Shown here piece by piece: positions 1 through 64,000 of a DNA stretch of 64,000 nucleotides. Each line of letters starts with the position of its first letter. Position 1 is the stretch's first letter. Origin of the DNA: Rhododendron vialii (taxonomy: Eukaryota; Streptophyta; Magnoliopsida; Ericales; Ericaceae); NCBI RefSeq assembly GCF_030253575.1, contig NC_080559.1, forward strand, positions 36,157,501 to 36,221,500. The letters run 5' to 3'. The notes below the pieces were generated by a model. That model had not been told where the DNA came from. It saw only the letters and a program-made list of their open reading frames with translations, and did no database searches. Position numbers and translations under genes: made by a program.

Positions 1-78
1 TTCCTGCATATGGAGACCAGACACAATAGTCGAAGATTCGTTCTTCTTTGGTGATTTAGCACCACTTACTTCAGCCAT
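1..78 (-). CDS. gag N-terminus of copia-like element (partial)
   Basis: The minus-strand ATG at 78-76 opens a frame that stays open to the window edge (26 codons). It begins MAEVSGAKSP and continues with a short charged stretch (KKNESS), as in the amino terminus of plant copia Gag polyproteins. It lies about 110 bases downstream of the PBS in the element's own direction, where gag is expected. Gag would package the element RNA in cytoplasmic virus-like particles. No capsid or zinc-knuckle motif falls in the visible part, so the call rests on position and on the open frame. Confidence 0.6.
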   Translation of the reverse strand, partial: MAEVSGAKSPKKNESSTIVSGLHMQE

Positions 79-190
79 GACGGCACTAGAAGAAAATTTT
101 GCAGCGGAATGATATGAACAGAAACACCAACAATTGTGAATACAGGACCTACTTCAATTCCTAGAGTTTAAGAAAAGGAGATTGAAGGTG

Positions 191-202
191 GCTTTGATAC
201 CA
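191..202 (-). other. primer binding site (initiator tRNA-Met)
   Basis: On the minus strand these bases read TGGTATCAAAGC, which resembles the TGGTATCAGAGC PBS of plant LTR elements. They abut the LTR end at 203 and are where reverse transcription would be primed. Confidence 0.8.
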
Positions 203-413
203 TGAAAATAAACACAATTGTGGAGTAATTTTCTGATAATTCCATTCATCGTAGTTGTACAATATATATAGTACAAACATTAACAAGGAAAGAATACAAG
301 ATTACATGGAAATATTCTACACTTATGGCATAAAATAAGATTACACAATTAAGGATATTGACCAAATCAAATATTGACTAAATCATATCCTTAATTCTAG
401 CAGATTGCCAACA
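203..413 (-). repeat. 5' LTR of the copia-like element
   Basis: On the minus strand the LTR starts TGTTGGCAATC and ends TTATTTTCA, so it has TG/CA ends. A TATATATA stretch near 263-270 could be the promoter TATA box, about 150 bases into the LTR. At 211 bp it falls in the short range for plant copia LTRs. Confidence 0.8.
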
Positions 414-1258
414 TGCAAAAGATGCTTTCACAAAATACGGCTGTGATTGATGAAACTGAAGACTCTTGGTTTAATTGCCAGAAGCTGAAATTACCAGAAG
501 GATGTGGATGAGTAACAAAATCCTTAAAATTCTTTGGTGTCTGACTTTATTAATGAATCTTTTGATCCTTCAAGTTACACTGCCTTGCCATCTGTGAATA
601 CGATGTAAAATCTGCATGTAATCCATCAAACTCTGTGCCACTTTACCTGATCAATATATTATGTATGCATAAGTACTCCAATGCCTGCAACTTAAAACTT
701 ATTCCATTACAAAAAACTATCCGACTGTTCTTCAATAGCTTCTTTTACCATTCTGCCATTTTCCAACCCGTTCTCTTCAACGGGCACAACATTCATGCTG
801 TGCACGAGGCAGGAAACTAATTAAAGGAAAAAGGAAGACTATAAAAGATTAACATATGTAAGTAGATTATGGCGGTGAAAACTCGATCGGTCCAATTTGG
901 TTATGGAATTTGAATAGAACGTGGGATCAGGGGTGAGGAATCACGTTGTCAAATTTGCCCCAGTAGTTAATGGAAATTAAAGCAAAGGTAAGTGGTAAAA
1001 TATTAGAACTATAAAAGGCAATAATGGTCAATGAAAAGTATACTCGCAAGAACATCCTAAAAATAGAAGGTTTGGAGGAGTTGGTTTTTCGATGATTATA
1101 AAGATTTTCATAAAGATGACACCAAACTTGTGTTCTTCCTTTTTATATTAAAATAGATTTAACACTGCTCATTTCTGTAACAACCCTAATTTTTTTATTA
1201 ATAATAACAATAACGGCTTTAATAATATTAAAAGAACTCATTTCCTAATTCTTTTTAG
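414..1258. other. intergenic stretch without a clear gene
   Basis: AT-rich unique-looking sequence between the copia LTR and the Helitron. The only coding-like segment is the short minus-strand exon candidate at 707-797, listed separately. I see no terminal repeats or simple-sequence tract. Confidence 0.4.
707..797 (-). CDS. possible terminal exon of an unidentified gene
   Basis: On the minus strand a pyrimidine-rich stretch ends in GTGCACAG, a plausible 3' splice site. It is followed by 30 codons ending in TAA at 709-707. The peptide is acidic (it contains VPVEENGLENG and KEAIEEQSD), with a composition more like a protein C-terminus than random AT-rich DNA. No upstream exon was found on the window side (798-1258), and I recognise no family. 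It may be the last exon of a gene broken up by the Helitron and copia insertions, or a chance open frame. Confidence 0.25.
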
Positions 1259-1290
1259 CCTAATATATACACACACGCTAGAGTTTGCCC

Positions 1291-1304
1291 GTGCCTGAAG
1301 GCAC
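1291..1304 (+). repeat. Helitron 5' subterminal hairpin
   Basis: GTGCCTGAAGGCAC is a perfect short palindromic hairpin near the left end. It mirrors GTGCCTTCAGGCAC at the right end, which pairs the two sites as ends of one element. Confidence 0.6.
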
Positions 1305-3387
1305 AGCACAATGCTTTTTGAATACAACTAAAATGAATTGCGAAACTATTGACCACCTCCGCCAACAAAGCTGATTTATACGAGAAGATTTTTTTCTTAC
1401 CCTTTAATTTGTTTAGTTCACAAAAAAACCATACACACTAAAAAAATTGAAATTGATCAACCGATAAACAAAAATATTTCTTACCCTTTTGTTTAGTTTA
1501 CGATCTGCATTGCACTAATTTTATACATGAAATTTTATTACTTTCTATCTTTCCATAACAAAAGAGAGTTGGGATATGAAAATTAGAGAAGATTTCGCCT
1601 TGCTTTGGAGAGAGTGCTAAGGTTTCAAAAATTACTTCTCTTTCTTATTTCAAAATCAGGCTCTTTTTTTGGCAATGAAATTTTATTGCTTTCTATTTTT
1701 CCATAATAAAAGAGAGTTGGAATAAGAAATGTTAGAAGATTGAAAATATAATTTTCCAGCCCTAGAATTGATCTTCTCAACTGTAGGATTTGAGGGATAA
1801 ATTTGGGCCATGAGATTTATGTACATATCTATATATCTATATAATATGACAGGGTGGTTTTTGAATCCGTATATTTTCAACCATTAGATTGGTACACATT
1901 TTTTAAACGGCTGAGATTACAAGATAGAAAACCTAGCAATATACTATTAACCTAGCCGACAAATTGTTTGCAAATCTCGACATTCCTTTATCACATAAGA
2001 TTTAAGATTCTTTTATAATCAGAACCATGTATGGAATGATTCCTTTATAATCTCAATCACGTATTGCTAGATGCCGAGATTTTGGGAGGATGGGATTATC
2101 ACATTAGATTTAAGATTTCATTTAAACTTCTATTAACCTAGCCGAAAAAATGGAATCATTCATGGAAACCTATAACGAATGTGAGATTTTGGGTGATTTA
2201 AACTTCTACTAATCATTCGGGATAAAATGTTACCATAATTACCAAAATTTCCGAACTAAAGGAAAGGAAACCTACAATTTACCTAGCCGAATAAACCTTC
2301 ACTTCTCATGCAAAGATTGATTTAATTTTTTTCACAAATGACTTTCTGAGCGAACGATTAGTAGATAACCTGCTGCTTGAATGATTTTCCAACAAACGAT
2401 TTTACACAAGCATACGTGGAAACCAACAAACGATTTTTTTTCATAGGCATACGTTTTTTCACGTTTTCCAACTTCTGAATTGAATGACCATTCCCGATAG
2501 TGAGGTAAGTTCGATTTTTGAATTTTTTTCTCAGTTCTCATGCAAGAGATTCAAACATCGAAGGATTTTTTTTAGTTCTCATGCAAGATCGATTTTTCTC
2601 TTGAACGATTTTTACTCATATTGCGTTTCTTTTGCCGAAAATTGGGTTTAGCAATGGCAAGGGATTCAACATCGAATGATTTTTTTCAGTTCTTATGCAA
2701 GTTCGATCTTTTCTTTGAACAATTGGGTTAGTTTTACCGAAAATTGGGAGAAAAATTATGAGTGTGAGAGAGAATAGTTTTAATTTTTTTGACAACCTTG
2801 GATCTTTTACGTTAATCCTAACTTTGTTGTTTTCTTCTACCTTCTTCTTGCTTTCTAATATTTTACTGCAAGAAAGATTAGCAAAAATATATTTAGAGAA
2901 ATTGTCGAGCTTAAATTTGAGGTATTATTAACATGTTTTTTTTTTTTGGATTGGATGGAATCACATATGTTTGAGCCGTGCCTTTAGATTTTCTGTGTTT
3001 TTCTAATTTTCTCTTCCTTATATTTATGAGACGAGATTGGTTGGTATTAACTCATGTTTCAGTACCACGTCAATTTATCAAGTCCACCATTTCCTGATAA
3101 AGTGTATTGTGCTAATTTATAGATACTTTTGACATATTTGATGCATGCTGGGCAATGTTTGGCACAGTAGTGCAATGTTTTCACCTTTTCCTGGAAAATC
3201 CATGATGGTAACAATTTAGTCTCTTGGGTAGTGAGGTAAGTTCAAATCACGATTATTTTCAGTTCACAAATTTTTTCAGCTGAATTTTTTTCTCAATTCT
3301 CATGCAAGGGGTTCAAACATCGAAGGATTTGATATGGGGCATATCCTTCTATCCGTTCCGCTAGGAACTTAATGTGCGCCAAACATA
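1305..3387. repeat. AT-rich Helitron 5' non-coding region with dispersed direct repeats
   Basis: No convincing ORF. A segment with the words CTCATGCAAG and TTCAAACATCGAA occurs near 2520-2570, 2645-2700 and 3285-3335, each copy diverged, so part of the region grew by local duplication. Near 2970 TTTGAGCCGTGCC resembles the Helitron 3'-end word (TTCGAGCCGTGCC at 11946) but lacks the second hairpin arm and CTRR. It may be a decayed older terminus. Confidence 0.4.
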
Positions 3388-3540
3388 TTATTCTTACACA
3401 ATGCTCACCACTGCAACCGTTGGAATTGTGAAAATGATTTTCTATAAATAGATGTGATGATCTTGCGCATAAAATTCGCACATTTTTGCCATTCCTAATC
3501 CAACTGAGGCTCATATTGAAGATTATGGATTTGTCTAAAA
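3388..3540 (+). pseudogene. duplicated fragment of the Helitron helicase region
   Basis: About 150 bases match the helicase coding region of the same Helitron at 8318-8460, with shared words such as CTCACCACTGCAACCGTTGG and CATATTGAAGATTATGG. The copy has substitutions and in-frame stops (for example AAATAG in place of AAATAT), so it is a dead duplicate. It lies in the 5' non-coding part, before the Rep region, in the same orientation as the source. It could come from template switching during rolling-circle replication or from recombination between two Helitrons. Confidence 0.75.
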
Positions 3541-4103
3541 CCCGTATTATAATCAACTTTTAAATGTCTCAACCAACCAAAAATTTAACTTCATGAGCCC
3601 GAGTTTGTTGCTATTTCACTTGGAAGCTTGCAACTATATTCTTAGTTGTTACTTTAACGTGTTTGAAAAAGAGGACCAGAAGCATCTTAGAATTTAGTGA
3701 ATTGCTGAACTTGAACAATTGGGTTAGGGACAGTTAGAACGCTAATCGGCTATGTGAAGTTGAAACGTTTCACCATGGCTGCTGAATTGTCGCCAGCTCA
3801 ATCAATTACTTGGTTGTCTTTTGTTAGTAAGTTTAGTGAAACTGGGTGCTTTGCTATTTGCGTTCTATTCTTGCAAGTGTAGTATTAGTTCTTGACTGAT
3901 TCTGAGGGAATAATACCACCCCCGTCGTGCCTTTAAGTTTAATAAGGCTTCCGCTCAATTAAAATTAATATTGAAATGTTGGAATGAGATTTTTGGGTAT
4001 CATTTTTCATTATCCGTAACCCTTTTACTATTTATATCAAATTAGCTTATCCCAATCTTTTGGGTTCTTTCCCTAGTGTTAGGCATCTTTCAATCTTGGG
4101 ATT

Positions 4104-5200
4104 GGAGGAACTTAAAGGCAATGGCTAGGAAAGAGAAGGCAACACATGTGGGCAATGGAGAGGAAGATTCACAGGTATCACCTTTAAGCATATCTTCTAT
4201 TTTCTTTTGAAAAAAACATCGGAAGTCAACTAACTAAACTACAGTTTGATAGTGTTTTAATTTTGTTTGGAGTATTGGGATTACAAAAATAATTCATAAG
4301 AATTGCTTCTACATACTTTAGGCACAAAATGGTAAAGAGCTATCAAAAGCATCACTTGCACAACGTGCACGATGAGACCGAGAACGAATTTTAAAGCAAA
4401 GCATTGCTCGAGATCAGAACAACACTTGCCAAATCCAAATGTAAGACTCCAATGAATCACGGAAAAAAAAAAGGTCAATTATCTATATCTTCTAACCATG
4501 CTTTTTAATAATAATTATTTCTCAATTGGCTTGATACGTAAAGGTTCAACCTTTCCGAGACAGCAACATTGCCGTCCATGTTCACGAGGTAAGTGGCCAT
4601 ACAAATACAGATTTTTCTGCAAATCCTATTTAGTAACCCTTATACATTATACGTATCTTTTAACAGGAAATACAAAGAGTAGAAATAATGGCTAGAAAAA
4701 AGAAGGCAACGTACATATGCAATGGAAACGAAAACTCACAGGTATCACACGTTGACCCACATTATATAGATTTTTCAATAGACAAAAAAAACATCGACCC
4801 CTTTCCAATCAACTTGCTAATGTGGTACTGCTACTTTTTTAAGGAGTACAGTTTGATAGATAGTGTGGTACTACTACTTTTTAAGACTCTTATGAATCAA
4901 AAACATTGTCGACTATTTACATCTTCTAACAATGCTTTTTAATTGGTGCTATTTCTCAATTGACTTGATACGTAAAGGTTCAACCTCTCCGAGATAGCAA
5001 CATTGCCGTCCATGTTCACGAGGTAAGTCGCCATACAAATACGAATTTTCCTGCAAATCCTATTTAGTAACCCTAATACATTATACATATCTTTTAATAG
5101 GAAATACAAAGACTAGAAGCAATGGCTAGAAAAGGGAAGGCAACATACGTATGCAGTGGAAAGGAAAACTCGATCACAGGTATCACACGTTGACCCACAT
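4104..5200 (+). repeat. three diverged copies of a Helitron 5' exon block
   Basis: The exon-like word ATGGCTAG(A/G)AAA...GAAGGCAAC...CACAG|GTATCAC occurs at about 4121-4175, 4688-4745 and 5122-5185. Each ends at a good 5' splice site, and each reads as M-A-R-K plus a short basic peptide. Copies 2 and 3 are also preceded by matching upstream blocks (4540-4595 and 4978-5026) that end in CACGAG|GTAAGT, so the repeat unit is about 435 bases. A partial copy of the next exon (the 5437 block, AAAGCAACATTGGCCCATCG) appears at 4345-4400. This is a tandemly expanded 5' gene region of the Helitron transposase. Confidence 0.65.
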
Positions 5201-5410
5201 TATATAGATTTTTCATTAGAAAAAAAAATATCGATACCCCTTTCCAATGAACTTGCTAATGTGGTAGTGGTACTTCTACTTTTATAAGGAGTACTGGTTT
5301 TAAACTTATCAATACTCTTCTATAAAAGTAAGGAGGGTTGAAAGTAATACCCAAACATCACTACCCCATTCCAATGAAGATAAAATTGACGGAAAAATGA
5401 TATTCTAGGT

Positions 5411-6834
5411 AACCAGCGGTAATATGATATCAAAAGCAACATTGGCCCATCGTCCACGACGAGACCGAGAGAGAATTCAATCGGGACAACGGTCGCAAAT
5501 AGATCAAACCAGGGAATGTTCAGGACCAATCCCACATGTGAACTCTCCTTCTATAACACCCAATCGTCGTCCTCTCAATTGCTTCGGACAGGGATCAAAT
5601 GTCACTCAATCTGCAAAAAAGCGACAAAGGGTTGCACAAACTTCCATGTCTCCGTCCTTCATGCTAAACACATCTTCCCCCCTGCACACGAATCGGTAAG
5701 CCTTTGTTTTGGACGATTGCATCTCCCAGATTTTAACATCTTCGAAATACCCGTATTTTTCCCAACGAATATTTCTTAATTTTGAAGGCCTACTCTTACC
5801 GACCAAGTGGAACTATGTTGTGAGGACGGATTGGATGACGAAGTGGAAATGCCCATGAATTTAGAGGGACCTAGCAGAGCTCACAACAATTTAGGAAGGC
5901 ATTATCTTGGCAAGATGGATATTGAATGTACAAATTGTAAAGCCCTACATTGGATGGATGAGAGATTGACAAAATCTTCTAGAAGTCGTCCCTTATTCGG
6001 CACTTGCTGTTTGCAAGGAAAGGTCAGGCTACATACACTTCGTACACCCCTAATGCCAATTCGAGCATTGTATGATGGGGATGATGACCGATCAAAATCA
6101 TTTCGAAAGCATGCTCGAGGGTACAATGCAACCAATGCTTTCACCAGTCTTGGTGCTACATTGGATCCACGAGTGCCAGCTGGAAGCGGTCCTACATCTT
6201 TCACTATCCATGGGGAATTGCGGCATCGAGTAGGTTCACTACTGCCACAACATGGAAAAGATGCAAAGTATGCACAACTGTATATTTTTTATCCTACTTC
6301 AGCGTTGGAAGTCCAGAATCGTAACAATGAGCAGTTGAGAAGGGATGTACTAGAAACTATCCAAGAAACTCTATTGCAAGTTAATCCATTTGTGGATAAA
6401 TTTCGTCAAGCATATGCAATTCTGGATCAACTGGACGTGGCGAGACAAACTCTACCAGCCCATTTTCACTATAGTTCGTCAAAAGATCGACGAACGTATA
6501 ATCTACCAACGGCAGATGAGATTGCGGTAGTTATACCAGGAGATGGTTCTAAAGCCAGCGGCATGAGGATATCATCTTGCATTTGAGAGGAGATAATCAA
6601 TTGATGCAAATTAAAAAATGTCACCCAGCGTATTTGCCATTACACTACGTCTTGCTATTCCCACATGGAGAGCTTAGATGGGAACCTAAGATGAAACAGT
6701 GGGATGTGAAAAATAATTGACCTGCGACAGAGCGACTAACTCAAATGGATTTTTATAGTTACCGTTTATTTGAGCATACAACAGAGTATTCAGCCATTTT
6801 GAGAGGAGAAAAATTATTTTAGGAGTTCTTGGTA
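5411..6834 (+). pseudogene. Helitron transposase, N-terminal region
   Basis: This is the part of the Helitron Rep/helicase protein upstream of the catalytic domain. A first exon (5411-5695) encodes a basic segment with HRPRRDRERIQ and ends at TCG|GTAAGC. A second (from about 5789) contains the features usual in this region of plant Helitrons: CTNCKALHW (a Cys pair and nearby His), a segment around SLGATLDPRVPAGSGP with GSLLPQHG, and FAQLY-like KYAQLYIFYP. The frame breaks near 6567: the continuation DIILHLRGDNQ...HPAYLPLHYVLLFPHGE lies in another frame. That frame then meets stops at 6718 and 6821. It is a pseudogene; the domain order still shows its origin. Confidence 0.8.
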
Positions 6835-6839
6835 GATGC

Positions 6840-8062
6840 TTGGGCGCAACTGAGCAGAATCGATTGACATACTATAAGCTTAATCAGGCGAGACTTCGTT
6901 CTTCTCTATACCAGGATTTGACTGATATTGGTCCTGATGGCTTGAACCCTGATCAAATTGGTCAAAGGTTTATTTTGCCATCTTCATTCACTGGTAGCCC
7001 AAGACATATGTTTGAGATATTTCAAGATTCAATGGCTATCACGAGATATAACCATCACCCTGATATTTTCCTCACGATGACTGCAAATCCCAAATGGCCG
7101 AAAATTACTTCAGCTCTATTGCCTCATCAAACCGCTGTTGACCATCCTGATTTGGTTGCCCGTGTTTTTGAGTTAAAGAGAAAGGCTTTGATGAAGGAGG
7201 TTGAGAAAGATAAAGTGTTTGGTCAAAAAATTGCCCATGTATACACTATTGAATTTCAAAAACGTGGTCTCCCACATATGCATGTACTATTCTTTCTTAA
7301 AGGTGGGGATAAAATCCGTACTTGCGCTCAAGTTGACCAGTTAGTTTGTGCTGAATTTTCAAATTCAGAAGATGATCTTGAACTGTTCGAAACGGTCAAG
7401 AGTTGTATGGGACATGGGCCATCATGCAGTGCTCGAAATCCACATGCATCTTGCATGGAAAATGGAAAATACACTAAGAGGTACCCTCGCGACTTTGTAG
7501 AAACCACCACCATGGACGAAAATGGATATCCCATCTATTGTCGTCATAATGATGGGCAAGGGTATATTGTCAGGGGGCACGAAGTTGACAACAGGGATGT
7601 CGTGCCATATAATCCTCATCTATCCAAAATGTTCAATTGTCATATTAATGTAGAAGTTTGTGCTGGGATGAGATGTGTAAAATACATTCACAAGTATATT
7701 TACAAGGGTTACGATCGGACAACAATGGTGTTGGGATCAGCTAATGAAATTAAGCAATACCTTGATGGAGGGTATATTGGACCACCAGAAGCTGCTTGGC
7801 ATTTATTCGGTCATCATATGCACGAAGAGGTTCCAACGGTTACCCGACTCGCTCTTCATTTACTTGGAATGCATTGCGTTAATTTCAATCCCAAAGAATC
7901 ATTGGAAGACATTATTGCTAGAGCTGCAGTAGAAAAGTTAACTCTAACTGGATTTTTTTTTCCGTGGTACGCTGCCAACCCTAATTCTACACACTATACT
8001 TATCAAGAATTTCCACAGTATTTTGTTTGGGATAGGACAAACAATGTGTGGACACCAAGAAA
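6840..8062 (+). pseudogene. Helitron Rep (HUH/Y2 rolling-circle endonuclease) domain
   Basis: This domain (Helitron_like_N type) nicks the element end and target and forms a 5'-phosphotyrosine link during rolling-circle transposition in the nucleus. Its frame is open for about 400 codons. The metal-binding HUH motif is intact in GLPHMHVLFFL (His codons 7275-7277 and 7281-7283, about residues 146 and 148 of the open frame). The catalytic tyrosine pair is intact in KYIHKYIYKGY (Tyr codons 7683 and 7695, about residues 282 and 286). Just after WTPRK, near 8062, the frame shifts: [19 protein letters not shown], typical of the next stretch, continues in the +2 frame, while the original frame stops at 8133. 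So the nuclease core survives but is cut off from the helicase. Confidence 0.9.
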
Positions 8063-9996
8063 GTTTGGATCATCGGAAGAATGTACTTTGCCAGCCCTAA
8101 TTGTGGTGAGAAATTTTATTTGTGTTTGCTATTGACTATTGTCAAAGGACCAAAATCTTATAAAGACTTGGGCACAGTAGACAATGTTGTTTATGATATT
8201 TTTAAGTCGGCATGTGTTGCTAGAGGGCTGTTGGAAGATGATGATGAATGGGTTCAATGTCTTCAAGAGGCTGCAATAATGAAGACTGGGTATCAGTTGA
8301 GGAGATTGTTTTGTGTTATTCTTACACAGTGCTCACCACTGCAACCGTTGGAATTATGGAAGCGATTTTTTATAAATATATGTGATGACCTCGAGCACAA
8401 AATTCGCATGTTATTTGCCATTCCTAATCCAACCGAGACTCATATTGAAGATTATGGTTTGTATCCTCTCAATCAGATGCTTGAAGAAACATGTAAGAAT
8501 TTACATGACTTCCCACCTATGCCGCAACCTATCGAAAATTGGAGCATAATTGTTGGTAACAGATTGATTTTGGAACATCGACAACTTCAAATCCAAGCAC
8601 AACAGGCAAATACAGAAACAAATATCGGTCGCTTTAACATTGATCAACGCAATGCTTATGATGCCATTATTTGCTCTGCCTTTGGAAATAACGGAACTAC
8701 TTTCTTTTTGAATGGGGGTGCTGGCACAGGAAAGACGTTTTTGTATAACACCATTGCACAAAAATGTCGTAGTCTCGGGCATGTAGTGGTTACTATTGCT
8801 TCATCCGGAATTGCTTCTCTGTTATTGGAAGGAGGTCGCACTGCACACTCAACGTTTGCCATCCCATTAGATGTGTTAGAAAATTCTGTCTGCGGATTTA
8901 CCAAGCAATCTCTACAAGCAGAGTTATTTAGAGAAACAAAATTGATAATATGGGATGAAGTTACTATGCAACATAAATATTGAGTTGAAGCAGTTGACCG
9001 CACATTACGTGACAATCCTAAACCATTTGGGGGTATCACCGTAGTGCTTGGGGGGGATTTTCATCAAATTTTACCAGTTGTACCTAAAGGAGTTCGTGAG
9101 GAAATTGTTAACGCATTGCTTAGCCTTCAAACCTCGCCTTCAAATAAGGTTGAGAAAAATCCCAAGCGTAGGGCTAGGTCGTCGGTAGCATAATAAATCG
9201 GTAAGACCGGGATCGTACCACAGGGAATTCGCAAGATAGCTTAATCGGATTGTAGGATAAAATGGTAGAATGCAGCGTTCAAGACGGCCAACTTGGTGAT
9301 GCTTTGAAACGGTGAAAATTGCCAAGGCAAAAGACTAGGAAAATGCTTAATTAACTTAAAAGAGGCAAGTCTAGGGATCGTCTAACCCTTGACTTTAGCC
9401 GTTACCGGTTCTCGATTATAACTCAGGCGAGAGTCACGACCGCGTGCTCACGCTCGGAGGATTTAGCTTTAATGACTTCGTTTGACGAAAGATGTGATTA
9501 AACGGAGATGAACCAACTTGTTTTTAATATTTGTCGAACACATAGGAGGCCACGAGCCCTCGGTAAGCTTTTTGCCAAGATTGCTTTGCTAAACATCTTA
9601 CCAAGGAGTTAACACCCCTTGTTTAGACCAAAAATGCAAGTTAAGCTCCATTCCGAAAATTATGATTTTAAGCTTGAGGACTTGAGAACCAAGTAACCAC
9701 CTAAGTACTCGGGAAAGATTACCCCGAGACTTGGCCTATCGACTACTCACACATAGCTAAAGCATAGAAGAAAGCATAAAAACGAGACATGATTTTTAAC
9801 CGATAAAAACGAAAACAAACTTGATATTATAAAGGATCCAAGTCGTACGAACAACTTTAATTAACGAGAAATTAACAAACGAGAACAAACTTACTTGAGT
9901 TTTATGGAAATTACTCTTGAAAAGCTTAAAAGAACATTAATGGAGGAAAAACTAAGGTTAATAATGAGCTAGATACAAAAGAGAGAGATGAAGCCT

Positions 9997-10004
9997 TATT
10001 TATA
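9997..10004 (-). promoter_or_regulatory. TATA box of solo LTR copy 1
   Basis: On the minus strand the sequence is GTGTATAAATAAGGCT. The same word GTGTATAAATAGGGGCT occurs in LTR copy 3 (40556-40572), so it is conserved and very likely the LTR promoter. Confidence 0.65.
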
Positions 10005-10135
10005 CACAATGGGTTTCTCTCTCATCAAATATCTAAAAAACATAATATTAAAGGCAAGTATTCCATAAATGGAAAGTCCAAAAAGTAACAAAATATCTGG
10101 CTGAGAGCTCTCCGTATTGATATAGATTATGCAAA

Positions 10136-10259
10136 GTATCGATACTACATCGTTAAGCTGAAGAGACCAATTTCCCGTAACGCTCCCGTATCGATACGGT
10201 TTATGGCCGTATCGATATGGGACTCTCTGCCTGCCCAATTAACCAACGCGTATCGATAC
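10136..10259. promoter_or_regulatory. cluster of four TATCGATA palindromes upstream of the LTR TATA box
   Basis: GTATCGATAC occurs at 10136-10145, 10188-10197 and 10250-10259, and GTATCGATAT at 10209-10218. They lie about 130-255 bases upstream of the TATA box in the LTR's orientation, a plausible place for enhancer-type sites. See the matching cluster at 40271-40438. Confidence 0.55.
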
Positions 10260-11559
10260 GCAGAGCTTATCTTCAGAAAGGAAAGCTAGCCTCCAGAACT
10301 TGACACCCGAAGACCACTGGCTTGCCCGACGCTTCTCGCCTTCGTTCTTTGGTCACTTTGGCACAAGTTCCACCGAGCGATGATACTTGAACTAACTTGG
10401 GGGTTGGCTTTGCAATCAAAATACGTCTTTTAAGGGCATTTTGCCTGAAACACTTAACAAACTACCTTACGAGCAATATTGAATAAAAGCGACAAATAAT
10501 AACTAAAAACACTTCTAACTAACGGACTTAAGCACCACGATCAAACAATCTTAGGTGCTTATCACGCATCACTTAGGCGCTCTGATCTATGGGATGATAT
10601 ATGTATCTTGACACTGAATTTGAACATGCGATTGAATACGATAGATCCTGAAAATGTTACTTTCTCAAATTTCTTAATGGAGGTAATATTGCATAATAAT
10701 TTTGATCATTCTTGACGTTGATTATTTTTTTAATGAATCAGTAATTCTTCGCACTTTTGTTTGATTATTGATTTATGCTTCAATATTTTTTTAGGTTGGA
10801 ACAAACCCTCAAGAAGTGGTACACCTTCCATCGACAATAGGTAGATGTCAAAATCTAAATGAATTATTGTCGAGAGTTTATCCTCAACTGGATGTGACAA
10901 ATACATCAACCCCAACATTTTTAACTGAACGCACGATTCTCTCTGCTCAGAATGATGACGTGAATGCTATAAATGGTACTGCACTAAATATTTTTCCAGG
11001 AAATAGATACACTTATCTAGCTGCAGATAAAATGTCTGAGGATGACGGAATGGATAGAAGCATCACTAACCGGTATCCCAACAAGTATCTTAACTCATTA
11101 GATCCTACTGGGCTACTGCCTTTTAAGCTCTAGTTGAAAGTGGGTTGCCCTATAATATTGTTAAGAAATATTGCCCCAAAAGATGGGCTTTGTAATGGCA
11201 CAAGGATGATGGTTGTCAGGTGCGGCTCCAGTATTATTGAAGTCAAGATTTTAACAGGTGAACAATTTGACAAATTGGCCATCATACCAAGAATATCTTT
11301 ATCACCATCTTCAGATTTTCCTTTTCATATGACAATGCGTCAATTTCTAGTTCGTTTGGCATATGCTATGATTATTAACAAATCACAAGGACAATCTGTC
11401 AAATTCGTTGGAGTCGATTTGCGCACACCTGTATTTAGTCATGGGCAATTATATGTGGCATTATCAAGGTGCAAATCTTTTGACCGTATAACTATCTTTC
11501 TCCCTGAAGAAAAAATAGATTCCATTACCAATATTGTTTACCCTGAAGTCCTACTGTAG

Positions 11560-11953
11560 TTTGCTTTATCATACCAGGTACAACGAGTTGTAAAGTATTA
11601 TAATTTAATTTTCCTCTGTTATCATATATCATCCGTTAAACAAATAACTTGGCGTACTAACTGGGCTTCTGTTGACATATCATTCTTTTTTAGGGTTGTG
11701 ATCGAGAAGTCTCGAAGCTCAAAAGGAACAATATGCTTGAAGATTTTTAGTCTTGATATGTTTCATGTTCTCCTTTTAGATGTCTCCTTGAGGCACGCAT
11801 CTTCATTAAAGTATATTATTTTTTATTTTCATCGGTGTTTTGGATGGTGTTTTTTGATCCGATCAAGATTTATGCGCTTGAGTTTGTTCTATGCGTCTTA
11901 GTTGGTAAAATTTGTTGTTTAGTTTTAATTTGCGTGTGCTGAATGTTCGAGCC
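11560..11953 (+). other. Helitron 3' non-coding tail
   Basis: About 400 bases between the helicase stop codon and the 3' terminal hairpin. No gene seen; it is T-rich, as is usual before Helitron 3' ends. Confidence 0.5.
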
Positions 11954-11980
11954 GTGCCTTCAGGCACAGACATTCGCTAG
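11954..11980 (+). terminator. Helitron 3' terminal hairpin and CTAG end
   Basis: Stem GTGCC (11954-11958), loop TTCA, stem GGCAC (11963-11967), nine bases, then CTAG. A short GC-rich hairpin 10-12 bases before CTRR is the Helitron signal for terminating rolling-circle transfer. The next base is T, as expected for insertion between A and T. Confidence 0.85.
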
Positions 11981-12002
11981 TGATTCAAATATTGAGCGGT
12001 TT

Positions 12003-12003
<1 letters not shown>

Positions 12004-12049
<46 letters not shown>

Positions 12050-12050
12050 T
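12004..12050. repeat. (TA)n-(CA)n microsatellite
   Basis: About 17 TA dinucleotides run into ACACACACAC just right of the Helitron end. Confidence 0.95.
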
Positions 12051-13689
12051 GCATGCATTTATAATTACTAATAAATATATACACGTGCATGCATCTCCCG
12101 TCCCTCCCTCCCTCCTGCAGCCCCTCTTCCTCCCACAGCTCTCTCTCTCTTTCCAGCCATGACTCTCTCTATTCCTTTCCCTCCAAGAAAAACCAAGTTC
12201 ATTCCCCCTCACGCAAACCGAAAAAATTCCTTCATCCCCAAGACAATCCGAATTCAATTCGTTCATATTCATTCCCTGCTTTCTCTCTAACCCTGAATTT
12301 GGCCCTAATTCATTCATTCCAAATCCAAAGAACCTAACTTCCATTAATGTGATCTTATCCTCTCTTTCCAAAATTTGCCTATAAATACCCTACTCCCTTG
12401 ACCCACGGGATCACCACTACAACCACCACACTCCACCGAGTCAAAAACAAGAGAAGAAAACAATAGTCAATTCGAGATCCAAACTATGGAGTTTTAGAGA
12501 GATAAAGTTTAAGAGAGAAAGTAGGTTTCATAGTTGTGTTCAACTGAAACCCAATTCAACCGTTCCAATCACTTCTCACAACTCCAAGCATCCCCAAACA
12601 TCATCCAATTTGATCCCAAGGTCTCCCGGTCATCAAACCCGAAGTCTTCTTCCTCAAAATTCAAAGTTTGGATTTTGAATCAATTCAATCAAACCAAGGT
12701 ATTATAACCCTATCCAACTCTTTTCTATGTATATTTACGCATTTTTAAGCCTAACTCGTAGTCCCAATAGGTCCCATGTATCAAACCGTAGGAGAAAACA
12801 AAAAAATTTCAAAACCAGGACTTAACCTTACGGCTGCAAGGTTTGGGCCGCAAGAACCAGTGCCGAGTTCGCAGTTAGCAATTGAACCGCAAGGTAAGTC
12901 AAACCTTGTGGCAGCACTCCCAGACGCAAATTCCATTCGTATTTATTTAAAAAGTTTTCGAAACCACTTTCCGACCTTCCGAATAACATTTTGACACCTG
13001 GACTATTTTTCCTAGATTCCTTACACCTCAAAGATGATATCTTGTTAATATTAATTAATTAATTTAATTATTTATTTATTAGTTATCTTACAAATTTTTC
13101 AATCGAAACAACTTTACGACCTTATAAACCATGTTATTAATGCCCGAATAATTTTTTTTAGACTCTTTACCCTCCTAAGATAATACCTTGATAACCTCAA
13201 CATATTTTATTTATTACCTAATTATTTTACTTCAGGAATTTTCAGTAATATCTTTATTTAAAATAATCTTGCGACCCTCCGGACCCAATTTTTGATACTC
13301 GATCAGATTGCGTAGGACCGTAAGACTCCTATTAAGGTCATGTTAATTATTTTAATATTTTTATCTATTTAATGTAATTAATTTAGTTATTAATCAATCT
13401 AAATTCATAAAAATAAGTCTAGACTTACTAGTAATTGTATACAATTATTTTTCTTTATAAATAAAGATTTCCGCCAACAAAATTAATTTATTGGCCGTAC
13501 AAGATTAAGGGCAACGGCCCATTCATAGAAAGTTACGTGATTGTCTCGCTCATTATTTATTTCAATTATCACTTTGATTACTTGTTTATTATTCCGACTC
13601 TTGATTTATATTTTAGATTGGAGGTTTTGGGTTTGAAACCTAGCGGAAGCAAAGAGGTAGCAGCTGTAAGGGATTTCATATTGTTTTTT
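12051..13689. other. non-coding, CT-rich leader-like and AT-rich sequence
   Basis: No convincing gene. 12090-12200 is rich in CCCTCC, CTCTCT and TCTTCC. 12400-12660 looks like a transcribed leader (CAAA/ACCA-rich, few G runs), with a CTATAAATACC word at 12378-12388 that could be a TATA box for rightward transcription. 13030-13450 is AT-rich with TTAATTAATTAA-type tracts. No terminal repeats were found, so it is probably decayed retroelement sequence. Confidence 0.35.
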
Positions 13690-13974
13690 TAAACTTTCGA
13701 AGTTTAGCGATGAAATTACAAATAGGCAACCAAAAAAAATGGGCAACAGAACGAAATTTTTCGTCGCAAATTCATCCAAATAGGCGACCAAAAATTCATC
13801 ACCAAAATGAAAAATGGGCAATGATTTTGTTATTCATCGCCAAGGTCTTTTGCATCAAACATTCAGTGACAAAAGTTGGCAATGAAAATTTTCGTCGCCA
13901 ATGACTTAGGAGACGAAATCTGACCCTTTGAAGATGAAATTTTTTCGCCACCTCTTACATGTTTTCTTGTAGTG
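13690..13974. mobile_element. one end of a CACTA (En/Spm) element
   Basis: The right border TTTTCTTGTAGTG at 13962-13974 is the reverse complement of the CACTACAAGAAAA terminal inverted repeat typical of plant CACTA elements. The 280 bases inside carry repeated GGCGACGAAA / TTTTCGTCGCC words in both orientations, the usual subterminal binding-site array. No partner CACTACAAGAAAAC terminus occurs to the left within the Helitron flank, so this is a truncated end. Confidence 0.7.
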
Positions 13975-14342
13975 AATAATAATAATAAGCTTTACATGAT
14001 AGGATGCCACTAACATTAACTATTGTAGATTAATTAAAACATAAAGAAGTCCTGTTTTGTTCTAAAAAATTGAAATACTAGCTTTCATGTGCTCGAGGTA
14101 ATTCAATTCTTTTTGAATGGTCTTTGACTTGTAGTATTTGAAGCATACATCGTGTTTTGAAATTTTTACTGTACTTTGCTTAAAGCAAATACACCAATAT
14201 AGATAAAATGCCTTTTTAGCTACTTTGGAGAGAAAAAATTCAAAACACACAGCTACACCAGGTAAAAAGGTAGGTAAAATTCATTTATGTAGAGTGCTTC
14301 TCTACTTTTACCTAAGCACTATTTACATTCATTTCTTTTTTT
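13975..14342. other. AT-rich spacer, no feature
   Basis: No ORF or repeat structure I can support. It separates the CACTA end from the next TIR element. Confidence 0.4.
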
Positions 14343-14519
14343 GGGCGAGCTATTTGCAATCACAAATTTTCTAAATGTAGCTTGTTCTAAGCCAAACCCA
14401 CAGATCTTATAACAATTTCCTAAATGCAACCCCAAAAATTCTCCTAAACTTCCAAAATTGCCCCTACATAACAAAAACGAATTTTTTCCCCCAAAATTGA
14501 ACCTCTCTTTTGCCACACC

Positions 14520-14765
14520 ACCAAATCCTCCATAACCACCAGACGACACCACCACCACCACCATCATTCTGCCCTTCTCCCTCTCTTCCCATTTTCCCTA
14601 TTCTCTGTACACCACCAACGGCCCATCACCACCACACCCAACGCCACACCACCAACCCATCACCACCACACCCAACAACGCCACACCACGTCACTACCAC
14701 CACCTCCATAATCGCTACACCATTACTGCCACCAGTTGCGTCCCACCATCACCAACACCACCTCC
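14520..14765. repeat. CAC/ACC-rich low-complexity tract
   Basis: Dense CCACCA, CACACC and CATCACC words inside the MULE-like element. Open frames here are Pro/Thr/His-rich artefacts of composition, not genes. Confidence 0.8.
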
Positions 14766-15462
14766 TTCAAAAAAAAAAATCGACATGTTCGGGTACACAT
14801 TTCTTAAAAATTTTAAAAAATTTCAGATTTTAAAACTTGAAAATGTTTACAAAATTCATATTCTAATATCCGAACCCTTTATAACGCATCTTCAGTCTTC
14901 TTCTTTTTTTTTTTTAAAAATGCAGATTCTGACTGTTAAAAACACAAAAAACGCAAATTCCAAATGCGTCATGCTCCATATAACGCATTCATGAAATGCA
15001 AGATTAACATCACGTATTTTGCTAATGCGCGATGGGACTGAAGAAAATACGGATGAATCTGGGTGAAAAGTTTGCTCTCTTCTTGGCCGTTTCTCCAAAC
15101 AAAAAGAGATGGATCTCGAAAAAAAATAAAAATCCAGAGATAGTTGGGGGTTGTATGAAATTGGGTGAAATTACATGGGTTTGAGGCTGGTGATGAAGGC
15201 AAAAAGTAGGGACTGAATATTACTCCATTATCTTCTTCTGGACTCTATGTCTCGGTTCCATAGGGTCTCGCCGGAGATGGTTGGGGGTTTTATTTATTAG
15301 TTTTTGTTCTTAATAGATATGGGGTTTGCCGGAGATGGGCCTCACCGCAGATGGGGTTTACCGGAGAGGGGCGTCACCGGAGATGAGTGGTGGTGGGGCG
15401 ACAGCTAGGGTTTGGGTTTGGTGGTGGTGGTGTGAATGTTTTGGGGAAGAAGATAAGTAATA

Positions 15463-15733
15463 CTCCCTCCGTCCCTTATTTATAGTCCGGTATTTCATTT
15501 TGAGCTGTCCCTTAATAAGTGTCCATTTTGTAAAGTTAGTGGGTAAAAGTTGGTGAATTGTCTATTTTGTTCCTAAAAGTAGATTCCATTTTAAAAAGTA
15601 AGTGAGTAAAAGTGTAATGATGATGGGTAAGTAGGGAAAGTGGAGGAAAAAGTTGATGTGAAAGGTATAATGATGATGTCTTTTTAATAAGTTGGAATTA
15701 CGAAACAGGACACTTAAAAAGGGACGGAAGGAG
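15463..15733. mobile_element. Stowaway (Tc1/mariner) MITE
   Basis: A 271-bp element with TIRs CTCCCTCCGTCCC at the left and the reverse complement GGGACGGAAGGAG at the right, flanked by TA on both sides (15461-15462, 15734-15735). TIR and TA duplication are diagnostic of plant Stowaway MITEs. It has no coding capacity and sits inside the MULE-like element, so it inserted later. Confidence 0.93.
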
Positions 15734-16804
15734 TAATAATTTTAGGGTGTGGGAATGTTTTTTTTACCAAAATCGAACTCAAAACGATGTCATTTTATTG
15801 GGGGGTATTTTTGTCCATTTTTTAAAAGGGCATTTTTGTCCGAAAATCAGTAATTTTAGAGTGGGTTAGACTTAGAAAATTTATGGTTGCAAATAGTTAG
15901 CCCATTTTTTTATTGTCTCTTTCTTTCTCTCACTCCTCCCTCCTTTCTCCTTTGTTTTTGATCGGTGAAACCCATCAGCTGAACTCGTTGAATCGCCGAT
16001 ATTGAACACGCCGTTCAACAGGAACAACTTGTCCAGCATTGGAACGTCCCGAGAAACCAAAGTGAAATGATTTGCAACAAAATGGGATGAAGTTCAATTT
16101 ATTCTGGGTTTGAAACGGCAATCAACCCATGATCTCCTCCAATGGCAATTGGCAAGTTCCAATCGACCGCAGTCCACTGCCGGCAATCATCTAGATCGTA
16201 AGAATGGGTTTCGGGTTTTGAGACCGTATACATAGTAAACACGCGCAGATATATGTATGTATATATGTATATATAAACTTATTACTCCTATTTGGGTAAT
16301 ATATGTAGGAGTAATATTTGAAAAAGGAAAAAAATAATATTTTAATAGATTAAAGGTAAAATAGATAGTATTGATGAAGTGTTAAAAATGATGGATAGCA
16401 AAATGTATACTATTTGGCATTTTTAGCTCAAATTTTACATCAATTGGTGTACATGCTCTATAGCTATTGTAATAACCAAAGTTTTGAGGGTAATGAGTGT
16501 TTAGTCCCACATTGGTTTACAATATATTAACATTTGGCAAATTGAACATAAATTCACTAATCAACTCAAACTCACCCACTAATGTATAGACCCAACTCAA
16601 TTCATTTGTTAGCTGGGTTAAAATGAGTCCAAACACATCTAACTCATTTACTAATGGATTTTAATTGGGTCTCAATTGAACCAAGCTCAATGACCCAACG
16701 GGCCCAAACATGACCCACCACAGGCAAGAGAAAAAAAATCACCACATAAAAACCGCGACCATCTCTTGACTGTCCTCTCTCTCATGCTTTGACTAACTCA
16801 CTCA

Positions 16805-16806
<2 letters not shown>

Positions 16807-16838
<32 letters not shown>
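16807..16838. repeat. (CT)n microsatellite
   Basis: About 16 uninterrupted CT units. Confidence 0.95.
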
Positions 16839-16843
<5 letters not shown>

Positions 16844-17212
16844 TTATTGGATCGATCTAATCTTTTTTTAATCTATTTGTATTTCATATATCAGATTGAT
16901 TAATAATTTTTCTTTTTTCATATGTGTGTTTTGTTAGTATTTTCTAAATTTTTGTTAGATTTGCCTAATAAGTTTCGGATTAATCATCCGTCACAACAAA
17001 AGGAGTCTAAGAAGTATAAAATTATGACCAAAAGCAAAAATAATTCAATAAAGACGAAAAAATATATCAAACATCATTCTTATTTGGGAGACTTAAAGAA
17101 TCATCCTCAGAACCCTTCTGACAAATCCATTCCGATCATTTTAAAGTGTTATGTTTTCCATCCTCAACTCATTTTTTTGTACCAAAATTGCCCTTACTCT
17201 TTACATTTACAA

Positions 17213-17214
<2 letters not shown>

Positions 17215-17252
<38 letters not shown>
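17215..17252. repeat. (TA)n microsatellite
   Basis: About 19 TA units. Confidence 0.95.
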
Positions 17253-17257
<5 letters not shown>

Positions 17258-17599
17258 AACTGAATTTTAGGATGAAATCTTAACAATTAACAGTCCAATC
17301 CCAAAAACTCCTCTCTCAATCCTGAAAATTACTCCCCCAATCCTTCCCCCATAAATTCCCTCCTCCCCATCATCTTGTTACACCAAAAACCCCTATCCCT
17401 GTCGCACCCGGATCCATTCCTTCCAGACAATCGCTTCGCTACGGCATGTTCACAATCAGTTCTAGGGTCCCCTTTTGACTCGGCGCTATCTCCGGCGTTC
17501 CTCTTCCTCGGCGTCCGATCATGTCCGTCCCTTGGGCCTTGGCACTAAACTGTCATCTTCATCCTCTTCGGCGGTCGGTTTTTGTTATGGAGAATTCTC

Positions 17600-17602
<3 letters not shown>

Positions 17603-17637
<35 letters not shown>
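17603..17637. repeat. (GA)n microsatellite
   Basis: About 17 GA units. Confidence 0.95.
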
Positions 17638-17638
<1 letters not shown>

Positions 17639-17885
17639 CAGGCAAACTTGGATTCATCGCAAAACTGTGTAAACGTGAATGCAGGGGCGATGGGGTTCGT
17701 TTTTGTACTGAAGCATAACGGACAATTGGACTCAACTGAATTGAATGGAACTCAACTGAGTCTTTTTTTGTTGAATCTGAAAACTGAAATGAGGAATGAG
17801 GGCGTGGGTTAGGAAATACATGATCATGGGCCGTAATTTTGGGCCTTGCTTCTGGGCTTGGTTTCCAATCGTAGGTGTGTAGAAC

Positions 17886-18407
17886 TTTGGACTTTTGGGC
17901 TTTGGGAAATAATTGCACTAGTTGTTCATGTTTGAGGATGTTTATTTATGTGTTTTCATGAATAAAATATGTGTTATTCATGATTTTTCATGGTGTATTC
18001 ATGAAAAATATGGTTGATTAATGTATTCGGTTTTTAATTGATCTTATTCCATGAAGTATGGTTAAATTACCATCGAAACAGGTGTTATCGTGATCATCGT
18101 TTCATAGTTAAATTACCATGTTGATTTCAACGTTTCATGACCATTAACTTCGGACTTTTGGGCTTTGGGAAATAATTGCACTAGTTATTTCATGTGTTGA
18201 GGATGTTTATTCATGTGTTTTCATGAATAAAATATGTGTTATTCATGATTTTTCGTGGTGTATTCATGAAAAATATGGTTGATTAATGTACTCATATTTT
18301 TAATTGATCTTATTCCATGAAATTTAAATTACTATCAAAATAGGTGTTATCGTGATCAGCGTTTCATGGTTAAATTACCATGTCAATTTCAACGTTTCAT
18401 GACCATT
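17886..18407. repeat. tandem duplication, two units of 263 bp
   Basis: Both units begin near GGACTTTTGGGCTTTGGG (17889 and 18152) and end near CGTTTCATGACCATT (18145 and 18407), with high identity throughout. The unit is rich in TTCATGA words (TTTTCATGAATAAAAT, GTATTCATGAAAAATAT). No coding capacity is seen. Confidence 0.9.
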
Positions 18408-18575
18408 CGTAATTTAGCTTGAAACCGATTTAATAAACATTACATACTCCTAAAATATTATCATTGAAATATAAAAGTAATCAGTCATATTAAAATTACC
18501 AAAAAAATCATGAATAATGATTGTTTGATGCGATTCAATTTGAAATATAAAAATAATAGAAAAAAATAAAAGTAA

Positions 18576-18690
18576 TCAATCATATTTAAATATACCAAAT
18601 CCCACTAAATTAGGAAAGTAATCCAATCAAATCCCACTAAATTGGAATAATAATTCAATCCAATTCCACTAAATTAGGAAAGCAATATAA
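18576..18690. repeat. short tandem repeat, about three units
   Basis: The unit of about 33 bases (CCACTAAATTAGGAAAGTAAT) repeats three times with variation. Confidence 0.7.
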
Positions 18691-19744
18691 CATAATATAT
18701 GTATATCATAATGAAAAGGGTAAAAAAGGTAATTCACACATTAAGAGGATGAAAACATAAGTATGAAAAAAGGGCGGGATGAATTCTTAAGTAGCATGGA
18801 TAAAGAAGATGAATATTTAAATATTCATTCTTATTTTGTTTAAAGTGTCGTCTTACATGAATATTTTCAACATTGGTCTATAATTTTATACTTTTCCGAT
18901 TTCTCTTATAGAGACAAATAATTAATCCTAAAAAATAAAAAGCTAAACAAAAAGTTACAAAAAAATAAAAAATACCAAAAAAAGTTATGGACAAAAAAGT
19001 TCACAAGAATGCAACCTGAGTTGGCACTAAGGGTGGGTTCTTGTAAACTTAATTTTTTCCTTTGTTTTTTCTACTTTGTTTGTCTTTTTTGAATTTTAGT
19101 TAGATTTACGTTATATTTTTTGGATTAAGTTTACGTTATATAAATCATTCGTCTTGACGAGAGAAGTTTAAAAAGTAAAAAAATTATGGAAAAAGAAAAA
19201 TTAAAATAAAATAAAATAAAGACGAAAAAGTATCAAAATTAAAACTGTCTTTTTTTGTCTAAAGTGTTGTCTTATAGGGGTAATATGGTCATTTTAGCGT
19301 ATGGGTATTTTAATCATTTTAAAATTTTACTAATATATAAATAATTTGATTAATTGGCAGGGCGGGTTTGATTTTAAATAAATGGGTCGGGTATGTGTAA
19401 TTGAACTCATGACTAATGGGTTCTAAATGGGTCAATCACCTATTAAAGACCCAATTCACTTACAACTTGCCCAATTTAGCCCAAACCCACCTATTTGTAG
19501 ACCTGGGTAATAGGCCGTATCGGGTCGTGTTAGCCAAGTTTGTGTCACAAACCACCCAACACAAACATGACCTATTTACTAATCGTGTCAATTTTCCAAA
19601 CACGAACATGAGCAAAAACAAGTTTCCACAAAAGTAAGGAAAACTAGCAATTATCACAGTTGATCATCCTATTTCTGAGAATTCCCTAGCCTACTGCAAA
19701 CAGCAAAAGTACTACTGCTTCCCATGTTGCTCTCTCACTGCTTA
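18691..19744. other. AT-rich non-coding stretch
   Basis: No gene seen. 19040-19220 is a diverged relative of 16900-17060 (CATTCGTC...AGTTTAAAAAGTA, TTATGG). 19500-19640 has ACACGAACATGA / GGGTCGTGTTAG words like those at 39610-39790, the kind found in small hAT-like elements, but I could not place both ends. Confidence 0.35.
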
Positions 19745-22013
19745 GAGCATCCACATCAACATCTTTAAATTTTAGACTAAATTAGAGAGCAAAAAATCAT
19801 TTTATTATTTTAGCTACTCATTTTTAAAATGTCTACTGCATCAGACTCTCTATATTAAAACTATCCCATTAAAAATATTATTTCTTTATTCTAAAAAAAA
19901 CACCAAACTATCCCATTCCGAGCAACTATGTACTTGTTATTTATTATATTTTAATAAATAAATTGTCTAAGAAAAATTAAGTGCTCTAATTTTCAATCCA
20001 TTTGAACCAGTACAAAAATTTTACTTTTCTAATTATTTTATTTTAAAGGGTCATAATTAATATTTGTTCCTAGGGCTTTCATATGAGAGTTATAGAACCA
20101 AATAAAGTATATAAAACATATTATTAAACCAAACACTGTTGAAGGTTGTATTTTGTGTATTCAATTTTTAAGGGGTGGATTGCCTCCCATGCATTTAAGA
20201 CATCGTAGTCGTGTAGCAAGGGAACAGTGACTAGGCAAAGAAAAAGAGTCTCTGTAGGAAGTGTAAAAATTTGACGAGTGGTCCCCACATTTGAAGAGTC
20301 TGATGCAAGAACAATTTCTGCCTTTGGCTCGCTCAAGTAGCTTACAAGGCAATTTGCCTTGTCTGATGTGAGGGCATCCTTGTCAGCCTCTTTTCTTTCC
20401 TCTTTAAACTAAATTGTTGAGCCAAAATAGAAAAAACACCTCAAAACACCCTAACATCAGCCTCTCTTCCTCCCTCTTTACTTTGAATTTTTTTACATTT
20501 GCTACGGTAACTCGTCTAAGAAAACAAGTCAATGTTCACTTGTTTACAGAATATTTTATTGCTCCTACGGTCCTATACCAGAGATGCCGGAGCTTGTACT
20601 CAGTGCTGGCCCCGACATTTGGGTTGCCCAAGCCCGACCTTCCGCTTGGTTGCCCACTCGAAAATTCTAATCGCAAGGAAGATTTGCAGGGAACCACGCA
20701 AGAAAAAATGCGTTTGGGCTCATTCCGGGTCTCACAAAAATCTAGAAAAATATACAAAAATTTTTGAATATTATTTTATGGGGCCCTGTAAAAAATCGGC
20801 TCCAAGGGATATCGATCGGTAAGTATTACTTTTGGATTCGTTAGGGTGAAATTGCTCAATTCGCCCATATGAATTCAAAAGTAACACTTACTGATGTTCA
20901 TTGGAGCTGATTTTTTACAAGGCCCCATAAAATAATATTAAAAAATTTATGGACATTTTTCTAGATTTTTGTGGGACCTAGAATGGGCCCAAACGAGTTT
21001 TTCCTTATGTGATTGTCTGCAAATCTTTATTGCGAATAACAGGGCTCGTTGCCCACTAGTGTTAAGTATAAAAAAAGACATACAAGCAACAACAAAAAAG
21101 GACAAAAACAAGATTATATTGTCCATTTAGCTTGAATTACATCATTCGTCCCTTCTCGTTTTGGCTATAGCGTCCCTTTTCTTTTTTTCTTCTTATCTGA
21201 TAGCCCTCCTAATTTTCTCTCTTAAAAATTTGTCCTCCTAATTTTTTTTATCTGTTATTTATCTCAGGTATGTAAAAACCTCTCTTTTACCCTCCTAATT
21301 TTCTCAAGTATCATAATTTTTTAAAGTAGGTGGAAACCATATATATTTACTTTTTTTTAAAAATTTGTACAAAATTTTTTGGATGATGCCCATAAATATA
21401 TTTTTTGCTAAATTTCTTTTTTTTTTTTTTGTATACATAAAATTTTTTTTTTTTTTTGTTGCCCCTTGTTGGGGGTTGCCCGAGCCGGCCGGCTTGCGGG
21501 GCTTACCCCTAGCCGGCCCTGCTTGTACTGCATCCGCAACAGAGAATTTGAGACTAGATCAAACAAATATACATGAACCCATGTAAATGTATTCTTTGTT
21601 GTGAGATTGCGGGTACCTGGGCAGGTATGGCGTTCCCGGAGCTTGAAGAAGCCATCAACTATGGAGAGAAAAGGCTCCATCGCTGCCGTAAACCCATGTA
21701 GATCAACGCCGTTGAAGTCTTCGAGAGGGTGAGGTCGGCGGTTTTGTTTCTTTCAGTACTATAGCTGGGTTGGGTTGAGAAGGTAAAGTTAGAGAGAGAG
21801 AGGTATTTGTTTTTGGTTGAGATAGAGAGAGAGGGGGGTTGGCTGGCATTTGCTTTTTTTTTTTTTTAATATAAAATTAATATTTTTAACGGGATAGTTT
21901 TAATATAAAGAATCTGATGCAGTAAACATTTTAAAAATGTCTAGCTAAAGTAATAACGTGACTTTTCGCTCTCTAATTTGGTCCAAAATTTAAAGAGACC
22001 GGTGCGGATGCTC
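19745..22013. mobile_element. PIF/Harbinger-like non-autonomous element with about 145-bp TIRs
   Basis: The left end starts GAGCATCCACATC and the reverse complement of the right end starts GAGCATCCGCACC. The arms stay alignable for about 145 bases (TTTAAATTTTAGACTAAATTAG, TTTTAAAATGTCTACTGC, ATTAAAACTATCCC). The flanks are a perfect 3-bp duplication, TTA (19742-19744 and 22014-22016). TTA/TAA duplication with a GAGCATCC-type end fits Tourist/Harbinger. At 2269 bp it is large for a MITE. The interior has no transposase and contains an inserted palindrome (20711-20995) and a GC-rich patch (21470-21530). Confidence 0.8.
20711..20995. repeat. 285-bp near-perfect palindrome inside the Harbinger-like element
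   Basis: Left arm CGTTTGGGCTCATTC... and right arm ...GAATGGGCCCAAACG pair over the whole length, with the centre near 20850 (GAATTCAAAAGTAAC pairs with GTATTACTTTTGGATTC). It could be a fold-back MITE. It is placed off-centre in the host element, so it is more likely a nested insertion than that element's own symmetry. Confidence 0.75.
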
Positions 22014-22345
22014 TTAACTCGCTGTAAATTTAGAGGTTCCACTTCCAATTTCCGGAAACAAATAAGCATTTACTTTCCCCTAATCAATAAGCAGTCCATT
22101 TAATCTCGAGAATCTTCAGTAAATGAGCATTCCACTGCCACGTAAAACTAGTAAATGCAGTTTAAAAAGATTCCTCAGAACCTTAGCATCAAGTATATAA
22201 TATAGTAATATGTCCAAAAAAACCACGTCAAAATAGTTCAGCCGATTCTGCATACAGCTTGAAGTTCATCAGTAAACTTCCACAAATGAAATAGGAAATC
22301 ATACAAAAACGAGACAAAAAAGTAGCAAATAATACTCACTTTTAA
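22014..22345. other. short AT-rich stretch downstream of the hAT exons
   Basis: Probably the old 3' flank of the hAT transposase gene on the minus strand. No other feature seen. Confidence 0.35.
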
Positions 22346-22995
22346 TCAAGGTTCAACATTGATCACCGAACTAGAACATCCTATTGATTCGGACTGATCT
22401 CTATCTAGATTCAAATTCATTATGTTTTCAATGACATCATCCAACTTCACGTCGTAGATTTCTAAATGACAATAATAAGTCATGTTAGTCTCAAGTTTAT
22501 TCTCTAAAAGTTGCATAATAAAGCATCACAATATATTTACCTTCCCTTCCAAACAACCAATCCCAAGAGCATATCAAAGCTTCAACAATTTTAGGTCTTA
22601 AAGAACTATGATATTTGTCAAGAACTCGACCACCAATACTAAATGCAGATTCGGAAGCAACCGTAGATATAGGAATACTAAACACAATGCGAGCCATCGA
22701 TGCAAGTTCCAGATACCTGTAATTGTGGGCTCTCCAATATTCAGGTATATCAATATTTTCATTTCTTGGAAGCCTAGGCTCATCCAAATACAGTTTTAGC
22801 TGATTTTTTTGTGCACTAGAAATAAATGAATGGCTCTCAAACGCATAAAAATCCTATAAACAAAAAAATATAAAAAAAATTAGAAGGTAACGCAAAATAC
22901 CAAGTTAATTTATATGAACACCATGTCAAAAAGAATGTTGTTACCTCAATGAATTCGCCCTGATTTTCTTGAATAACTTTTCCTTGAACAACATT
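22346..22995 (-). pseudogene. hAT transposase, C-terminal exons (hATC dimerisation domain)
   Basis: Three spliced minus-strand segments read in one frame: one ending at about 22945 (GEFIE|GTAACA), 22853-22541 and 22461-22346 (stop TGA at 22348-22346). The middle exon contains the hAT C-terminal dimerisation signature: EYWRAHNYRYLELASMAR, FSIPISTVASESAFSIGGR, VLDKYHSSL and EALICSWDWL. This domain dimerises the transposase of hAT elements in the nucleus. Splice sites are good (TATAG|GAT, AAG|GTAAAT, TTTAG|AAATC). The N-terminal zinc finger and RNase-H-like catalytic part are missing: sequence upstream of about 22995 is unrelated, so this is a truncated remnant. Confidence 0.85.
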
Positions 22996-23370
22996 AGGTT
23001 TGTAAGAGGCTTTAGATTATCCAACTCTATATTACTTTATCATGCTTATGTTCACGGAATCACATTCAAACAATCACCACACACTTAAAGCATAGTGTCA
23101 CATGGACGGACACCTTTGAAGTGGAAACCACTTATGTTTTATTACACATCAAAACAAGAAATCCTAGTAAACATATATACCTACTCATAATCATCCTAAG
23201 ATCAAAACACGAATACTTTCATTCAAGTTTATATTTCGAAAAATCCGTTCTTTCCTCCTTTTAGGGAAGTTCAAAACAACATGTGTTTTTCCGGAAAATA
23301 AAGTCGATATTATCAACATACTCCCCTTCCTTTTCAAAACTTTAATAAACACATTTCAAGTTCTCGTGCA
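22996..23370. other. non-coding flank of the Cassandra insertion
   Basis: No gene seen. It ends in TTTCC, the target site of the Cassandra element; the same sequence resumes at 25259. Confidence 0.4.
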
Positions 23371-23399
23371 TTTCCTGTCACGCCCCGCCCCGCGCACGG

Positions 23400-24566
23400 T
23401 GCTTGACGATTTTCTAGTCCTAAATTAATGGGTTGCCCCAAGCGTAGGGCGGAGACCGACGTAGCACAATATCCGGTAAGTCCGGAGTCGAATCCACAGA
23501 GACGGTGATGTGTGCTGACTAAAAACTCGAGTTGTTACTTATTTAAATTGGCTCTTAGGTAGCCACCCCTTGTCTTTTTATGAAGAGATTAACTAAAATC
23601 TAGAAATTGATTGTATTTTTCAAATAATTAAAAGAGGTACGGTCGTAGGGTTCATAGCATTTGTAACTAGTCCAGATTAACCTGCTCTGTTTGGAGTTCT
23701 TAAAAACGTTTAATTTTAGATTGAAATAGATACCCCGCAAGATGCGAGACCCTATGGTCGCCGTATACCCATGCGCAGCGAAGAATGAGTTTTGGACCCC
23801 CATTCTCCCGTTCACATGGGCTCCGACGATGCCCAGGTTCGTCCGCAGGAAGTATTTTCCAATCTAAAATCGTTTTTTCATTGTTTGATAAAAGAAGCAG
23901 TGCCCGAACTAGCCACAGTATGCTAATCACCCCGCGACCCTACTTGTACGACTACTCACTCATTATTAAACAAGAAGCAAGAAGCAAAAGAAACCCTAAA
24001 TCGAAACATACTTATATTACGCGATACAGAAAATAAATAAGAGATCCAAATCAAACAAAAATAGATAAACAACTTTTATTAAGAACAGAAATTAAAACAA
24101 ATTATCAAAATGCGAGTAATTAAACAAAGCATCAAAAACTTGGAAGAAACAAAATACTTAACAATATGCCGTAGCCCCCGTCGTAACATGTTTTCTTTTC
24201 CACGGACAGAAGAAGCCAGAAGAGGAAGTCTCTCTTTTTTCCACGCCGCCCCTTGTGCGCAGCTTTTTCTCTTTTTTCCCAGGACCCCTCGTCACCAGTA
24301 GGTTGAATTGTTTATATAGGTTTCAAGACTTTAATCACACAAAGGTCCTTTGAACTTCATGAAATAACAAATGAACCATTCAATTTTGAATCATTTCGGA
24401 TTTGAACCTCAAACTTCTTTAAAATCTTCTTTTTATTTAAAGTCTCGGACAACGGGCTCGAGCAACCTATAAACATAAAAACAAATAATAAAAATCAGTT
24501 AACAAATATAAAAGACTAATAAATGTATATTGGAGGGCCAAAATATGTATATTTTGGCACTTATCA
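23400..24566 (-). mobile_element. solo LTR of a Ty3/gypsy-type (Tat/Ogre-like) element, copy 2, inside Cassandra
   Basis: A 1167-bp unit with TG...CA ends and a perfect 5-bp duplication CACGG (23395-23399 and 24567-24571). In its own orientation (minus) it starts TGATAAGTGCC with a 10-bp hairpin (24537-24558), has a TATATAAA box (24311-24318), and ends with a TCGAATCCACAG-type reverse-complement block and CCCTACGCTTGGG, as in copies 1 and 3. No internal coding sequence is present. Its position inside the Cassandra 3' LTR dates it after the Cassandra insertion. Confidence 0.85.
24311..24318 (-). promoter_or_regulatory. TATA box of solo LTR copy 2
   Basis: Minus-strand CCTATATAAACAATTC, in the same relative place as the TATA boxes of copies 1 and 3. 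Confidence 0.5.
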
Positions 24567-24676
24567 CACGGCGCCCTATGTGGGCCCGAGCCAGTGCGGC
24601 CACGTGCCCACGATGATCCCATCCATCTTTGTACAATATTGTCTGCTTTAGGTGCCCAAAGACCGTAGACTTCCCA

Positions 24677-24730
24677 GTAGGGTCACCCATCCCTGTACTA
24701 CCCCAAGATGAACACGTTTAACTGTGAAGT
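24677..24730 (-). promoter_or_regulatory. 5S-rRNA-like internal promoter in the Cassandra 3' LTR
   Basis: The minus strand reads AGTTAAACGTG...GGATGGGTGACC, matching box A and box C words of plant 5S rRNA genes (AGTTAAGCGTGC and GGATGGGTGACC). Confidence 0.8.
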
Positions 24731-24948
24731 CCCTACGTTCTTTGGCTCGCCCTCACGGCTTTAAAAGGCCTTGTACAAATAGGATTTGATCATTCCTTAT
24801 AAATTGTGACTTGCCCCCCCCCCCAATCGGCGAGTAGACTGTCACAATCTACCCCCTTAGAGGTGTAACGTCCTTATTACACAATGCCCAGCAACCCTCC
24901 CATGGGGTCCGTGGCAGCAGAGCGACTCGCCACTTTGCCCAGGGTTGA

Positions 24949-24960
24949 GCTTTGATACCA
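24949..24960 (-). other. Cassandra primer binding site
   Basis: Minus-strand TGGTATCAAAGC, complementary to initiator tRNA-Met, two bases from the 5' LTR end. Confidence 0.85.
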
Positions 24961-24962
24961 CC

Positions 24963-25258
24963 TATCACGCCCCGCCCCGCGCACGGCGCCCTATGCGAGC
25001 CCGAGCCGGTGCGGCCACGTGCCCACGACGATCCCATCCATCTTTGTATAATATTGTCTGCTTTGGACGCCCAAAGCCCATAGACTTTCCAGTGAGGTCA
25101 CCCATCCCTGGATTACCCCAAGATGTGCACACTTAACTGTGAAGTCCCTACGTTCTTTGGCCCGCCCTCACGGCTTTAAAAGGCTTTGTACAAATAGGAT
25201 GGATCATTCCTTATAAATTGTGACCTGCCCCCCCTCAACCGGCGAGTAGGCTGTCACA
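24963..25258 (-). repeat. Cassandra 5' LTR
   Basis: The 296-bp LTR starts TGTGACAGCC. Its partner (23376-23399 joined to 24572-24846, 299 bp) is clearly similar but has many differences, so the insertion is not recent. Confidence 0.9.
25083..25139 (-). promoter_or_regulatory. 5S-rRNA-like internal promoter in the Cassandra 5' LTR
   Basis: The minus strand reads AGTTAAGTGTGCACATC...AGGGATGGGTGACCTC. The box A and box C words of the RNA polymerase III 5S promoter are present with one or two changes. In Cassandra elements this segment is reported to drive Pol III transcription. Confidence 0.85.
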
Positions 25259-26370
25259 TTTCCACATACAAACAATATGCATATTTCTATATTTAGAGAT
25301 AGTAAGTACGGGAGAATCTATGTATACTCAACTTTATACTTAGAGAAAGTGGTTAGAGGTATTCTACCATTTTTCTTGGTGGTAGAGCGGCTATGAACAA
25401 GTATGTTGGTGATCGAACGGAGTGACTTCCTACGGAAAGTTTCGGTAGCTTCGAAAGAGAAAAGATTTCTCTCAAAACTAGTTCTTGACTAACTACTAAA
25501 CTTTTTGGATTGAAAGGGTGGTCGAGTGGTGGTTTAGTGGCGGTCTTGGATGAGTTTCTTGAAGAACTTCAAGAAGAACTCAAGAACGAGAAGAACAAAG
25601 AACAAACTCAAGAATTCTAGAAAGAGAAGTTGAAAGGTTTCAAAGTGTGAGTTGAATGGCACGAGGGGGGTGCTATATATAGCAAAAATCTTGGGCTCTC
25701 TCACTCTCTCTTGGCCCCCCCGCTCTCTCTTTCTCTCATTTTTTTGTTTCATTGTGTTGTCAAATCTCACCTTTAAACATGCCAAAGCCTTGTCAATCCA
25801 TCCTAAGTGCAAGACTAAGTAATCATGGAGATTTTCCAAGGCTTAAAGGCAAATCCTAAGTAATTATAACCTAGGTTGGTAAGTCTTGCAAGTAAGAGGG
25901 AAATGATAGTTAGGCTAAAGAGTAGTCTTCCCATGTATAATCAATTTTAGGTCTAGTTTGTAAGTAAAACTAGGATGACTAAGGGATAGATTGTGTGCTT
26001 GAAGTAGTCTAGGAATGGGTTGTCAAATAGTTCTAGGCTTGAGTGTGAAATTGGTAAAGGTGATAGCTTGCTAGAGTGTACAAACACATGCACACACTCA
26101 CTCTCTCTCCCTCTCGGCTTTCTTTCTCACTCTCTTTATCTAGTACCATGTGTGTGTGTGTGTGTATATATATATATGTATATATATATATATGTATGTA
26201 CCTATATATATGCATACCTAAGTACAAAGTAGTCTTATTAGGTCTATGGAAGAAGAGATGATGAGTGGTGAGGATTTCAAGTGCCTTACATTGTCCAATG
26301 GGTAAGACTTTTCCTAGAAAATGTGTATCTAAGTATATAGACTTATATAGGCATGCTTAAAATAGCCTAT

Positions 26371-26454
<84 letters not shown>

Positions 26455-26522
26455 CGTATGTGTATGTATATGTAAGTACTTAGGAAATCTAGGAAAGTGA
26501 CTTTGGGGAGGTAATTAGGTTT
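25259..26522. other. non-coding, probably old LTR-type sequence
   Basis: This continues the DNA broken by Cassandra. A minus-strand TATA-like word (GCTATATATAGCACC, about 25671-25685) is followed on that strand by AC/CTT-rich leader-like DNA, which suggests an LTR promoter; both LTR ends could not be found. It contains CT-rich tracts (25690-25740), a (TG)n-(TA)n block at 26150-26200 and a (TA)n-(TG)n block at 26374-26450. No gene is supported. Confidence 0.4.
26374..26450. repeat. (TA)n-(TG)n microsatellite
   Basis: About 14 TA followed by about 24 TG units. Confidence 0.95.
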
Positions 26523-26945
26523 CACTACAACAAATTGTGTTCTTTGCGACCAACTTTTAGCGACTAACAAAATTTGGGTCTCTTTTGCTATGGTACTTGC
26601 GACCAAGAGCTTCCTTGGTTGCGAAAAGAAGAAAGTTGTTCCTGCACGCGACCCAATGTGTTGGTCGGTAAATGCGAGTCTCCTATTCTTTGGCGCGAAA
26701 CTTTACTGCTGGCGGGAAAACTTTTAGCGACCAAACTCTAATTCAGTTAACGACCAGAATGAATTTTGTCACGTAAAAGAGTTGAATAAATAAGTATTGC
26801 GACCAGCATGTGACTATTTTGCGACCAAGAAGAAGCTGGTTACATTATATTTCTGTATTAAATGTTTAAGCGACTAGGGTGCTCTAGTCACAAAATCTTT
26901 ATTATTTAGTGACCAATTGTGAGTCACTAAATGCTATAGCATAAC
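26523..26945. repeat. left TIR and subterminal repeats of the 12.5-kb CACTA element
   Basis: TTGCGACCAACTTTTAGCGAC and many GCGACCAA, TTGGTCGC and AGCGACTA variants lie in both orientations. Such arrays bind the accessory transposase (TnpA type) in CACTA elements. Confidence 0.8.
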
Positions 26946-27589
26946 TTTTTGAGGCTTAATTATTTTTTTGTTTTGTGACTTAAAGTGTGTTTCAGAACCC
27001 ATTTTAAATACTTATTTTTTAAGAAGATAATTTTGAACTAAAAATTAATTTGTTTATGCAAATAATTTTTCTAACAATATGGATCTGGTTTGATAAATTT
27101 CATTAAGATCTTTTGAGTGGTACAAAAAAATAAAATAAATAAAATTTCATTTACATTATTTTTAAGTTTAAAAATATGAAATAAATACTTTTTTTTTTTT
27201 AAGAAAGTGTTCTGGAACGAGGCCATTGGTCTCAAAACATGATTTTTGGCATGGTTGAGGGTAGCAAAGAGTTGTACAAATGAATAGTTTTGATATGCAC
27301 ATTAGACTTGGAGAAAAGGAGCCCAAAAAACTCAAACAAAATGATCTGTTTGCACTATGGGGATGAAGATAATCCATTTTCTTGCAAAAAATTTGTCTCA
27401 ATCCGTATGTTATACTTAATTGGTATGTTTGATGGTGGGAAAAAGATAGGTGAGGTCTATCAACGGTATTTAGGGTGGACTCACATATACCCTCTTTTTT
27501 CGAACTCCATAGTTCGGTATATGTTTGCACACGAAAGTAAGGGCAATTGGACAATAGTGGACTTTTTGCAATTAGGGCATGGTGTTGTA
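26946..27589. other. AT-rich interior of the CACTA element
   Basis: No supported gene. A plus-strand open frame of about 100 codons at 27290-27595 has no recognisable domain, no splice context and overlaps an open frame on the other strand. Confidence 0.35.
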
Positions 27590-27962
27590 CAGTGATGTGC
27601 ACAGTACCGTGGTAAGCACCTTCAAGCCGTCGGATCGTGCATCCAACAGCTCGGATATCATATCTGCAATGAACGACTCTTGATTGTTGGTTGCCAATAT
27701 GAGATTCTAGCTATCGGATGCACGATCCGATGACTTGGAGGTGCATAGCTCAGTGTTGTGCACCTCACTATGGTGCTGTGCAGTAGCGTACGCAACACTG
27801 TGCTTCACACCTCCAAGCCGTCGGATCGTGCATCCGACAGCTCGAATCTCATCTCGATAATAAACGGTTCTCGATTGTTGGTTGTTGAGATAAGATCCGA
27901 GCCGTCGGATGCACGATCCGACGGCTTGAAAGTGTAGAGCATGATATTCATTGCACAACACC
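27590..27962. repeat. two adjacent inverted-repeat (hairpin) MITE copies
   Basis: Hairpin A (about 27590-27765) and hairpin B (about 27779-27962) share the arm word AAGCCGTCGGATCGTGCATCC and its reverse complement GGATGCACGATCCGACGGCTT. Each folds on itself, and the two copies are related to each other. They have no coding capacity. Confidence 0.8.
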
Positions 27963-28210
27963 AACTCGAAGTCTGAACTATTTGTCAATTTAGTATTACA
28001 TTTAACTAATTAATGAAGGGGATACCCTCATCGTCTTTATCTCCACATCTAATGGTCAAAAATTACCCTCATCATATTTATCTCACCTAAACAAATACAA
28101 TATAATTAATTCCAATATACATATAGTCTTATCTATTATTTTTGTGAATCCAACTTGTCCCATCTATTCATATTCTTAATCTCCTTTTATCCAATCCTCT
28201 ATTTTCCATT

Positions 28211-28450
28211 CAAATTTTGATGATTCGAACAGTTCAATATATTCAGAATGTGATTTTAAGGATTTTCGTTAGAAATCAACAAAAAATATGACCGGAAAGT
28301 GATTGATCTGAGCAGTTTTTTATTGAACCGTTCAATGAAAACTGCTCGGATGAAGCACTCCTCAATCAATTTTTTTGTCGATTTCTCGCGAGGACCTTTA
28401 AAATCACATTATGATCACAGTGAATGGATTGGATCATCAAAATTTGATCG
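28211..28450. repeat. fold-back element, copy 1 of 4
   Basis: The left arm starts CAAATTTTGATGATTCGAAC and the right arm ends GGATCATCAAAATTTGATC. The centre is the GAGCAGTTTTTTATTGAAC / GTTCAATGAAAACTGCTC pair. Arms are about 115 bases. Confidence 0.8.
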
Positions 28451-28476
28451 GTATATATATATATATACACACAAAA

Positions 28477-28841
28477 CTTCTAATAAGGGCGCCCTTACCG
28501 TATTACGGTAAGGACGTCCCTTGCCCGACCAATTTGTGATGATCCGAGCCGCTCAATGTGTTCAGAACGTGATTTTAAAGGTACTCGCGAGAAATTAGCA
28601 AAAAAAAAGACCGAAAAGGGCTTGATCCGAGCAGTTTTTGTTTGTATTTTATCGAACGGTTCAAATAAAAACTGCTCAAATCAAGCCCTTTCCGGTCATT
28701 TTTTTTGCTGATTTCTCGTGGGTACCCTTAAAAATCACGTTCTGAACACATTGAGCGGCTCGGATCATCAAAATTTGGTCGGAAAAGAAAAGAAAAGGGG
28801 AAGCCCTTACCGTAATACGGTAAGGGCGCCCTTATTAGAAG
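28477..28841. mobile_element. fold-back element, copy 2 of 4, with 37-bp perfect TIR
   Basis: The 365-bp element has outer arms identical for 37 bases (starting CTTCTAATAAGGGCGCCC, containing the inner palindrome CCGTATTACGG). The inner arms are those shared with copies 1, 3 and 4 (GATGATCCGAGCCGCTCAAT; GAGCAGTTTTTG). It is the best-preserved copy, and the whole element can fold into one hairpin. Confidence 0.85.
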
Positions 28842-28845
28842 CTTA

Positions 28846-28847
<2 letters not shown>

Positions 28848-28899
<52 letters not shown>
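28848..28899. repeat. (TA)n microsatellite
   Basis: About 25 TA units between fold-back copies 2 and 3. Confidence 0.95.
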
Positions 28900-28903
<4 letters not shown>

Positions 28904-29246
28904 GATTCTATAAGAGATCCATTATTTTAATAAAATACGAATCTCCCATTTCTAGATCTAATTTTGATGATCCGAAGCGTTCAATATGTGCAGAACGTGA
29001 TTTTAAGGGTTTTCGCAAGAAATAAGCAAAAAATATAACCGAAAAGTGCTTGTTTTGAGCAGTTTTTAATTGAACCGTTCAATAAAAACTGCTCAAATCA
29101 AACACTTCCCATGTATATTTTTTGCTAATTTGTCTTAGGAACACTTAAAAATCACATTCTGATCACATTGAACGGTTCGGATCATCAAAATTTGATCAAG
29201 ATCATGAGCTCCATATTTTATTAAAATAAGGGGTTTCTCATAGAAC
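28904..29246. repeat. fold-back element, copy 3 of 4
   Basis: The outer arms GATTCTATAAGAGATCC and its partner ending CTCATAGAACC enclose the shared core (AATTTTGATGATCCGAAGCG ... GATCATCAAAATTTGATC). Confidence 0.75.
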
Positions 29247-29279
29247 CCACAAGCTTCTTGTAATTAATAACATTAAGTA

Positions 29280-29575
29280 AGGACCTTAGGTAAGGACTCA
29301 TATGTCCCAATCAAATTTTGATAATTTGAACTGTTTAATGGGTGCAAACCGTGACCTTAAGAGGCTCCGTGAGAAATTAACAAAAAATATGATCAAAAAG
29401 TGCTTGTTTTGAGCAATTTTTTATTGAACTGTTCAGTGAAAACTGCTCAGATCAAACATTTTCCGGTCTTATTTTTTGTTGATTTCAAGCGGGAACCCTT
29501 AAAATCACGTTCTAGTCACACTGAACGGTTCGGATCATTAAAATTCAATCGGGATCTATGAGGTTCTTACTTAAG
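29280..29575. repeat. fold-back element, copy 4 of 4
   Basis: The most diverged copy: the core arms (CAAATTTTGATAATTTGAAC and GTTCGGATCATTAAAATTCAA) are still recognisable, with outer arms around TAAGTAAGGACCTTAGG and TTCTTACTTAAG. Confidence 0.7.
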
Positions 29576-30046
29576 CTATGTAAGAGATTCTTTACAGGAA
29601 GCTGATTATATATATATTTTTCATTCCTCCACAAATAAATAATTGAAAAAAGGGAACAAAAATAAGCAAATTTTTTTTGAGTCCAGATCAAGATTTAGTC
29701 TTTTTTCTTTTTTTATTTTTTGGAAACATGCATGTTTGTCAGATTTTCTTAAAAGAACAACTAATTTGGATATGGGTAAAGACTTGAACCGGTGAAAAGA
29801 TCTTATTTTTTTTATCATTTTATCTTAAAGGATTATAATTAATTTTTAGCTCTAGGGCTCTCGTTAAACCTTAATTGTTCCGATTTTCAATCCGTTTGAA
29901 CCAGTGCAAAGATCTTTTTTTGATTATTTTATCCTCAAGAATCATATTTAATTTTTAGCTCTAGGGCTCTAGTTGAAGAGTCTTAAAAGAAGGATAAAAC
30001 TAAATGTTTCAACACCAAAAAACATAATCCAAAACGCCGTCGTGTT
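29576..30046. other. T-rich stretch with a short direct repeat
   Basis: The segment TATTTAATTTTTAGCTCTAGGGCTC repeats at about 29832 and 29948 with GATTTTCAATCCGTTTGAACC nearby. The same words occur at 19980-20090 inside the Harbinger-like element. No gene is seen. Confidence 0.4.
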
Positions 30047-30235
30047 CACTACAAGAAATTGTGGCTTTAATGGCATTTTTATTATCGGCATGTGTTAAAA
30101 TGCCAATAATACTAGTTATTTCTGGCATTAAAAATAATGCTGAAAAATATTAACTTTAAACGGCACTAGTAATAAAATGCCGGTAAAAATAACTCAAAAA
30201 CGGCATTATTGGAGCAAATGCCAGTTTTAGTTTAG
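30047..30235 (+). mobile_element. second CACTA left terminus (GGCATT subterminal family)
   Basis: CACTACAAGAAATTGTGGC at 30047 is a canonical CACTA TIR. It is followed by a different subterminal array: GGCATTTTTA, TGCCAATAA, GGCATTAAAAATAATGC, GGCATTATTGG. No right end with this array exists in the window. It directly precedes the transposase gene's leader, so that gene may belong to this truncated nested element rather than to the outer one. Confidence 0.7.
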
Positions 30236-31794
30236 ACAATGGACGGCAATATTATCACGAGCACTCGCGATTTTTTCTCCCATCCTAAACGATGTCGTCT
30301 CCCTCCTACTTTTCCTTTTTCCCTCCTATTTTTCCCTTTTTCCCTCCCCCGCGCGTTCTCTTTTGCTTCACTCCTAAAATCTCTGCAAACAAAAATCCCC
30401 AAAAACAGAAGCCGACGACTTCTCTCTTGAAGACTCCTAAAATCTCTTGCTTCACTTCCCGTGGATTTAGCTCACAAGCAATGACGTCAACGAACCCTTC
30501 AATTCACGTGATCGATCGAAGCCCTAGCTCAACATCACTGGTCATTGCATGAGATCTCACCGTTGCAGGTACACACGATTTCTTCTTCAAATCTGTGTTC
30601 TGGGTTTGAACTTCGCATCCCCTCTCTCTATTTAGGGTTTTGAGTTTACAAAATTTCTGCAATTGTTCACCTTTGAACCTTGAATCCCGTCTCTTGGTTT
30701 AGGGTTTCAGGTTTGCATGTAAATGTTCCAAAATTGATGTCCTGCTTGTGTTCTATTTCTGCCATTAAAATGCGGTTTGTCACGTGATTTGCTAAACTAT
30801 TGGTTTTGATTGTGTATAGATGTTGTAGTTGATGGTACAAGAAACTTTATCTATTTTTTTGGCTGAAATTGGTGGAGACCATCTCGATTTTTTGTGTATA
30901 GATAGATGTGGGTCTTTCAAAGACGCATATAAACTGTTTGTTGAAATGCATGTTAAGAGAGTGAACACAGTGGCCATATGGTTGAAGTTTTGTTAGTATA
31001 ATAATCCATTTTTAGGAGCAAATTTTTCGTTTAGCATGACTTGTCCTTTTGTTACGAGTATCAAGTACTCGGTGTTTCAAAATCAGGACATGACCTTTAC
31101 TTTTCTTTTTTCCTGTCTTTATCCTTTTAGCATTTTGGTTGATGGATAAGAAATAGATTAGGGGAAAGAGCAAATAGCATTATAGCATATCAACTCCAAT
31201 AGTCAAGAGGTATCTGCATCCAAAACCATGTGTTACTTATCATTGAATGTTTGCATGGCACTACGAGTCAGTGGCCACTAGTTGTTGTGGCTGCATATTT
31301 GGCACTTGCTGCCTTGTTATTTTTTCATTTTTTCTCGTTAGGTACTTAAGAATGACATACCTTCTTATATACATATAGATTGGGTTGTAGAGCGAAGCAA
31401 CTCCTTAGATACCTCTATCTTCTGTTGAAGTGTTTAAAGGTATTTAGGAAGTGAAGTTTTATATTTTAATATGTTGTTCACGTGTGGGATACGTGAACAA
31501 TACTACAATAGTACCCAAAAAGTATCCAAAACTTCAAAAAATCTAGAAAATCGATTTTTGTATAGTCGATATTCCTTGCATACATGTTTGAGAGTAACAG
31601 AGGTGTATCGTTGTCCAATACAGACGTATTGGACTAGGAGTGCTACATATTGGACTGATCTATGATGTTTTGGCTATGCATGCTTAAGACGTGTTTACCT
31701 TCTTAAATGTTCTTCGCAAATTGTTATACTTTGTTTCTTTTATTAATTATATTGTTGCGCATGTTAATCAATTTAGTTCATTGAAGTTCCATAG
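30236..31794 (+). other. 5' leader and first intron region of the Transposase_24 gene
   Basis: 30290-30545 is a CT-rich leader-like exon (TTTTCCCTCC repeats, then CTTCACTTCCCGTGG). It ends at a plausible 5' splice site, GTTGCAG|GTACACACG (30567). The following 1.2 kb is T-rich, intron-like and without a supported ORF; it ends in CCATAG at 31794. The first exon seems to be non-coding or to carry a very short start region. Confidence 0.4.
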
Positions 31795-34700
31795 GATTGA
31801 GCAAGTTTGTAAAGGGCAGCTGTGAAATCCAGAAAATGGCTGCATATGAAAGGGCAAGAGATGAGCAAATTGAAAAGAACTTGGCAATGTTAGAGTCTCT
31901 TGGGATAAAAGACCTAGTAGCTTCACTACCTGCCTTATATCGGAGTAGTCAAAGAAAAGGTACCAAGAAACGAAAGAGCAAGGTTGCTATTGGCAATGAT
32001 GATGAATTTTTACCCCCTGCCTGTGAGGAGAGTTTTGGTTATTCTAGTGACAATTCTTCTGGATCTCAAGCTGACAAGGTAATACAAACACACAATATGT
32101 AGGATACTCGTTGGCATATCAAAAGGCCAGCTATTGCACTATGTCCACTATTCTTCATAGTTCTTTACTTAATAGTTTCTGAAAAATGACTCTAGTAACA
32201 TACTAATAATCTAATTTTTTTTAATTCAGGTCAAATGTACAAGTAAAAGAAAGAAGAAAGGCAGTTCTGGTAATCGTATTTTGAGAGACTCGCAAGGAAC
32301 TCGAGAAGAGAGGCATATCATCGAGGGAGCAACCTCAACTCCAGCAACACAACCTTCAACTGATCATGTTGAGGGCATGTCCGTGGTGGCTGCCCAACCT
32401 ACTCAGCTTCCATGTATTGCCACCAACAATGAGGGTATGAAATATATATAGTTTTTAAAATTTTTGGTTGTTGTGTTGATAGCCGTCTAGACGGATATAA
32501 TGTATATGTAAATTTCACAAACGAATGTACCTAGAGTCGTAACAAAAAAGTAATATCCAAATTTCCTGGTACAGCTATAGGAAATTGTGAATATTGAGAA
32601 GCTATTTTGGTAATAGTTTTGATGGATAGGCAAGGGACCAGTTTTGCTTAGTTTTCATGGACAGTTAAGGGACCAATTCTGCTTAGGTTTCATGGACAGT
32701 CAAGTGGACCAGTTCTGCTTATGCTTTGCTGCTGCATTTTCTTGGTTTTGATCTTGGATAATGGTTCCTCTTTTTTTTTAAGTTAGTCTGTTTCTTTGTT
32801 TGGTTGGTATCTTGCCAATGTAGTTGTTTGTTTTTCGGGGTCTTTAGTTGTTAGTTAGTCTTTTTCTTTGCCGAATAATATAGATGTGGAATGTGATGTG
32901 ATGATGTTCTGATTATAGGAATGGAAACTTAGAAAGTAGATTAGACTACGAATAAGCTATGCACAAGAGTTGCTTTTGTGTGAACCTGTGAGCTGAGTGT
33001 TTGAGCCCAATCTTGTTGTGAGAGGAGGTAATATTTAGAGGGAGGCATCTTGTGAGGGAGAGGTGAGGGAGATGAGGCTCACCCTAGTGCATATAGAAGG
33101 TTGGTGAATTGGGCTCTGAGGGAGGGTAGAGTGACCAGTTAAAAGCTTTAGAATTTCTCAGTTAGCTTTGTTCATGAATTGTTCCTGCTCATTTTCTAGT
33201 GGGATCTCCCAAGGTGTGAGGAGTAAATAGTGAGAAGTCTTTTGTTGTAATTTTCATTTTCTGTTGTGTCCTGGATATGCTGAGCACCTTTTGTTTGTCT
33301 TTGGATATGCTGTGCACCATTTGTGTTGCATTGGTTCATCATTGGAATCACTGTCTGCTATTTTTTGCCTATGGTATGATGAGTAGCAGTCAACCTCTAT
33401 TAAGTCTTTTGTTGACCTATCCTTGGGGGTTTGTCCCATGGAGTGTTTACGCTTTTCTTGGGGGCATGTCCCTAGTTGTCTATGGTATCTCTTTTGTTAT
33501 GACTGTAGTTGGTTGTCCAGTTTTTGGGCTGTTTATCCCTAGCCTGCTGCTGTCCAGTTCGGAATTGTGACTGCTTGTAATGGCTTTTGTTGCTGTCTGT
33601 TGATTGTTGTAATGGCAGCAGTTAACTACTGTTGCTGCTCCTATGGATTCTGTTCTGCTGCTGCTTTGTGTGCAGTCCTGCTTTGCTGTCTTCTAGTTTT
33701 TTGTCCAGAAAATGCAATCCGGTAGTTGAGCTGCCAACTTTGGTTGCTAGGCTTCATGGCCGACTGATGTTATTCAGCTGGTCCAAGCTGGTAGTTCATA
33801 GCTGTGCTTGCCTTTAAGTGGCTTCAAAGCTGCCGAACTGCAACCTATTATGCTCCTTTTCTGCTCCAAATTCCAGATTACAAAATTCTGTCATAGCATA
33901 GTGCTATTTTCATTTTGAAGCTGCTTTGAGCATATGGCAAGCTTTGTTCTAGTCTTAATTTCATATCTCTGCTTCGTTGTTTTCGTTCCCTCTTCTTAGA
34001 TGGAATGGAAACAATTGGTTTCTTCTATTTAGTATATTGCAGCCTTGAGCTTAAGTTTCAAAGGTTAATAAAATAAGATTTTCTGCTATTGAAAAAAAAT
34101 GTCTATCACATGTTGATATGCTTGCTATCACAGGATTAAACTGCACAGCACCGAGAAAACCTTGTAAGGGTGGACGTCCTCAATCCAATACAAAGAGAAC
34201 TAGAGGAATATCACGAGGACTTGGGAGTCCAAAAGAGGTTGCTAGCTGAAGGAAAAATAGGTGGTGTGTACTTTCCGGATGACAAATGGAAACCAATGGG
34301 ACAAAATGCTCAAGTTTATACAACTGAAGTAGGTGCTGTATGTCGAATGTTTGCGAATTTAAGTATCCCATATTGGAAAAACATGACAGATCAGGACAAG
34401 GAGCCAATGTTTGTTCGTCTTGCTATAAGTTATCATTCATACAAAAATATGGTACTTTTGTTTTCCAAAAAAAAAGAGAGAGAAGAGAAGAGAAAGGAGA
34501 AATGTTGCATTCAAGTATGTTATGCATTGTTTTCTTATTGCAATTACCTCTTAAGATTTTTGTGTTTGTCACCTTTTATGTATCTTATGAATTTTTGTTG
34601 CAACCCTTGTAATTTCTTTGGAACCCTCAAGCATGTCTAACCTTGAATATATAGCTGCTCGTATTGTAATTTTGATTACTAATTTATGTTGTAAATAGGA

Positions 34701-35759
34701 GGAGTTTGATGTAGACTTCAGCCACCCACACGTCAAGGCTGTTACTGATTACATGCTGAATGGACGTTACTCTGACTACCGTCATCAACTATATCGTCGC
34801 GTCAAGTCATTTCCCACAATAGAAGAGGCTCGTGAGCACCCAGATGCTGAAATAGATCCCAACTATTGGAATCATATATGTGATTATATGAAGACAAAAG
34901 AATATATTGTAAGATATACCCTATGAGCTTACATTAATTAGAAAGAAACCTACGGAGGTGAATATGTATTCTCATTTTTGAATGTTCAATGCAGGAGAAG
35001 AGTAAAGCAAATACAACCAAACGATCTAACATGAATGTTCTTCACTGTTATGGATCAAAGTCTTTTGTACGACGTCGAGAGAAATGGTAAGATATTTTTA
35101 TACAAACTGCAGACAAGATATCTAAAATAATTTGCTTTTGTTAGAAATATATTATACCCATATTTATTTTACTTGCATATGCCACGCAGAAAGAAAGTGA
35201 GATGGGTAGGTTCGAGTTTTATAAAGTGACTCATTGCAAGAATGGGTTTTGGACTTCTGATGGTGCTGAAAAGAATTATGTACGTCCGTTTTTCTTCTAG
35301 TGGACTAATTACAATATTTGCTTATGCTAAAATGTAGATTAACTATAGTTATGTCTTTTTCAGAATGAAATGATGACACTAAAGAACCAGCCTGTGCCAG
35401 AACGTGAGACACCTATGACAGAGGATCAGATATGTGACAAAGTCCTTGGTCGTGCAATAGGATATGTACGTGGTCCTGGCTACGGAGTGAGACCCGACAC
35501 ATCAATCAAGGTAGCACATGCCATGCGTGGACAACTACAAGAATGTACAAAGAGAGCAGACGAGGCCGAACGAAGGGCAGACGAGGCAGAACGAAGGGCA
35601 GAGGTAGGTGAAAGAAGGGCAAAAGAATTAACTGAGGAGGTCATCTCTCAACGGTCTACCATCGACTCTTTGACTATGAAAACAAATCGCCTAGAGTCAT
35701 TATACGAAAAACTTGCCTCAAGAATGGACATGGGGAATTCACCTGCATCAACTTGGTAA
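31795..35759 (+). pseudogene. CACTA accessory transposase, Transposase_24 (Ptta/En/Spm) family
   Basis: Spliced plus-strand exons: about 31795-32079 (RARDEQIEKNLAMLESLGI, acidic and basic tracts), 32230-32430 (KRKKKGSSG...), 34131-34452, 34699-34908, 34995-35086, about 35190-35286 and 35364-35759 (stop TAA). The later exons carry the family pattern: NGRYSDYRHQLYRRVKSF, EIDPNYWNHICDYM, RFEFYKVTHCKNGFW and MTEDQICDKVLGRAIGYVRG. They finish in an Ala/Glu/Arg coiled coil (RADEAERRADEAERRAEVGE, then KELTEEV). Proteins of this type bind subterminal repeats and help the catalytic TnpD protein. Near 34223 one extra base shifts the frame between RGISRGLG and VQKRLLAEGK, and the junction 35086/35190 does not keep phase, so the gene looks inactive unless splicing differs. 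Confidence 0.75.
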
Positions 35760-37003
35760 TATGTCTTCTTCACATTGGAGGACTTTTAAGGAAACATATT
35801 TATTTCCACCTAGTCCAAGATTTACCAAATATTCCGTTTTTGTTGGGTCATTGTTTATTTACGCCAATGCCCTAATTCTTAACCTGACCCAGAAAGGGAG
35901 GGTTTGCTCTGAATTGTCCAACAGAAGGTGTGATACATCCATGCCAACAACCATTGTTAGGCAGAGTCAGTCTTCTTCAACTAATAGTTCTTTGCCTTCT
36001 CGGCTCCATTTTTCTTTCAATTTCATGGTATTGTGGATTGAATTAATGTAACTTTGAGTTTCTTTAGTTTCTGTCACGTTTCTAAGGGTGTTTATTAGAT
36101 TTAGTTAACGGCTAGACTAGCTGACTATCTCTTTTAGCCCAGACCTTAAGTATTTTATGCATGTGCATTCAGATCGAGGTGTAATCTTGCTCTTTTTCCG
36201 TGAAATGTGCTGATTAGATCCATCCAACTGTTTTGCTTTGATTTGGAAACTGCAAAATGCAAATTCCCTCCCTCTGCCCATTAAATGTTGGATGTAAAAT
36301 GTACTGACTAAAGATCCTCGTTATCTTGGCAGATTTTGCGGATTCTGGGGGTGTTCAGCAGCCAATTTGATGGACTTTTGAGTTGGAATATTGGTACCGG
36401 AGGTATTTCTTAATTCTGGTGAATTTCACCTTCACCGTTTTCAACTAGTTTTAGTTGTTTTGAATTAGTTTTTTGGGTCTGAAAGTTTGGTTTGGTTGTT
36501 GTTCACTGAATAGTATAACACTGTTGTTTGTAAGAGAGTATGAGTCCTTTTAACCTGCTGAATAGTTGGCGTTCCATTGTTTCCAAGTGGGGATACTTTC
36601 CTCTTACCCTTTAGGGTGTAGCCTAATAGGCAACATAGCTTGCGATTGTTTCGGGACTTGGGTGCACTCTTATCCTGTTGGCTATGTGTCGTCATGCTAT
36701 GCCTGCGCTGTCGATTTCCATCTTTTTGAGGGTTATGTTTTACTTCTTGACTCAGTTGTTGATGGAACCTTTTGTTGCTGGGACTTCCACTTATTTGATG
36801 ATGTTTTAGTGCCCTGTTTCACTTACACAACGGCGATTTCGAAAATGAAGTGATACATACTTATCCATGGTCCAAGATGGGGTGGGAGAATTCATGCTCT
36901 GACACAATCTGGTTTGGGATTAATGTGTAATTTGACTGGCTGCTCAGGTTGGCATGCATTACTTATCAGGCAGCTTTTCATTTTTAGAAGTTCTTAAAGA
37001 TAA

Positions 37004-37797
37004 CCTGTTCATCCAGAATAATTGCAGATGGTTCAAATATAAGCACAAATACATTAGAAGGCCTATAAAGAGTATGACATTTATTTGACCAAATGGATTC
37101 TGAAGGAAATTGCTTATTTGCTTCTTGCTGTTATCCTTATACTTCAGTACTAATTGGCTCTCTAATTTTGAATCCTTGCCAAAACTTCTCCCAAACGTTC
37201 TCTAGTTGATGTTCAGCCACTATGGGTTATGATACATCGTCTACTGTGATGAATATCGTATTTTTTAGATCTTTTAATCCAAAGGCAGTAGGTTTGCGTT
37301 TCATTATATCCTAAATTTGCTAACTTATACAAATTAAATAATTGCTCACTTTTGGTAGTAGAAGTTAGTAACTGGTGTCTGGTGAATGGATTAAAAGCTT
37401 GTAGAGTTTACAAAAGCCCTTACAAGGTTCAAAAAGCTTTAGTCTGGGCTATAGTTAATAACTTGTGAAAAGCTCAACCATGCTTAAGGAAAGACCTTAT
37501 CTTAACTTTCGAAAACAAGTGCATATTGCGCTGTTGAGTAAGAGAATGGCTGCTGGGGTTGTGTTCACTACTGGTAAAATAGTTTTTTTCTTTTTTTTGT
37601 TTTGTTTTAAAAGTGCTTAGAGGTAACTTGTTCATTCAGCATTATTGGAGACGATTCAATTGTAAGCACCCATGCTATTACACATTAGAAGGCATAGATA
37701 GAGTATGGCATTTCTTTGACAAATGGATTTTGAAGGCATCTATGTATTGGCTTCTTGCTTTTATCTTTGTATTTCCAATTCTACTGGCTCGTCTAAA
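37004..37797. repeat. direct repeat, two diverged copies about 0.6 kb apart
   Basis: 37004-37165 and 37618-37797 share AACTTGTTCATTCAG, ACATTAGAAGGC, AAATGGATT(C/T)TGAAGG and TTGGCTTCTTGCT(G/T)TTATC. Identity is roughly four in five bases by eye. Confidence 0.7.
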
Positions 37798-37800
37798 TCG

Positions 37801-37935
37801 GGTACGTATCCGAAGCGTATCCGAAACGTATCGGGATACCAAAAAATAGTTCTAAAAGTATGATACTTTAAAAAGCGTATCGGATACGTAGCCGGAGAGT
37901 ATCGGTATCCGATACGGATACGATACATGATACGG
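37801..37935. repeat. GTATCCG / CGGATAC-rich palindromic patch
   Basis: Clustered words CGTATCCGAA, CGTATCGGATACG, GTATCCGATACGGATACG. Several are self-complementary. No gene; perhaps the remnant of a small DNA element. Confidence 0.6.
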
Positions 37936-38589
37936 AGGCCAAAATAGAGTATCCGTGCTTCATAGATGATGACATTGAACTTATGGCATTTCGTGGATTA
38001 TATTATGACATTGGACTATTACAGCATTTGGGTTCCTTCAAAAGTGGCTCGCTACTTTTATTACCTTGCAACTTCAATTGACTTTAACCATTTTGTGCTC
38101 TAACCATGTTTTGAACTTTGCAGATGAACTATGATATTACTTTTTGGCAGAATGGAGCATGGAGTCACTTTTTGCAGTTGTTCAGAACTAACTTGGACTT
38201 GGTTACAGCTTGGAGTATGAAGTCCACTTTTTGTTACTTTATCATAGACTTTACCTAGTATTTATAGTTTTAGATGTGGTGTTACTAAACACATATTGGA
38301 AAACAAGTACGTTGTGGAATTTGTAGTTTTTGGGGATGGTTGATGACTGTTGCTTTTGAGAAACATATATATTATGTGGTTATTAATGTTGTCAAGGATT
38401 TTATTGTTAATGGTGTATCTTGTGACGACATAGTTAGTTCTTGATGTTTTTGAAATACAAGCTAGTTGTAGTTACAAAAGATATTTACAGCAGAATTAAT
38501 TTTATGATCAACACAATACATTGTTAAAAAAAAATTTGCAGCATAATTAATTTTGTGACCAATGCAATCCATTGTTTAAAAAAAAAAAG

Positions 38590-39013
38590 AAAGTGTTTTT
38601 GCGACCAAACTCTCTAGTTGTCAAAACTGGTAGATGTGAAGTCCAAGGATCATTTTTGCGACAACAGAAAATATATTCCGCGACCCGCTTTTGAGTCTCC
38701 AAAACATGTTTTTCTGAAGTCTAATGGACCCTTTTCGCGACCAGAGCTTGTATTTGGCGACCAGATTTTCCTTCTTTTTGTGACCAGCAGTTGGTCACAA
38801 AATTAAAACCTTATTGTGACCGGATCCAATTGGTCGCCTACGATGGAACATACTGCGACCACATCGTAGTTTGGTCAAGAAATACCTAATACGACTAGCT
38901 TGTTGCGACTAGCTTGGTGACCACACTTTTTTGTCGCTGTATCGATTTGCGACCAAAATGATGTCTTTTTGCAACCTTCTTATTGGTCGCAAACAACACG
39001 ATTTCTTGTAGTG
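38590..39013. repeat. right TIR and subterminal repeats of the 12.5-kb CACTA element
   Basis: GCGACCAA, TTGGTCGC and GACCAG words are packed up to the terminal TTTCTTGTAGTG, mirroring 26523-26945. Confidence 0.8.
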
Positions 39014-39016
39014 TTT

Positions 39017-39791
39017 AAGGCTATAGCCTTAGATTTGCATGCATGGCATGCATAATGATTACTACCTTTGGAAGCATAATGATGGATTCCTTTGGTCCAA
39101 TGGTTCTAAATTGTTAGGGAAAAGTAACTAAGTTGATTGGTAACTATGTTTCTCTAACCAATTGTTTGAATGTTAATTCTACTTACCTTGTAGGATTTCT
39201 AGCCAATAAATATAATTTAAAGATTTAATTTACTCACTAGGAAAATATACAAGTGCTTTTATAAGCATACTTGTCTTTAGGGAAAGACTAGATTGTTTAG
39301 TGCGAAAAGATACAATTCTATAAGTCTTAAATCTAATTATGACGGATTATCAAAGTTAAAAGAAATTTTTTAAAGCAATCCAAGAATTAAATAATGAATT
39401 TTTTTAAACATTAAAACGAAATTTTTATTCACTAAAAACGGAGTTGTTACAGGTACCTTGTGCCTCACAAGTACCGGCATGTGTAGCGATCTGACCCGGC
39501 TAACCATGGACCCTTCTTAATTCGGCCAAAACGCTTGGCCATATATAAAAGATATACCTCAAAGGTACCATGTAACCATTGGTAAATTTTAGGGGTGCCA
39601 AATGGGTAGAGCTGGGCAACAGATACGAAACACGATACGAAATTAGCGGGTTAGGGTTAATCATTTCTGACACGAAACACGAAAATGATACAACTCGAGA
39701 ACACGAATTCTAAATGGGTCGGGTTCAGGTTGAACACGCGAGACATGACCAACATGGTTACTTATTCGTGTCACCCATTACCACGACACGA
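39017..39791. other. non-coding; end carries a hAT-like small-element sequence
   Basis: No gene. From about 39610, GAGCTGGGCAACAG followed by repeated ACACGAAACACGA and GGGTCGGGTTCAGG words resembles small non-autonomous hAT-like elements. The third solo LTR inserted into it (CACGA duplication). Confidence 0.4.
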
Positions 39792-39796
39792 TGATA

Positions 39797-39842
39797 AGCA
39801 CCAAGATTGTAAGATTGTGCAAGATTGCACAATCTTGGTGCT
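39797..39842 (+). repeat. terminal hairpin of solo LTR copy 3
   Basis: AGCACCAAGATTGT pairs perfectly with ACAATCTTGGTGCT (14 bp, loop 18). Equivalent hairpins open copy 1 (10529-10536 with 10554-10561) and copy 2 (24537-24546 with 24549-24558) with different stem sequence. Confidence 0.85.
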
Positions 39843-40270
39843 CAAATCCTCTGAATTGTGGTGTTTCTATGTTTAATTGATCATTAAAGTCAAATATTGC
39901 ATGTAAGGTGTTTTGTTGAGCTTTGTAGGTGAAATGTGCAAATAAGGTAGTTTTGCATGCCAAGGGATGTTCCGGGATGTAACCAAGTGTCCAAGTGTCC
40001 GCTGGTACAATTTCATTGTCACCGGGTCTTAACGGGGTCTTAAGGAGCCTCAAAGGTCTTTTGGTGGTCTAGTTGGCAAGGGTTGTGTCACAGCGTAGCA
40101 AGCAAGCCACATGCATCGAGAATAGCCCTCGAGGGTAACCGAGCACCCGCGGCCAAGAGGGTTGGTGCCACCAAGTCCAAAAAGCCAAGTGATGATGCCT
40201 CGAAAGATGGCCGGAGGTGCCAAGGCCCAAAAGTCATTACAAGCTTCTGAAACCTGCAATTTTTGGTATT

Positions 40271-40438
40271 GTTATCGATAACAATATAAAAGTTATCGAT
40301 ATATTTGCCCCATTTTGGTCCAGAAGCTCTCCAGACCTAAGGGTATCGATAACCTTTGGCTTGAGTTATCGATAACTTGCTTCTACAGGGGAATTTCTGG
40401 CTGATGTTATCGATACCTTTTCTTAGGGTATCGATAAC
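40271..40438. promoter_or_regulatory. cluster of six TATCGATA palindromes upstream of the LTR TATA box
   Basis: GTTATCGATAAC at 40271 and 40365, GTTATCGATAT at 40292, GGTATCGATAACC at 40342, GTTATCGATACC at 40406 and GTATCGATAAC at 40428. They lie about 120-290 bases upstream of the TATA box, the same placement as in copy 1. Confidence 0.6.
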
Positions 40439-40557
40439 TTTTGTCTCCAGCAGATATTTTTCTTGCTTTTTTAGACTTTCCACTTATGGAAACTTTCTTT
40501 TTATGGGTAGATTTTTGGGATATTTGCTGGCTTTTGTAGAGAGAGAAACCCTTTGTG

Positions 40558-40565
40558 TATAAATA
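40558..40565 (+). promoter_or_regulatory. TATA box of solo LTR copy 3
   Basis: GTGTATAAATAGGGGCTCTC; conserved with copy 1. Confidence 0.7.
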
Positions 40566-41442
40566 GGGGCTCTCTTTTACATTGTTTGTATCTAGTTTAT
40601 TACACATTTAAGTCTTTTACTCCATTAATGTTTTCCAAGCTTTCTTAAGCTATTTCTTCCAAGAACACGTGTAAGTTTAAGTTGTTTGTTAATTTTCCAA
40701 GCATTAAAGTTGTAGCTACTTGTTGGATCTTCATATAAATCAAGTTTATTTTCGGTTCTATCGGTTAAACATGTTTTCAATAATTAGCAAGCTTTCTAGT
40801 CTTTTCAATATATGTGAGTAGTCGATTAGGCTCGGCCACGGGGTGATTAACGCCATGTGACTTAAGTTTATCTTGCATTTCTTAACTAAATACTTGAGGT
40901 TTGGTATGGAAAATGGGAAAGGTTCGCCTTTATGCAACAAAACTTGTCGATGTTAATCTCCGGTGATCATGTGCTTGCTCACATGGTTTCGGAGCGATGT
41001 CTCGGTTCGTGTTTGCCCAGAGAATGAAAGAGCTCAATCGTTTTCCATACTACACTTCTAGTCTTTATTGGTTTCATAGCTAAATCTTTCGGTTGATAGC
41101 CTATGCCATGCGATTCAACTGAGTTTTCATTGAGAATGGTTAGATGACTTAAGTTACGAGTGTTATGAACTTCTACGCTTTGCCGCTTGTTTAATCTAGT
41201 TAAAACTCATTTCTAGTCTTTTTATAGGAGCATTTTCCACCTTTCAAAGCAAAACCAAAAGTTGGCCGTCTAAATGCCGCAAACCCTTACATCTAAAAAT
41301 CCTAGCAACCTATAAAGATTATCTCTATGAGAATGATTCCGAACTTTCTAGTATTGATGCTGACAATGACTTAGCCCTACGCTCGGGGTAAATCAATCTA
41401 TTTCAACGGTTAGGTTTTGGCGAAGCACACGACTTGAACACG

Positions 41443-41444
41443 AA

Positions 41445-41486
<42 letters not shown>

Positions 41487-41488
41487 AG
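41443..41488. repeat. (CA)n-(TA)n microsatellite
   Basis: About 16 CA units then TATATATA, just right of solo LTR copy 3. Confidence 0.9.
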
Positions 41489-41493
41489 TGAAA

Positions 41494-41610
41494 AAAAAAC
41501 AAAAACAAAAAAGGGCTGAGCTGGGCCAAGAATCAAACCCAGGTCCTTGGCTCCTTTCCTTGTTTTCCTACACAAACAAACCACTATGCCAGAAATTGGC
41601 TTGCGCTATA
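41494..41610 (-). mobile_element. possible tRNA-derived SINE
   Basis: On the minus strand TGGCATAGTGGTTTG (box A-like) is followed about 45 bases later by GGGTTTGATTCTTGG (box B-like, compare GGTTCGANNCC) and a T/GTTTT-rich tail. Spacing and tail fit a plant SINE, but no flanking duplication was confirmed. Confidence 0.35.
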
Positions 41611-44227
41611 GTTTTGAAAAAAATAGTATAAAGTATATAGCTCTATTATATAAAAACGTAGCCATCAAGCATTAGCCACACAATCACAACAATCAATACT
41701 ATTCAAAGCATTCATGTTGTTGTGCTTAGTGTTTTAATCATGCGATCCAATTTGTTTGTATGTCAGAGTTTGAAAGCTCTTTCATTGGGATGCTAATTCA
41801 TTATTTGATTGAATTTTTTTTTACGTCCGATTAAGTATGTAGTAATAAATATTTTACTTGATTCTTGGCATGAATGATCTAATCCCTCCCACATAAAAGT
41901 TAGATGGTTTCGATTTTTAAAAAATAGCTTAGGCGGCCCTCAAGTGGTGCATTATAGGACTTTAATGCCTTTGGAAGCACCGAATGTGTTCCAACCATGT
42001 GGTTTCTAACATTCGATTATCACCTATTCAGGTGAGAATGATAAAATCGTTAAATCGTAACAGTTTAGATCAAACATTCAAAAAAATGAGTCTGCAGCTA
42101 CCTTTGAAATCTATACATTGAACTCACTTAGTTCTAAACCAAGGTATTCTCCTATAGTCTAATGTACGCTAGTGTGAGCTCCGCGCTCGGCGCACTCGAA
42201 GAGTCACCACCCGAATTTTTGACATGGATGATCCGAGAAATCGAGAGTTTGTTTGAGAGAAAAAGGCTTTTGATCAAGCGAAATCGTTGAGATTTTGGAT
42301 TCGGGAGCCACGTTACGAGCGGGGGAAGGTTTTGTTGAAAAAACACCCCGCTCGCCCGGTAAAGACCGGTCTCTACTAAGCATTTTAAATGGGGGATTTA
42401 ATATCATTTGAAAAACTTAACTTTGATTAAAACATGTACGGGAAAGTGACATGGGGTTTAATATAACATATTGGTGTGCTTGTGGTGCGAACTGTACAGT
42501 ATGAAATGGATGAGCAATGTACAGAAAGTGAAATAACATCATTACAACAGTCTGCCAATATCATGTGAAATGCCGCACGACGACTTGGATACATCGCACG
42601 GTGTGACTAAAACACCGTGCAATGTACCTGTCTACACATTTCAGAATCAGTTTGCTTTTACATGACAAAACAAATCATAGATCCGCAAAATAGTTTGTTA
42701 TATTTTTCGAATCTCTGAAAAAAGATTTACGAGACCATTTTGTTCATCTTATCATGTAAAACAATGTTAAAAGCTTTTTGAAATGTTGAAAGATTTAATA
42801 AAGTCAAAAAGATGACTTTTAAAGCGAAACTTGACTCTGGAATGTACTCGTATGATCTATAAACAACATTAGCTGAAGTAGGAAAAGAATAAGAAAATAA
42901 AGTAATAATGAACAGTACTAAAAATAACGCGCAGTGCAATACGCTATGCTGTGCGATGTTCTAAAGCACCGCACGATTTAGCGTATCCAGTGCAAAAATT
43001 ATTTTTTTTTGTGCTTTTTGAATATAAAGCTCGTTCGAGGCCCAAACCCAGTATAGAAGGACTAGGAAGGGCCCCAGTGAGCTCCCCTCAAGGCCAAAAT
43101 GTGGTTTAGCCAAAGGAATTTATTTATACCTTTTGATCGAGGCTTGAATGTGCTTGAAAGTGGAAGAGTGGAGGTTGATTTGAACTGACTTTTGAGAGAC
43201 TTGTGAGCAAATGAGTGTGGAGAGAGAAAAAGAGAAAAATCAGTTTGAGATTGATTTTGTAATAGCCCAGCTTGTGGGTCGATGTAGAGAGAGAAAAAGA
43301 TGTACGTGAGTGTAATGGGTATAAGGGGTTGTAAAGAGAGAATCAATGGGGGGTGTATTAATAGGCAAGAGGGCCAAGGATGATCAATACAAAGAGGGAG
43401 GCGACTTCTAGGCCGAATAAAATTTATTCTCTACACTTGCAGGCGTGACCGACAACTTTCTGCAACTATTAGAACTTTTTCCGAAACGCCATGCGATATA
43501 ATCAGAAATGCCATGCTGTATATTGAAATCTTGTGCGGCGGAGTAATTTTTTAAAATGCCGCGCGGCGTTTCTGAAATGCCGCGCAGTATGTTGAGATGA
43601 CACATCACATTGAACTTTGCGGAGGCGCCTCGGATACTCCTAGACTTGGACTTGGGCACAGTTTATAGCGTTGGAAAACTTGTCGAGTCCTCTTTCTAAC
43701 CCAATTGGTTTCACTCAAAGACTTTTTATACATTGAAACGTGTGACCATTTTACCATCAGTGTGTCATGGAAAAAGTTATTTTCCACAAAGAAAATGCAT
43801 TTTTCTCTTTGCAATTGAACCGGGGCCACCCTACATGTTTAGAAAAGGGCTTTTCTTGAGGTTTAGAGAAGGAGTAGCAAATGAGCAACAATCGAAGCCT
43901 TGAAGGTATATTTTTCCCTTATTTCATCATTGGAGAACTTAAAGATTATTCAAAGGCCCAAATTGGGGGTGTCTATAGCTAGTCACACGATCACAAAATA
44001 ATTATGACGATCCATACCATTCATTTTGTTATTCTTGATGTTTTAATCACTCTCACCAATTTTTGGGTCTATTGTGTTTTAAAAGCTCCTTCGTCGGGAC
44101 GTAAATTAATTATTATGAAATTTTTTGTTATGTACGATCAAGTACATAACGACAAGAAATTTAATTCATTCTTGGCATGAATGATATAATCCCTCCAATA
44201 TAAAATCTAGATGATTCCGATTTTTCA
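41611..44227. other. decayed LTR-type sequence, no gene
   Basis: Segments at about 41650-41925 and 43960-44225 are diverged direct copies (shared CTTGGCATGAATGAT(C/A)TAATCCCTCC), so they may be old terminal repeats. Between them, 42250-42395 has a leader-like GGATTCGGGAGCCACGTTACG...CGGTCTCTACT block, often seen in gypsy-type LTR elements. 43340-43365 has a minus-strand TATTAATACA promoter-like word, and 42560-43610 is sprinkled with GCCGCGCGGC / GCACGGTGTG words. No open frame with a domain was found. Confidence 0.4.
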
Positions 44228-44627
44228 AGTGCCATTTACTATCGGCGTGCTTTTTGCCAGTTGCAACTTAATGACTCGAATTTTAAGCATTGTCCTTCTC
44301 AAGGGGAATGGGGTAGAGTAGAAAAGATTTGTCAGTTCTTGAAAGTATTCTATGATGCTACTTGCATTTTCTCGAGTTCGAAATATCTTACATCAAATTT
44401 GTATTTTCTAAAGGTTTGTGCAATTCAATTTCTCTTGAATAAGGAGATGAACAATACTGATCCTTTCAGGAGAAAGATGGACACTCAAATGATGAAGTTT
44501 GACAAGTATTGGTTGGAGCATTCTGTGATCTTAGCAATTGCGGTTATATTTTATCCTCGTTTTAAGTTTCAGTTGGTGGAGTATTCTTATGGAAAGCTTT
44601 ATGGTGAGTCATCTAGTGAGGTATTCT
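44228..44627 (+). pseudogene. hAT transposase fragment (RICESLEEPER/DAYSLEEPER type)
   Basis: An open frame from about 44228 matches the central part of plant hAT transposases: HCPSQGEWGRVEKICQFLKV, FYDATCIFSSSKYLTSNLYF, KFDKYWLEHS, ILAIAVIFYPRFKFQLVEY. This is the RNase-H-fold region after the BED finger; the N-terminal finger and the C-terminal dimerisation domain are missing. The frame ends abruptly at KLYGESSSE, where the tandem array begins, so the gene was truncated at the array's left border. Confidence 0.85.
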
Positions 44628-45804
44628 CGCATGTCCCTCACTTTAAATCGAATGAAAACCCATTATGTATCAATAGAAAGAGTTTTTGAGGTACAAAGAG
44701 ATGATGGAATCCAACCATAAAAAAAAAAAAAAATCAAGTTTCGCTTAAGAAAATTGGGTAGAAAGAAGACCACTACAAAAATCGTCAAGGCCACCAAGAC
44801 TAAAACACGTTCTAGGTTCCATTCGATGATCAAATCCCAAGTTTGTACGTATTTCTTCATTGCTTAAGTGTTTCAAAATTTTCATGGAGCGTCTACATTT
44901 CATCGAAGCATAGGAGAAATCGTTTCAAAGAGTTTTTAAGTTGTGTTGGTAGTCGTAACTTCCAAAATTTGGCTTCGAAACAACATAAGCCCCGCTTTTG
45001 GCGAATGATGAAACAGTTTTTCCCACAGTTCGATGAAGTGCAAATTATTTATAAACTCTTTAAAATTCACTAAACCAACAAAGAAATAACTACGAACTAA
45101 GGATTTGATCACCGAATCAAACTTAGAACATGTTTTAGCCTTAGTCGCCTTGATGATTTTTGTAGTTGTTTATTTCTACCCAATTTTCATGAACGTAATT
45201 CAAATATTTTTATGGTGGAATTGGACCGTCTCTTATTACTTTAAGAACTCTAATTATTTATATATAATGGGATTGATTCGAATAAAATGAGGGACATATG
45301 AGCGTTTTTCGAAATGGATTATTTTTTTGAACCATTGTGGGTAAAATAGTCATATTTCTTGATATCCAAATGATTTTTTTAACCAAACTGCTCGGGTTAG
45401 AAAGAAAATTGAACAATCTTTTAAATGGTTCAAACGATGTGCAAATCGGAGTTCGGAAGTGTCCAGGGCACACACACGATAGAATTCAGAGAAAATTTCA
45501 CTCTATATAAATTACGTATATAAAGTTACAAAAAACTTTGCGGGTACCAAAACCGGCTTACCAACGGGAGCCACACCGGCTCCCCACTCTACCTCACCCT
45601 CTCAGCTCTCACATTGCTACACCACCACCCCTAACTCTAGACAATATCAGATTATATAGAAAACAAGGGGAGCTTTGTCCAACGCCAAATAAGGATATAG
45701 CAAACAAAATAACCAAGGCTCCTCTTCAATGCACTGTAATCTGATCTTTACAGGCTCCAGCTGCAACTGAATTCCAAAGCTTTCAGAAAGCCTTTTTTCG
45801 TGAG
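44628..45804 (-). repeat. inverted first part of the array
   Basis: This segment is the reverse complement of about 46812-47990 (for example GGGTACCAAAACCGG at 45541 against CCGATTTTGGTACCC at 47050, and the 44630 block against 47985). It forms a long inverted repeat with about 1 kb between arms. Confidence 0.85.
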
Positions 45805-45977
45805 CCACTGAGGGTAAAATGGTCACATCTCTTGATATACCAAAGAGATTTTATCCGAACTGGATGGGTTAGAAAGAAAATTGAACAAGCTTTTCAACTG
45901 TTCAAACCACGCGCAGATTGGAGTTCGGGAGTGTCCAGGGAAACCCTTCAAAGTTTGACGTCTTTTGAAGCATTATT

Positions 45978-48171
45978 GCGCCTAAGGCGCAATTTTATGC
46001 GCCCAGGCGCACTTCAAATGCGCCCCAGGCGCATCCCACAATCCAAAACAAGTCAAACTTTGAGAACTTGATACACACACTCCCGAAATCCGATTTGCGT
46101 GTGATTTGAACTGTTGGTAAGCTTGTTCAATTTGCTTTCTAACCCAAGTAGTTTGGATAAAAAAAAAAATCATTTGTATATCAAGAGATGTGACCATATT
46201 ACCCTCATTGGGTCGAAAAAAATTTCTTTCGGTAAAATGCTCATATGTCCCTCATTTGAAATCGGATCAAGACGCATTATATATCAATAATTAGAGTTTT
46301 TAAATTACTAAGAGATGATGGAATACAATCATGAAAAAATTCAAGTTTCCTTTACTTTGTGGGTTTCAAACAACAGAGTAAGCTAGATAGGTACGTAATT
46401 CATGTTCAACACAATGATAATGAGAACCAAAACACAACCACATCTAACAAGTCTATCTCGAGCAAGTTGTGAACATTGGCCATTCACAGAAGGAGTCAAC
46501 GAAAGGGTAGCATAGTGCACAAGTCCCCTGCCACTGTGGATTCTGGGTCACCAATGCAGCATCGCTGTATTATCCCAGTGTGCATAGAGGCCGTTAATCT
46601 AAGAACAATAAGCATCTAGCTTTGACATATGATCGAGGTTTGTTTGTTTATTCCACGAATAAATATCCATCTCTCTAACATATCCACGTCTGTCCGTCCA
46701 TCTTGTTGAATTCTACCCAAGTGGAATGAGTTGCGAGTGTAGGGGATAAATAACCAGGTGTCGGTTGACACATTTTCAACTTATCAGATTGTTAAGGATT
46801 GGCTCACGAAAAAGGCTTTCTGAAAGCTGTGGAATTCAGTTGCAGTTGGAGCCTGTAAAGATCAGATTGTAGTGCATTGAAGAGGAGCCTTGGTTATTTT
46901 GTTTGCCATATCCTTATTTGGCATTGGACAAAGCTCCCCTTGTTTTCTATATAATCTGATATTGTCTTGAGTTAGGAGTGGTGGTGTAGCAATGTGAGAG
47001 CTGAGAGGGTGAGGTAGCGTGGGGAGTCGTTGTGGCTCCCGTTGGTGAGCCGATTTTGGTACCCGCAAAGTTTTTTGTAACTTTGTATACGTAATTTATA
47101 TAGAGTGAAATTTTCTGTGAATTCTATCGTGTGTGTACCCTGGACACTCCCGAACTCCGATTTACACATTGTTTGAACCATTTAAAAGATTGTACAAATT
47201 TCTTTCTAATCCAAGTAGTTTGGTTAAAAAAAATCATTTGGATATCAAGAAATATGACTATTTTACCATCAATGGTTAAAAAAAATAATCCATTTCGAAA
47301 AACGCTCATATTTCCCTCATTTTTAATCGAATCAATCCCATTATATATAAGTAATTAGAGTTGTTAAAGTAATAAAAGACGGTCCAATCCAACCATAAAA
47401 ATATTTAAATTCCGTTCTTGAAAATTGGGTAGAAATAAACAACTTCAAAAATCGTCAAGGCGACTAAAGCTAAAACATGTTCTAAGTTTTATTCGGAGAT
47501 CAAATTCTTAGTTCGTAGGTATATCTTCGTTGGTTAAGTGAATTTCAAAGAGTTTATAAATAATTTGCACTTCATCGAACCGTGGGAAAAACTGTTTCGT
47601 CATTCGCCAAAAGCGGGGCTTATGTAGTTTCGAAGCCAAATTTTGGAAGTTACGACTACAAAAACAACGTAAAAACTTTTTGAAACGATTTCTCCCATGC
47701 TTCGATGAAATGTGGACGCTCCATGAAAATTTTGAAACAGTTAAGCAATGAAGAAATACGTACGAACTTGGGATTTAATCCTCGAGTGGAATCCAGAACG
47801 TGTTTTAGTCTTGGTGGCTTCGACGATTTTTGTAGTGGTCTTCTTTCTACCCAATTTTCTTAAGCGAAACTTGATTTTTTTTATATTTTTTATTGTTGGA
47901 TTCCATCATCTCTTTGTACCTCAAAAACTCTTTCTATTGATACAAAATGGGTTTTGATCCGATTTAAAATGAGGGACATTCAAGCGTTTTACCGAAATGA
48001 ATTATTTTTTTGAACCACTTAGGGTAAAATGGTCACATCTCTTGATATACCAAAGAGATTTTATCAAAAGTGGTTGGGTTAGAAAGAAAATTGAACAAGC
48101 TTTTGAACGGTTCAAACCACGCACAAATTGGAGTTCGGGAGTGTCCAGGGCACGTCTTTTGAATCATTATT
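45978..48171 (+). repeat. array monomer 1
   Basis: 2194 bases from one GCGCCTAAGGCGC marker to the next; the linker has all three GCGCC palindromes. Confidence 0.9.
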
Positions 48172-50357
48172 GCGCCTAAGGCGCAATTCCATGCGCCCAG
48201 GCGCATCCCACAATCCAAAACAAGTCAAACTTTGAGAGCATGATACACACACTCCCAAAATCCGATTTGCGTGTGGTTTAAACCGTTCGAAAGCTTGTTC
48301 AATTTGCTTTAAAACCCAAAGAGTTTGGATAAAAAAAATCATTCATACATCAAGAGATGTGACCATTTTACCCTCAGTGGGTTGAAAAAAATTTATTTCG
48401 GTAAAACGCTCATATGTCCCTCATTTTAAATCAGATCAAGACCCATTATATATCAATAATTAGTGTTTTTAAAGTACTAAGAGATGATGGAATACAGTCA
48501 TGAAAAAATTCTAGTTTCGTTTACTTTGTTGGTTTCAAACAACAGAGTAAGCCAGATAGGTACGTAATTCATGTTCAACTCCATCTCCATGATATTGACA
48601 ACCAAAACACAACCACATCTAGCAAGTTTATCTCGAGCAAGTCGTGAACGTTGGCCATTCACAGAAGGAGTCAACAAAAGGGCAGCATAGTGCACAAGCC
48701 CCCTGCCACTGTGGATTCTGGGTCACCAATGTAGCATTGCTGCATTATCCCAATGTGCAAAGAGGCCGTTAATCTAAGCACAATAAGCATCGAGCTTCGA
48801 CATATGATCGAGGTTTGTTTGTTTATTCCATGAATAAATATCCATCTCTCTCTACATATCCACGTCTGTCCGTCCATCTTGTTGAATTCTACCCAAGTGG
48901 AATGAGTTGCGAATGTAGGGGAAAAATCACCGGGTGTCGGAGGACACATTTTCAACCTATTAGATTGTTAAGGATTGGCTCACGAAAAAAGCCTTTCTGA
49001 AAGCTATGGAATTCAGTTGCAGCTGGAGCCTGTAAAGATCAGATTGCAGTGCATTGAAGAGGAGCTTTGGTTATTTTGTTTGCCATATCCTTATTTGGCG
49101 TTGGACAAAGCACCCCTTATTTTCTTTATAATCTGATATTGTCTTTAGTTAGGGGTGGTGTTGTAGCAATGTGATGGCTGAGAGGGTGAGGTAGAGTGGG
49201 GAGCCGGTGTGGCTCCCGTTGGTGAGCCGGTTTTGGTACCCGCAGAGTTTTTTGTAACTTTGTATACGTAATTTATATAGAGTGAAATTTTCTCTGAATT
49301 CTATCGTGTGTGTGCGCTGGACACTCCCAAACTCCGATTTGCACATCGTTTGAACCATTTAAAAGATTGTTCAATTTTCTTTCTAACCCGAGCAGTTAGG
49401 TTAAAAAAATCATTTGTATATCAAGAAATATGACAATTTTACCCTCAATGGTTCAAAAAAATAATCCATTTCGAAAAACGCTCATATGTCCCTCATTTTT
49501 AATCGAATCAATGCCATTATATATAAATAATTAGAGTTCTTAAAGTAATAAGAGACGGTCCAATCCCACCATAAAAATATTTAAATTCCGTTCACGAAAA
49601 TTGGGTACAAATAAACAACTACAAAAGTCGTCAAGGCGACTAAGGCCAAAACACGTTCTAAGTTTGATTCGGAGATCAAATCCTTAGTTCGTAGGTATTT
49701 CTTCGTTGGTTAAGTGAATTTCAAAGAGTTTATAAATAAATTGCACTTAATCGAACCGTGGGAAAAACTGTTTCGTCATTTTCCGAAAGCAGAGCTTATG
49801 TAGTTTCAAAGCCAAATTTTGAAAGTTACGACTACAAACACAACGTAAAATCTCTTTGAAATGATTTCTCCTATGCTTCGATGAAATGTAGATGCTCCAT
49901 GAAAATTTTGAAACACTTAAGCAATGAAGAAATACGTACGAACTTGGGATTTAATCCTCCAGTAGAACCTAGAACGTGTCTTAGTCGTGGTGGCTTTGAC
50001 GATTTTTGTAGTGGTCTTCTTTCTACCCAATTTTCTTAAGCGAAACTTGATTTTTTTTTTAATGGTTGCTTTCCATCATCTCTTTGTACCTCAAAAACTC
50101 TTTCTATTGATACATAATGGGTTTTGATCCGATTTAAAGTGAGGGACATACGAGCGTTTTACCGAAATGAATTATTTTTTTGAACCACTGAGGGTAAAAT
50201 GGTCACATCTCTTGATATACAAAGGAGATTTTATCTGAACTGGTTGGGTTAGAAAGAAATTTGAACAAGCTTTTCAACGGTTTAAACCACGCACAAATTG
50301 GAGTTCGGGAGTGTCCAGGGCAACCTTTCAAAGTTTGACGTCTTTTGAAGCATTATT
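48172..50357 (+). repeat. array monomer 2
   Basis: 2186 bases. Its linker has lost the third palindrome (ACTTAAAATGCGCCCCAGGCGC) and about 16 bases before the marker. Confidence 0.9.
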
Positions 50358-52543
50358 GCGCCTAAGGCGCAATTCCATGCGCCCAGGCGCACTTAAAATG
50401 CGCCCCAGGCGCATCCCACAATCTAAAACAAGTCAAACTTTGAGAGCTTGATACACACACTCCCGAAATCCTGTTTGCGTGTGGTTTGAACCGTTGGAAA
50501 GCTTGTTCAATTTGCTTTCTAACCCAAGTAGTTTGGATAAAAAAAAAAACATTCGTATATCAAGAGATGTGACCATTTTACACTTAGTGGGTCGAAAAAA
50601 AATTATTTCAATAAACGCTCATATGTCCCTCATTTTAAATCGGATCAAGACCCATTATATATCAATAATTAGTGTTTTTAAAGTACTAAGAGATGATGGA
50701 ATACAATCATGAAAAACTTCAAGTTTCGTTTACTTTGTGGGTTTCAAACAACAGAGTAAGCTAGATAGGTACGTAATTCATGTTAAACTCCATGATAATG
50801 AGAACCCAAACACAACCACATCCATCAAGTCTATCTCGAGCAAGTCGTGAATGTTGGCCATTCAAAGAAGGAGTAAACGAAAGGGCAGCATAGGGCACAA
50901 GTCCCCTGCCACTGTGGATTCTGGGTCACCAATGCAGCATCGCTGCATTATCCCAGTGTGCAGAGAGGCCGTTAATCTAAGCACAATAAGCATCGAGCTT
51001 CGACATATGATCGAGGTTTGTTTGTTTATTCCATGAATAACTATCCATCTCTCTCAACATATCCACGTCTGTCTGTCCATCTTGTTGAATTCTACCCAAG
51101 TGGAATGAGTTGCGAGTGTAGGGGAAAAATCACCGGGTGTCGGAGGACAAATTTTCAACCTATCAGATTGTTAAGGATTGGCTCACGAAAAAAGGCTTTC
51201 CGAAACCTGTGGAATTCAGTTGCAGGTGGAGCCTGTAAAGATCAGATAGCTTTGCATTGAAGAGGAGCCTTGGTTATTTTTTTAGTCATATCCTTATTTG
51301 GCGTTGGACAATGCTCCACTTGTTTTCTATATAATCTGACATTGTCTAGAGTTAGGAGTGGTGGTGTAGCAATGTGAGAGCTGAGACAGTGAGGTAGAGT
51401 GGGGAGCCGGTGTGGCTCCCGTTGGTGAGCCAGTTTTGGTACCCGCAGAGTTTTTTGTAACTTTGTAAACGTAATTTATATGGAGTGAAATTTTCTTTGC
51501 ATTCTATCGTGTGTGTGCCCTGGACACTATCGAACTCTGATTTGCACATCGTTTGCACCATTTAAAAGATTGTTCAATTTTCTTTCTAACCCAAGCAGTT
51601 AGGTTAAAAAAATCATTTGTATATCAAGAAATATGACTATTTTACCCTCAATGGTTCAAAAAAATAATCCATTTCGAAAAACGCTCATCTATCCCTCATT
51701 TTTAAATGAATCAATCCCATTATATATAAATAATTAGAGTTCTTAAAGTAATAAGAGACGGTCCAATCCAACCATAAAAATATTTAAATTCCGTTCGTGA
51801 AAATTGGGTAGAAATAAACAGCTACAAAAATAGTCAAGGCGACTAAGGCTAAAACATGTTCTAAGTTTGATTTGGTGATCAAATCCTTAGTTCGGAGATA
51901 TTTCTTCTTTGGTTAAGTGAATTTCAAAAAGTTTATAAATAATTTGCACTTCATCGAACCGTCGGAAAAACTGTTTCGTCATTCGCCAAAAGCGGGGCTT
52001 ATGTAGATTCGAAGACAAATTTTGGAAGTTACGACTACCAACACAATGTAAAAACTCTATGAAACGATTTCTCCTATGCTTCGATGAAATGTTGATGCTC
52101 CATGAATGGAACCAGGAACGAACTTGGGATTTGATCATCGAATGGAACGTAGAACGTGTTTTAGTCTTGGTGGCCTTGACGATTTTTGTAGTGGTCTTCT
52201 TTCTACCCAATTTTCTAAAGCGAAGCTTGATTTTTTTGTTTTTTTTTATGGTTGGATTCCATCATCTCTTTGTACCTCAAAAACTCTTTCTATTGATACA
52301 TAATGGGTTTTTATCCAATTTAAAGTGAGGGACATACGAGCGTTTTACCGAAATGAATTGTTTTTTTGAACCACTGAGGGTAAAATGGTCACATCTCTTG
52401 ATATACCAAAGAGATTTTATCCGAACTGGTTGGGTTAGAAAGAAAATTGAATAAGATTTTCAACGGTTCAAACCATGCGCAAATTGGAGTTCGGAAGTGT
52501 CCAGGGCAACCCTTCAAAGTTTGACGTCTTTTGAAGCATTATT
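50358..52543 (+). repeat. array monomer 3
   Basis: 2186 bases; linker complete. Confidence 0.9.
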
Positions 52544-54756
52544 GCGCCTAAGGCGCAATTCCATGCGCCCAGGCGCACTTAAAATGCGCCCCAGGCGCAT
52601 CCCACAATCCAAAACAAGTCAAACTTTGAGAGCTTGATACACACACTCCCGAAATCCGATTTGCGTGTGGTTTGAACCGTTGGAAAGCGTGTTCAATTTG
52701 CTTTCTAACCCAAGTATTTTTGATAAAAAAAAAAAATCATTCATATATCAAGAGATGTGACCATTTTACCCTCAGTGGGTTGAAAAAAATTTATTTCGGT
52801 AAAACGCTCATATGTCCCCCATTTTAAATCGAATCAAGACCCATTATATATCAATAATTAGTGTTTTTAAAGTACTAAGAGATGATAGAATACAATCATG
52901 AAAAAGTTCCAGTTTTGTTTACTTTGTTGGTTTCAAACAACAGAGTAAGCTAGACAGGTACGTAATTCATGTTCAGCTCCATGATAATGAGAACCAAAAC
53001 ACAACCACATCTAGCAAGTCTATCTCGAGCAAGTCGTGAACGTTGGCCATTCACTGAAGGAGTCAACGAAAGGGCAGCATAGTGCACAAGCCCCCTGCCA
53101 CTGTGGATTCTGGGTCACCAATGCAGCATCGCTGCATTATTCCACTGTGCAGAGAGGCCGTTAATCTAAGCACAAGAAGCATCGAGCTTCGACATATGAT
53201 CGAGGTTTGTTTGTTTATTCCATGAATAAATATCCATCTTTCTCAACATATCCACGTCTGTCTGTCCATCTTGTTGAATTCTACCCAAGTGGAATGAGTT
53301 GCGAGTGTAGGGGAAAAATCACCAGGTGTCGGAGGACACATGTTCAACCTATCAGATTGTTAAGTATTGGCTCATGAAAATAGGCTTTCTGAAAGCTGTG
53401 GAATTCAGTTGCAGCTGGAGCCTGTAAAGATCAGATTGCAGTGCATTGAAGAGGAGCCTTGGTTATTTTGTGTGCCATATCCTTATTTGGCGTCGGACAA
53501 AGCTCCTCTTGTTTTCTATATAATGTGATATTGTCTAGAGATAGGGGTGGTGGTGTAGCAATGTGACAGCTGAGAGGGTGAGGTAGAGTGGGGAGCCGGT
53601 GTGGCTCCCGTTGGTGAGCCGGTTTTGGTACCCGCAGAGTTTTTTGTAACTTTGTATACGTAATTTATATAGAGTGAAATTTTCTCTGAATTCTATCGTA
53701 TGTGCGTGCCTTGGACACTCTCCCGAACTCCGATTTGTACATCGTTTGAACCATTTAAAAGATTGTTCAATTTTCTTTCTAACCCGAGCAGTTAGGTTAA
53801 AAAAATCATTTGTATATCAAGAAATATGACTATTTTACCCTCAATGGTTCAAAAAAATAATCCATTTCAAAAAACGCTCATATGTCTCTTATTTTTAATC
53901 GAATCAATCCCATTATATATAAATAATTAGAGTTCTTAAAGTAATAAGAGACGCTCCAATCCAACCATAAAAATATTTAAATTCCGTTCGTGAAAATTGG
54001 GTAGAAATAAACAACTACAAAAATCGTCAAGGCGACTAAGGCTAAAACATGTTCTAAGTTTGATTCGGTGATCAAATCCTTAGTTCGTAGGTATTTCTTC
54101 GTTGGTTAAGTGAATTTCAAAGAGTTTCTAAATAATTTGCACTTCATCGAACCGTGTGAAAAACTGTTTCGTCATTCGCCGAAAGCGGGGCTTATGTAGT
54201 TTCGAAGCCAAATTTTGGAAGATATGACTACCAACACAACGTAAAAACTCTTAGAAACAATTTCTCCTATGCTTCGATGAAATGTAGATGCTCCATGAAA
54301 ATTTTGAAACACTTAAGCAATTAAGAAATACGTACGAACTTGGGATTTGATCATTGAATGGAACGTAGAACGTGTTTTAGTCTTGGTGGCCTTGACGATT
54401 TTTGTAGTGGTCTTCTTTCTACCCAATTTTCATAAGCGAAACTTGATATTTTTTTTTTTAATGGTTGGATTCCATCATCTCTTTGTACCTCAAAAATTCT
54501 TTCTATTGATACATAATGGGTTTTGATCCAATTTAAAGTGAGGGACATACAAGCGTTTTACCGAAATGAATTATTTTTTTGGACCACTAAGGGTAAAATT
54601 GTTACATCTCTTGATATAAAAAAGAGATTTTATCCGAACTGGTTGGGTTAGAAAGAAAATTGAACAAGCTTTTCAACAGTTCAAACCACGCGCAAATTGG
54701 AGTTCGGGAGTGCCCAGGGCAACCCTTTAAAGTTTGACGTCTTTTAAAGCATTATT
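52544..54756 (+). repeat. array monomer 4
   Basis: 2213 bases; linker complete. Confidence 0.9.
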
Positions 54757-55151
54757 GCGCCTAAGGCGCAATTCTATGCGTCCAGGCGCACTTTAAATGC
54801 GCCCCAGGCGCATCCCACAATCCAAAACAAGTCAAACTTTGAGAACTTGATACACACACTCCCGAAATCCGATTTGCATGTGGTTTGAACCGTTGGTAAG
54901 CTTGTTCAATTTGCTTTCTAACCCAAGTAGTTTGGATTAAAAAAAAAAAAATCATTCGTATATAAAGAGATGTGACCATTTTACCCTCAGTGGGTCAAAA
55001 AAAAATTATTTCGGTAAAATGCTCGTATGTCCCTCATTTTAAATTGGATCAAGACCTATTATATATCAATAATTAGTGTTTTTAAAGTACTAAGAGATGA
55101 TGGAATACAATCATGAAAAAATTCAAGTTTCGTTTACTTTGTGGGTTTCAA
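54757..55151 (+). repeat. array monomer 5, truncated
   Basis: Breaks at GTGGGTTTCAA, where the other monomers continue ACAACAGAGTAAGC. Confidence 0.9.
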
Positions 55152-56503
55152 TTGCTCTCCCCTCCAGCCCCTCCCCCATCTTTGTGCAACTAAGGTTTCA
55201 AAATGTGAGTAGCGAAATAAAGTCTAGAATTCGTTTTTTTTTTTTTTTTGGTCACAACGAGGACTAACGTGGAACATGTACATATGCGTGTATGCACATA
55301 TATGCTCACACTCACATGTGAAGCTTCTATGATCCCCCGCTCTCCCACTCCCGCCCTGCTTGTGCGATTGAGGTTCAATACGTGATTAACGGAAGAATGT
55401 CTGGAATTTGTTCGATTTTTGGCGTACAGCTAGTACTATATGAAATTTGTATGTGTATACTGTATATGTGCACACACATACACACTAATATATTTAGAAG
55501 AGTACCGTAGATATCAGCTTGAGAATTTGATGAGATTAGACCACCTGATCAATCCTTTTTGTAGGTAGGGACTCTAAAATGAGTTTGATCATTACTAGAA
55601 AGCAAGCTCCGTTTACGTCAATGAGTACCAATTTACTTTCCATTGTATCGCTATAAATTCATGGATTCACAAAATCAAGTGCTTCAATCCTGTTTTTTTA
55701 ACAAGGAGATTAGAGTGTGAGATTGGATTGGATTGGATTATATATTGGTCACGCATTCTGGATAGCAAAGATTTTGGAACGATGCAACCGATCGAAGCTA
55801 TGCAGAACATGACAACGCTAGCTCCTTCCAGGGCCCAGTGACCTTATGATGATGACGATGATGGTGGTGGTTGCCGGACTTCCTTTGCTCTCCTCCCAGT
55901 CTTTCGAACAGCTTTGTTGACCACCTTCTGATCCACATACTTCATCGGTGATGTTGCTTGATCTTGTATGTATATTCTTAATTGTTCGCTCGGCTATATA
56001 TGCACTTACACACCTCCAAAAAATGATGATGAAATTCAAATGTGCTTGATATTGTTAGGAGGGTGAAGCCTGAGGTTTCCCAAGCGTTCTGTAATTCCTG
56101 TCCAAATCGGGTGAGAGCCGTGTGAACAGCCCGTGACGCGGAGAAGAAATTCTAACTTCCGTCCGAATGGTCGTACACAGACAGAACGCGTGAAGTCTGT
56201 ATCACACATTTCTGAAGAACTAATTTCACTCATATATTTTTATGCAATGGTTCTTTTATTATCAGCATAATTTTATAACATGTTAATTATTGTCGTCGTT
56301 ACTGTACCATTCTCATATTTTTGAATCATTCTTCTCACAAATACCCCACAACCTTTTACTAATGCGGCTCTCTTTCCCCTCCCAATTCTCCACCCAAAAT
56401 CACCCTGTAGAGCATCTTCTTTTTCATGGTGTACTATACGCTCGTTCACAAAGGTAAGGGTAAATTATCTTAAACCCCCATGAACTAAGGGTGTTATATA
56501 CAA
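55152..56503. other. unique-looking flank, no supported gene
   Basis: 55165-55420 holds a diverged direct repeat (CTCTCCC...TTGTGC(A/G)A(C/T)T(A/G)AGGTT). 55845-55875 is an ATGATGATGACGATGATGG tract. The minus strand around 55840-55960 has a short frame with His-rich coding (NHHHHRHHHK) and no family match. I see nothing else to name. Confidence 0.35.
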
Positions 56504-56655
56504 CTAGAGGCCGGGCACACGCGATGCATGTGAAAATCGAATTTTGATTATGTTGGCAACATATACACAATAGCTTATCGCTTATTGGTTAATCAAATTT
56601 TGACAAAATAATCAAAATTTGACTTACACACGCATCGCATGTGCCCGACCTCTAG
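56504..56655. mobile_element. small TIR element (CTAGAGG family), copy 1
   Basis: 152 bp; CTAGAGGCCGGGCACACGCG at the left pairs with CGCATGTGCCCGACCTCTAG at the right. The internal TCAAATTTTGA / AATCAAAATTTGA words are shared with the copy at 59210-59335. Confidence 0.75.
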
Positions 56656-56852
56656 TATTACATCGAATAGTGGAATATGCACATCAAATGGAGAGAGAAG
56701 AGAGAGTGGGTAGGTTTGCTGCTTTTGTACCTTCTTTTTGGTATGAACTGGCTTGAAACAGAGCTTTTAGACAAAGATTTCATATCTCAGGAGCTTTTAC
56801 TATTGAATAGCCGAAAACAGTACTGAACTGAACGGGACAGAATAATCTGAAA
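56656..56852. other. short spacer before the LINE
   Basis: No feature seen. Confidence 0.3.
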
Positions 56853-58665
56853 TATGGTTGGTTATTTTTTACCCTCGAAAAGATGCATGGAGAAAATTCA
56901 CGCTATTGGTTGGGATAACGTTACAAAACCGAAGCAGTTAGGGGGTCTTGGGTTGCGGAAATCCAGGGTTGCAATGGCAAAATTGAATTGGAAGTTTTCC
57001 AATAATTCTGACCCGCTTTGGACTCGCATTCTTCAAGATCGTTACCATTCCACGGGCAGGAGATGCTCCAAAACCTCCACGGCTCCACCACTTGGAGGGG
57101 TATTCAAGCAGGGAAGAAACTCGTTGATAAGGGTACTCGTGTTCGTTTGGGCAATGGCCTTTCTACCTCCTTTTGGTGGGACAACTGGCTGGGGGATGGG
57201 ATCCTTCGATCGATCGAGGGCCCTCTTCACAACCATGAATCTGATCTTTTAGTTCGTGACTGTTGGACAAATTTTAGCTGGAACCTTGGCATTACTTCCT
57301 TTGAGTTCCCGGAGTCCATTCTTAATTCAATCTACAAAACCACGTTCCAGTGGTTCAACAACCAACCTGATCGCATCATTTGGCATCTCACTCCGAATGG
57401 TGAGTTTAGTTCCACCTCTGCCCATTCTCTCATTACCCCCATGGAATCGCTCACCTCCCACCTCCATTGGAAATGGATTTGGCGTCTCCTGTGTACCTTT
57501 CGTATCCATCACTTTGTCTGGCTTGCTGTTCAGGATCGACTTCTTACAGGTAGTAATCTTTTTACTCGGCATATCACCACCTCCCCGGACTGTTGTTGGT
57601 GCCCTTCTGTGTCTGAAACTGCTTGTCATGTTCTCCGCATTTGTACCCGAGCTGTGTCCTTTTGGGCAGCAATTCAGTTTCCCTTGCTTAACTCTCAGAA
57701 CAACTCCTTCAACTGGATTTTCAATAATGCCAAGATTCCGCGTACACACTGCTCGGGCACCCTTTGGCAGGTCATCTTTCTCTTTGCTATTTGGCATATT
57801 TGGGTGGATAGAAATAAGCGAATCTTCGAATTTAACTCTAACTCGAATTGGACGGATCCCTCTTCTGTTGCTAAGACTATCTTAAACAAATCTTTGGAAT
57901 GGCACTTCTTGGTCCAGGACAAACCTAAGGGACAGAGAAATGACATTGGTGCGGGGTGGGTTCCTCCTAGTGAAAATTTTGTCAAGCTAAACACAGATGG
58001 AGCTTTTAATGTGGCTTTGGGTACAGTAGGAACGCCTGGAACGGGAGGTATTCTCCGTGACCACCTTGGCAGATGGGTTGGTGGATTCCATAGAAGCCTG
58101 AAATTTTGGCCTTGCGCGATGGCCTGGTTTTGGCATAGGCAGAAAATGTCTAAGAATTTAGAAATTGAAGTTGATGCTTTGGGTGTGATACAGTTGATTG
58201 GTGATCACCAAACAATAAACCACCCACATGGTAACATTTTACTTGATTGCAAGTCCCTCCTAGAAGAGTTTGAAGCCGTGTCCATCAAGCACATCTACCG
58301 GGAAATAAATCATTGTGCGGATGCGTTGGCAAATGACGCACCAATTTCGGTGGGAGATTTTCATATCTACCCTTACATGCCTAATTGTATTGGGACGGAG
58401 GGACCGTGCTGTGCGGGGCGAATCGCCGCCGCTCCGGTCTCGGTTTGATAATCGAAAACGTTCACTTCGTAGAGCTTGTCGAATAGAACAAGTGTACCAA
58501 AAATCAACTCATTCGGATATCATTAAGTGTCTCATCCAAACATTATTATCTTCCATTGTATTGCTATTTTATTTTATGCAGATTTGATTTGATTGGGGTT
58601 GTATACCGCCGGTTTGTAAACTCTTAATTTTTGTTCAATGCATCTTATTTTACCAAAAAAAAAAA
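56853..58665 (+). mobile_element. 5'-truncated L1-type LINE
   Basis: A non-LTR retrotransposon 3' end: the tail of the reverse transcriptase ORF, an RNase H domain, a 3' UTR and an A-tail at 58655-58665 (after TTATTTTACC). 5' truncation and a poly(A) end are normal for target-primed reverse transcription. Target-site duplications could not be fixed. Confidence 0.85.
56860..58448 (+). pseudogene. LINE ORF2 C-terminal part: zf-RVT and RNase H domains
   Basis: Begins with the motif that follows the reverse transcriptase in plant L1 elements (IGWDNVTKPKQLGGLGLRK), then a frameshift near 57055 in the DRYHSTG/QEMLQN region. The next frame continues to 58448. It holds the zf-RVT region (HWKWIWRLLCTFRIHHFVWL, then Cys-rich CCWCPSVSETACHVLRIC) and an RNase H domain: KLNTDGAF (first catalytic Asp), NLEIEVDALGV (Asp) and IYREINHCADALAN (last Asp). 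The catalytic Glu segment is out of frame: between about 58092 and 58153 the expected ALRDGLVLA is read in another frame, with compensating indels on either side. It is not functional. Confidence 0.85.
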
Positions 58666-58695
58666 GAGTCTGTATGAAAAGGAAATGGCTATGAA

Positions 58696-59031
58696 GCTCC
58701 CAAGTGGTATGGGAGCATCATACTCCCAATGAATTACAGACAACATTTACCATTCATTAAGGCAACACTTACCATTCACCAAGGCAGAACTTACCATACA
58801 AGTGTGGTAAGTTCTGCCTTATACAATGGTAAGTGTTGCCTTAGTAAATGGTAAGTGTTGCATGTTCTGTGGTAAGTAATCCTCCGTTTTTTAGGTCAAA
58901 ACCGCCTCGTTTTATAACAAAACCACCCTATTTTTAGTTTTTGGATTTGATCTAAGGGCTGTGATTTATCTATGTTCAATCTAAGGGCTGTAATTCATTG
59001 GGAGTATGATGCTCCCATACCACTTGGGAGC
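58696..59031. mobile_element. MITE with about 45-bp TIRs
   Basis: The 336-bp element's arms begin GCTCCCAAGTGGTATGGGAG and stay identical to about CCCAATGAATTACAG. Inside is a further palindrome (GGCAACACTTACCATTC...ATGGTAAGTGTTGCC, 58768-58850). No clear target duplication; class unknown, perhaps Mutator-like. Confidence 0.75.
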
Positions 59032-59038
59032 ATCACAG

Positions 59039-59203
59039 AAGTTTTGGTATGAAAAGGAAAGACAGCGAAGAAAGGAACTGTACGTGTTATATGTAGACGT
59101 GGGGCTGGCAGTTGGAGTGATAGTGTTTTTACTATTATACCCTAGCAGTTACTTCATGAAGCAGCTTTACAAAATGAGACACCAAAGAGGTATTCCCTTT
59201 TAA
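59039..59203 (+). CDS. possible last exon of an unidentified membrane-protein gene
   Basis: After the plausible acceptor CATCACAG (59031-59038), 54 codons are open to TAA (59201-59203). The peptide has a charged start (FWYEKERQRRKELY), one clear hydrophobic membrane segment (VGLAVGVIVFLLLYPSSYF) and a basic tail (KQLYKMRHQRGIPF). Charge, membrane segment, basic tail is typical of a tail-anchored or C-terminal membrane exon, and the codons look coding. No upstream exon was identified; the MITE ends only seven bases before the exon and a LINE lies beyond it. The original gene may be broken. Confidence 0.3.
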   Translation, partial: KFWYEKERQRRKELYVLYVDVGLAVGVIVFLLLYPSSYFMKQLYKMRHQRGIPF

Positions 59204-59209
59204 TAATAA

Positions 59210-59335
59210 CAAGAGGCCGGGCATACGCGATGTGTGTGCAAGTCAAATTTTGACAATAGCCCCACCTATTATTTATTTGATCAAATTTTGTTAAAATTTG
59301 ATTTGCATGCGCATCGCATGTGCCCTAGCCTCTAG
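59210..59335. mobile_element. small TIR element (CTAGAGG family), copy 2
   Basis: 126 bp; AAGAGGCCGGGCATACGCG at the left pairs with CGCATGTGCCCTAGCCTCTAG at the right. Related to 56504-56655. Confidence 0.7.
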
Positions 59336-59549
59336 TTAAAAGTGAAATTAAGTTCTTTCATTTGGTAATTTGGAAAACAAAAGTTTGACACAATGACACA
59401 TTTTCATCTACAATAAACATGTGCTCCCCTTTATACACCAAACATTTGCTCCCCTTATAGAGCAATTGAATTTTTATTAAATTCATAAAGTATCTGTTGA
59501 TATCTTTTTATTTTTTGTAATTATATGTTTTTACTAAATATCAGTATCG
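59336..59549. other. AT-rich spacer
   Basis: No feature seen. Confidence 0.3.
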
Positions 59550-59930
59550 GTTGAACTTGTTGTGATTCCACCCAAGTGGGGTGATGTGCACGAAGCACAG
59601 GATCACTCCCTACCTTATTTCCTTACGAGTATTAGGGTTTTCTTTTCGCCTATATACTGATGTATATGAGAGCAAAGAGGTGTGTGACTGAAACAATGTG
59701 AGGGAGAGGGTGAGGTCGAGTGGGTGAGCCGGTGTGGCTCACCGGAGCGGTGGAGAGCCGGTTTTAGCTCTCCCGGAGAGGTTTTTTCATCTTGTATTAT
59801 TGTGTAAATAATATTAAGGGAGTTTTTTCTCATATCGTTGTGTTGTTAAGTGACTCCGGATCCTAACAACTATTTGAGAATTGCGACAATACTACGTGTG
59901 TATTGTAAGTGTTTTTTCCAGTGTAATTTC
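59550..59930 (+). repeat. copia-like LTR fragment
   Basis: Begins near TGTGATTCCACCCAAGTGGGG, has a TATA-like CGCCTATATACTG (about 59648-59660), then GAGAGGGTGAGGTCGAGTGGGTGAGCCGGTGTGGCTC and GTGTAAATAATATTAAGGGAG. The same order of words (ACCCAAGTGG, TCTATATAATCTGA, GAGAGGGTGAGGTAGAGTGGGGAGCCGG) occurs in every array monomer. Exact ends and duplications were not resolved. Confidence 0.5.
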
Positions 59931-60925
59931 AACACTATATGTATGCTATATCGTTTTTTCTATGAATATGTTTAGAGAAACATACCTCAATTTGTGAAGA
60001 TGAATTCCCTATTTTTAGCCAAATAGTGTCCCAAACAGCCCACTCAAGTTGGGTACAAAAATATATTGCAATTTGAGAGAGAGAGAGAATCTAACATTTT
60101 CTCAGTAGAACAATGCCTATCCTTGAAACAATCCATGAGAATCAGCAGGTTTTTTGTTTGCTTTTCTCGGGTGTTGGCACTTGGCAATAGTCAGATGAAA
60201 AGAAAACCGTTTATGTATGTGGATTGTGGATGTAGAACAGTTATTCAACATGGAGTGAATTTTGTGTGGCTTAAATTTACCAGCCTACCCTAGGCAGTTA
60301 GTACGTGGAAAGCTTCAAGAAAAGTAAATATTGTTATGTTTTGGGACAAAAGTGGAAAACACTTTTGTGACAGCTTCAAAAACAGGTCACACCAAAAGCT
60401 CATCCCCTTTATATATAATAATAATAAATACTATGAGGGGTGTAGGATTATTAATTCTTTATGAGATTATATTATATACCACTTTATTAATAAGTTAATC
60501 CCATCAAGCGAGTTCCCAGGAAATAATGGTACTAATATAAAAGTGACGTATGCCAGCCGACTTTCAAATCAACGCACACTCCTTGCCACGACTTTGCAGG
60601 AAATGCACACTTTTTACCCTTAGCGAGTATTCCCCTAGAGCAAATACTAATATTTTTATTACAATCTTGTCCACTGATGAAATTATCAGTTTCAGTTACA
60701 CCACCAAACCAAGGCCACAATCCCCATCATTCCCAATCATTTCCCAGAAACTCCAACCCCGAAAAAATTTCATATCAACCCAAACATATCAAGGCAAGCA
60801 TATTTGATGCAGCATCTAGGTGCAAGTTGCTTGGGTTCCCGGAAAGCGTGTTAAAAGTTTGTGGTGGAAGATCAAGTTTTAAGAATACTCCACAACATGG
60901 TCAGTTGTGGACTGTTTACCAATCT
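59931..60925. other. 3' flank of the C3H16-like gene
   Basis: No supported gene. Short plus-strand frames at 60066-60293 and 60550-61048 have no recognisable domain; the second runs antisense through the duplicated last exon of the C3H16-like gene. Confidence 0.35.
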
Positions 60926-61305
60926 GAATTTGAAATACCCTACTTATCCTACAATGACCCCAGAAGATGCATCTGTCAGGAGGTACTTCTTCAGAAAGGA
61001 GGGAAAGAACAGTTAAGATGCGTAACACAAACAAAACGTCAATGTTAGCACGGGGGCATTTCCCCCATCACTCATTGTAGCCACACATTGTGGTGAACCC
61101 ATGCACTTGGCGAATTTGAAATACCTGACTTATCCTACAAAAACCCTAGAAAATGTATCTGTCAGGAGGTGCTTCTTCTGGAATCTGAAAGAAGGAAAAG
61201 CACAGTTAAGATGTGAAATGCAAACAAAACATTAATGTTAGCACGGAGGCATTCACCCCAACACTCATTGTAGCCACACATTGTGCTGAACCCACGCACT
61301 TGGTG
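60926..61305. repeat. tandem duplication carrying the last exon of the C3H16-like gene
   Basis: Copy A 60926-61111 and copy B 61112 to about 61305, offset 186 bases. They share GAATTTGAAATACC, ATCTGTCAGGAGGT and CACTCATTGTAGCCACACATTGTG. Copy B holds the intact exon. Copy A has lost the splice acceptor and the stop codon. Confidence 0.9.
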
Positions 61306-63605
61306 ATAAGCTCCACAAACAAGTGGCTACAAGGATTGTCAGGGCAATGACCAAGGACCGCTAAATAATTTCCACAACATACGATTACAAGTAGCAACAA
61401 CAATAATACCAAAGCAATCATAAATAAGATGTCGAGAATATTGGAAGGACCTAGGAACTTTTTCTTTTGCAAAACATCATGCTAAAAGAAAAGTAGTGAC
61501 CCATAGCATAAACACATTGGATTGGGGCAGGGTTGGGAGTTGAATGGGACCCATGGCTAGGCAGTCCCCCAGGCGCCTAGATGCCAATGCCAAATGTAGG
61601 TTGGGGTACCGCCCACCTAGTGTTGGCGTGCCATTGCAAAATGAAATAAAAGAACTGTCTCTGAGGCTCAAACCTAGGACTTTGAGCCTAGCAAGGCTTG
61701 AATCCATGCATCTAATGTGGAATAAACATGAAATGACTTTCAATTTAACTCTTTATTCAAATCAGATTCTCACCACATCAAACATGTAGTTAACTAGCTA
61801 ACGGAGCTTCTAGCCTCTGAAAGCAGGAAAGTCCAGTATAAACAGGGGCTACACAAGTCAAATGAATAGTCTTTACCTCTCCAGAAATCCATTCCTCTTT
61901 CAACCAGATATTATCATCCACTGAACCATTCTGCTTAGGCATATTATCACTGCAGTAAGGGAGCACAAACCAAAACTATCACAAAAGCATAAAAACAATT
62001 GTTAACACAACATTTCCAAGTTCCGACAGATTATAGTTCTCAAATGATGTGGTGGTGGCAAGACTGAGAGCAAGTGTCAATTTCAACACTGCAATAGAGA
62101 CTTGTTTATCAACATTGATGTAGGACATGAAAAGGAAGGGGCTTACTTGGGGCTCAACATATTTAGCTTTATCTGGCTAAATGTACGGCAATTAGACTTC
62201 TAAAGTTTTAATTGGCGTAAAAAGGGAAGACATTTTGTCATTCAAATTAGGCCTGAAAATCACAATATTAGGACTATCCTGGGTTGTGGATGTATCCATG
62301 AACAGTAGCTTGGGTATATTTCCATTGAAGTCGGGAACTTGTTTAACAAAGAAAGTTCAAAATGGGATTAGGATTGTATAGCAGTACACCAAAGGGGATA
62401 AAAGGTGCTAAAATGAACTGGTTGTGGTCAAGGCTTAGAAGGTCTAGAAGCAAAGGAAGCTTCAGAAGTAGAAGAACAAGCAGTTCGACGCAATTAGATT
62501 TTTTTAGGTTTTACAGTTGCATCATAGAATTTCAAAACCGATGACAGGCCGAAAAAGTTCTCTACACTAATCTATCTTGGATTGTAAGACTTAGGCTCTT
62601 ACATGGTTATATCAAAGTAAACCCAAAGGATTTAAATTACTGTTCGCGAGTTGGAAAGCACAAAATTTAAGACTTGGGAACTTGAAATTAAAAAGGACTT
62701 GGATTCTAAAACCTACAATAAACCAACTGAAAACAATGCCAAAAGACCCAATTATGAAACTTGGCCCTCACTACAACCAATGTAGCTCAACTCAAGCCAT
62801 GCCCATCCAGTTAAAATTAACTTAAAAATGAACCCATTTTGCTCTCAGAACTAGAAAAGCTAGACTCAACGATAACGGATAATAAATGGTTCAAACCTCG
62901 AGTTTTTTACCAATTTTTTTTCTTCTTTAAATGATACTTATTTTCCTTGATCTTCTAACAACAGCACCATACTATAAAAGGTCCAGTAGAGGAGATGAAA
63001 TAAAGCAAATAATAAGGTTAGGGCAAATGCTGGTTATCTTCTGTTTCTCTTTTTAAGAGAAGATGTATTTTACTGTTATGTAGTTCCAATTCAATATTCA
63101 GGAGCTAGATCAGTTGACAATAAACTAGCTAGAATTGCATCAACAAATATCATAGAATTGGACCTAAAAACTAAAAGCAACTTCACCAAGAACTTACCTC
63201 AAATCCACATTCTCAGATAACTGTCCGATTGCAGTAGGGTTAGAGTTTAGCATCTTTGAAAGTATTGGGGACTGGATGCTTGCTGAACTAGGAATTTGTG
63301 GGGACATTGCTGAAGTGGAAAATGGGTTACGTTCTGCACTAATGGCTCTATTACTGAAGGTCGCTGTACTGACGGCAAAAGAACCTCCAAATGACTGGTT
63401 ACGAGGTTGACTTCCATGAGAACCTACCACATGATTGAGTTAGAGTCAACATCCACAGTCCACACCCATAGCATTATAGTTTTCAACATTTAACCTTAAA
63501 GTTGCACCTGCAGTTCCAAATGGCGAGTTGTTTGTCCCAAACACACTAGTAGTCTGACTGGAGTTTTCAGCTGAATGAAAAGCGTTCTCTGATGGAGTAG
63601 CAAGC
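61146..63605 (-). CDS. C3H16: zinc finger CCCH protein 16-like / NUP42-like FG nucleoporin, 3' exons
   Basis: Four minus-strand exons join in frame: 63605-63508, 63423-63198, 61949-61877 and 61184-61146 (stop TAG at 61148-61146). Introns are 84, 1248 and 692 bases, all GT-AG. The protein segment has FG repeats (SVFGTNNSPFGTAG, QSFGGSF), a Ser/Thr/Asn-rich linker (NPFSTSAMSPQIPSS, GQLSENVDL) and the C-terminal motif DDNIWLKEEWISGE then IPEEAPPDRYIF. That end, with FG repeats, matches what I recall of the Arabidopsis C3H16/CG1 protein, the plant relative of NUP42/NLP1, which docks mRNA-export factors at the cytoplasmic face of the nuclear pore. The N-terminal CCCH finger and first exons lie beyond the right edge, so the finger itself is not seen. 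The last exon is tandemly duplicated downstream. Confidence 0.75.
61306..61876 (-). other. last intron of the C3H16-like gene
   Basis: Contains a minus-strand segment (61540-61700) with GGTTTGAGCCTC, a box B-like word, and GGCGCCTGGGGGACTGCC. It may be an old SINE, but no tail or duplication was confirmed. Confidence 0.35.
61950..63197 (-). other. 1.25-kb intron of the C3H16-like gene
   Basis: AT-rich, bounded by GAG|GTAAGT (63198/63197) and CTGCAG|T (61950/61949). No inner gene seen. Confidence 0.6.
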
Positions 63606-64000
63606 CTGGAAAAAATAACCCAACAACTGAAGTCAAAGGGTAGACTTGGAAACAGGAGTAAAGGTAAACGGTATGTTACACGGATCATACAAAATGTATA
63701 TAACGTATCTGCGTTGGAAACTCGACAGTTGGACAAGGGTATGGGATCCACGGCGGATATTGTTAGCTGGATAATAACTTAATAGACATATTTTCTAATT
63801 CAAATTTCTCATGAGCTAATGCATAGAACTCCAATAATATGCATGAAAATGTCTAAGAGATAGCAAACACAACTTAAACAATTAAACTAGAAAGTTGAAC
63901 TTTTATATTGAGGATTTTAAGGGTGTGTCCCATTATCCACAAAATAAAAATAAGACAAATCCAATACATAGACGCATACCCGCCCCCAACATCCGTACCT
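63606..64000 (-). other. upstream intron of the C3H16-like gene, leaving the window
   Basis: The acceptor TTTTTTCCAG|GCTTGC at 63606-63605 marks its end. No further exon could be placed before the window edge. Confidence 0.5.

What the first reader, a model, noticed from the sequence alone, without database searches (positions are those of the whole stretch)
44628..55151. A 10.5-kb tandem array of about 2.19-kb monomers made of alternating inverted modules
Five markers at near-constant spacing (2194, 2186, 2186, 2213) define a tandem array. Each monomer holds one 0.5-kb AT-rich module three times in alternating orientation, so each can fold into about 1-kb palindromes (for example 49313-50322, from CCCTGGACACTCCC to GGGAGTGTCCAGGG). 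Tandem satellites rarely have monomers of this size with this much internal inversion. The RNA would be strongly double-stranded and a likely small-RNA source. I know no named family with this plan.
Basis: partly seen in the sequence, partly recalled or inferred. Interest (0 to 1): 0.75.

Follow-up and report, generated by a model that had tools for sequence, protein, structure and literature searches.

The report
TE-mosaic tandem array with internal palindromes
A stretch of plant DNA that seems to be built from remnants of dispersed repeats, already containing large palindromes, was copied in tandem about four times within a short period and has been decaying since; it looks like ordinary genome debris rather than a new kind of element.

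Summary
The tandem array is real. Each unit carries a 0.28-kb module M three times (+,-,+), giving two overlapping palindromes (~1.01 and ~0.70 kb). M copies at different positions are 77-85% alike, at the same position in different units 90-96%, and the tree splits by position: the palindromes are older than the multiplication. Differences between units are mostly private (296 of 325), close to a star: a short burst with little later homogenisation. The rest of the unit includes a truncated relative of an LTR-like repeat at 59547-59843; M has a diverged relative at 43627-43871. So the monomer looks like a mosaic of dispersed repeats. No known protein or RNA family, Helitron end, primer-binding site or target-site duplication was found. 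Composite TE-derived tandem repeats, long TE-related plant monomers and a foldback-derived satellite are in print. New member of a known kind; low interest. Genome-wide copy number and small RNAs were not tested: the genome search did not complete.

The parts
44626..45807 (-). U0: inverted half unit (consensus 1007-2189 read backwards) at the left end of the array
   Evidence: blastn minus-strand matches of 1181-1185 columns at 91.2-94.5% to all four full units; 93.1-94.8% in the multiple alignment; consensus span
45793..48004 (+). U1: full head-to-tail unit
48005..50174 (+). U2: full head-to-tail unit
50175..52360 (+). U3: full head-to-tail unit
52361..54573 (+). U4: full head-to-tail unit, of the four full units the closest to the consensus
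54574..55151 (+). U5: partial unit (578 nt, consensus 1-575), end of the array
49313..50322 (.). palindrome P1 (example copy): M+ / inner arm / inner arm inverted / M-
   Evidence: self-complementary at 74% over 1033 columns; RNA fold of 49325-50310 z -28.5
50037..50732 (.). palindrome P2 (example copy): M- / GC-rich loop / M3+; shares M- with P1
   Evidence: self-complementary at 78% over 714 columns; RNA fold z -37.5
49313..49592 (+). module M, P1 type (others: 47138-47416, 51516-51795, 53707-53988, and in U0 45192-45470 on the minus strand)
50057..50322 (-). module M, inverted copy shared by P1 and P2 (others: 47880-48152, 52243-52508, 54456-54721; partial 45781-45940)
50457..50730 (+). module M, third copy M3 (others: 46077-46352, 48249-48521, 52643-52919, 54856-55134). 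A further partial M, 44626-44723, lies in U0 and is the counterpart of the inverted copy
46704..47136 (+). LTR-like block in U1 (consensus 911-1344; also U2 48880-49313, U3 51083-51516, U4 53272-53707, and in part, inverted, in U0), ending where M begins
   Evidence: consensus 1155-1344 is 69% identical to 59650-59843 (E 1e-16); its start matches 59547-59589 weakly (E 0.16 against the whole window, 2e-4 against 401 bases); coordinates; the name LTR is recalled, not from a library
43627..43871 (+). diverged single relative of module M in the left flank
   Evidence: nhmmer with a profile of 14 M copies, E 7.5e-20, the only hit in the window outside the array at E up to 10
44204..44620 (+). hAT transposase exon fragment ending close to the left edge of the array (not part of the unit; its end is set by eye)
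   Evidence: PF14372, E 2.2e-23, for the stretch 44204-44689; six protein hits, 48-83% identical over 63-83% of the query
59547..59843 (+). dispersed relative of the LTR-like block, outside the array

Best explanation
The array is a small, inert, composite tandem repeat. Step 1 (order shown, route unknown): an AT-rich repeat module M became triplicated in alternating orientation next to other repeat debris (an LTR-like fragment), making a segment with two overlapping palindromes. Step 2 (a short burst is inferred from the near-star divergence): a 2.2-kb stretch of this segment was multiplied to four full and one partial head-to-tail copies plus one inverted half copy. The most likely route, inferred, is replication-based: the palindrome-prone segment formed a circle, or was re-copied by a stalled fork, and the product was joined back at a break by end joining (non-integer number of units, ends at unrelated places in the unit, an inverted piece joined through about 3 shared bases). 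Step 3 (shown): since then the copies have drifted apart nearly independently, with the highest rate of change at CG sites and little homogenisation. Function: none needed; any dsRNA or small RNA would be a by-product of the palindromes.
For: M copies at different positions 77-85% alike, same-position copies 90-96%, tree split by position with supports 0.98-1.0: triplication older than amplification. Identity of all six pairs of full units lies within 92.2-94.3%; 296 private against 29 shared differences; a star simulation gives 13 shared on average (95% range 7-20, maximum 26 of 300 runs). Conflicting 2:2 site patterns among U1-U4, 10/8/3, p = 0.16. Mosaic content: LTR-like block with a relative at 59547-59843, M relative at 43627-43871. 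Array ends: consensus 2189 of the inverted piece on the left, 575 on the right; the U0/U1 joint sits in GAGCCA/GAACCA (read by eye). CG transitions 55 of 736 cells against 46 of 6426 at A/T sites.
Against: 29 shared differences exceed all 300 star simulations, and the most frequent sharing pair is two neighbours (U1-U2, 7), so some shared ancestry or gene conversion exists. The pre-amplification locus is not in the window and no plant genome could be searched, so the original joint is unknown. The circle or re-copying step rests on three junctions read by eye. The mosaic claim rests on one outside relative for each of two blocks.
Confidence: 0.7

Rival explanations
1. Classical satellite growth by repeated unequal crossing over between sister chromatids.
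For: Head-to-tail array with a constant period; excess of shared differences over a star (29 against 13 expected), the most frequent pair being neighbours U1-U2 (7).
Against: Stepwise growth should leave nested groups of units; the six pairs of full units are almost equally distant, the closest pair U2-U4 (94.3%) are not neighbours, and shared changes also join U2-U4 (5) and U1-U5 (4). Unequal crossing over does not by itself make the inverted half unit.
Confidence: 0.2
2. A tandem of a non-autonomous LTR retrotransposon sharing LTRs, or an LTR-UTR tandem like CRM1TR/CRM4TR of maize, with the palindromes lying in the untranslated region.
For: Each unit has an LTR-like block (consensus 911-1344) followed by sequence without a known protein family, as in CRM-derived repeats.
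Against: No primer-binding site after the block (best 5 mismatches of 12 within 1300-1420; best anywhere 4 of 12), no purine tract before it by eye, and the match with the outside relative stops where M starts, short of that relative's apparent end near 59870.
Confidence: 0.1
3. A Helitron that was copied by rolling circle into a concatemer.
For: A Helitron relic lies in the same window (Pfam at 6774-8983); [quoted passage not shown]
Against: No perfect hairpin (stem 6 or more) before CTRR-T, nor before CTRR joined to TC, on either strand of the unit consensus; array ends fall at unrelated places in the unit.
Confidence: 0.04
4. A functional dsRNA locus: the palindromes are transcribed and feed 21-24-nt small RNAs that silence relatives of M elsewhere.
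For: Very stable predicted hairpins (-409 kcal/mol for 986 nt, -388 for 696 nt); relatives of M and of the LTR-like block lie outside the array; CG change, higher in the palindromes though not significantly (8.3% against 4.9%), fits past methylation.
Against: No transcript or small-RNA evidence was available; palindromes are only 71-79% self-complementary and drift no slower than the rest of the unit (2.6-4.5% from consensus against 1.8-3.9%), so no sign of selection.
Confidence: 0.12

Closest known systems
Composite satellite monomers from 'TE graveyards' (PMC12628747; passages and one section read)
   Same: Monomer made of successive stretches resembling different mobile elements; inverted repeats and palindromes proposed as aids to tandemisation
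   Different: Here one short array of about 4.3 units is seen; whether the unit is amplified elsewhere is unknown
Tetris / TIR-220 of Drosophila virilis (PMC4079207; passages read)
   Same: Parts of an inverted-repeat (foldback) element supplied a tandem repeat
   Different: There ~220-bp repeats inside the TIRs expanded; here the whole multi-palindrome segment is the unit, and no transposon ends were found
CRM1TR and CRM4TR of maize; sobo and potato centromeric repeats (PMC3648361; passages read)
   Same: Plant tandem monomers containing LTR pieces joined to other sequence; potato monomers are of kb size
   Different: No identified parent element here, no PBS, palindromes make up most of the unit, array of ~10 kb
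Retrotransposon-derived short tandem arrays of Lathyrus sativus (PMC7004042; passages read)
   Same: Short TE-derived tandem arrays that only occasionally expand
   Different: Those arrays lie in the 3' UTR of Ogre elements and recur across the genome

Membership tests
Composite TE-derived tandem repeat | head-to-tail copies of one unit | tested here: met
Composite TE-derived tandem repeat | unit contains pieces of different mobile elements | tested here: inconclusive
   M and the LTR-like block each have one relative outside the array, in different places, so they are separate dispersed repeats; which named TE families they belong to was not tested
Satellite DNA proper | long arrays, many copies in the genome | not testable with these tools
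   search of the own genome unanswered 13 times
Satellite DNA proper | copies homogenised (concerted evolution) | tested here: not met
   296 private of 325 differences; nearly flat pairwise distances; a small excess of shared changes remains
Foldback / long-TIR DNA transposon (P1 or P2) | long terminal inverted repeats | tested here: met
Foldback / long-TIR DNA transposon (P1 or P2) | target-site duplication at the palindrome ends | tested here: inconclusive
   flanks of P1 and P2 in the consensus, compared by eye only, show no evident direct repeat; the unit is old enough for one to have decayed
LTR-sharing retrotransposon tandem | primer-binding site after the LTR | tested here: not met
   one recalled PBS motif only
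Helitron concatemer | hairpin + CTRR 3' end, TC 5' end at unit joints | tested here: not met
   perfect stems only; motif recalled
dsRNA / siRNA locus | mapped small RNAs | not testable with these tools
   no small-RNA data held

The most novel reading that the evidence does not exclude
The palindromes themselves drive the amplification: a unit with two overlapping palindromes sharing an arm is a self-priming or fork-stalling template, so that such segments are re-copied in bursts and throw off inverted pieces such as U0, giving an under-described route from repeat debris to tandem arrays.
Probability: 0.15. Interest if true: 0.5.

Novelty: new member of a known kind. Interest (0 to 1): 0.2.

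Why it matters
It is a readable snapshot of the step from repeat debris to tandem array: triplication of a module, then a burst of unit copying, then nearly independent decay. It fits published ideas rather than adding a new kind. If the unit proves to be multi-copy with the same inverted joint, it could test whether palindromes seed tandem amplification.

Tried and rejected
Rejected: protein-coding function. The longest stop-free stretches in U4 are 59-93 codons by frame; two overlapping stretches in U3 of 124 and 129 codons have no Pfam match above its cut-off (two sub-threshold matches to the first, E 0.0018 and 0.003). Rejected: known RNA family (0 matches at gathering score in the whole window) and tRNA (0). 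Rejected: Helitron ends, PBS. Not settled: whether the hAT gene resumes right of the array; a six-frame reading of 55130-56860 was looked at by eye only, shows no obvious hAT part, and was not searched. Target-site duplications of P1, P2 and the array: by eye only, none seen. A lead from memory, not tested: part of the unit (consensus about 590-900, minus strand) resembles the 3' part of AU-type plant SINEs; one paper search with a recalled 10-base motif found 0 papers. Paper searches: six; no listed title reports this unit, but titles and starts of abstracts are all that was seen of most, and no repeat library was searched.
Full report
WHAT IS THERE. The window is plant-like DNA with relics of several mobile elements (Helitron N-terminal and PIF1 helicase domains at 6774-8983, a hAT piece at 44204-44689, LINE reverse-transcriptase parts at 57012-58448; Pfam, ten proteins scanned). 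Repeat finding and self-blastn confirm a tandem array between 44626 and 55151. The head-to-tail part starts at 45793: U1 45793-48004, U2 48005-50174, U3 50175-52360, U4 52361-54573 and a partial U5 54574-55151, together about 4.3 units; the consensus is 2209 nt. To its left lies U0, 44626-45807, an inverted half unit. The six pairs of full units are 92.2-94.3% identical; U0 is 93.1-94.8% identical to the full units.

INSIDE THE UNIT. A module M of about 280 nt occurs three times, + - +. M+ and M- are the outer parts of a ~1.01-kb palindrome P1, whose arms run to its centre; M- and the third copy M3+ flank a ~134-nt GC-rich loop and form a ~0.70-kb palindrome P2; P1 and P2 share M-. Folding as RNA gives z-scores of -28.5 (49325-50310, most of P1) and -37.5 (50037-50732, P2), and -1.4 for the non-palindromic block 48560-49300, 20 shuffles each.

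ORDER OF EVENTS. Among 14 near-complete M copies (two truncated copies of 16 left out), copies at the same position in different units are 90-96% alike and copies at different positions 77-85%; the tree separates the three positions with supports of 0.98-1.0. So the alternating triplication came first and the unit multiplied later. Differences from the unit consensus are 296 private and 29 shared (8 columns without a majority and gaps left out). Under a star with the observed rates, 300 simulations gave 13 shared on average and 26 at most. The history is near a star, with a small remainder of shared descent or gene conversion, most often between the neighbours U1 and U2 (7 changes), then U2 and U4 (5). 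The 2:2 patterns among U1-U4 conflict (10, 8, 3; p = 0.16). Transitions at CG sites are 55 of 736 cells, against 46 of 6426 at A/T sites, the usual mark of methylated repeats; they are still only a minority of all differences. CG change was 46 of 552 in palindromic and 9 of 184 in other parts, p = 0.15. CpG observed/expected of the units (0.84-0.93) is above that of the rest of the window (0.70; 23 control windows of 2.2 kb, median 0.72, range 0.35-1.03), so the array is not depleted of CpG.

WHAT THE UNIT IS MADE OF. Consensus 1155-1344 is 69% identical to 59650-59843 (E 1e-16). The start of the same block (about 911) matches 59547-59589, weakly (E 0.16 against the window; 2e-4 against 401 bases). 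The outside copy reads like a Ty1/copia LTR to me (TGTTG start, AACA end, TATA box); that name is recalled and untested, and no second LTR or coding part of such an element was identified next to it. In the unit the block ends where M begins. M has one diverged relative outside the array at 43627-43871 (E 7.5e-20; the only nhmmer hit up to E 10). Weaker blastn hits of M-like sequence at 27048-27126 (E 4e-4) and 29879-29913 (E 0.02) were seen but not by the profile. No Pfam family above cut-off in the two longest stop-free stretches and no Rfam family was found.

EDGES. The left edge follows a hAT transposase exon closely (PF14372); three of the six homologous proteins (P0002, P0003, P0005) continue past this point. 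No hAT part was seen to the right by eye. The U0/U1 joint lies at GAGCCA/GAACCA, about 3 identical bases, and the ends of the array fall at unrelated points of the unit (consensus 2189 at the left end, 575 at the right end). No target-site duplication was recognised by eye.

MECHANISM. Best supported: a segment of repeat debris with two palindromes was multiplied in a short burst and then left to decay. Shown: the two-step order, the near-star, the inverted piece, the non-integer number of units. Inferred: one burst, and a replication-based route (circle or re-copied template, then end joining). Unequal crossing over alone does not explain the inverted piece or the nearly flat distances. Helitron concatemer and LTR-sharing tandem fail their tests. 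Against the reading: the shared changes exceed every star simulation, the ancestral locus was not found, and the junctions were read by eye.

KNOWN KIND. A 2025 review describes composite satellite monomers with stretches of several TEs and proposes that palindromes and inverted repeats help tandemisation (PMC12628747, its section 5 read). Tetris gave a foldback-derived tandem repeat (PMC4079207, passages). Potato monomers of 979 bp to 5.4 kb, four of six retrotransposon-related, are cited in PMC3648361 (passages). The Vaccinium satellites looked at for comparison are short, 36-240 bp (PMC7290377, passages). This array differs in the amount of internal inversion; I see that as a difference of degree and file it as a new member of a known kind. 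Membership in any named repeat family is untested because no plant library or genome could be searched.

Noticed in passing
28202-29575: A second cluster of alternating palindromic repeats: four copies of a ~255-bp repeat (28202-28458, 28530-28782, 28957-29208, 29310-29562; 71-78% alike), largely self-complementary, with an 83% palindrome at 28452-28866. The array unit has no blastn match inside it at E up to 10.
   Followed up: partly
27579-27941: Two adjacent ~170-bp repeats, 76% alike, themselves self-complementary.
   Followed up: no
6774-8983: Helitron relic: Helitron_like_N and PIF1-like helicase domains in two overlapping frames; further stop-free stretches at 5786-6586 (no Pfam match) and 11134-11559 (not scanned) may belong to it.
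   Followed up: no
4442-5294; 17883-18407; 24567-25258; 60926-61306: Short two-copy direct duplications of ~410, ~262, ~280 and ~193 bp, 84-92% alike.
   Followed up: no
56503-56656 and 58741-58860: Small self-palindromic, MITE-like sequences of ~155 bp (75%) and 120 bp (85%) on either side of the LINE relic 57012-58448.
   Followed up: no
41673-41921 and 43980-44228: A ~250-bp direct repeat, 73% alike, one copy running into the hAT exon beside the array.
   Followed up: no
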